Virus record (IMG/VR): IMGVR_UViG_3300042511_000312
Span: 1-34,247 of that record
Source: a virus
DNA: 34,247 nucleotides
Strand: one strand, 5' to 3'
Shown: positions 1-34,247 of the stretch, one piece after another
How the letters are laid out: each line of letters begins with the position of its first letter
Numbering within the stretch: position 1 is the stretch's first letter
Notes under the pieces: model-generated
What the model saw: the letters and a program-made list of their open reading frames with translations, nothing else
Databases searched by the model: none
What the model was told of the DNA's origin: nothing
Translations under genes and position numbers: made by a program

Positions 1-1653
1 CGTGATGCATCGGTTGCCGAATCTACTACCAATTTTCGATATACGGAAGAAGATCCAACTCAATATTATAACAAAGTAGTTAGATATATTGGTGATATTG
101 ATATTGTTAATAACGTTTCTAGAGGTGGTGATGCATATTCTGAAATTTACATAAATATTCCTACTAATCATGGAGGTACTCCAGTGGTTTTATGGAAAAC
201 TTACGAAGATAACAATTATGCTCCAAATAGAATTTGGACTAATGGTGAAACTTATATCACCGGTAGAAATATATCATCAGTTCATCCTAGCGGTTTAGAT
301 TTAAGAGCATACTACGATGACGATCAAAGTTTATCGTATAATACATATTCTACTTTCGGGTCAACTGCAAATTGGTCAGGATTCGTAGCATTACCTGCTG
401 CCGGATCATCTAAACCAGTTTTACTTTCTCGTATGGATGGTATTATTTTAGATTTTGACGCTAATAACTATTCTCCTATTGTTAACGATGGTACAATATC
501 TACAATTGACGAATTTAACGGTACTGATGCTGCTCCTGATTTTTCTTTTAACGCAGCTTTGGTTTATTATGATTCATATTCGGCTTCAAATTCAAGTCAA
601 AAGGCTACTAACTTATATGGAGTTTTAATTTTAGACGATTATGTTAACTCTGGAGTTGGTAATAGCTACATCAAAAGATTTGATAAATATAAGCCAAATA
701 AGATTACTAAACTTAATGGTAATAGTTATAGTTTAAAAATTGACATTAAATTCGATTCAACTGTAGAAAATGCAGGAGTAGAAACTCTCATAAACGATTA
801 CAATACTTTCTCGATGGATTTATTCATTGATGCATCGACTCGTTTACAAGAAGCTGCTGCAATGTTTATCGACTCAGAATTAGAAATCATTACAATCAAA
901 GATAGATTACGTAATCTAGAAAATTTCTATTTTACTCAAGAAGAACTTACAACTTTATCTCAAAGATTATCTGCACTAGAATCTAGTCTTAATAATGCTA
1001 AACTTGCATTTTCTTCTAGTACAACATTGCTAGATTTGATTAACGTAAATGCAGATAATATCAATAAGTTACTTTCCGGTAATTTGTCAGTCAATTTAAC
1101 ATATAATACAGACGTTCTTAAACAAGGAGCTGGAGTATTTTTAGATAGAACTGTACCTAATCAAATAACATTAAGTAATAGAATTCAAGGAGTTTCTACA
1201 TTTTCACAATGTAGAAATACGATAAATACAATAAACCCATTAGGAAGTTTACGAACAACATATGCAAATGGAATAGATCCAACTGATACATATTTAAACA
1301 ACGTATTAACTTTAGGAGAGTTTTCTAATTATTATCGTCAACTTAATACATCTCATCCAAATATAGTAAATGGAATTGAAGTTTTTCAAGATAGTGTAAT
1401 AATCAACATCCAAGATTATCCAATATTTTGGAAAACGGGTCAAACTTTTAAGATAGTTTTTGCAGATCCTGTCGATTTTGCAGGTAAGACTATATACATT
1501 AGAACCGATGCTAAAAATCGATTAGGTAATGGAATTTACGGAGTAATAATAGGTTCTATGGATGCATCAATGCAAATAACAAACAAACCAATAATAGAAA
1601 TTACGTGTACTGATGGAAATCGATACACATTTAATATAGACATAATAAGATAA
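1..1653 (+). CDS. Virion structural protein, 5'-truncated (probable baseplate/tail component)
   Basis: The reading frame is open from the first base of the window to the TAA at 1651-1653, so the true start lies upstream. A GTG at 184 is in frame, but the upstream codons read as ordinary protein (for example a stretch containing DPTQYYNKVVRYIG), so 184 is unlikely to be the start. The visible part is about 550 residues, rich in Asn, Thr, Ser and Tyr, as in beta-rich virion proteins. A helical, heptad-like segment around residues 270-340 of the visible part (DRLRNLENFYF... LSQRLSALESSL) looks like a short coiled coil. I recognise no enzymatic motif. It is followed after 2 nt by the next large structural gene, which supports a late structural operon. 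Its role as a baseplate or tail component is inferred from position and composition only. Confidence 0.6.
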   Translation, partial: RDASVAESTTNFRYTEEDPTQYYNKVVRYIGDIDIVNNVSRGGDAYSEIYINIPTNHGGTPVVLWKTYEDNNYAPNRIWTNGETYITGRNISSVHPSGLDLRAYYDDDQSLSYNTYSTFGSTANWSGFVALPAAGSSKPVLLSRMDGIILDFDANNYSPIVNDGTISTIDEFNGTDAAPDFSFNAALVYYDSYSASNSSQKATNLYGVLILDDYVNSGVGNSYIKRFDKYKPNKITKLNGNSYSLKIDIKFDSTVENAGVETLINDYNTFSMDLFIDASTRLQEAAAMFIDSELEIITIKDRLRNLENFYFTQEELTTLSQRLSALESSLNNAKLAFSSSTTLLDLINVNADNINKLLSGNLSVNLTYNTDVLKQGAGVFLDRTVPNQITLSNRIQGVSTFSQCRNTINTINPLGSLRTTYANGIDPTDTYLNNVLTLGEFSNYYRQLNTSHPNIVNGIEVFQDSVIINIQDYPIFWKTGQTFKIVFADPVDFAGKTIYIRTDAKNRLGNGIYGVIIGSMDASMQITNKPIIEITCTDGNRYTFNIDIIR

Positions 1654-1655
1654 AA

Positions 1656-4600
1656 ATGGATACGAAATACTCATTAACAACACTTCTAAACAATCTTTTA
1701 AAGTTACAAAACAACGGATATCAAATTATTACGAAGCTATCTGATGTAGTTTCTTCTAATTCAGATACTGTCGAAGTAGATGTAATGGATAGTACAGGAA
1801 CTATACAAAAAGTATACATTCCTTCATACGGAGCTCTTAAGAATCAAATGGTTCAAATGGAGAACAATATCAAAAGTTTAACTGCAGTAGGTGATTCATC
1901 TACATCAGTTCAATTATCTGACGGTTCATTTAGAAAAATCTTAGTTTCTTCTTTATTAAAAGAAGCTGAAGATATTCAAACTATGCCAGTACCTACAACT
2001 TTCAATAAGAAAGAAAATTGGTTTTTTGAATCATTCTTAAATCCTTTGCTATATGTTTCATTTAATCTTACCGGACAGGTAAAATATGAAACTGAAAAAA
2101 TCGAAGTTGCAAGATACATATTGAATCTTGATACTCCAGCAAAGCTTAAATTATTTAACTCTAGATTTTCGGCTAAGTCAAATATCAAATTTGCAGATTT
2201 CTCTAAAATCTTGATTGATTATGGAATTACTTTCTTTTTAGATAAAGATGTAGTAGATATGCCTCCTAGAACATTAAGATATTCTGGTAAATATACAGTA
2301 ACAAATGTATTCGATGATACACTAACTTCAATTATAAATGGAGCTAGCGTTCAAAATAGAGTACTTAGAGTACAATTAGATAAATTAACATACAATGATA
2401 ATCAATCTAAATATTTAGGAACTCAATCTTTAAAAATAGGTGATTCTCTTGTAATTAATTCCGGAAGACAGAATACTAGATTCGAAATATTACAAGTTGA
2501 TGCTTCTACGAGAACTGTTGCGGTTAAATTAATTGAAGGTTTTGATAACATAACTATCGGTAAGGATGTTCTTACTTTTTATGGCGAAGATAAATCTGAT
2601 GTATTTGCTAATGTGTCTATCGGATTCAACGAATATTGTGTAATTTTCGTGAAACCTATCGATCCAGATTCTAGAATTCAATCAGTTAATTGGTCTCCTG
2701 GTGTTGGTCTTTATACAAATAGTTTAAGAATCATAGATCCGGCAACTGGTAATTCTATGGCTTTATCTACATTCTATCAAAATGAAGTTGTAGATTTTGG
2801 TGCATACTTATACTCAACAGTTAAGGATAAAACTCCTCCTTCTACTTTTGCAGTTCAGCCTACTCCACCTTTAGTTTCTACTGGGAATTTTCAAGTACTT
2901 CCTATAAACGATCATATTACTTCTAGTGGTAATGCTATAAAAATTAAAAGTTTACAATCAGATAAATTGAGAATCCAATCTCAATTAACTGCATTAGATA
3001 AATCTATCACCGAAGTTAAAACTAAAGTACAAACAACTAAATATTCGTCACAAAAATTACAAGATACTGACAATAGTAAATTATCTAAATTAGTTGATGA
3101 TAGAAGTACTAACTCTTCTTTACATGCATCTATCGTTGAGGATATAACAAAACTATCTACAGTAAAATCGATTGATACTGCTCCTAAATATAGAGTTAGA
3201 GGATTTTTTCCTATGCCAGTTGCACAAAAATCAGATAGAACAGAACCTCAAGAAGTTATTCAATTTGTTACGCAATATCGATATGTTAAGAAAGATGGAT
3301 CAGCCAATCAACCACAACAATTACAATTTGTAGATAACAATGGTGTAGTTAGAAGAGGAACATTTTCAACCTGGAACGAATATAAATCTCCTGTAAGAAA
3401 ACGTGACATTAATCCTACTTCAAGAAAAGCTTATTGGGCAGTAGAAGATGTAGAAAATGCCGATGCAATAAATATCAATCAAATTGATTTTCCTATTCAA
3501 GCTGGAGAAAGTATTGAGTTTAGAGTAAAATCTATATCTGAAGCCGGTTGGCCAGTAACTACTATTGAATCTGAATGGTCAGAAATAGTTAGAATCGATT
3601 TTCCAGCCGAATTTGAATCGATACCAGATACTAAAGATATTCTTGAGCAAGCTAAAATGGATCAGATTAGAGTTCAGGTAAAATCTGATTTAACTAATAT
3701 GAATTTGGATAAAGTTTCACAACAAACTTTAACTCAAAATGGAAAATTCTTTACTACCGATGCAATTCACGTTGCTTCAGGGTTTTTAACACCAGAAAAC
3801 AATATTATAACGCTATTTGATAAATTAAACTCTATGGATTTAGAAATTCAAAATCTTAGAGGTCTTATTGCAAATGCTAAAGGTGCTATATCAGTTATTA
3901 TTGTTGATGATGCTGGACAAGAATACTCAGTTCAGAAGAATTCAACCGTTAGATTATTTGCCGGTAATTATAGAGATCAGGTTGCATCATTACCAATTAA
4001 AAAGGGTGTTATTATATCTAAAAATTACTTTATTAAGATTTCTAACGAAGCTGCATCATTTCTAGAATTGTATTCTAGAATGTATGGATCTAGATTCTCG
4101 GTTGTAAATTCAAGTAATACATTAGAACCTACAAACTTAACATATAGTAATAGTGACGTAGATTATAATCGCTTAAGAAGATATGATTATGTTCCTTTAG
4201 GTTTATCAAATCCAGATGCTAATGATGTTTTAAATTATGGATTCATTAGAAATACTCCATATCAATCTACTCAAGTAATGGGTCAATTTATTAATTCTAG
4301 ATATACTTCAGTAGATGGAACTCGAGCTTTATATAGTGCTATTGATGGAGCTGCTTCATCATATCAAATATTAGATTTATCCGGTAATCTAGTTTCTACA
4401 TCGACTCAACTTGAATGGACTACTAATTTATCTACATTAACTGGATTAGCCAACGGTAATCCAACTACTGATTTTATATGGAAAGGTGGAACAGGTCTAA
4501 GTGATGTAGTATCATATTCTCTTGCAGCTGTACAATCTGCATTAATAAATAATATACAAGTACACGTAAAACATCCTGATATCGCAGATTGGATTGCAAC

Positions 4601-5240
4601 TGGAGTTACTCCTTTAACTATAAATAGTACAACGGTACCTTCATTAGTAAGAAATTCTATATTAGGTAATATCGTTAAGGGTTCTACCGGTTCAAATACA
4701 CAAAACGCATATTACAAAGATCCTTCAAGCTTGATTAATTGTAAAATTGGTTTTGATGTCAATGACCAATTTTTACTAGGACCTAAATCAGTTGGTGCTT
4801 ATTTATTCATCAATCCAAATTCTCATATTGATATGAGAGTTAATGGAGATGATGCAATATCTTACAAAGACATTAAATTCGGAAATACTAATTCGATATC
4901 TATACCAATAACTTTCCAATATCGAATGACAGATTATTTTGGAGTTGGTGACTTAGGTTTAGGTAATGTAAAAGGAGATCCAACTTCTAATAGTGGAACA
5001 AATTTAGAATATACTAAAACTATTGGAATTGATATATACCCTAATCCTCTAGATAAAGAAAGATTTTCGTTTGATGTTGAAGTTACTGCTAGATATTACT
5101 CTAAATCAGTAATCACTAAGGATATTCCTTCAAGAACTTTCGAAACTGCATTAGATGACCTTACGAAAACAATAAAGGTGGTAACACCAACAACTTCACG
5201 AGACCAGACTATTAGAAGCGGTTCATCTACTTCTAAATAA
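1656..5240 (+). CDS. Large virion structural protein, presumed baseplate/tail-associated (1194 aa)
   Basis: A complete 1194-residue protein whose ATG lies 2 nt after the preceding stop. The N-terminal 100 residues are helical with an MVQMENNIKSL heptad-like stretch. A second helical coiled-coil-like stretch lies near residues 430-500 (KSLQSDKLRIQSQLTALDKS...). Residues about 510-660 contain a segment with alternating strands and WSEIVRIDFP-like ends, reminiscent of an FN3-type beta sandwich. The rest is beta-rich and Ser/Thr/Asn-rich. No signal peptide, membrane segment or catalytic motif is visible. Size, composition and position among fibre- and tube-like genes argue for a virion tail or baseplate protein. 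I cannot assign it to a particular T4 baseplate gene. Confidence 0.6.
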   Translation: MDTKYSLTTLLNNLLKLQNNGYQIITKLSDVVSSNSDTVEVDVMDSTGTIQKVYIPSYGALKNQMVQMENNIKSLTAVGDSSTSVQLSDGSFRKILVSSLLKEAEDIQTMPVPTTFNKKENWFFESFLNPLLYVSFNLTGQVKYETEKIEVARYILNLDTPAKLKLFNSRFSAKSNIKFADFSKILIDYGITFFLDKDVVDMPPRTLRYSGKYTVTNVFDDTLTSIINGASVQNRVLRVQLDKLTYNDNQSKYLGTQSLKIGDSLVINSGRQNTRFEILQVDASTRTVAVKLIEGFDNITIGKDVLTFYGEDKSDVFANVSIGFNEYCVIFVKPIDPDSRIQSVNWSPGVGLYTNSLRIIDPATGNSMALSTFYQNEVVDFGAYLYSTVKDKTPPSTFAVQPTPPLVSTGNFQVLPINDHITSSGNAIKIKSLQSDKLRIQSQLTALDKSITEVKTKVQTTKYSSQKLQDTDNSKLSKLVDDRSTNSSLHASIVEDITKLSTVKSIDTAPKYRVRGFFPMPVAQKSDRTEPQEVIQFVTQYRYVKKDGSANQPQQLQFVDNNGVVRRGTFSTWNEYKSPVRKRDINPTSRKAYWAVEDVENADAININQIDFPIQAGESIEFRVKSISEAGWPVTTIESEWSEIVRIDFPAEFESIPDTKDILEQAKMDQIRVQVKSDLTNMNLDKVSQQTLTQNGKFFTTDAIHVASGFLTPENNIITLFDKLNSMDLEIQNLRGLIANAKGAISVIIVDDAGQEYSVQKNSTVRLFAGNYRDQVASLPIKKGVIISKNYFIKISNEAASFLELYSRMYGSRFSVVNSSNTLEPTNLTYSNSDVDYNRLRRYDYVPLGLSNPDANDVLNYGFIRNTPYQSTQVMGQFINSRYTSVDGTRALYSAIDGAASSYQILDLSGNLVSTSTQLEWTTNLSTLTGLANGNPTTDFIWKGGTGLSDVVSYSLAAVQSALINNIQVHVKHPDIADWIATGVTPLTINSTTVPSLVRNSILGNIVKGSTGSNTQNAYYKDPSSLINCKIGFDVNDQFLLGPKSVGAYLFINPNSHIDMRVNGDDAISYKDIKFGNTNSISIPITFQYRMTDYFGVGDLGLGNVKGDPTSNSGTNLEYTKTIGIDIYPNPLDKERFSFDVEVTARYYSKSVITKDIPSRTFETALDDLTKTIKVVTPTTSRDQTIRSGSSTSK

Positions 5241-5300
5241 TAATACAAATATCCTATGAAGGATGAGTATTACGAGAATGGATTGAATAAATAACTTAAT

Positions 5301-8300
5301 ATGTCAGAAATACTTAAAAGAACTTCGTTTGGATTAATTAGAACAAATCCTAAATTAACTACAAATATAAAAATCATTGCTGACTCTAAAAACCAAGTGT
5401 TTTTAGAGTCTATTGATGCAGATCCATTATTGTCAAAATCGATATATAAAGGATTTAATGTAACTGGTGGATCGTATTCAAATGACATAAAAAGATTCTA
5501 CGATCAAGGATCTACACCATTACCCAAAACTATTGCATATACTGTCTACGAAAAGGACTTGTCATTACAAGTTAAAGATCGATACAAAGACCAATACGAT
5601 TTTACATATTGTATGGGTATGCAACCTAAAGTTTCTCGTATATATAGCGAAGAGTTTTCTATATTCTCGCCTTTATGGGCTGAGAGAGATAATATCCCTG
5701 ATTATTTTGTGATTTTTAAATTAGAAGGACCTGTTAGTATCGATTATGATGCTGAGTTACAAGCAAATCTTTCTATCAATCTAGATAATTCTAAATATTT
5801 AGATGACTTAGTAAAAAATCCAGCTAATTTCTTTAAAAATTATATCAAAAATTCTAAAATAATTAAAACTTTTGATTTAACAGATAAGACTAATATTGGT
5901 AGATATATCAGAAATCATGTTCAAGATCCTTTATTTCCAGAATCTTCTATTTATGCGTCAATAGAGAAAAACGATTTGTCGTATTGGCAAGGAATTTCAT
6001 ATGATTACGGAGGGTTTTGCAAAATGTCTCAGGATATTTATATAGATTATGTTTTAGTAGATAAGACTGTAACTGAAAGCGATGATTTCCTAACCTTAGG
6101 ATTTCAAAATCATGGAGTAGTACATCCTAATATTTTAAATTTAGAATTTTTATTTGACGATTTAAACCAAGAAGATTTTAAATTTAGCAGATATTTTGGT
6201 ATGTACGTATCTGAAGCCGAATTAGGTAAATTCGAAATAGACGGTAGTAGATTATTTAATGATAGAAATTTCGAATATGAGCAATTGCCTACTCCATTCT
6301 ACGATAACATCGGATATTCGGCTAACGATGAAACACAAATACAAACTAACAATAAAGGGATAAAAATTTATCCTAAGTTAAATGCAGGAGGAACCGGTAT
6401 ATATGAAGGTAGATTAATAACATGGAGTGAAACCCAAAATCCTAGATTTCCTTACGTAAAAGATATAAAGAACAATTTTTATTCAATTAATTCATCGATA
6501 GGTTGGACTTCTACTTATTCTATTAGTGGTAGTACCTCAATTTCAGATGGAAAATTCCTAAGAATAAAAGATAAAACTGTCGATTGGAAAAATTTCAGCG
6601 GTTTTGGAGATCCATTAAAATATATACATGCAACACCTACTCAATTTAAAGGTAGACCTAATTTTTCTTTTAGCGTAATTGGTGATATTACTGTCGGTGA
6701 CCAGATTAGAATTAATAAGGTTGATTGGACTAATCCAATTGAATCTCAAGTAATAGATTTCTTTACTATCGTTGCCGATGATTCTCTTATTGCCGGTCAA
6801 AATAATGGAAATTCGTTTAGTATCAACGGCGATTTTTCGCAAATAGCTACTTCAATATCTAAGGCAATTAATCATATAAATGAGTATGATAAAGAACACG
6901 TAACTTTTGAATCTATGTCTAGAGGAGATACGGTTATTGTTTATAGTCGTATGAGCTCAGAAAATTGGAATCGATCTAAATTTTCTTTCTTTAGTACTTC
7001 TGACATATATCCTTTTACTAAGCCTAATATTTTTGTTAATTATATTGAACAGATGTACCGTCCTTCTCCAATATCTTTATCTACCGACACTTTTGGTAAG
7101 TACTACGAATATCATTTTGTAAATGGGTGTGACAATCCAAACGCTAGATTTATTATAGATGCTGAGGATTTCCAAGAATTATATGATGATGCAGATCCAA
7201 TTTACACTAAAACCAATAAAGGTTTTGGTTTAATTAGTGATTATTCAATATACTTAGAAGAGCCGGTTTATAACGAATTTGGTGAAATTTTAGATTTTCT
7301 TCACTGGGACAAATACATAAGCTATTGTATACAAGAAACTAATGAAAATATTGAATTCACTTCATCTAATCAAATACCAATATATCAATCATCTAAGAAT
7401 AGTAATGGCTATTTGTCGATTTTCCCTATTAGAGATTTTGATTTCGATTTCTTAAGTACTGATTACGCAAAAAATGCAGATTCCTCATATAACACATTAT
7501 ATAATTGGTATTTAGGAATGACAGGACCTAATGGGTCAACTGCAACCTTTAGTTATATAGGATTTGGAGTTGCTCCAACCGGTAATATTTCTAGAGGATA
7601 TATTGATTCATTAATAGGACCGAATTCTTCATTCGCTATCGCTAATGGATTTACTAATCTAAGTGGTTTATCTGATGATTTCTTAGATCAGAATATTTTA
7701 GTTACGAATGAATATGATAGACTTAAAGAAAATATTTTGTCTGATATTGCTTTGTCTTCTAGAGTCGTTCCTTTTATTAATAAGTGGGTATATGATAATG
7801 AATCAGTCGACGTTAGAGAGAATGGATATCGATTAAATACCGATCAATCATTCGGGTATAGTAATTTTTCACCATCTTTTGATGAGATGAATAGAAATCC
7901 TAAATTCTATACTCATGAATGGTATTACCTACAGAAATATCCACCATATATGAGTTTTACCGAAAAGAAAAATTCGTTTTCTTATTTCGACGAAGATTTG
8001 TACTTTCCTAATATCCCACAGATTGGTACTTTAGGCAGCAGTGAAATCTTTTTAGGTTTAACCGGTGGAACCGGTGGAACTGCAAATTTATTATCGATCA
8101 AAGAAGATTATTTTTTGTCATATTTTACTCGAGAAACTATTGATGGAATAGATATTCCTAGAGATTACAAATATTCAATATTTGAGTATGGTACTGATGG
8201 TAATTTCTCAGAAACTTTATTTAGAGGAGCTAAAGTAATCATAAAAGATAGATCAGAATATTCTAATATCAATTATAATACAGAATCTTTAAAATTCTTA

Positions 8301-10256
8301 CCTAATCCTCTATACAATGGATATAAATTTTCATGTGTATTAACGTATAGTGATTATGGTACAGAATTGACATTTATTAAAAATGACAAATTTAAAGCTC
8401 TTACTTTAGTAGTAAGATCAGATCTTAAAGATCCAGTCTTATTAGAATATATGCAAGGAGGAACTGCTTATAATTTTATTGATCGATCTTCTTTATATAC
8501 ATTAAATCATAAATTAGAGTATACAGCTCCAGATGGTGCTACTGCTGGATATTTAGACTACAAAGATATAAATCTATCAGGTCAAATATACAAATGGGAT
8601 ACGATAGGTAATATTCCTGGTGATAGCAGTTTTCAATGGACGGTATATGGTAGAACCGATCAAAATGGAACCAGTCCAAATTACTCATCAGAATTAAATC
8701 TCAATGAAAATGGTGGCTATAATAATATTACCTTAACATTAGGAAATAGAGTAATCACATTCAACGATATTACTCGACCTACGGCTAACACATTTAGATG
8801 TAAAGATATATTGTTATATGACGTGGGCATAATAGGTCCATCAATACTTGCCCCGATAGCTCAAGGAAATCCTAATTTAAACGATCTAGAACTCCTTCCT
8901 TTGAATCCTGCTGGATATTATAATTACGTCTTAGGTAAATGCCCTTCGGCTTGGTTTACTACTACAATACCTTATAATTCGTATCCTGCAATAATAACAC
9001 AAGTTCCTAAATATAAAGGAGGTGGATATAATGCATACATTCCTATTATGGAATCTATTTCTTTTGCGTCGATATCAGATCAAATAAATAGTGGAAATCC
9101 TAATGTTAGGTACTTAAATGTGAGCGAAATTGGAGAAATTTCAGAAAACGAATATTTGGTGGAACTTACTAGACCTGATTATCCGGTTAAGTCTACGTAT
9201 TTAAAATATGATGTAATAAAACAAAAACCAACTGACTTAGTAAGTTCTTCTAAAATAATAGGTTATGAACTTACTGCGAAACCTAGAGTTGAATTACAAC
9301 AATTATCTAGATATCGTGGTCCTTATAATCCTAAGTGGAAAGACGTAGTTTCATTTATTGATACTGATGACATCAAAGGAATGACTGCGTTGAATGGAAA
9401 TTCTTTAACGTATAATAATATACAGTTGATGACGTCTCAACCTACATTTGCCGATGATAATCTATTTATGCTTAAAAACTTACATTTCAATAAAGTAAAT
9501 ACGGAAAGTCCGAATGTTATTTTGCGTTCTACATTGACGAAAAATTCTTCAGTATATCCTTTAATAGACGAAACCGCTATTTATAATAAAGATATGTTTT
9601 TGTTTAAAAGCAATTGGGATACTAATTTTTACAATAAATTTATAAAGTCTAATATTCAATCTGGAGTAATAGGTACTAGAGAACCTAAAGAAATTAAATC
9701 TTTCTTTGGATCTAAAGTTATTGCAATACCAAATACTATAAATTTAGAAACTTTTCCTAGCGGAGTAATTAAACGATCTGTTATAGGTCAGTTGTCTAAA
9801 ATTACTAGAATTCCTCAAAATATTGTTGAAGAAGAAACAACATTTGAAAGAAGTAAAACTTTAAATGTGAAAATATTTACTTCGTTAGCTTTACAAGACC
9901 AATTAATCATAGACGGTTTTGGTCAAGATTTCTATGCATATATGAATCCTGCATATTCTTTCGGTAATCCTAATCAAGATGATGACATAAAAACTTACAT
10001 ATCAGAAAACATACTAGAACGTTATGTAATCAAAGAAATAATTTTATGGGAGAAATTCTGGAAGAAAGGTAGTTCTCTACCTAATATCGCATATCTATTA
10101 ACCGACGAACAAAAAATTGCTAACGGATATCAAAAGACTAAAAACTTCCAAACAATATTCCAATCTCCTGAAGACTTGGATTTCCAGTTGATATATAATA
10201 TACCAACAGACAAGAACTATTCTATAGCATTTTCTATAGTGCTTGAGAAAAAATAA
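5301..10256 (+). CDS. Very large virion structural protein (1651 aa)
   Basis: A complete 1651-residue protein and the longest gene in the window. Its N-terminus (SFGLIRTNPKLTTNIKIIAD, then a VFLESIDADPLLSKSIYKGF-like segment) has the look of large tail or baseplate proteins I associate with Bacteroidetes myoviruses; this is from memory, not a search. The chain is rich in aromatic residues and Asp/Asn, without Cys-rich, membrane or nucleotide-binding motifs. Short Gly/Thr-rich loops (TGGTGGTAN near residue 925) resemble linkers. The ATG follows a 60-nt gap with an A/T-rich leader (aataacttaatATG). It sits between another large structural gene and the collagen-like fibre gene. A structural role is fairly safe; the precise function is unknown. 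Confidence 0.6.
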   Translation: MSEILKRTSFGLIRTNPKLTTNIKIIADSKNQVFLESIDADPLLSKSIYKGFNVTGGSYSNDIKRFYDQGSTPLPKTIAYTVYEKDLSLQVKDRYKDQYDFTYCMGMQPKVSRIYSEEFSIFSPLWAERDNIPDYFVIFKLEGPVSIDYDAELQANLSINLDNSKYLDDLVKNPANFFKNYIKNSKIIKTFDLTDKTNIGRYIRNHVQDPLFPESSIYASIEKNDLSYWQGISYDYGGFCKMSQDIYIDYVLVDKTVTESDDFLTLGFQNHGVVHPNILNLEFLFDDLNQEDFKFSRYFGMYVSEAELGKFEIDGSRLFNDRNFEYEQLPTPFYDNIGYSANDETQIQTNNKGIKIYPKLNAGGTGIYEGRLITWSETQNPRFPYVKDIKNNFYSINSSIGWTSTYSISGSTSISDGKFLRIKDKTVDWKNFSGFGDPLKYIHATPTQFKGRPNFSFSVIGDITVGDQIRINKVDWTNPIESQVIDFFTIVADDSLIAGQNNGNSFSINGDFSQIATSISKAINHINEYDKEHVTFESMSRGDTVIVYSRMSSENWNRSKFSFFSTSDIYPFTKPNIFVNYIEQMYRPSPISLSTDTFGKYYEYHFVNGCDNPNARFIIDAEDFQELYDDADPIYTKTNKGFGLISDYSIYLEEPVYNEFGEILDFLHWDKYISYCIQETNENIEFTSSNQIPIYQSSKNSNGYLSIFPIRDFDFDFLSTDYAKNADSSYNTLYNWYLGMTGPNGSTATFSYIGFGVAPTGNISRGYIDSLIGPNSSFAIANGFTNLSGLSDDFLDQNILVTNEYDRLKENILSDIALSSRVVPFINKWVYDNESVDVRENGYRLNTDQSFGYSNFSPSFDEMNRNPKFYTHEWYYLQKYPPYMSFTEKKNSFSYFDEDLYFPNIPQIGTLGSSEIFLGLTGGTGGTANLLSIKEDYFLSYFTRETIDGIDIPRDYKYSIFEYGTDGNFSETLFRGAKVIIKDRSEYSNINYNTESLKFLPNPLYNGYKFSCVLTYSDYGTELTFIKNDKFKALTLVVRSDLKDPVLLEYMQGGTAYNFIDRSSLYTLNHKLEYTAPDGATAGYLDYKDINLSGQIYKWDTIGNIPGDSSFQWTVYGRTDQNGTSPNYSSELNLNENGGYNNITLTLGNRVITFNDITRPTANTFRCKDILLYDVGIIGPSILAPIAQGNPNLNDLELLPLNPAGYYNYVLGKCPSAWFTTTIPYNSYPAIITQVPKYKGGGYNAYIPIMESISFASISDQINSGNPNVRYLNVSEIGEISENEYLVELTRPDYPVKSTYLKYDVIKQKPTDLVSSSKIIGYELTAKPRVELQQLSRYRGPYNPKWKDVVSFIDTDDIKGMTALNGNSLTYNNIQLMTSQPTFADDNLFMLKNLHFNKVNTESPNVILRSTLTKNSSVYPLIDETAIYNKDMFLFKSNWDTNFYNKFIKSNIQSGVIGTREPKEIKSFFGSKVIAIPNTINLETFPSGVIKRSVIGQLSKITRIPQNIVEEETTFERSKTLNVKIFTSLALQDQLIIDGFGQDFYAYMNPAYSFGNPNQDDDIKTYISENILERYVIKEIILWEKFWKKGSSLPNIAYLLTDEQKIANGYQKTKNFQTIFQSPEDLDFQLIYNIPTDKNYSIAFSIVLEKK

Positions 10257-10268
10257 AACATTCTCCGA

Positions 10269-13200
10269 ATGCCAATTACAATTAAAGAAATTATATCATC
10301 AGACTCAATGTCTGGTGTAATAGAAAAAGTAAATTTTAACTTCGATCAGCTAATATTAGCTGGTGGTGGACCTCCTGGAATTCAAGGAATTCAAGGTGAA
10401 ATTGGACCAGTAGGTCCTCAAGGATTTAGAGGAGACCATTGGTTTGTTGGTCCTTCCGCATTCGGCCAAACTGCTGACCATGATGGCACTTCGTTAAGAA
10501 TACAAGACCATTTTCTTGATAGTAGCGGTAATGTATATGAGTTTTATAACATAGGAGGAGCAACTGGATGGACTGCTTCAGGTATAAATCTTACAGGTCC
10601 TCAAGGTATACCAGGAACTGCTGGTGGTTCACTCGAATGGAAATATTATTTACCAGCTACTGGTGGTAATCCAATAGATGGTCAAGGATATTCACCTACT
10701 CCTAATGTAGGTTTTACAAATAATGAAATAGATTTCTTAATTCCTAACGAAACCTTCAAAAATTCGATTTTCTTAGGAGATGCTAATTGGGCTTATTTTA
10801 ATCTTAAGAATTTTGGTACTAATATTTCTGGTACACGAGATACTGCAAGTGTACCGAAATTTACAATAATTCAAAATAATGTTAATCCAAACGGTCAAAA
10901 CGGGGTTTCTTTTGGTGGACCTTTACCTGAAGGCGGAACTTCTTCTGATATTTACGGTAATTCTGGGAGTACTTCGGCTGGAGGAACAAATAGTGCGTAT
11001 AATTTTGTTCATGCAGCGTTTGCTACTGAACAGGATCAGTCAGGTGGAACTTTTACAACTAAATGGAAAGTTCATTCGTATCAATCAAATATAAAAATTC
11101 AAGCTGGTGGTGCTACATCTGGAACTGCTCCTTATATAGTTAAACCTGCTACGATTGAAATTATGGCAGCTGACGTTAAGATTAGTAATTATGATAGAAC
11201 GAAATTTGTTAATATTGAAAGAGATTTTTCCTTTAATAACGGAACTGAAGGCTCGTCTGATAATTTAAAAGAAATTATAATAAATTCTATTCCATCGATA
11301 GAAACATTACCAGGTAGCTCTGGAGCTGCTAATACATATGGATATATAGCATTACAAAATCAACAAGGAGCAGGAACTAGTTATACTGATGGATATCCAG
11401 AACATCGTTCAGGTTCAGTTATTATAGGACCTACTTATAACGCTTCTCAAGGAATACCTATAGCAACAAATAATTTTCAAGGTTTAGGTATTGTTAGAAA
11501 AATAACAAGATTTAATACAGTTGATTCAGCTATTAAATTCTTTCAAGATTCTGTACAAATAGGTAATCAAAATTTAAAAAATGCTAAGTTTCTTACTTTA
11601 GCTGGATCTATTACTCCGGTTAGAACTACAGAAAACTCAGTTAATGTTAGTGGAAATGTTGGAGTAGTGCTAGATTCATTAATGATTAATGCTGGTAGCT
11701 ACGATATTAATAACTCAACTGTTTCTACTACTGGAGTTACTGCATATAATGGTGGTAGATTAGGTCTATCTAATAATACTCGTACAATAAATAAACCTCA
11801 ATTTCCTATACATATATCAGCGATTCCTGATGTTGCTACTCGAAAATTTATGTGGGACGGAGATTCTGCTAAACCAGGTGATTATATTACTAATTGGTAT
11901 GCCGGTTTTGATTCTCGAGAAACTGCATCTTCACGTAATGGAGGTATTGCATTTGGTAATACTACATGGAAAGACGATCAACAATTTACAACTTATACTA
12001 CGCCTGGTGGTGGGAAAGGAGGAATCCAGATTCCAGTATATAATCCTGCACCTATTTCATTAACTAATCCAGTATTAAAAACTTACGTTAGAAGAGATTC
12101 TTCGGCTACTACTTCTTTCTACGGATCAGTGAGTGGAGGGTTAGATGATGGTGGTGGGAAAGCATTACCGGATTTTAATATAACGCTATCGTATGCTCAA
12201 GTTCAAGGATATGAAAATCCTCATATATACATTCAGCCAGGAAAAGAAGATACGACCGGTAATGTTGGTATTGGATTTGTTCCAGGTTCAACCGCTTATA
12301 ATGTATTAGGATCGATCAATATAAATCAAATTTCGTATGCTAAATCTAAACTTGCAATTAATGGATCGATTACTATAGGATCTACTAATTCCGGATATCA
12401 TAAATTTTTTAATAACGTTCCAATTAATGGAATGTTAATTGGTGGACTTATCGTTCAAGGCGAAACCAAAACTCAAGGTTTAGATACAATTCGTTGGGAT
12501 GGACCATCAATTAACTCTACTTTTAGGAATTTTTCGTACACCCCAGATGATTATAGTTATAGATTGCAAATAGGATTTGTTACAGAAAAAACTATAATGG
12601 CTAAACAATTTTTAGCTAAAGGAATGGCAAGTTCAATGTATCCGGATTTTGCATTACCAGATGCCAAGACTGGTATGGGTAGAATGCCTGGAGAAACCTC
12701 AGTAGGTGCATTATTTGCAGATAGATCCGTTCCTATTGGTGCAACTACTATAAGTAATACTGTAAGCCCTATAGTTGTTGCTAAATGGAGTTCTATGGGA
12801 GATGGTCCTAGTAAAAATTTACCAGGAGGTAGATCTAATGTAGGAGGATTTACTATTAATAATACTTTTGCCTTATTACCAAAATATTATGATATTAATA
12901 CACTTCCTTGGTATGCAGTAAATATCATCGCAACTTATAATGGTCAATCTACCAATGTTGCTAATGCTTATCATCGAATAGTATATCACGAAATACCTGC
13001 TACAAGTTCTACTGTATTTTTAGACTTAACGAAGCCTAAAACTAATTGCCCAATATTCTCATCTAGTTTCATTACCGGTCTACAATTATCTTCGACTCCT
13101 ACTTTTTTAAGTGGACAAGTTCCTGGTGGATCTGTACCAATAAATCCACTTACGAATTCTCAACAATTTACGATCGAAGATGGATATTACGAAGGCCAAA

Positions 13201-14303
13201 TACTTAGAATTATGATTCTTGACGTAGATCCTAGAAATTATTCAGTTTTAGTACCTAACGCTATTAAAAGATATACTGCATATAATACAACACCGTCACC
13301 ACAAGTTCAAAGTAGTATAATTAGTAAAGATAATATTGCTATGGCTGCCGAGAAATTTAATGGATTAGCAGCTGGCGGTGGTGTATCATGGCCTTTACCA
13401 GGAGCTGGAGTAAATGGAACAGAAAATGGATTCACAAACCAAAGACCTTGGCCTATGCCAGGTAATGCTAAACAAGCACCTCTCGGAATCACTCCAGCAA
13501 CATTGTCAACGACAACTCCCGCAATAGATGCGGCAATAAATAATGCAATCAATCAATACAATATTATACAAAACCAATCGTGGACTTCTATTTCATATGG
13601 AGGCTATGATCCGGATATTACTAATAGTAATGGTGCACATGGAGTTATAGCTAGTAGTTTCGTACAAAATAGTCAAGCTGAAGCTGGTGATATGCAAGGA
13701 ATTGGTGCATTTAAAATTACTCCTTGGAGGTCAATAACCCTCCAATGGCACGGAGATGACGGTTCTGGAGCAAACGATTACGGTAGAGGTTGTTGGTACG
13801 AAATTGCTAGAGAAAATTTAGTTTCTCGAAAACTTAGAGCATATTCAGGTTCTGGCGAATTAGGAGATATATATAGCGATGATAATGACGGTCAGAATTT
13901 AACTCCAGATTTCACTATGGGTACTAACTTAGAAAATTCTAGTCAAAGAATCGCATATTCATTTTACAATCCTACTGGAGAAGGAACAATGCAAATACTT
14001 TCTGCAGGTTCTCTAGTAAAAACAATCACCCAAACTGAAAGTGGATTTATATCATATGCAAATAATTTTGTGGTTACTATAACTATGAACGCAGTTGGTG
14101 GAACTGATAATTCTTTAGAAGCTAGATGTAAAGTTATATCTACCGATGTTATGACTGCAAATACTTCTACTATATTAAAAGATGTAGTAATAACTACTGG
14201 TGGAACTGCAATAAGCTTATCTACTACTCCTGGCGTCCTTTACGCAAATAAATTAACGTATTCGATCGAAGGTTCAGCGATAATAAAAAGAAATTCAATA
14301 TAA
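10269..14303 (+). CDS. Collagen-repeat tail-fibre-like protein (1344 aa)
   Basis: A 1344-residue protein. The N-terminus is a short helical segment (to about residue 30, VNFNFDQLIL), then GGG and eight uninterrupted Gly-X-Y triplets (residues about 34-57: GPP GIQ GIQ GEI GPV GPQ GFR GDH), with a second short run (GPQGIPGTAGG) near residues 110-120. Collagen-like triplets in phage proteins usually form trimeric stalks in fibres. The remainder is Gly/Ser/Thr/Asn-rich and strand-like, typical of fibre shafts or receptor-binding regions. I see no recognisable C-terminal chaperone motif. The stop TAA (14301-14303) overlaps the next ATG by one base, suggesting translational coupling. Fibre or whisker-like function is inference from the repeats and the neighbourhood. 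Confidence 0.7.
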   Translation: MPITIKEIISSDSMSGVIEKVNFNFDQLILAGGGPPGIQGIQGEIGPVGPQGFRGDHWFVGPSAFGQTADHDGTSLRIQDHFLDSSGNVYEFYNIGGATGWTASGINLTGPQGIPGTAGGSLEWKYYLPATGGNPIDGQGYSPTPNVGFTNNEIDFLIPNETFKNSIFLGDANWAYFNLKNFGTNISGTRDTASVPKFTIIQNNVNPNGQNGVSFGGPLPEGGTSSDIYGNSGSTSAGGTNSAYNFVHAAFATEQDQSGGTFTTKWKVHSYQSNIKIQAGGATSGTAPYIVKPATIEIMAADVKISNYDRTKFVNIERDFSFNNGTEGSSDNLKEIIINSIPSIETLPGSSGAANTYGYIALQNQQGAGTSYTDGYPEHRSGSVIIGPTYNASQGIPIATNNFQGLGIVRKITRFNTVDSAIKFFQDSVQIGNQNLKNAKFLTLAGSITPVRTTENSVNVSGNVGVVLDSLMINAGSYDINNSTVSTTGVTAYNGGRLGLSNNTRTINKPQFPIHISAIPDVATRKFMWDGDSAKPGDYITNWYAGFDSRETASSRNGGIAFGNTTWKDDQQFTTYTTPGGGKGGIQIPVYNPAPISLTNPVLKTYVRRDSSATTSFYGSVSGGLDDGGGKALPDFNITLSYAQVQGYENPHIYIQPGKEDTTGNVGIGFVPGSTAYNVLGSININQISYAKSKLAINGSITIGSTNSGYHKFFNNVPINGMLIGGLIVQGETKTQGLDTIRWDGPSINSTFRNFSYTPDDYSYRLQIGFVTEKTIMAKQFLAKGMASSMYPDFALPDAKTGMGRMPGETSVGALFADRSVPIGATTISNTVSPIVVAKWSSMGDGPSKNLPGGRSNVGGFTINNTFALLPKYYDINTLPWYAVNIIATYNGQSTNVANAYHRIVYHEIPATSSTVFLDLTKPKTNCPIFSSSFITGLQLSSTPTFLSGQVPGGSVPINPLTNSQQFTIEDGYYEGQILRIMILDVDPRNYSVLVPNAIKRYTAYNTTPSPQVQSSIISKDNIAMAAEKFNGLAAGGGVSWPLPGAGVNGTENGFTNQRPWPMPGNAKQAPLGITPATLSTTTPAIDAAINNAINQYNIIQNQSWTSISYGGYDPDITNSNGAHGVIASSFVQNSQAEAGDMQGIGAFKITPWRSITLQWHGDDGSGANDYGRGCWYEIARENLVSRKLRAYSGSGELGDIYSDDNDGQNLTPDFTMGTNLENSSQRIAYSFYNPTGEGTMQILSAGSLVKTITQTESGFISYANNFVVTITMNAVGGTDNSLEARCKVISTDVMTANTSTILKDVVITTGGTAISLSTTPGVLYANKLTYSIEGSAIIKRNSI

Positions 14304-15088
14304 TGAAATTACCTAGCTTAAATCAAATTTTAATAGGAGCATTAATTATTTTTGCATTGCTTATGGCTAAGCAATGTTCTGATAATGCAAATCTAAAACA
14401 GCAAGCAATAGTAGATCGTCAAAACCAATTAGCTTTAACCGATTCAGTAAGAACGATTAAAACTAAATATGGCAATGAAGTAAGTTTAAAAAATGTACTT
14501 ATCGCCGATCGACGTAATCTAAAAGACCTCAATGCCGGATTAGCGAAAGACCTAAAAAAATTAGAAGGCAATGTACTTTATATTGCTTCTACTGTTGCAT
14601 CGATAAAAAGTCAAGAGCCTATAGTTGTAAGCAATACAATTAAAGAATATCCTGACGGAACTAAAGAACTAAATTGGGCATATCATAAAGATTTTGACAA
14701 AGATAATTCAAAAACTTTAGAAGGTAATTCCAAGTTCACGATAGATACTATAAATAATACATTTACAATCAACGATAAAGGAACTACGATAACTAAAGAT
14801 GAAATGAAAATTAAACTAACTACTGGATTAACTGAGTTAGATAAATCATATCAAATATACGTAACTACTGATTATCCTGGAGTAAAATTTGATAAAATAG
14901 ATGGAGCTATCTTAGACAAAGATCGATTCCTTAAAAAGTCAGAACCTACAATCATATGGGGTCCTACCATCAATGCTGGTTGGGGTATTAATCCAATCAA
15001 TCAAACACAAGGACCTCAAATAACTATTGGCGTTGGAGCTACCCTCAACGTTAGTAAAATCATAAAGAGCATATTCAAAATATTTTAA
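14303..15088 (+). CDS. Membrane-anchored coiled-coil protein, unknown function (261 aa; spanin-like or virion-associated)
   Basis: 261 residues. An N-terminal hydrophobic segment (residues about 8-22, QILIGALIIFALLMA) is preceded by one Lys and followed by a polar stretch, consistent with an uncleaved signal anchor. No good lipobox is present around the Cys that follows. Residues about 28-100 are charged and helical (coiled-coil-like). Residues about 105-200 are polar and strand-like. The C-terminus (TIIWGPTINAGWGI ... QITIGVGATL) has alternating aromatic/Gly strands. N-terminal anchor plus periplasmic helix fits an inner-membrane spanin subunit, but no outer-membrane partner or lysin is visible nearby, so this is a weak hypothesis. 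The gene overlaps the fibre gene by 1 nt and is followed immediately by the Hint-domain gene, so it probably belongs to the late transcription unit. Confidence 0.5.
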   Translation: MKLPSLNQILIGALIIFALLMAKQCSDNANLKQQAIVDRQNQLALTDSVRTIKTKYGNEVSLKNVLIADRRNLKDLNAGLAKDLKKLEGNVLYIASTVASIKSQEPIVVSNTIKEYPDGTKELNWAYHKDFDKDNSKTLEGNSKFTIDTINNTFTINDKGTTITKDEMKIKLTTGLTELDKSYQIYVTTDYPGVKFDKIDGAILDKDRFLKKSEPTIIWGPTINAGWGINPINQTQGPQITIGVGATLNVSKIIKSIFKIF

Positions 15089-18000
15089 ATGGCAACATCT
15101 TCAAAATTTATCGGTATATCATCATCTGTCCTTTTAGAGTACATTTATGCTGACCAATCAGAAATTAACACGTTAGGAAATCCTTATCGTCTAAGCACAA
15201 CTACCAATCCTATTTGGAAGATGAGAAATGCTCATGATGGACAAGATATAATACTTAATTCAGACGCAAATGAATTAATACAGCTCGGATTGCCTTTAGG
15301 TACTGGTAACGTCAGAAACCGATCTTATGCGTATGTTGATCCGTACAGATCAGCTTTATTAGATATTGATAAAGCTATTTTTTACAACGACTACGATGAT
15401 AATTTAACATCTACTGCGAATTTACCTATTGTATTTACTACACCACAAGCTCCTGTATATGATACAGTTAGACTTCACTTAGTTCAAGGATTTAATTATG
15501 AGCAATATCAAGGACTTATATTTAATCTTAAAGCTGCAAAGAAAAACGGAAAACTTTTTAATCTTGCAAATTTCGTATTTAATCGAAACGATACATACGA
15601 AACATTAAATCCAAATTCATTCTTTTTCGGAGGACGTATTTATGATTCTTATTTAGAATTTAGAGTACTTTCATTACATAACCTTATTATTGATTACTGG
15701 ATAGGCAATCTAACCGGCGACACTGTGGTAGAGAGAATTACTCAAGAGCCTAATAATGGAACTATCATAGGAATAAAGCGTGACCAAACTATTCAAGCAA
15801 CTTTTGCTTGGATTAATGAACGAAGAGAAATTGACGGACAAGATTACATTTATCTACAAGAAACTACTCAATTTGATTTAGCAACACAAGACCAATTTAG
15901 TACGGTTGCAGCTACTATTCAGGAATCAAGTAACGGAGATTATATCGAGTTTTATGGTACATACAATGGAGCTATTATCGAGCAATTCATTAATGACTTA
16001 AATTCTAATGGATATAATTATATGCTACTTCATGATTTAGTAATATCTGAATACATATATGATTCATCTAGTCAATCGTATTATTGGGTTAAAACCGATG
16101 ATATCCAAATGTCACAGACAACTAATTATGATTTAGTTAATACTTTTAGACCGATAATTAAGAATTCATCGGCAATAGCCTTTAAAATTGATTACGTAGT
16201 TCGTATGTATAACCGTAACGATAATTCTCAAGTATGGAAAGCTTCTTCGTTAACATCATATTCAGTTGCTAAGTACGGCAGAAAATTACTACAACTTAAT
16301 CTAGGAGAAAATCCAATTCAATCTGTAATTTACAATAAGAACGTTATTAAAGACATTCAACTTAATAGAATTGTTGAGCCAGTTTTAGATAACTTTAAGT
16401 ACATCACATCGTTTTTAGATAATACTCAAATTTCTGTATCTTATAGTTCAATAAATCCGGATGTTGATACACTCTCAGAAAGAAGTAATTTAATTAAGGT
16501 TTCTCGACAAGCATTAGTTAGTAATAACAATTCTACTATTTATAGTAATGGATTAGCTAGAATTTTAATTACAAATTCAGTAACTTTCTTAAAGTTTGTA
16601 ATATTTCAAAAAGACTCACGAAAAGGACAAAATACGGCTCTTAATCTATCCGGTATAGGTGAATTGATACTTACTTTTACGTCTAATACCGGTGAGAATG
16701 TCGAAATAAAAGAATATCCTAGCACGTTTACTTCGAAAAGTAAAGGTGAAATTGTATTTAGATTAACAGAAACACAAGCAAATACTATACTTGGATTTTC
16801 TAATCGTCAATTTAGAATATTCTTATTGAATATCAAAGGAGATAAGACCTTTTTATATAACGGTAGATTCTATAATAATGATGAGTGGTTGAATATGAAT
16901 GAAGCTAATAAAATTGCTTCGTTAGAATCATCTATCAATCTATTCGTTTCGCAAAATACTAGTTTGAACAATCAAATAAAAATTCAAGCAGATAATTTAA
17001 CTAAATCATTAGAACAAAATCAACTATTAACTCAGCAAATAAATGATTATTCAAAGCTTAATGCTCAGCTTTCGGCTAATGATGCATCAGATGCAGCTCA
17101 AATAACTAAATTAACATCAACTAATGCAGCAGAATTAGCAACCATATCGATTTTAAATCAACAAATATCAAATTTAAACCAACAATTAGATTCATCTCAA
17201 TCAACGATATCGTCTTTAAACAATCAAGTAAAGGAATTGAATGCAGCTTTATCTTTATGTCAATCTAAAATGTTAATGGAACAAGGTTTATTATCTACAT
17301 TACAAAGTCAATTAGCAACACAAAGTCAAATAATTAACACTCAACAAATAACGATATCAGCACCAGCTCCATTACCAACTCCGGTTACTAGTCAAGCAGC
17401 TACTACTTATGTTGCTCCTGTTAGTAGTGAACCGGTAGTAGTACAAGCTCCTACTCCTGTACCAACTCCTTCTTTTGTTGAATTAGAATTAAATGCAAAT
17501 CTTGCTAATATAAATGTTACTCCGGCAACAACATATACACAACAAGGTGGTGGAGGTGGTGTCTCTCAAAATGCACCTAACGTAACGGCTCCGCCAGTTA
17601 GACCAGTAGTTAATCCTCAACCAGCGCCAATTAATCCAGCTCCAATTCCTACCGCTCCAGTGCAAAATACTGGACAGGCTAGTGGTTCAGGTGGAGGTGG
17701 AGGTGGATGTTTCGTTGAAGGAACTTACATTACTTTACCGGATGGAATTAAAATGTTAATCGAAGAAGTTAAAGTTGGAATGGAAATTTTAACATATAAC
17801 GAAGATTACGAAGAAACTGAAATAGGAATTGTAAAATCTCTTATACAACCATCTGCTTCTAAATTTATCTTATTAGATTTTGCTGATGGAACTTCAATAC
17901 AATGTACACCTGAGCATCCATTCTGGATTATTGATAAAGGTTGGTGTTCATTCGACCCTACTTCATCTATGGAATTACATGATTTAGAAGTGGCTCAATT

Positions 18001-18226
18001 AATCGAAGGCGATATCGCGTTAAATGAATTCGATGAACATATAACAATTGAAGGAATTACGGAAATAGTCTCTAAGAAACCTACTAAAGTATACAACTTA
18101 GAAATAGAAGACAATCACACATACTATGCAAATGGTATTTTAGTACACAACAAAGTAGCTCTATCACTAAATTTCGATGATGTACCTGGAGATTTACTCG
18201 GAGATGATAATAACGATAGATTTTAA
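15089..18226 (+). CDS. Structural protein with coiled coil, Pro/Gly-rich linker and C-terminal Hint (intein-like) domain (1045 aa)
   Basis: 1045 residues in four parts. Residues 1 to about 600 are a beta-rich virion-like region. Residues about 604-752 form a long Gln/Asn/Leu-rich coiled coil (SLESSINLF ... LNQQISNLNQQL). Residues about 753-873 are a Pro/Ala/Thr linker ending in a Gly6 run. Residues 874-1021 are a Hint domain: it starts with Cys874 (CFVEGTYITLPDG, block A), has CTPEHPFWI (block B), and ends with KVYNLEIEDNHTYYANGILV and His1020-Asn1021. The residue after Asn1021 is Lys, not Cys/Ser/Thr, so the domain looks like a bacterial intein-like (BIL) or Hedgehog-type domain that may cleave rather than splice. 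Only 24 acidic residues follow. The start directly abuts the preceding stop. Its role in the virion is unknown. Confidence 0.75.
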   Translation: MATSSKFIGISSSVLLEYIYADQSEINTLGNPYRLSTTTNPIWKMRNAHDGQDIILNSDANELIQLGLPLGTGNVRNRSYAYVDPYRSALLDIDKAIFYNDYDDNLTSTANLPIVFTTPQAPVYDTVRLHLVQGFNYEQYQGLIFNLKAAKKNGKLFNLANFVFNRNDTYETLNPNSFFFGGRIYDSYLEFRVLSLHNLIIDYWIGNLTGDTVVERITQEPNNGTIIGIKRDQTIQATFAWINERREIDGQDYIYLQETTQFDLATQDQFSTVAATIQESSNGDYIEFYGTYNGAIIEQFINDLNSNGYNYMLLHDLVISEYIYDSSSQSYYWVKTDDIQMSQTTNYDLVNTFRPIIKNSSAIAFKIDYVVRMYNRNDNSQVWKASSLTSYSVAKYGRKLLQLNLGENPIQSVIYNKNVIKDIQLNRIVEPVLDNFKYITSFLDNTQISVSYSSINPDVDTLSERSNLIKVSRQALVSNNNSTIYSNGLARILITNSVTFLKFVIFQKDSRKGQNTALNLSGIGELILTFTSNTGENVEIKEYPSTFTSKSKGEIVFRLTETQANTILGFSNRQFRIFLLNIKGDKTFLYNGRFYNNDEWLNMNEANKIASLESSINLFVSQNTSLNNQIKIQADNLTKSLEQNQLLTQQINDYSKLNAQLSANDASDAAQITKLTSTNAAELATISILNQQISNLNQQLDSSQSTISSLNNQVKELNAALSLCQSKMLMEQGLLSTLQSQLATQSQIINTQQITISAPAPLPTPVTSQAATTYVAPVSSEPVVVQAPTPVPTPSFVELELNANLANINVTPATTYTQQGGGGGVSQNAPNVTAPPVRPVVNPQPAPINPAPIPTAPVQNTGQASGSGGGGGGCFVEGTYITLPDGIKMLIEEVKVGMEILTYNEDYEETEIGIVKSLIQPSASKFILLDFADGTSIQCTPEHPFWIIDKGWCSFDPTSSMELHDLEVAQLIEGDIALNEFDEHITIEGITEIVSKKPTKVYNLEIEDNHTYYANGILVHNKVALSLNFDDVPGDLLGDDNNDRF
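17708..18151 (+). other. Hint/BIL-type autoprocessing domain within the 1045-aa structural protein
   Basis: Encodes residues 874-1021. N-terminal Cys is preceded by six Gly. The block B TPEHP motif (Thr-x-x-His) and the terminal His-Asn pair are intact, so the residues needed for the N-S acyl shift and Asn cyclisation are present. At about 148 residues there is no room for a homing endonuclease. Lys at the +1 position argues against canonical splicing. Confidence 0.8.
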
Positions 18227-18232
18227 TAACAT

Positions 18233-18799
18233 ATGATTTTACAAAATAGAAACGACTTATTTAAAGTCGAACTACCAAAGACTTTTATACCGGAAGAAAT
18301 TAAGCAAAGGTATTTGCCATATATACATCGAATGCCAACTCCGGTTAGGAATGTTTCCGACTTAGTAAATTACTCGATACAATCAATTACGATACCTAAT
18401 TTTAATTATTCTCCTATCGAGCAAGTTAAACCCGGATATCAAGATGCAGCAAAAGGTACTACTCGTAAATTTAGACAGGCATTATCACAAGAGACTTTAA
18501 TCGATCGTAATTTTACCATCACTTTTCAATTATTTGACGGAAATGTCAATTATTGGATTATGTTAGAAACTTTCTTTTATTACTATTCGTTCTCTACTTC
18601 AAAACCATATACTGTTGATGTTCCTATTAGAATATTTGATGCGGAAGGTAATGCAATGTACTCTTCAATATTTACGGATTGTTTATTTACCGGATTGAAC
18701 GAATTTACAATGTCGTATTCTGAAGTAACTCCAGAATTTAGAACTTTTGAAGCTACGTTTGCTTTCAACGATATGAGAATAGACTTCCAATTACAATAA
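18233..18799 (+). CDS. Tail-tube-like protein (gp19/gp54-type fold), 188 aa
   Basis: 188 residues with no membrane segment. Four features resemble the T4 tail tube protein family: an N-terminal LFKVELP segment, a central LVNYSIQSITIPNF strand, LIDRNFTITFQL, and a C-terminal strand EVTPEFRTFEATFAFNDMRI. In T4 gp19 the last strand reads similarly (a TFEVTLAL-type strand near the C-terminus) and the length is close (163 aa). The gene lies just after the fibre and Hint genes and before the small-gene cluster. It could equally be a tube initiator (gp54-like) or a second tube paralogue. The assignment is by eye; a profile search (HHpred-type) against gp19/gp54 families would decide it. Confidence 0.5.
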   Translation: MILQNRNDLFKVELPKTFIPEEIKQRYLPYIHRMPTPVRNVSDLVNYSIQSITIPNFNYSPIEQVKPGYQDAAKGTTRKFRQALSQETLIDRNFTITFQLFDGNVNYWIMLETFFYYYSFSTSKPYTVDVPIRIFDAEGNAMYSSIFTDCLFTGLNEFTMSYSEVTPEFRTFEATFAFNDMRIDFQLQ

Positions 18800-18805
18800 A
18801 GATAC

Positions 18806-18825
18806 ATATACTATATGAAAACATT
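18806..18825 (+). repeat. Start-site repeat, copy 1 (20 nt identical to 20209-20228)
   Basis: ATATACTATATGAAAACATT covers the last 9 nt of the leader and the first codons of the gene at 18815. An identical copy surrounds the start at 20218. The upstream part contains TATACT, which resembles a -10 box, but no -35-like element is shared, so a promoter is only a possibility. Confidence 0.55.
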
Positions 18826-19114
18826 TAACGAACTTATACTAGAAGCTAATAGATTTTCTTCTAGTGGATTTACCTTTACTATGATAGGTAATCAAGACCA
18901 TGCCGGATCTTATATTCAATTCATCCCAGATGGAAAAACTGTTGATAATTATCCTAAAGAAGAAATGGCATCTTTTATTGAAAAGTACTTTAATAACATG
19001 GATTTTTTTAGAGATTGCATGGAATGGGAAAAAAATCACGTAGCAGCTGGATTAATTTTTAGAATAAACGCTAGATATTTAGCAGATTCACTTTTAAAAG
19101 AATTTAAAAACTAA
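18815..19114 (+). CDS. Small protein with T4 capsid-targeting-like N-terminus (99 aa)
   Basis: 99 residues beginning MKTFNELILEA, very close to the capsid-targeting peptide of T4 internal proteins (MKTYQEFIAEA), with a gp21-type site L/I-x-Glu before Ala (after residue 10). The rest (FTFTMIGNQDHAGSYIQFIPDG... then helices) is not a family I recognise; it has mixed alpha/beta character and no catalytic motif. It starts 15 nt after the tail-tube-like gene, and its stop directly abuts the next gene, which has nearly the same first 19 nt. I infer a protein packaged in the head and processed by a prohead protease. Confidence 0.65.
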   Translation: MKTFNELILEANRFSSSGFTFTMIGNQDHAGSYIQFIPDGKTVDNYPKEEMASFIEKYFNNMDFFRDCMEWEKNHVAAGLIFRINARYLADSLLKEFKN

Positions 19115-19477
19115 ATGAAAACATTTAAAGAACATCTTTTATCGGAAGGTAGATTTACCGAAGCTGAATTATTAGAACTTAATGAAAATTTAAAATCCGA
19201 ACTTACGACAGAAGAAGAAGCTAAGGTAGATGCCGCAATCAAAGCTTTTTGCGAAGAATATATGGACACTAAAACTATTAAAGACCTTAATGAAGAACTT
19301 ACAAATGAAGGATTTTTAGGATCTATCCTAGGAGGACTTACAGGATTTGCTTTAGGTTCATCGATCGGAAAAATTATTGCTAATGTTCTAGGAATAGAGA
19401 AAGGTGTAGTTTTTGATATGTTAACTAGTCGTTTAGTAGGTGCTGCTTTAGGTGCTGCTTTAGGCAAAAAAATATAA
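19115..19477 (+). CDS. Small capsid-targeting-like protein with C-terminal glycine-zipper membrane segment (120 aa)
   Basis: 120 residues. The N-terminus MKTFKEHLLSEG repeats the capsid-targeting-like peptide, with a possible cleavage after Glu11 (L-x-E/G). Residues about 13-65 are acidic and helical. From residue about 67 to the end the chain is a hydrophobic glycine zipper: FLGSILGGLTGFALGSSIG, then an RLVGAALGAALGKKI end. Gly-x-x-x-Gly repeats pack transmembrane helices, as in membrane-inserting or pore-forming small proteins. The ATG directly follows the preceding TAA. Start codon and first codons are nearly identical to the previous gene, suggesting duplication of the 5' end. I infer an injected membrane-active protein; no specific function is known to me. 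Confidence 0.6.
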   Translation: MKTFKEHLLSEGRFTEAELLELNENLKSELTTEEEAKVDAAIKAFCEEYMDTKTIKDLNEELTNEGFLGSILGGLTGFALGSSIGKIIANVLGIEKGVVFDMLTSRLVGAALGAALGKKI

Positions 19478-19478
19478 T

Positions 19479-20084
19479 ATGACTACAATAGGAATTGACT
19501 TCTCTATAAACTCCACTGCCGTAGCAATAAACAAAGATGGTGAACTTACTATCTTTTCTTTTGTTCCTAATTATCGTTCTGAGCTTGCTGGATCTAAAAT
19601 GCATAAAGCTTTATCTGATATGATTAGTGTTATTTCTTATGAAAAAGGAGGTAACACTAAAGATGCGTTAGCTGATCAACGAATAAAACTTCAAAATGCC
19701 GATAATCTATCAGATCAAATAATAGAAGCAATAAATCCTTATATCTCAGAAACTCCACAAATTAGAATTGAAGGTTTTTCTTTTGGTTCTAAGGGAAATT
19801 CCTTTATTGATTTAGTATCATTCAATACTTTCCTAAAAGTTAAATTGATTCAAATTTATGGACATTGTATTGATGTAGTGCCACCAAAGTCTCTAAAGAA
19901 AATATACACTGGAAATGGAAACGCTTCAAAATGTGATATGTTACGTAAGTTCTTGGAAGTAAAAGACACTCCTTTCAAATTAAGACTTGTAGAATTAGGA
20001 CTTGATCGAGCAGAGGAATTTACTCTACCAAAACCTATTGATGATATTACTGATGCTATTGCTCTGTCTTGGGTTTCATTGTAG
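19479..20084 (+). CDS. RuvC-like Holliday junction resolvase / RNase H-fold nuclease (201 aa)
   Basis: 201 residues with RuvC-type features. GIDFSINSTA at the N-terminus carries the first acidic residue (Asp7). RIEGFSFG holds Glu98. A PPKSLKKIYTGNGNASK segment (residues about 135-151) matches the Lys and TGNG-A-K pattern seen in RuvC. DDITDAIALSW near the C-terminus holds the last acidic residues (Asp188/189, Asp192). RuvC-family enzymes cut four-way DNA junctions; in a T4-like phage such an enzyme could resolve recombination intermediates before packaging, the role T4 fills with endonuclease VII. Length is slightly over the bacterial RuvC (~170 aa). It starts 1 nt after the glycine-zipper gene and ends in TAG. 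Structure-selectivity cannot be judged from sequence. Confidence 0.75.
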   Translation: MTTIGIDFSINSTAVAINKDGELTIFSFVPNYRSELAGSKMHKALSDMISVISYEKGGNTKDALADQRIKLQNADNLSDQIIEAINPYISETPQIRIEGFSFGSKGNSFIDLVSFNTFLKVKLIQIYGHCIDVVPPKSLKKIYTGNGNASKCDMLRKFLEVKDTPFKLRLVELGLDRAEEFTLPKPIDDITDAIALSWVSL

Positions 20085-20217
20085 TAAGCAAACCTTGGGT
20101 TTCCCTTGGCCACCTCGGAATAAACTTCTTCAATTTCCTTGAATACAAGTAATCATTATATGACTCGAGGTCTTGTGCTGTTTCATAAAATCAACTTATT
20201 TTCAAGATATATACTAT
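20085..20217 (+). other. Intergenic region with a possible decayed minus-strand gene fragment
   Basis: 133 nt without a + strand gene. Its first ~100 nt are visibly richer in G+C (about 40% by hand count) than the surroundings. On the minus strand two overlapping frames read like protein: one gives ETAQDLESYNDYLY, the other KEIEEVYSEVAKGNPRFAYYN, as if one frame had been broken by a 1-nt indel. A 10-bp direct repeat CTTGGGTTTC lies at 20068-20077 and 20094-20103. The region ends in the leader of the gene at 20218. Confidence 0.35.
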
Positions 20218-20228
20218 ATGAAAACATT
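20209..20228 (+). repeat. Start-site repeat, copy 2 (20 nt identical to 18806-18825)
   Basis: The same 20 nt as at 18806-18825, spanning the leader and first codons of the gene at 20218. The shared upstream bases support MKTF at 20218, not the in-frame ATG at 20173, as the real start. Confidence 0.55.
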
Positions 20229-20544
20229 CTTAAATTACGCAGAATTCGTTGAAATATTCGAAACTTTTGAATTAGACGAAGAAAACAAAAATCCACCGGA
20301 TATTGGTTTATATAGCAAAGGTGGTAGAAGAGCCTTAAAGGGAACTGGATATGCCGATAAAGAAAAGGCCGAATCTAGTTGTAAGCAATTAGATGGATTA
20401 GAAAAGAAAGGCGAACACCAATGGGCTATGTCGATAGCTACTACAATGATGAATAGAGCAGCTAAACATGAACACCAAACTGAAGGTATGCGAGATGCAA
20501 TCAAAGTTTATAAAGCTTGGATCGAGAAAAATAGAACTACATAA
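20218..20544 (+). CDS. Small protein with capsid-targeting-like N-terminus (108 aa)
   Basis: An in-frame ATG exists at 20173, but I chose 20218 because the start context is identical for 20 nt to that of the gene at 18815, and because it gives the MKTF N-terminus shared by its relatives. The peptide MKTFLNYAEFVEIFE is a looser version of the targeting motif, with candidate P1 glutamates at residues 12 and 15. The body (GLYSKGGRRALKGTGYADKEKAE ... HQWAMSIATTMMNRAAKH ... YKAWIEK) is basic and helical and repeats Lys/Gly-rich turns. It resembles small phage proteins of unknown function; I cannot name a family. The stop directly abuts the KTSC gene start. Confidence 0.6.
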   Translation: MKTFLNYAEFVEIFETFELDEENKNPPDIGLYSKGGRRALKGTGYADKEKAESSCKQLDGLEKKGEHQWAMSIATTMMNRAAKHEHQTEGMRDAIKVYKAWIEKNRTT

Positions 20545-20871
20545 ATGAACTTTTTGAAATACGAAGATTTCTTGAATGAAGCGGCGTATAATAAGCCGGT
20601 TGATTCTTCGCATTTAGAAAACATCAAATATGATTCTGAAACTAGAAAGTTAGAAATTGAATTTTGGGATGGTTCAGTCTATCGTTATTTTGATGTACCA
20701 CCTAGAGTATTTAGAATTTTTGGTGATGAAAAGACTAAGCTTGATTCATTAACTAGTGGAGTTCAAAATTTATTTTCCAGAGAAAAGATGAAAACTTATG
20801 GTACTCGATTTTGGAAAATGATTAGACGAGAAGATTATAAATATGAAAAAATAAAAGATGCTAAATCCTAA
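20545..20871 (+). CDS. KTSC-domain protein with capsid-targeting-like N-terminus (108 aa)
   Basis: 108 residues. Residues 1-13 read MNFLKYEDFLNEA, the shared peptide with a predicted cut after Glu12. Residues about 20-93 match the KTSC domain pattern: SSHLENIKYD, then LEIEFWDGSVYRYFDVPPRVF, and a Thr-Tyr-Gly-Thr-Arg-Phe-Trp end. KTSC is a small beta-rich domain, named from the C-terminus of some lysyl-tRNA synthetases and common in phage and bacterial single-domain proteins; its biochemical role is not established. The combination with the peptide suggests a packaged KTSC protein. Its 3' end overlaps the HNH gene by 14 nt. Confidence 0.75.
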   Translation: MNFLKYEDFLNEAAYNKPVDSSHLENIKYDSETRKLEIEFWDGSVYRYFDVPPRVFRIFGDEKTKLDSLTSGVQNLFSREKMKTYGTRFWKMIRREDYKYEKIKDAKS

Positions 20872-21208
20872 TTTAATAAATTTTGAAACATATCGAAATA
20901 ATTATCAAGAGCTATTAGACAACAAAGAAGATTATTTTATATTTGTCCGAGCTTTAACGGAAAGAAATTACGATCTTTTTAAAAATATCATTAATCCTAA
21001 AAATTTAAAGAGAAGCTGGAAAGCTAATCATTTAGACCACATCTATTCAATATCACAAGGATTCAAAGATAAAATGGATCCTTTTTTCTTAGCACATCCA
21101 TGCAATTTACAAATGCTAAAAGCGCGAGAAAACAAAAAGAAAAATGCTAGATGCGGTCATACAACAGAAGAGCTGAATGAAAAAATATCACATTTTGGTG
21201 ATGTTTAA
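20858..21208 (+). CDS. HNH endonuclease (116 aa)
   Basis: 116 residues. The core reads ANHLDHIYSISQGF (residues about 56-69), then DPFFLAHPCNLQMLKARENKKK. This matches the HNH layout: His-x-Asp-His for metal and base catalysis, a central Asn-Leu, and a terminal Glu-Asn-x-x-Lys. No CxxC zinc pair is visible. Such small free-standing HNH nucleases in T4-like phages are often homing endonucleases placed beside conserved replication genes, and this one lies just upstream of gp32. A role in DNA metabolism or packaging is also possible. The ATG overlaps the end of the KTSC gene in another frame by 14 nt. Confidence 0.7.
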   Translation: MLNPNLINFETYRNNYQELLDNKEDYFIFVRALTERNYDLFKNIINPKNLKRSWKANHLDHIYSISQGFKDKMDPFFLAHPCNLQMLKARENKKKNARCGHTTEELNEKISHFGDV

Positions 21209-21378
21209 TGAATCCAAGAGGATATATAACTCATATAACAAGTAAGTAAAGACCCTAACAACTAGTAAGTAAAAATCGACTGATTAATTTTAGTCCGGAA
21301 GTAAGTTAAGAAAGTAGATTGAATCTATCTAATAAGTAGGTCATATTAAATAAACAAAGTAAATAAAACGTAAGTAAA
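21209..21378 (+). promoter_or_regulatory. gp32 leader with direct repeats and small hairpins; candidate autogenous operator
   Basis: 170 nt without a gene. GTAAGTAAA occurs exactly at 21242-21250, 21265-21273 and 21370-21378 (touching the ATG). Related copies are GTAAGTTAAG at 21301 and AGTAAATAAA just before the last exact copy. Two possible RNA hairpins lie between them: GACTGA/TTAGTC with loop TTAATT (21278-21295, one G-U pair) and TAGAT/ATCTA with loop TGA (21315-21327). T4 gp32 represses its own translation by binding an A/U-rich repeated leader next to a pseudoknot. The layout here is analogous, but the regulatory role is inference. A promoter is likely here too, but I cannot identify one with confidence. 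Confidence 0.5.
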
Positions 21379-22311
21379 ATGGAAAACAATTTCGACATCT
21401 TCAACATTGGCATCGACGCATACCAAGAAGAAGCAAAAACCGCATCAAAGAGCTCAGAGTTTAAAACTGACCCTAAGCTATCTAAAGACTCTATCTACAG
21501 AGCAATCGTACGATTCGTACCAAACATCAAGAACCCTAAAAAATCTATCGTTAAGAAATTCTCCTATTGGTTAGAATTGCACGAAGGTGAAGGATTCTAC
21601 GTTGACTGTCCTTCTTCAGTTAATGAAAAATCAGTAATTCAAGACACATTCTGGAAATTGTTCAAATCTGAATCAGCATTTGACAAAAAACAAGCAGAAC
21701 ACATCAAGCGTAAAGAGTACTACTATTCTTATGTTGAGATCGTGAAAGACCCACAACGTCCTGAATTAGAAGGAACAATTCAAATTTTCAGATATCCAAA
21801 AGCTGTTAAAAAGCTAATCGACGCTCAAATCCAACCGGATGCTACTGAGATCGAAATGGGTACAACACCAACAAATATCTTCGATTTCTTCGATGGTAAA
21901 GATTTCTCAATCAAAGTTACACTTAAAGGTGGTTATTGGAATTATGACGAATGTAAATTCGCAACAGCTAATTCTCCAATCTCTGTTAAAGGAGTTAAAA
22001 TGGAAAATAATGCTGAATCTCGTAACTTAATTCTTTCTCTTTATGAAGGATTACAACCACTTGAAGAATTTGACTTTAAACCATGGTCAGACGAACAAAG
22101 AGACAGAGTTAATAAATTCTTAGGCGAATTAACTGGTAATCCAGGTGCTGCATATGCTGCAGTAAGTTCACCATCAGCTCCTTCACAACAATCTGCACCT
22201 GCACAATCTGCACCTGTTAAAACTCAAAACCTTGCTGAAGTATCTTCTGATGCGGTATCTGGTAATGATGGCGACATCGAAGATTGGTTAAAAGAGTTTG
22301 ATATTAACTAA
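21379..22311 (+). CDS. gp32: Single-stranded DNA-binding protein, gp32-like (310 aa)
   Basis: 310 residues (T4 gp32 is 301). The N-terminus is followed by SIYRAIVRFVPN, which matches the start of the gp32 OB-fold core, then FSYWLELHEGEGFYVDCPSS, KRKEYYYSYVEIVKDPQ and TIQIFRYPKAV. The C-terminal part has a Ser/Pro/Ala/Gln-rich linker (about residues 255-285) and an acidic tail GDIEDWLKEFDIN, the element that in T4 contacts other replication proteins. It coats ssDNA and organises replication, recombination and repair. Oddity: the His/Cys zinc ribbon of T4 gp32 is missing; only one Cys remains in that region. Codon choice is noticeably richer in C-ending codons near the start than in neighbouring genes, consistent with high expression. 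It has its own leader and terminator, hence a separate transcript. Confidence 0.85.
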   Translation: MENNFDIFNIGIDAYQEEAKTASKSSEFKTDPKLSKDSIYRAIVRFVPNIKNPKKSIVKKFSYWLELHEGEGFYVDCPSSVNEKSVIQDTFWKLFKSESAFDKKQAEHIKRKEYYYSYVEIVKDPQRPELEGTIQIFRYPKAVKKLIDAQIQPDATEIEMGTTPTNIFDFFDGKDFSIKVTLKGGYWNYDECKFATANSPISVKGVKMENNAESRNLILSLYEGLQPLEEFDFKPWSDEQRDRVNKFLGELTGNPGAAYAAVSSPSAPSQQSAPAQSAPVKTQNLAEVSSDAVSGNDGDIEDWLKEFDIN

Positions 22312-22331
22312 GATTTCTTTTTTAATAACTC

Positions 22332-22362
22332 AAAGGCATTCATTTCGATGAGTGCCTTTTTT
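22332..22362 (+). terminator. Rho-independent terminator after gp32
   Basis: A 12-bp stem AAAGGCATTCAT / ATGAGTGCCTTT with one G-U pair and a TTCG tetraloop, running into a T6 tract. It lies 20 nt after the gp32 stop and 12 nt before the primase ATG, so it separates high-level gp32 transcription from the downstream replication genes. Confidence 0.9.
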
Positions 22363-22373
22363 ACTCTCTACTC

Positions 22374-23456
22374 ATGGAATTAACAAAACAAAAACAAGAC
22401 GAAATAACGGCAAAAGTTCAGAAAATACTTCTTAGTAATTTCTCGGGTCCTAAATCTTCTATTAAAATAAATAGAGATCGAATTAATTTTGCATGTCCTT
22501 ATTGTGGTGATGGTTCAGATATACACAAAAAGCGTGGAAATATCTATTGGAAGTCTCTATCATTTCATTGTTATAATGGTGGCTGTCAAAAGCGACATGC
22601 TAATGTCGTAGAATTTCTTAGAGACTTTGACCAATCAGTTACCAATAAAGACGACTTAATGTTCTATCTCGATTATATTCGAGAAAACCAAGTAATCACA
22701 CCTACAAAAGATTACATGGAACTTAGTGTTTTTGAAAATCTTAAGGAATATTCCATACCGTTAGATGTGATTAAGAAAAAACTTAATTTAGTATCGCCTA
22801 AAGAAAATTTCAAAATCGAAAGGTATCTAAAAGGTAGATTTCTGCATAATAAGCTAGAGTATTTTTTATACGATCCAAAAGAAGAACAACTTTATATTTT
22901 CAATCTTACACCAGATAAACAACATACTTTCGGTTGGCAGATTCGTAATTTCAAACCAAAGCGTGAGAAATACGTCAGTTACAATATAGAGAAAATCAAC
23001 TTATTGATTTTAGACCGAGAATTAAAAATGCCAAATGACGAAGCAATTCGAATGAATACGCTTAGCATTTATTTCAATATTGCCCTTGTAGATTTTATGA
23101 AACCTGTTACGATTTTTGAAGGACCTATCGATTCACTTTTATGTCCTAATTCTGTGTCTATCTCCGGATTAGATAAACCAACCGATATGTTCGACGAAAT
23201 TCCAACAGTTAGATATTTATTTGACAACGACTATGTAGGTCGTCGCAAAATGGAAGAAAAACTAAAAAGAAGAAAAACTGTTTTTATGTGGAATAAGCTA
23301 GTAAGAGACTTCAAAGTTCAACCTAGATTAGCCGACATGAAAGAAGTTAAAGATTTTAACGACTTAATAAAGTACAGCTGGTTACAGAAAAACGATGCAG
23401 CAAGAAAATACAACGAATATTTTACGGCAAACCCGTTGGATATTAGATCAGTGTAA
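22374..23456 (+). CDS. gp61: DNA primase, gp61-like with zinc finger and TOPRIM domain (360 aa)
   Basis: 360 residues, close to T4 gp61 (342). The N-terminal zinc-binding domain carries CPYC (residues 41-44) and HCYNGGC (His65, Cys66, Cys71). The TOPRIM catalytic core has IFEGPIDS (Glu249), LFDND (Asp284, Asp286) and a DMKEVKDFNDLI stretch (Asp321-Asp330). It makes RNA primers for lagging-strand synthesis together with the replicative helicase. The ATG is 12 nt after the gp32 terminator, so it needs its own promoter or read-through. Its 3' end overlaps the next candidate gene. No shortening of catalytic motifs is visible. Confidence 0.85.
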   Translation: MELTKQKQDEITAKVQKILLSNFSGPKSSIKINRDRINFACPYCGDGSDIHKKRGNIYWKSLSFHCYNGGCQKRHANVVEFLRDFDQSVTNKDDLMFYLDYIRENQVITPTKDYMELSVFENLKEYSIPLDVIKKKLNLVSPKENFKIERYLKGRFLHNKLEYFLYDPKEEQLYIFNLTPDKQHTFGWQIRNFKPKREKYVSYNIEKINLLILDRELKMPNDEAIRMNTLSIYFNIALVDFMKPVTIFEGPIDSLLCPNSVSISGLDKPTDMFDEIPTVRYLFDNDYVGRRKMEEKLKRRKTVFMWNKLVRDFKVQPRLADMKEVKDFNDLIKYSWLQKNDAARKYNEYFTANPLDIRSV

Positions 23457-23670
23457 AGTGGAAGAAGAACTTGATAAATTCGATAAACGAGTTGCCGACA
23501 GTAAAGGTAACTTTAAACTAATAGTTGATTTTAATCAACTAGAAGTAGAATTCAAGGGAAAACAAATTGACATTGGCAGCATAAAATATAAAAAGAAAGA
23601 AAAACCTAAGACTAAGGAGGTAATAAACTTTCGTAAAAAGAAATCAAAAAATTCTAACGACTTATTCTAA
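23395..23670 (+). CDS. Small basic protein ending in -NDLF (91 aa, or 70 aa from an alternative GTG)
   Basis: The frame overlaps the primase end by 62 nt if the ATG at 23395 is used. A GTG at 23458, just after the primase stop, would give 70 residues starting before EEELDKFDKRVADSKG. The second part is Lys-rich (YKKKEKPKTKE ... RKKKSK) and ends SNDLF. I recognise no family. Short C-terminal hydrophobic-acidic peptides are used by T4 polymerase and late-transcription factors to bind the sliding clamp gp45; the DLF end is compatible with that but far from proof. Its stop overlaps the UvsY ATG (TAATG), so translation is probably coupled. Confidence 0.55.
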   Translation: MQQENTTNILRQTRWILDQCKVEEELDKFDKRVADSKGNFKLIVDFNQLEVEFKGKQIDIGSIKYKKKEKPKTKEVINFRKKKSKNSNDLF

Positions 23671-24116
23671 TGACAGACGAAGAACAAAAGGTATCTGATC
23701 TCGAAACGGCATTAGAAACTGAAAGAGGAGAATACGCTAGAAAGATTAGTGAAATCATTAAGATGATATACAAAATAGACCGAGTTGCAGAAGCTCAGGT
23801 CTTAATGTTGTCGTTTAGGCATATGATGGTTGAGAAATTAGCCAAATATCGATCTGCGATATATAACAAGAAATCAAATGATGCAAACTTTAGGAAGCTC
23901 CGATACGAGTACTATAAGACAGCACATAATATAAAATTAGACTATAAAGAAATAAACGACTTTATAAATTCTGATATGTCTTTAAGGATTAGACAAACTA
24001 ACCTTTTAGAGAATCAATTAACTTTCTATACACAATGTATTGAAACGTTAGATCGAATGGGATATTCTATAAAAAATGTAGTTTCAATAGCTGAAATGAA
24101 TCATAGAAACTCATAG
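23670..24116 (+). CDS. uvsY: Recombination mediator, UvsY-like (148 aa)
   Basis: 148 residues, mostly helical; T4 UvsY is 137. The C-terminal half (INDFINSDMSLRIRQTNLLE, then TQCIETLDRMGYSIKNVVSI) follows the T4 UvsY pattern, in which an L-x-x-Asp ... L segment leads to a GALDAIKSRGFAIKHI-type helix. UvsY loads the UvsX recombinase on gp32-covered ssDNA. The neighbourhood supports this strongly: UvsW follows directly, as uvsY and uvsW are close neighbours in T4. Sequence similarity is low, so a profile search is the proper test. Overlaps the preceding stop by 1 nt; ends in TAG. Confidence 0.65.
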   Translation: MTDEEQKVSDLETALETERGEYARKISEIIKMIYKIDRVAEAQVLMLSFRHMMVEKLAKYRSAIYNKKSNDANFRKLRYEYYKTAHNIKLDYKEINDFINSDMSLRIRQTNLLENQLTFYTQCIETLDRMGYSIKNVVSIAEMNHRNS

Positions 24117-24133
24117 AAAATAAAATTTAACCT

Positions 24134-25651
24134 ATGCAATGGGATTTAACACATAACGACAAACTACTTACTCTGACGTCAGCCTCAGAAATAGAAATGG
24201 AGCAAATAAAGCTTTCATTTACTAGAGAAGCGGCTAATGCCAAATGGGATCCTCGTGTTAAAAAAGGATGGTGGGATGGTAAAATAAGCTACTTCAAAGG
24301 TGGTAGATATTTGCCTTCAGGCCTTTGGAACGAAGTTGTGAATGTTGGTAAGCAATACAATTTTGAAGTAGGTATCAACGGAATTGAACGTAAATTTGAT
24401 GCAGATATAAACAAACAGGACTTTACCGAATGGGTAAATCTTAAATTTGCTAATTCTGCTAGAAAGCCTAGAGATTATCAAATAGAAACTGCATTTCAAA
24501 TCATTAAATATAAAAGTTGTTTAGCCGAATTAGCAACATCAGCAGGTAAGACATTGATTATTTTTATGGTAATTTCTTTTCTTTTAGAAACTAGAAAAAG
24601 CCATAAAGTGTTAATGATTGTACCTACGGTAGATTTAGTGGTTCAATCGTCTGAAGACTTTTATGAGTACAATACAGATTCAGTTAACATGAAACTACAA
24701 ATACAACAAATATTTGCAGGCTCTGTTATTAGAGATGGTGCTAATATCGTTGTAGGTACTTACCAATCCTTAGTTAAAAAAGACAAAGAATATTTTGATT
24801 CATTTGATACGGTTATTGTTGATGAAACTCATAAGGCGAAATCACAATCAATCAAAACTATTTTAGAAAAATGTGAAAATGCAGATAGAAGATTTGGTCT
24901 TTCTGGTACAATCCCTAAAGAAGGAACTTTAGATAGATTGACTATTATGGCTTACACCGGACCTATTATTTCTTCTATTAGCGCAGATTTCTTAATTGAA
25001 AAGGGACATATTACTCCATGTGAAGTATATGCAATTGAAATGGATTATGCACCTCAAGAAGTAAAAGAAGGCTTTAAAATTTTACATGCTAGATCCGAAG
25101 AAGATAGAAAGAAATTGCTTAAACTTGAACAAGATTATGCGATTCAATCAAATGCTAGACTGCAATTTATCACTGATATGATTTTAAAGAATCATAAAAA
25201 TTCACTTGTGCTTTTCTTTAGAATTGAATACGGTAATAAAATCTACGATATGCTAAGACAAAAAACCGTAAGACGAGTATTCTATATTGATGGTGGAACC
25301 GATAAAGACATTCGTTCAAGTCACAAAGAAGGTCTTGAAGAAGGTGAAGGTAAAATTATGATTGCATCTTATGGTACATTCTCAACTGGTATTAACGTTA
25401 CAAATATCCATACCATATATCTTACGGAATCTTTCAAGTCAGAAGTTATCATTCGTCAATCTATTGGTAGAGGACTTAGAAAACACGAAGACAAAAAGAA
25501 ACTTCTTATCATTGATTTTATTGATGATTTTAGAGTTGGTCGATACAACAACTACCTATACAAACACGGTTTAGCTAGACAAGAAATCTATGACGATCAG
25601 AAGTTCCCTTTTCAAGTGAAGACCGTAGATGTAGGAAAGATATATAACTAA
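24134..25651 (+). CDS. uvsW: ATP-dependent DNA helicase UvsW-like (505 aa)
   Basis: 505 residues (T4 UvsW is 503). The N-terminal domain contains KWDPRVKKGWWDGKISYF, typical of the UvsW double-stranded-DNA-binding region. The superfamily 2 motifs follow: Walker A ATSAGKT (134-140), DETH box (230-233), SGT motif III (257-259) and motif VI RQSIGRGLR (441-449). UvsW unwinds branched DNA, drives fork regression and Holliday junction migration, and removes R-loops, which in T4 shifts replication from origin- to recombination-dependent mode. All core motifs are intact. It is 17 nt downstream of uvsY, suggesting one recombination operon. Confidence 0.9.
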   Translation: MQWDLTHNDKLLTLTSASEIEMEQIKLSFTREAANAKWDPRVKKGWWDGKISYFKGGRYLPSGLWNEVVNVGKQYNFEVGINGIERKFDADINKQDFTEWVNLKFANSARKPRDYQIETAFQIIKYKSCLAELATSAGKTLIIFMVISFLLETRKSHKVLMIVPTVDLVVQSSEDFYEYNTDSVNMKLQIQQIFAGSVIRDGANIVVGTYQSLVKKDKEYFDSFDTVIVDETHKAKSQSIKTILEKCENADRRFGLSGTIPKEGTLDRLTIMAYTGPIISSISADFLIEKGHITPCEVYAIEMDYAPQEVKEGFKILHARSEEDRKKLLKLEQDYAIQSNARLQFITDMILKNHKNSLVLFFRIEYGNKIYDMLRQKTVRRVFYIDGGTDKDIRSSHKEGLEEGEGKIMIASYGTFSTGINVTNIHTIYLTESFKSEVIIRQSIGRGLRKHEDKKKLLIIDFIDDFRVGRYNNYLYKHGLARQEIYDDQKFPFQVKTVDVGKIYN

Positions 25652-25667
25652 AAAGTATCTAACTCTA

Positions 25668-25901
25668 ATGGCATTACTTAAATTTAAAGCCTTTTCTAAA
25701 TCACTAAAGGAAGAAAAAATCCAAAAAGACTTAGAGAAAAAAGCTTCAGAATATAAAAAAGTCTATTTAGAAAAACTTCAATCTTACGGAGTTACTGATG
25801 CTGCACATCTTGATGATATGCAGTTAGAAGAATTCTTAGAAGATATGAAGACGTATAGACAAAAACCTAAAACTAAATCCGAACCTTCAGAAATACTATA
25901 A
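25668..25901 (+). CDS. Small helical protein, unknown function (77 aa)
   Basis: 77 residues, starting MALLKFKAFSKSLKEEK. Charged and helical over most of its length (LEKKASEYKKVYLEKLQSYG), with an acidic patch AHLDDMQLEEFLEDM and a polar tail. It lies 16 nt after uvsW, and its stop directly abuts the next ATG, so it is likely co-transcribed with the nucleotidyltransferase-like gene. The size and coiled-coil look recall small scaffold or core proteins, but I know no family to place it in. Confidence 0.5.
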   Translation: MALLKFKAFSKSLKEEKIQKDLEKKASEYKKVYLEKLQSYGVTDAAHLDDMQLEEFLEDMKTYRQKPKTKSEPSEIL

Positions 25902-27134
25902 ATGGCAGAGATTCAAACATTAAGAGAGGTATTTCGTAAAGAAGGACTTCAGTTTGTACATAAACTTTTCGATAACTTTGTAATAGTGAGCGAAAAGCTT
26001 AATGCAACTAGGTTCGCTTTCGAAAAAAATATCGATGGTACTATCGACTTCTATCGTAAAGATGGAAAGATAACTGCTATCGAGAGAACTCTTAATCAAA
26101 TATTTGAAGAGCCTATAAATTACATCCAAAATCTTTCTCCAGAAATACTCTCAAAGATACCAGTAGGATATCGATACGGCTTTAGATATTTTCATTCGAC
26201 TGAACCTATTAACATCAAATATGATAAAATACCTCTTAACGGTTTAGTACTTACTGACATTATTAAGATGGATGGAAATAAAACTAAAGTTATTGATGAT
26301 ATCGTAGTACAAAATGGAATTGCTGATTTGTTGATGGTTGATAAACCTCCAGTGCTTTGGTATGGTAAATTAGACGATGTACAGAAAACTCTATTAACGG
26401 ATTACCTAAGAACATCTGAAGAAAATTTACTTGCTAAATTTCAAACTACATCTTTTACTAAATACTTTATTTCGATTGTTAATCCTTCATTGAAGAAAAC
26501 TGCTTTAAACGATGATATTGAGAAACCGGTAGATTCTATAATCTTTAAATTCATCGGAAATTCTACTTCAGATATAATGTATGCAAAGGCCGTTGACCCT
26601 GTAATTCAACAAATAATTCGTACTAACGACGAGGAAAGAGAACCTCAGGATATGTACGGAATAATCCTATCTGATATAGTTGAATTTGTTAAAATAAACG
26701 GAATCAATAAATATAAATTAGAAGATGGTATGCCTGACGAAAAATTCGTTAAGCTAATGTGTCTAATTTACAATGATTATATCAAAAAGAATGAGTATAA
26801 ATTTGAAGGCGTTGAATTAGATGCACTTTCATTTACTACAATACCTAAATTTGATTTAAACTCCGGTTTCATTCCTAATTTAGAAACTCGAGAATCTATA
26901 GCAAAAACTACTATTAATAAAAATCTATTTAAGATAATTGTTTCATCGTTTTCAAAACCTAAAAGAAAACCTACTGGAACAATGACTCAATTGTTGGTCG
27001 ATGATTTGAAAACGTTAAGTGATAGAATCAAAACGAAAATAGATATGCCAAAGTCTACTACTAACGAAGGTATGATGACATTTGAAGATTATTTAGCTTT
27101 GAAAGAAGAGAAGATGAGAACGATCAAAGATTAA
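25902..27134 (+). CDS. RNA-ligase/nucleotidyltransferase-like protein with altered motif I (410 aa)
   Basis: 410 residues. The N-terminal 230 residues follow the layout of covalent nucleotidyltransferases: VSEKLNATRFAFEK (residues about 30-43, motif I-like Lys), DFYRKDGKIT, then GYRYGFRYFHSTEPINIKYD (motif III-like), VDSIIFKFIG (motif IV-like) and MYAKAVDP (motif V-like Lys). The usual motif I is K-x-D-G-x-R; here it reads K-L-N-A-T-R, so the Asp-Gly pair is missing. I recall similar proteins, some annotated as kinase/nucleotidyltransferase, in marine T4-like phages; their substrate is not established as far as I know. The C-terminal half is helical, ending with NEGMMTFEDYLAL, which echoes the peptide found at the N-termini of the small neighbouring proteins. 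Enzymatic activity is uncertain. Confidence 0.5.
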   Translation: MAEIQTLREVFRKEGLQFVHKLFDNFVIVSEKLNATRFAFEKNIDGTIDFYRKDGKITAIERTLNQIFEEPINYIQNLSPEILSKIPVGYRYGFRYFHSTEPINIKYDKIPLNGLVLTDIIKMDGNKTKVIDDIVVQNGIADLLMVDKPPVLWYGKLDDVQKTLLTDYLRTSEENLLAKFQTTSFTKYFISIVNPSLKKTALNDDIEKPVDSIIFKFIGNSTSDIMYAKAVDPVIQQIIRTNDEEREPQDMYGIILSDIVEFVKINGINKYKLEDGMPDEKFVKLMCLIYNDYIKKNEYKFEGVELDALSFTTIPKFDLNSGFIPNLETRESIAKTTINKNLFKIIVSSFSKPKRKPTGTMTQLLVDDLKTLSDRIKTKIDMPKSTTNEGMMTFEDYLALKEEKMRTIKD

Positions 27135-27157
27135 ATATATAAAAAAACAACAACCTT

Positions 27158-28213
27158 ATGAATTTTACCAGAGACTTTCTAAATGAAATTCTTATTTGTA
27201 GAGAATCTATCAAAGTACTTTTAGAAGAAGGTACGGTTGTGACTATTAATTCTGGTGATGAATTTACTCGAATAAATGACATTGTTGCAATAAGTGAAAA
27301 CTATGGAGATTACATAGGAGAAAGAGTACAAATTAAAAGAAAATACGGGCAATATGCATCTAAACTTGCAAACAGTTCAGCACCTATACGAGACAAAGTA
27401 ATTGAATTTGTAGGTGCACAGTTCGTAACTAAAGAAGACTTAGACCATTTCTTTTTAGATTTGTCGAAGAATAGAGGAAAGACTATCAACCAAAAGCAAT
27501 GGTTTGATCGAAATGAAAAATATTTCCAATCATTTAAAAATGCAGGAAAGCCTTTATTAACCCTTTCAATTTACGGAAAACGAGTATTACAACACATTTT
27601 ACAAAATAAAAAAACTACCAACGAAATGGTTAAAGAATCAATCGGACTTTTTAAGTTCAATACAATTAATGAATCAAAAACTGAGCCTATTTTTGAAGGT
27701 GCTGTTGATTTATCTAAACAATTTGCATTAGTTAGAACCGGTGGATCTATTGGAACTCGAAATTCATTTCCTATTTTTGTAGGTAGAGATATGGGTAACG
27801 TTATAGAAACTGGCGATGACAAAGATGCATTAGTTGCAATGAAATCTCGTATGAATAAATCACTTTCTCCAGGAGACAAGAAATATTACGGAATCTCTCA
27901 TAAAGTAGTTGAATTGACTAACGGTAAAAGAAAACAAATAAACGATCTTATTGCTTTACAGAATAAATCTGAAAATGAAGATGTTATTTCTGAATCAAGA
28001 ATTGTATATCCGGAAGAACAAATTAAAAAAGAATGTATTTCTAGACTTTCAGATTTCTTTAGAGTTCCTGCAAATGCATTAACTAAATTCAAATTTGATG
28101 GAAATGATAATATTAAAGAACTTACAAAAGCTCTTACTTCTACATCCGACGAAGGAACTGCTCAATATTATAAAGTTGCTATCATGATGGCCAAAAGAGA
28201 CTTAGGGCTATAA
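27158..28213 (+). CDS. Unknown phage protein, possibly capsid-targeted (351 aa)
   Basis: 351 residues beginning MNFTRDFLNEI, a shorter form of the FLNE motif seen in the neighbours, though with Ile instead of a small residue after Glu10. The rest is mixed alpha/beta and highly charged, without Cys pairs, membrane segments or nucleotide-binding loops. Internal sequences INES and IFEGA also look like L/I-x-Glu protease sites. The start lies 23 nt after the previous stop behind an A-rich leader, and the stop overlaps the next ATG by 1 nt. I do not recognise the family. A packaged internal protein is one option; an ordinary cytoplasmic early protein is another. Confidence 0.5.
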   Translation: MNFTRDFLNEILICRESIKVLLEEGTVVTINSGDEFTRINDIVAISENYGDYIGERVQIKRKYGQYASKLANSSAPIRDKVIEFVGAQFVTKEDLDHFFLDLSKNRGKTINQKQWFDRNEKYFQSFKNAGKPLLTLSIYGKRVLQHILQNKKTTNEMVKESIGLFKFNTINESKTEPIFEGAVDLSKQFALVRTGGSIGTRNSFPIFVGRDMGNVIETGDDKDALVAMKSRMNKSLSPGDKKYYGISHKVVELTNGKRKQINDLIALQNKSENEDVISESRIVYPEEQIKKECISRLSDFFRVPANALTKFKFDGNDNIKELTKALTSTSDEGTAQYYKVAIMMAKRDLGL

Positions 28214-28545
28214 TGAAACTTAAAAAATTCAGTGACTTTGTTAATGAAGCCGAGGTTAGGTATTCTATCGAAAGACTTCAATTAGCCAAAAAGACTTGGA
28301 GTCCTGATGATGAGGCAAAAGAAAAATTTGCTAAAAAGAATAAAGATGCTAAGAACATCAATGCATTCATGACTAAAGACGAAGATCGAGAAGAAACTTA
28401 TCGTTTTATATCTTATGGAGAAGGAATCTCGTATAATATCATAGTAAGAGAAAATGGAAAGATAATTATTTCAAATTCATATCCTGACGATGAGAAACGA
28501 AATTTCGATCAAGATTGCAAAATAATAATAGGAAAAACAATTTAA
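28213..28545 (+). CDS. Small protein with capsid-targeting-like N-terminus (110 aa)
   Basis: 110 residues starting MKLKKFSDFVNEAEV, with a predicted cut after Glu12 (V-N-E before Ala). After it come a Lys/Asp-rich helical section (AKEKFAKKNKDAKN) and a compact strand-rich end (YRFISYGEGISYNIIVRENGK ... CKIIIGKTI). No known domain is evident to me. Start and preceding stop share one base (TAATG). It is the first of four consecutive genes with this peptide. Confidence 0.65.
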   Translation: MKLKKFSDFVNEAEVRYSIERLQLAKKTWSPDDEAKEKFAKKNKDAKNINAFMTKDEDREETYRFISYGEGISYNIIVRENGKIIISNSYPDDEKRNFDQDCKIIIGKTI

Positions 28546-28549
28546 TACA

Positions 28550-28801
28550 ATGCTTAATTACATACCATCATTCGATGAATATCTTAACGAAGCTTCTGAA
28601 GATCGAAGAACACCTGAACAAAAAACTTCGGATTCTATTGCTGCATTAAAAATGTCAGCCGCAAAGATACAAAAATCTATAAAGGAACATCCTGAAAAGA
28701 TTGGTCTGTTTAAGGTTCAACTTGAATTAATAAACGCTAAAATTAACGTTATCAACATTCAAACTAAATTACGTAAAACCCAAAAAGCTTACGCAAAATA
28801 A
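28550..28801 (+). CDS. Small helical protein with capsid-targeting-like N-terminus (83 aa)
   Basis: 83 residues starting MLNYIPSFDEYLNEASE, with a predicted cut after Glu14 (L-N-E before Ala). The mature part would be about 69 residues, basic and almost entirely helical (SIAALKMSAAKIQKSIKEH ... INIQTKLRKTQKAYAK). Small, basic, helical proteins resemble T4 internal proteins in general character. Starts 4 nt after the previous stop. Confidence 0.65.
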   Translation: MLNYIPSFDEYLNEASEDRRTPEQKTSDSIAALKMSAAKIQKSIKEHPEKIGLFKVQLELINAKINVINIQTKLRKTQKAYAK

Positions 28802-28811
28802 AAATATAACA

Positions 28812-29474
28812 ATGAAATTAACGACATTCGATGAATATCTTAATGAGAACTTAAATGAATTCGGTCCTTTAGCTGGTTCAGGTAATGTTCGAGCAAATGA
28901 CCTAGATAACATAAAACGAGAGGCTTCAAAGAAAAGTGAAAGAGGTGAAACTGTTTATGTGGTAGGTGCTAAAAACGGATCTTATAAATTATCTAAATAT
29001 TTCGAAAAGGGAAATACTTATGCTGCATTCTATAATGGTATGCCACAAGTAGTAGAAGGAATTCTAGAAAATGAAAATTTTTTAAATGAGGCCCTTAAAG
29101 ACATTACAATAAGTGATACAGAAGCAGAAGAAATTTTTGACGAAATCAAGCGTCTTACTAAATTACATAAAGAAAAGGGATTTGTTTCTGGTGAAGTTTC
29201 CGTAGATGGATTTGCTAGAGCTTCAGGAGCATTTGGATTAAATCCAGACGATAAAAACCTTAAAATTGCTGGCATCTCTGCAACTACATTTGGTATTTTT
29301 GCAGCTATAACAACTCAAGCTAATATTGTAGTTTGTTACGCTACTTTAGGTTACGATACATTAAAGAAAAAATTAAAACCAGGAAGTTATTCTCTTACTT
29401 TTTATAACGGTAGAGAATCTCATTTCAATCAAATGGCTAGACAATACAAAAAAACAATATACAACTGCAAATAA
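28812..29474 (+). CDS. Capsid-targeting-like protein with second internal LNEA site (220 aa)
   Basis: 220 residues starting MKLTTFDEYLNENLNEFG, with candidate cuts after Glu12 (L-N-E) and Glu16. A second motif ENFLNEALKD occurs near residue 92, so the precursor may be processed into an N-terminal ~80-residue piece and a C-terminal ~125-residue piece. The first piece contains GETVYVVGAKNGSYKLSKYF. The second contains helices, then FGIFAAITTQANIVVCYA, and a small domain ending SLTFYNGRESHFNQMARQY. I recognise no family. Starts 10 nt after the preceding stop. Confidence 0.6.
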   Translation: MKLTTFDEYLNENLNEFGPLAGSGNVRANDLDNIKREASKKSERGETVYVVGAKNGSYKLSKYFEKGNTYAAFYNGMPQVVEGILENENFLNEALKDITISDTEAEEIFDEIKRLTKLHKEKGFVSGEVSVDGFARASGAFGLNPDDKNLKIAGISATTFGIFAAITTQANIVVCYATLGYDTLKKKLKPGSYSLTFYNGRESHFNQMARQYKKTIYNCK

Positions 29475-29475
29475 T

Positions 29476-30045
29476 ATGAAACACATCCCAACCTACGAAG
29501 AATTCGTAAATGAATCGATGCTAAACGAAGCTAGAGTTAAAGCTGCAACACTACTTGAAGAAATAATAGCAGGTAATACTTCTAGAGCAGAAGGCATCAA
29601 AATGTCAGTAGACTTAGCAGAACATTACTTAAATTGGCTAAAAACTTCTCCTTACGGTAAGAAAAATGCTGATATTCCTTTACATATGCTAATTAAAGCT
29701 TCATTTAATTGGGGTATCGAAAGAGGATTAGATCCAAAATTGAAAGTACAATTAGATACTTTAAAAACTACAATCAACAAACCAGTTAATGAAGGTTTCG
29801 ATGCAAACTATTGGGAAGATTATCACGAAAAATCTGCAAAAATACAAAATCCAACTGCCATCCAAATACAACAAGAAGTAGAAGCTTCCGTTGAAGAATG
29901 GAATGATAATAATGAAATGGGTAAGGAAAATGAAGTAACTTCTGCCGGAGAAAAGAAAGTTTTAGCATTAGCAAAACAATTCGCTAAAGCAAAAGGATAT
30001 ATTTGCTCAGACGTTATTGATGCAATGATAGCTCAAGAATCGTAA
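29476..30045 (+). CDS. Capsid-targeting-like helical protein with two tandem Glu sites (189 aa)
   Basis: 189 residues starting MKHIPTYEEFVNESMLNEARV. Two consecutive sites fit an L/V-x-Glu protease rule: after Glu13 (V-N-E before Ser) and after Glu18 (L-N-E before Ala). The remaining chain is mainly helical: ATLLEEIIAGNTSRAEG, HYLNWLKTSPYGKK, then an acidic middle and a basic C-terminal helix VLALAKQFAKAKGYI. No recognised domain. It starts 1 nt after the previous stop and is the last of the four-gene run. Confidence 0.6.
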   Translation: MKHIPTYEEFVNESMLNEARVKAATLLEEIIAGNTSRAEGIKMSVDLAEHYLNWLKTSPYGKKNADIPLHMLIKASFNWGIERGLDPKLKVQLDTLKTTINKPVNEGFDANYWEDYHEKSAKIQNPTAIQIQQEVEASVEEWNDNNEMGKENEVTSAGEKKVLALAKQFAKAKGYICSDVIDAMIAQES

Positions 30046-30051
30046 TTAATT

Positions 30052-30765
30052 ATGCCGGCATTATCTCAATCACAACAAAGATTAATGGGTCAGGCTTATG
30101 CTCTTAAAAAAGGAGATATTCAAGCTAAAGACATTGATGCAGAGTACAGAAAACAAATACAAGATTTAGCAGATGGAATGTCTCTTAAAGATTTAAGAGA
30201 CTTTGCTAAAACTAAACATGATGATTTACCTGTTACGAAAGAATCAAATGAGATTAATGAAAATTCTACAAATCAAGAAAAAAATGAGTTAGCTGATAAG
30301 ATTAAAAAGCTTGCTGATGAATTGGATGTACAATATCGAAAAGAAACTACTTGGAGGAATCATTGTTACTTGAGGATTGCCTATGATAATGCGGCTAATG
30401 CTAAATGGAATACCGTAATAAAAAGTCCTTTTATTGAATTTGCAACAGATAAACAATTAAAAGATGCACTTTCAAATTTAAAAATTTATAAAACTAATAA
30501 AAAACAATTGGAAACCGATAACGAAAAAAGCTTAGAATTTAGAAAAAAAGCAAAAAATTCTATATTAAAAGAATACGTTGAGCTAGATGAAAATTCACCT
30601 ATAGCTACATTAAGTTCAGTTAATGGTATGGGTCCTATTGCATTACCTCAAGGAGATAAAATAGGAAGTGGAGATAATCCAAATCCTTCTTCTAAAAAGA
30701 AAAAAGCCTTTAAGAATTTCAAAGATTTTATTAAAGGACAAACAACCGTACGAGCTGCCTTTTAA
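30052..30765 (+). CDS. DUF3008-domain protein with extension (237 aa)
   Basis: 237 residues. The first ~62 residues match the small DUF3008 family as I remember it: PALSQSQQRLMGQAYALKKG at the start and GMSLKDLRDFAKTKHDDLP at the end. Family members are usually a single domain of about 60-70 residues. Here a long charged helical section follows (ADKIKKLADELDVQYRKE ...), then SSVNGMGPIALPQGD near residues 191-205, and a Lys-rich tail. The function of DUF3008 is unknown. It follows the capsid-targeting-like run after 6 nt but lacks the peptide itself. Confidence 0.65.
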   Translation: MPALSQSQQRLMGQAYALKKGDIQAKDIDAEYRKQIQDLADGMSLKDLRDFAKTKHDDLPVTKESNEINENSTNQEKNELADKIKKLADELDVQYRKETTWRNHCYLRIAYDNAANAKWNTVIKSPFIEFATDKQLKDALSNLKIYKTNKKQLETDNEKSLEFRKKAKNSILKEYVELDENSPIATLSSVNGMGPIALPQGDKIGSGDNPNPSSKKKKAFKNFKDFIKGQTTVRAAF

Positions 30766-30802
30766 GGTTTGCGGCTCAAATAACAAAACCATAAAATGGA
30801 CA

Positions 30803-31024
30803 GTGATTATCCCAAGCAAAAAAACAAAAAAACCAACAAGAAAACATGTTGCGACAATATTTCTTATATTGGCAACCTTCTTCAACCCTCTTGGATTCGA
30901 TGCCCTATTCGCTCTGATAATGAAGTGGACAGGCTCATTTTGGCTTACGGACGCTATCTTTTATGCCCTATCACTCTTATTTTTTGGAGCATATTACTTT
31001 ACGTCTCGATCTAACAAAGACTGA
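30803..31024 (+). CDS. Small two-helix membrane protein, start uncertain (possible frameshift at A7 runs)
   Basis: The frame ending at the TGA 31022-31024 encodes a basic N-terminus (KKTKKPTRKH) and two hydrophobic helices: VATIFLILATFFNPLGFDAL and LTDAIFYALSLLFFGAYYF. It lacks a suitable ATG downstream of the previous stop; GTG at 30803 gives 73 residues. The ATG at 30796 lies one frame away and begins MDSDYPKQKNKK, which would join this frame by a +1 shift at the two A7 tracts (30818-30824 and 30826-30832). So the true product may be a shifted or misread version starting at 30796. Holin-like size and topology are visible but no lysis gene is adjacent. Function unknown. Confidence 0.5.
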   Translation: MIIPSKKTKKPTRKHVATIFLILATFFNPLGFDALFALIMKWTGSFWLTDAIFYALSLLFFGAYYFTSRSNKD

Positions 31025-31047
31025 ATCTTCGTGATTCGTCTTACATA

Positions 31048-31069
31048 TAATGATAAAACAATGTCATTA
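31048..31069 (+). promoter_or_regulatory. Inverted repeat overlapping the dUTPase start
   Basis: TAATGA (31048-31053) and TCATTA (31064-31069) form a 6-bp dyad with a 10-nt loop, and its last base is the A of the dUTPase ATG. It could be an operator or an RNA hairpin that masks the start. A second dyad, GAATC/GATTC with a 5-nt loop, lies just upstream at about 31023-31037. No T tract follows, so neither is a clear terminator. Confidence 0.3.
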
Positions 31070-31512
31070 TGAAGTTCTTAAAAGTTAGAGACGTCAAAGA
31101 TCCGTCAAGAGGCACTCCTCAATCTGCCGGCATCGACCTATTTATACCAAACGATTTCACTCCGCAATTTTTGCGTCCAGGTGATTCTATCTTAATTCCA
31201 GCAGGATTAAAAATTAATGTACCAGAAAATCATGTATTTCTTATGATGAACAAATCTGGTGTAGCCACTAAAAAGCATCTCGACGTAGGTGCTTGTGTTA
31301 TAGACGAGGATTACCAAGGTGAAATTCATATCCACTTAATGAATGTCGGTAATGATTCAACTGCATTAAGTCCTGGAGAAAAAATTGCACAATGTTTATT
31401 GATGCCTATTGTATATGCACCAGTAGAAGTTGTAGAAGACGAAAATACTTTATGGAATGGTAAGGCTACCGAAAGAGGTGAAGGTGGTTTTGGTTCAACT
31501 GGAATTAATTAG
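31069..31512 (+). CDS. dut: dUTP diphosphatase, trimeric type (147 aa)
   Basis: 147 residues with all five motifs of homotrimeric dUTPase: SAGIDL (19-24), NKSGV (61-65), GACVIDEDYQGEI (74-86), GEKIAQC (103-109) and RGEGGFGST (136-144). It hydrolyses dUTP to dUMP and PPi, keeps uracil out of DNA and feeds dTMP synthesis. Motif II normally has Arg-Ser-Gly; here it is Lys-Ser-Gly, a conservative change. T4 uses an unrelated all-alpha dUTPase (gp56), so this gene is a non-T4 solution in a T4-like genome. It stands before the polymerase and ribonucleotide reductase genes, consistent with a nucleotide-supply operon. Confidence 0.9.
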   Translation: MKFLKVRDVKDPSRGTPQSAGIDLFIPNDFTPQFLRPGDSILIPAGLKINVPENHVFLMMNKSGVATKKHLDVGACVIDEDYQGEIHIHLMNVGNDSTALSPGEKIAQCLLMPIVYAPVEVVEDENTLWNGKATERGEGGFGSTGIN

Positions 31513-31514
31513 TT

Positions 31515-31736
31515 ATGGAAAATTTAATAGCACCAGGCATAGACATTAAGAAAAATTCTATTGCCGTTATATGTGAAGTTGAAAATTGTGCCAGTGAAAC
31601 CTTTACTGAAGTAGTTTTTATTCGTAAAGTTTCTAAGTTAGTTACTGGAGCACCAAAAGATTCATTTGTTCCAATTCCAACATTCCAATGTTCGAAATGC
31701 GGTCATATAAATAAAGAATTCATTCCTAAAATTTAA
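31515..31736 (+). CDS. Small Cys-containing (zinc-ribbon-like) phage protein (73 aa)
   Basis: 73 residues. Cysteines occur as C-E-V-E-N-C near residues 20-25 and C-S-K-C-G-H near residues 59-64, giving a CxxxxC/CxxC arrangement that could hold one zinc. A basic strand VVFIRKVSKLVTG lies between them. Similar short proteins occur in T4-like marine phages as I remember, with no known function. It starts 2 nt after the dUTPase stop and ends 3 nt before the polymerase ATG. Confidence 0.6.
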   Translation: MENLIAPGIDIKKNSIAVICEVENCASETFTEVVFIRKVSKLVTGAPKDSFVPIPTFQCSKCGHINKEFIPKI

Positions 31737-31739
31737 TTA

Positions 31740-33125
31740 ATGATATTAGACGTAGAAAATAACGAAAGCGAATTAGTCATCTCCTACTATGACAAAGAAG
31801 GTCGAGTTAAAATTAAAAAATTCGAAATTCCTCATATATTGAATTGGACTGTTTGTTCAATAACAGATCCTCGAAGAAATCCAGATTTTCAGAATTGGGA
31901 TGGCAAACCCGTTAAAAAGATTGCCGAAAAAAGACTTAATAAATGGTCGGTTTACGAGTTCATTAATACTCTACCACCAGATGAAAGAGAAGAACTTTCC
32001 GCATTAAACTTTCCTAAAGTACAATCAATAGATATCGAAACCGAGGTTATTGATGGATTCCCTAAACCAGAAATAGCTAGAGAAAGAATAACTACTATTG
32101 CGATTGCAACAGAAGCAAATTCCACATTAGTTCTAGGTTGGAAAAAAATATCAAAAGAACAAGAGAAAGAAATCTTCGACAAGCATCGAGAATATCTTAA
32201 AGAATTCGGCGATTGGAATTTTAAATATATGTACTTTGAAGATGAGTACAATATGATGTATACTTTCATCAACAAATTTTTACCTAATTTCTCATTAGCT
32301 ATCGGTTGGAACTTTATGGGATTTGACTGGAAATATATTTCTAATCGATGCAAAAGATTAAACATCGACGTATCCAAGGCTTCACCCTCTGGAAAACTAC
32401 AAGGAAACGATCTAATACCATTACACATCGGAATTATTGATTATCTAGACGTATATCGTAGATGGGATAGAACCGTAGCGATCAAAGAAAGCAATAAACT
32501 TGATTGGGTTGCTAATTCGGTATTAGGTGTAACTAAATTACATTATAGTGGAACTTTACAAGAGCTGTATGAAAACGATTATGATAAATATATTCTCTAC
32601 AATGCCATAGATGCTGCGTTAGTGTGCTTAATTCACAAAAAATTAAAGACACTTAACTCAGTATTGTCTGTCTCTTGTTTATGTGATTTGTCTATTTATA
32701 AAGCTTCTTCTGCAGTAAATTTAACTGAAGCTCTTTTATGGAAAGGTTATTTTAAAAGAAACATGGTAATTGCCGATAAGAAAGTAGATACACCAAAAGG
32801 TTCGTATGAAGGTGCTTATGTTAAAGAACCTGAAGCAGGTATGTTTAGAGCTGTAACATGTTTTGATTACGCTTCCCTATACCCTTCAATTATGAGACAA
32901 TTTAATGTTTCTCCGGAATCATTTATAACAAAAACCCAAGATACAGACAAACTAGAAAAACATAAAGCAGATCCGAACTTTATAGTTTCTACTACAGGCG
33001 CAATATATGACAATCAAGAAGTTTCCGTACTTAAGGAAATTCTTACTACGTTATATTCAGAGAGAAAGAGAAAAAAGAACATACATTTAGAGATTGAAAG
33101 AAAAATGTCAAAATTAAAAAATTAA
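31740..33125 (+). CDS. gp43: DNA polymerase family B, N-terminal part (split or truncated gp43-like, 461 aa)
   Basis: 461 residues; T4 gp43 is 898. The 3'-5' exonuclease motifs are intact: Exo I SIDIETE (Asp98, Glu100), Exo II GWNFMGFD (Asp196) and Exo III YNAIDAA (Tyr287, Asp291). Polymerase motif A follows as FDYASLYPSI (Asp376). The frame ends shortly after a basic fingers-like helix (YSERKRKKN ... ERKMSKLKN), before motif B (K-x3-N-S-x-Y-G) and motif C (D-T-D). The two missing motifs are not found in the rest of the window; nrdB starts 1 nt later. The N-part alone could proofread but not polymerise. A separate C-terminal part outside the window is expected, as in some T4-like phages with split gene 43. 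Confidence 0.85.
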   Translation: MILDVENNESELVISYYDKEGRVKIKKFEIPHILNWTVCSITDPRRNPDFQNWDGKPVKKIAEKRLNKWSVYEFINTLPPDEREELSALNFPKVQSIDIETEVIDGFPKPEIARERITTIAIATEANSTLVLGWKKISKEQEKEIFDKHREYLKEFGDWNFKYMYFEDEYNMMYTFINKFLPNFSLAIGWNFMGFDWKYISNRCKRLNIDVSKASPSGKLQGNDLIPLHIGIIDYLDVYRRWDRTVAIKESNKLDWVANSVLGVTKLHYSGTLQELYENDYDKYILYNAIDAALVCLIHKKLKTLNSVLSVSCLCDLSIYKASSAVNLTEALLWKGYFKRNMVIADKKVDTPKGSYEGAYVKEPEAGMFRAVTCFDYASLYPSIMRQFNVSPESFITKTQDTDKLEKHKADPNFIVSTTGAIYDNQEVSVLKEILTTLYSERKRKKNIHLEIERKMSKLKN

Positions 33126-33126
33126 A

Positions 33127-34104
33127 ATGAGCAACATCTTTGAAAAAAGGGTAAATATTTTACCATACGAATACCCTTCATTATTAGCGTACAAAGACGC
33201 AATCCGACATTCATATTGGATTCACACAGAATTTAACTTTACAACTGATATCGATGACTTTATGACTAAAGTAACCGATTCAGAACGTGAAGTAATTAAA
33301 AGATCGATGCTTGCAATTGCACAAATCGAGGTTAACGTTAAAACCTTTTGGGCGGACCTTTATAAAAGAATGCCAATCACCGAAATCGGAGATGTCGGTA
33401 TGACTTTTGCCGAAAGTGAAGTAAGACATAAAGATGCTTACGCACAATTATTAAGAATCTTAGGATTAGAAGATGAATTCCAACATGTAATAGAGATTCC
33501 GGCAATTAAAGATAGAATTGCATACTTAAGTAAGTATTTGGACGGTACAAGAAGTAAGGACAATAAAATGTATACAAAATCCGTATTACTATTTTCATTG
33601 TTTATAGAACATGTTAGTCTATTTAGCCAATTCTTTATTATGATGTCTTTTAACAAGGAGAAAAACCTATTTAAAGGTATTTCAAATGTGGTAGAGGCAA
33701 CAAGTAAAGAAGAGGAGATCCACGGAAACTTTGGATCGGAATTAATCAATATTATTAAGGCAGAAAACCCAGAATGGTTTGATGAAGAATTTGAAAATCT
33801 TATAGATTCTGCCTGTAAAAAAGCATACATAGCAGAGGTTAAAATTCTTGATTGGATTTTCGAAAAGGGTGAACTCGATTTCCTATCGAAAGAAACTATC
33901 AAGCAATTCATTCAAAATCGTTTCAATAACTCTTTACAACGAATAGGAATGAAACCTGTATTTGAGGTTGATTTTACAGAAATTGAAAAGACTTTGTGGT
34001 TTGATGTTGAGATTCTTTCAACTAAAGAAGGTGATTTCTTCTACAAAAAATCAATTGACTACAACAAAAAGTCTAAGGCAATTACTGAAGACGACTTATT
34101 TTAA
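33127..34104 (+). CDS. nrdB: Class I ribonucleotide reductase small subunit NrdB (325 aa)
   Basis: 325 residues. The di-iron/radical site is visible: Glu98-x-x-His101-x-x-x-Tyr105 in SEVRHKDAY matches the E. coli Glu115/His118/Tyr122 pattern; Glu161 (FIEHV) and Glu196-x-x-His199 (EEIHG) supply the other ligands; Glu68 probably takes the place of Asp84. The radical Tyr is present, so it looks like a tyrosyl-radical enzyme, not a class Ic type. The acidic C-terminal tail ends ITEDDLF, of the type that binds the large subunit. The enzyme converts ribonucleotides to deoxyribonucleotides. The order nrdB-nrdA and a 1-nt gap to the split polymerase are noteworthy. Confidence 0.92.
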   Translation: MSNIFEKRVNILPYEYPSLLAYKDAIRHSYWIHTEFNFTTDIDDFMTKVTDSEREVIKRSMLAIAQIEVNVKTFWADLYKRMPITEIGDVGMTFAESEVRHKDAYAQLLRILGLEDEFQHVIEIPAIKDRIAYLSKYLDGTRSKDNKMYTKSVLLFSLFIEHVSLFSQFFIMMSFNKEKNLFKGISNVVEATSKEEEIHGNFGSELINIIKAENPEWFDEEFENLIDSACKKAYIAEVKILDWIFEKGELDFLSKETIKQFIQNRFNNSLQRIGMKPVFEVDFTEIEKTLWFDVEILSTKEGDFFYKKSIDYNKKSKAITEDDLF

Positions 34105-34127
34105 AATTAAAAAACAACAAATACAGA

Positions 34128-34247
34128 ATGGAATATGAAAAGAATTACTGGCTTAATGAAGACAGTAGAACATTTTTATCTAGAGGTTATATTACGGAAT
34201 CTCCAGAGCAGAGAATTAAAGATGTAGCAAACACCGCAGAAAAATAC
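34128..34247 (+). CDS. nrdA: Class I ribonucleotide reductase large subunit NrdA, 5' end only
   Basis: An open frame of 40 codons runs from the ATG at 34128 to the end of the window. The N-terminus YEKNYWLNEDSRTFLSRGYI followed by SPEQRIKDVANTAEKY fits the start of the class I large-subunit catalytic domain, where a GY-(L/I) ... E-x-R-I-x-D-(I/V) pattern is typical. There is no ATP-cone in front, so allosteric activity control through an N-terminal cone may be absent. It lies 23 nt downstream of nrdB, its partner. The gene is cut by the window edge. Confidence 0.75.
   Translation, partial: MEYEKNYWLNEDSRTFLSRGYITESPEQRIKDVANTAEKY

What the first reader, a model, noticed from the sequence alone, without database searches (positions are those of the whole stretch)
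18815..30045. Two cassettes of unrelated small proteins share a T4-like capsid-targeting peptide
Seen: eight small proteins (starts 18815, 19115, 20218, 20545, 28213, 28550, 28812, 29476), and less clearly 27158, begin with a short amphipathic peptide of the form MK-x-aromatic ... [FY][LVI]-N-E before a small residue (MKTFNELILEA, MNFLKYEDFLNEA, MKLKKFSDFVNEA, MLNYIPSFDEYLNEA). Their bodies do not resemble each other. Known: T4 internal proteins IPI-III carry MKTYQEFIAEA, which targets them to the prohead core and is cut after Glu by gp21. Inference: these are packaged, processed and injected proteins, probably early host-takeover or anti-defence effectors. The run may represent a modular injected-effector system of this phage group.
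Basis: partly seen in the sequence, partly recalled or inferred. Interest (0 to 1): 0.9.

Follow-up and report, generated by a model that had tools for sequence, protein, structure and literature searches.

The report
Huge-phage payload tag and polyprotein system
A huge relative of phage T4 seems to put one short "pack me and cut me" tag on dozens of unrelated proteins, and to string some of them into cuttable chains, so that each virus particle could carry a large, easily rearranged set of proteins into the next cell.

Summary
The shared N-terminal peptide is real and far more widespread than reported. The window belongs to a ~294 kb T4-like phage (record G001, 100% identical; the window bridges that contig's ends). 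A motif matrix finds the tag (MKNIPTFEDFVNE|S type) on 54 of 418 G001 proteins (0.55 expected) and on proteins of held-out relatives, and ranks T4 IPIII and IPII first and second in T4. Its register matches the T4 capsid-targeting sequence: aromatic P7, aromatic P4, aliphatic P3, Glu P1. G001 encodes a gp21-type (S77) protease fused to a scaffold-like part; that ORF has more [LIVM]NE|small sites than any other G001 protein of 150 aa or more.

Beyond the finding: some payload proteins are modular chains. Bodies standing alone behind a tag in one phage recur inside longer proteins in another, and the join falls at [LIVM]xE in 20 of 30 groups (5% at control positions). Window proteins 28812 and 29476 are predicted two-module chains; relatives have untagged chains of up to 1,029 aa with 9 sites.

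Packaging and cleavage are well supported by sequence but unproven; injection and effector roles are inference.

The parts
18815..19114 (+). tagged protein, MKTFNELILE|ANRF (predicted P1 Glu codon 18842-18844)
   Evidence: matrix score 17.7; site table
19115..19477 (+). short-tag protein; predicted internal site LTNE|GFLGSI (P1 codon 19307-19309) before a 55-residue glycine-rich, membrane-like end
   Evidence: score 9.8; TNE|G invariant in 11 of 11 sequences, mean conservation 0.59 upstream and 0.82 downstream
20218..20544 (+). degenerate tag here; tag intact in several relatives
   Evidence: score 1.2; relatives
20545..20871 (+). tagged KTSC-domain protein, MNFLKYEDFLNE|AAYN (P1 codon 20578-20580)
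   Evidence: score 24.6; Pfam KTSC 51.5 bits, cut-off 25
27158..28213 (+). multi-module protein without the tag register; module boundary YIGE|RVQIKRKYG (P1 codon 27320-27322); further candidate site PIFE|GAVDL (27695-27697)
   Evidence: score -5.0; the QIKRKYG module recurs in other contexts; sites
28213..28545 (+). tagged protein, MKLKKFSDFVNE|AEVR (P1 codon 28246-28248)
   Evidence: score 22.1; tagged relatives
28550..28801 (+). tagged protein, MLNYIPSFDEYLNE|ASED (P1 codon 28589-28591)
   Evidence: score 25.3
28812..29474 (+). tagged, predicted two-module chain: MKLTTFDEYLNE|NLNE|FGPL and internal ENENFLNE|ALKD (P1 codons 28845-28847, 28857-28859, 29088-29090)
   Evidence: score 19.6; second module is the body of tagged G003_41660 (29% identity over 154 aa, E 3e-5; single distant relative)
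29476..30045 (+). tagged, predicted two-module chain: MKHIPTYEEFVNE|SMLNE|ARVK and internal PVNE|GFDAN (P1 codons 29512-29514, 29527-29529, 29791-29793)
   Evidence: score 28.7; both modules recur in other contexts next to a Glu site
29794..30042 (+). second module of 29476, predicted compact helical domain
   Evidence: AlphaFold2 pLDDT 91.6, pTM 0.83
30052..30765 (+). untagged neighbour: DUF3008 start; end resembles the capsid protein's N-terminal arm (ELDE|NSPIATLSSVNGMG vs ELYE|NNSLAQLGSVNGMG)
   Evidence: Pfam DUF3008 35.5 bits, cut-off 24; motif listing

Best explanation
The peptide is a capsid-targeting sequence (CTS) of the T4 type used on a genome-wide scale. Proposed steps: (1) more than 50 unrelated proteins are made with a 10-14-residue amphipathic tag (M-K-x-[IL]-P-T-[FY]-x-[ED]-[FYW]-[LVI]-N-E). 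(2) The tag binds the prohead core, here probably the C-terminal part of a ~640-aa protease-scaffold fusion, and draws the protein into the prohead. (3) The gp21-type S77 protease cuts after the Glu and frees the body. (4) Some payload genes have been joined into chains whose modules are separated by the same kind of site (ES-x-[VIL]-[NT]-E|[AG]), so that one precursor gives several mature proteins. (5) The freed proteins leave with the DNA at the next infection and act before phage genes are expressed. Shown by sequence: the tag, its register, protease and capsid genes in the same genome, module joins coinciding with the sites, and the same sites in the protease-scaffold protein. Inferred: steps 2, 3 and 5 as physical events, and the role of each body.
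For: 54 of 418 G001 proteins tagged, 0.55 expected; held-out relatives likewise. T4 control: IPIII rank 1, IPII rank 2, gp61.1 rank 3, IPI rank 11 of 258. Register equals the T4 IPIII determinants (counts). S77 protease and gp23-type capsid genes in G001. 56 of 69 best homologues of these proteins in five relatives are tagged too at >=8 bits. Module test: join at [LIVM]xE within one residue in 20 of 30 groups and 28 of 42 events, 5.0% at 2,040 control positions. Five new contexts of the 29476 second module, found after its site had been listed, all have Glu at the same aligned position. In the GGAYGHL family the Glu before GG is invariant in 8 of 8 although the spacer varies in length. The protease-scaffold ORF has most [LIVM]NE|small sites among proteins >=150 aa in 5 of 7 genomes. 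Tagged genes cluster: 32 adjacent pairs, shuffled mean 6.8, maximum 15.
Against: No proteomics. 10 of 30 groups in the module test miss. Chain sites are enriched in tagged proteins of G001, G003 and G011 but not clearly in G002 (1 of 28), G004 (0 of 8), G006 (1 of 13), G008 (0 of 17) or LR756500.1 (1 of 20). The longest chains have no scoring tag, so how they would be packed is open. G004 and LR756500.1 do not show the scaffold-site excess, and G001 and G006 have nearly the same scaffold ORF. Most bodies have no assigned function.
Confidence: 0.72

Rival explanations
1. The tagged and chained proteins are mostly prohead-core components. Their cleavage sites serve to break up the core and clear it before DNA packaging, as with T4 gp22, gp67 and gp68; few reach the host.
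For: T4 core proteins are cut into many fragments by gp21 (PMC9026906 passages). The sites are densest in the scaffold ORF. The longest chains are untagged. One tagged gene lies between the protease-scaffold and capsid genes.
Against: Over 50 unrelated bodies, many absent from relatives (23 of 59 without a homologue in five relatives), is unlike a conserved core. Some bodies carry domains such as KTSC or cytidylyltransferase-like. One chain module is predicted as a compact autonomous fold.
Confidence: 0.18
2. The tag directs proteins to another place (membrane, tail or a phage-made compartment) or to another protease.
For: 18815 and 19115 directly follow the tail-tube gene, and 19115 ends in a glycine-rich membrane-like stretch.
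Against: Register match to the T4 head tag and retrieval of T4 internal proteins; the same sites are densest in the protease-scaffold ORF of 5 of 7 genomes.
Confidence: 0.06
3. The peptide only reflects common descent or a DNA-level signal (start region, recombination site) and has no targeting role.
For: Some tag codons are biased: Tyr P7 is TAC in 16 of 20 (genome 29%), Thr P8 is ACA in 22 of 31 (genome 28%).
Against: Other tag codons follow genome usage, no two of 52 tag stretches are identical (mean identity 0.63), and the bodies are unrelated. The wording differs between lineages while the residue grammar stays.
Confidence: 0.04

Closest known systems
T4 internal proteins IPI, IPII, IPIII and their capsid-targeting sequence (CTS), with gp21
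   Same: Short N-terminal amphipathic peptide on unrelated bodies; aromatic P7 and P4, aliphatic P3, Glu P1; S77 protease. T-even internal proteins are described as diverse defence proteins sharing only the CTS (PMC3012670 passage).
   Different: 54 tagged genes against three internal proteins in T4; mostly a 13-residue form; payload chains; protease fused to a scaffold-like part.
Polyvalent proteins of phages and conjugative elements (PMC5512222 passages)
   Same: Multi-domain polypeptides predicted to be packaged, processed and injected; domains shuffled between proteins.
   Different: Predicted processing there is mostly by embedded zincin-like peptidases; here joins carry sites of prohead-protease type and the same modules also occur as single tagged genes.
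Ejection and inner-body proteins of phiKZ-like phages (SPN3US; PMC5694885 passages)
   Same: Giant phages with many head proteins; prohead protease removes N-terminal propeptides; two SPN3US paralogues share an identical 15-residue N-terminus.
   Different: [quoted passage not shown] no tag shared by dozens of unrelated proteins is described in the passages read.
bS21-encoding Bacteroidetes huge phages (PMC9723584 passages)
   Same: Complete genomes of 293-331 kb, GC 31.0-33.7% (G001: 294 kb, 32.8%); [quoted passage not shown]
   Different: No S21 gene found in 5 related records including G001. Tag not mentioned in the passages read. Direct kinship not tested.

Membership tests
T4-type CTS-bearing internal proteins | N-terminal peptide with the CTS register (P7 and P4 aromatic, P3 aliphatic, P1 Glu) | tested here: met
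   P7 F/Y 51, P4 aromatic 53, P3 LVI 54, P1 Glu 52 of 54 matrix-selected tags; T4 IPIII and IPII top in T4 with the same matrix
T4-type CTS-bearing internal proteins | S77 prohead protease encoded in the same genome | tested here: met
   G001 246708-247052, E 4e-14, 49.9 bits, cut-off 27
T4-type CTS-bearing internal proteins | Found in the prohead or virion, cut after the P1 Glu | not testable with these tools
   needs proteomics or an in-vitro assay
T4-type CTS-bearing internal proteins | Injected and active in the host | not testable with these tools
   T4 precedent only (PMC9391042 passages)
Polyvalent proteins | Several unrelated domains in one packaged polypeptide | tested here: inconclusive
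   modules shown to be separable and shuffled; packaging not shown
Polyvalent proteins | Embedded peptidase domain for processing | tested here: inconclusive
   no peptidase family above a Pfam cut-off in the 50 proteins; one sub-cut-off Zn_protease match (14.9 bits, cut-off 27) in 238020; the long chains L224, L228, L231, L233 were not scanned
T4 gp21 prohead proteases (S77) | S77 domain above the curated cut-off | tested here: met
   6 of 7 records; fused to a long C-terminal part, unlike T4 gp21 (218-aa open frame)

The most novel reading that the evidence does not exclude
These huge phages run an open, modular payload platform: any protein placed behind a 13-residue tag, or spliced between ES-x-[VIL]-[NT]-E|[AG] linkers in a chain, is packed into the head, cut free by the prohead protease and delivered. 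It would be a payload polyprotein system of a tailed phage, with over 50 precursors per genome and more mature products, whose parts are exchanged between phages both as single genes and as chain links.
Probability: 0.5. Interest if true: 0.92.

Novelty: new variant of a known kind. Interest (0 to 1): 0.82.

Why it matters
If right, one sequence rule picks out the probable injected proteins of a clade of uncultured huge phages, most of them with no known domain: a ready list of candidate host-takeover and anti-defence proteins. A 2026 review names Tad1 as the only anti-defence protein described in jumbo phages so far (PMC13282480 passage). The chains would also show that tailed phages use polyprotein processing for payload delivery, with product boundaries that can be read from sequence and tested in one in-vitro cleavage assay.

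Tried and rejected
Regular expressions for the tag: a loose one gave 75 of 418 in G001 with 27.8 expected, a strict one 37 with 4.4 expected; replaced by a weight matrix.

Tag swapping between close orthologues: not supported. In 17 pairs with bodies at least 85% identical, mean tag identity is 90% against 92% for the bodies.

'All jumbo T4-like phages do this': rejected. PTm1 (also with a protease-scaffold gene), phiM12 and Mel-JY01 have 0 proteins at >=14 bits and a small excess of the general grammar at most (4, 4 and 1 against 1.6, 1.5 and 0.8 expected). A diverged tag there is not excluded.

Nucleic-acid ligase identity for the tagged GGAYGHLxHPFED family: a K-x-D-G motif is invariant by eye (the motif's meaning is recalled), but searches gave no support. 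A lead only.

Structure of the 19115 family: pLDDT 48.8, not used. The second module of 29476 folds confidently, but there was no Foldseek match at E<=0.001 in PDB or BFVD and VIA-align Z was at most 5.7: no function assigned. Its sequence had no match in the phage collection.

S21 as a link to the published bS21 phages: not found in 5 records.

That the system is not in print rests on paper searches in one open-licence library, and on passages, not whole texts, of PMC9026906, PMC5694885, PMC5512222, PMC9391042, PMC9723584, PMC7824862, PMC13282480 and PMC3012670.

Segment clustering gave 15 clusters with both single-tagged and internal members, but its largest cluster of 35 mixes several modules through single linkage, so I do not rest on that number.
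Full report
What the window is. The 34,247-base window is a fragment of a T4-related phage. PHROG matches give a tail-tube protein, a RuvC-like resolvase, a gp32-type single-strand binding protein, UvsY (E 4e-5), dUTPase, DNA polymerase and NrdB, and the 24134-25651 protein matches the annotated UvsW of Acinetobacter phage Ac42. The window is 100% identical to parts of a 294,034-base viral contig, here G001: window 1-8276 matches one end and 8260-34247 the other, so the window bridges the two ends with a 17-base overlap and G001 is probably close to the whole genome. The window has no S77 protease match. G001 has an S77 (gp21-type) domain (E 4e-14) and a gp23-type capsid protein (E 2e-36). The protease domain is the N-terminal part of a 637-aa ORF; the rest looks like coiled-coil scaffold (the scaffold role is my reading). 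PTm1 has a comparable gene annotated 'prohead core scaffolding protein and protease'.

Checking the tag. With a simple gene caller of my own (418 genes in G001, 30 in the window) I learned a motif from G001 N-termini. Random starts converge on MKNLKTFEEFL or NLPTFEEFLNE, likelihood ratios 818 and 730, against 378 for shuffled N-termini. The matrix used below came from a run seeded with a consensus. With it, 54 of 418 G001 proteins score >=14 bits; 0.55 are expected from internal windows. G001 trained the matrix, so the fair figures are the others: G002 28 of 303, G003 27 of 209, G004 8 of 225, G006 14 of 97, G007 3 of 43, G008 17 of 232, G011 17 of 62, and the distant 462-kb phage LR756500.1 21 of 663, with 0.00 to 0.19 expected each. 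G009 and G012 are parts of G001, and G010 and G014 parts of G008, and are not counted; the smaller records and loci are left out of this list. In T4, IPIII and IPII rank first and second of 258, hypothetical gp61.1 third, and IPI eleventh with 5.2 bits. PTm1, phiM12 and Mel-JY01 give none at >=14. Lineages word one grammar differently: MKNIPTFEDFVNE|S in G001, MKYIKEYEEFLLE|A in LR756500.1, MKTYQEFIAE|A in T4.

Register. For T4 IPIII, suppressor-mutant work puts targeting mainly at residues 4 and 7 and processing at residues 8 and 10 (PMC9026906 passages); in MKTYQEFIAE|A these are P7, P4, P3 and P1. In the 54 G001 tags P7 is F or Y in 51, P4 aromatic in 53, P3 L, V or I in 54, P2 Asn in 44 and P1 Glu in 52. 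The matrix chose these tags, so the counts describe rather than prove. Codon usage in the tag is mostly that of the genome, with some biased positions, and no two of 52 tag stretches are identical: selection on the peptide, with some common descent.

A genome-wide set. Tagged genes form 13 groups in G001, the largest with 18 tagged of 21 genes (165,129-180,218); 32 adjacent pairs are tagged, against a shuffled mean of 6.8 and maximum of 15 in 2,000 shuffles. One lies between the protease-scaffold and capsid genes. Of 59 tagged or weakly tagged bodies, 4 pairs are related at E<1e-3. Of 69 best homologues in five relatives, 56 are tagged at >=8 bits; 23 of the 59 have no homologue there.

Chains. 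Several tagged proteins hold internal copies of the site. G001 169016 reads ...LNESVINE|GDMTKFYDGF..., and G003 has that module as a single tagged gene, MNKHIPTFEDFINESIINE|GDMTKFYDGF. To test this I mapped the predicted mature start of each tagged body onto proteins in which it recurs more than 45 residues from the start, in 20 non-redundant records (2,460 proteins, 247 tagged at >=10 bits). A first version gave 24 of 36 events within one residue of an [LIVM]xE, against 9.4% of positions in the same proteins. The full version gave 28 of 42 events and 20 of 30 groups (a group counts if at least half its events hit), against 5.0% of 2,040 control positions inside the same alignments. Ten groups miss. 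Of the ten missing events at E<=1e-10, five concern one cytidylyltransferase-like domain; one (G008_20230 in L016) has VTNE, where P3 is Thr. In tagged G001 proteins the pattern E[SN]x0-3[LIVM]NE occurs 12 times in 8 of 54 proteins (1.63 per 1000 aa; 0.3 in shuffles), against 7 in 338 untagged proteins (0.12 per 1000). G003 (5 of 26 proteins) and G011 (2 of 16) agree; G002 (1 of 28), G004 (0 of 8), G006 (1 of 13), G008 (0 of 17) and LR756500.1 (1 of 20) do not show it clearly.

A later test on the window's own protein. The internal site PVNE|GFDAN of 29476 was listed. A new search then found the second module in further contigs. In ten sequences examined, Glu stands at the same place before the YW of the module. 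My script looked for the last Glu in the nine residues before YW, so finding some Glu was partly by design; its constant offset was not. P3 is aliphatic in 8 of 10. Five contexts are new (L213, L216, L217, L219, L220), among them a single-gene version, MKHIPTFEQFVNE|GFDAKYW, in L217. The module alone is predicted as a compact helical domain (pLDDT 91.6). The full ORFs in L224, L231 and L233 run to 1,029, 921 and 928 aa from the first Met with 9, 7 and 6 sites; L228, with 932 aa, has 2 by this pattern. They begin MAQVN[KR]ISSFKSFTE[VI] and have no scoring tag. Of 2,486 proteins, 15 have at least 3 such sites, and none after one shuffle of each; two of the 15 are the protease-scaffold ORFs of G001 and G006.

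Why the prohead protease. T4 gp21 cuts the scaffold gp22 into fragments (PMC9026906 passages), so the protease-scaffold ORF is the substrate one would name beforehand. It has the highest count of [LIVM]NE followed by A, G, S, T or N among proteins of 150 aa or more in G001, G002, G003, G006 and G008, 5 of 7 genomes; not in G004 and LR756500.1. In G001 it has 8, or 12.6 per 1000 aa, against a mean of 1.10. The G001 and G006 ORFs are nearly the same and not independent. In the GGAYGHL family the Glu before GG is invariant in 8 of 8 sequences although the stretch between tag and site varies in length.

The window's proteins. 18815, 20545, 28213, 28550, 28812 and 29476 are clearly tagged. 19115 is weak but belongs to a conserved family in which an internal TNE|G is invariant in 11 of 11 and is followed by a 55-residue glycine-rich, membrane-like stretch. 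20218 is degenerate here. 27158 lacks the register but contains the shuffled QIKRKYG module. 28812 and 29476 are predicted two-module chains; for 28812 the support is one distant relative. The replication genes named above score below zero.

What the payload may do. Pfam was run on 45 of the 59 tagged or weakly tagged G001 proteins plus 238020 (and 100 for window copies). Curated cut-offs are passed by KTSC (20545), a cytidylyltransferase-like domain (170429), DUF2608 (32385) and RimK-type ATP-grasp (238020); the last two are outside the >=14 set. Weaker hints: an ART-type match below cut-off (109748) and an RNA 2'-phosphotransferase PHROG (110218, E 2.5e-4). In T4, Alt is a packaged ADP-ribosyltransferase and IPI inhibits a restriction enzyme (PMC9026906 passages); IPIII is needed on one E. 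coli strain and works without its CTS when made in the host (PMC9391042 passages). An injected host-takeover or counter-defence set is the likeliest use, by inference.

Verdict. By the sequence tests open to me the tag is a T4-type capsid-targeting sequence. The principle is known: T-even internal proteins are already described as diverse defence proteins sharing only the CTS (PMC3012670 passage). New are the scale, 54 per genome against three internal proteins in T4, and payload chains whose module joins carry the cleavage site. The main rival is that many of these are core proteins made to be broken up. One cleavage assay or virion proteomics would decide.

Noticed in passing
window 15089-18226: The large tail-region protein ends in a Hint-like (hedgehog/intein-type) stretch, CFVEGTYITLPDG...HTYYANGILVHNK (family name by eye, recalled).
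   Followed up: no
L014:8714 and G006:8037 (UvsW counterpart of window 24134-25651): In these relatives the called UvsW piece starts with an intein-end-like stretch (HNYFANGLNVSN) before the conserved helicase sequence, so the gene may hold an intein.
   Followed up: no
window 30052-30765: The untagged neighbour ends with ELDE|NSPIATLSSVNGMGPIALP...GSGD, like the capsid protein's ELYE|NNSLAQLGSVNGMGATRFP...GSGD; perhaps a shared site and arm.
   Followed up: partly
T4 NC_000866 18966-19130 (L141): T4 hypothetical gp61.1 begins MKTFKEFIKE and scores third in T4 after IPIII and IPII: a candidate further T4 internal protein.
   Followed up: no
G001 180224-181513 (L044:4724-6013): Tagged family GGAYGHLxHPFED with an invariant K-x-D-G, in 8 records including LR756500.1; function unsettled.
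   Followed up: partly
G001 170429-171442 (L043:14429-15442): Tagged two-module protein with an HxGH cytidylyltransferase-like domain; in other relatives that domain is fused to the counterpart of window 25902.
   Followed up: partly
window 1-8276 / 8260-34247 against G001: The window joins the two ends of the 294 kb contig with a 17-base overlap, suggesting a circular map.
   Followed up: partly
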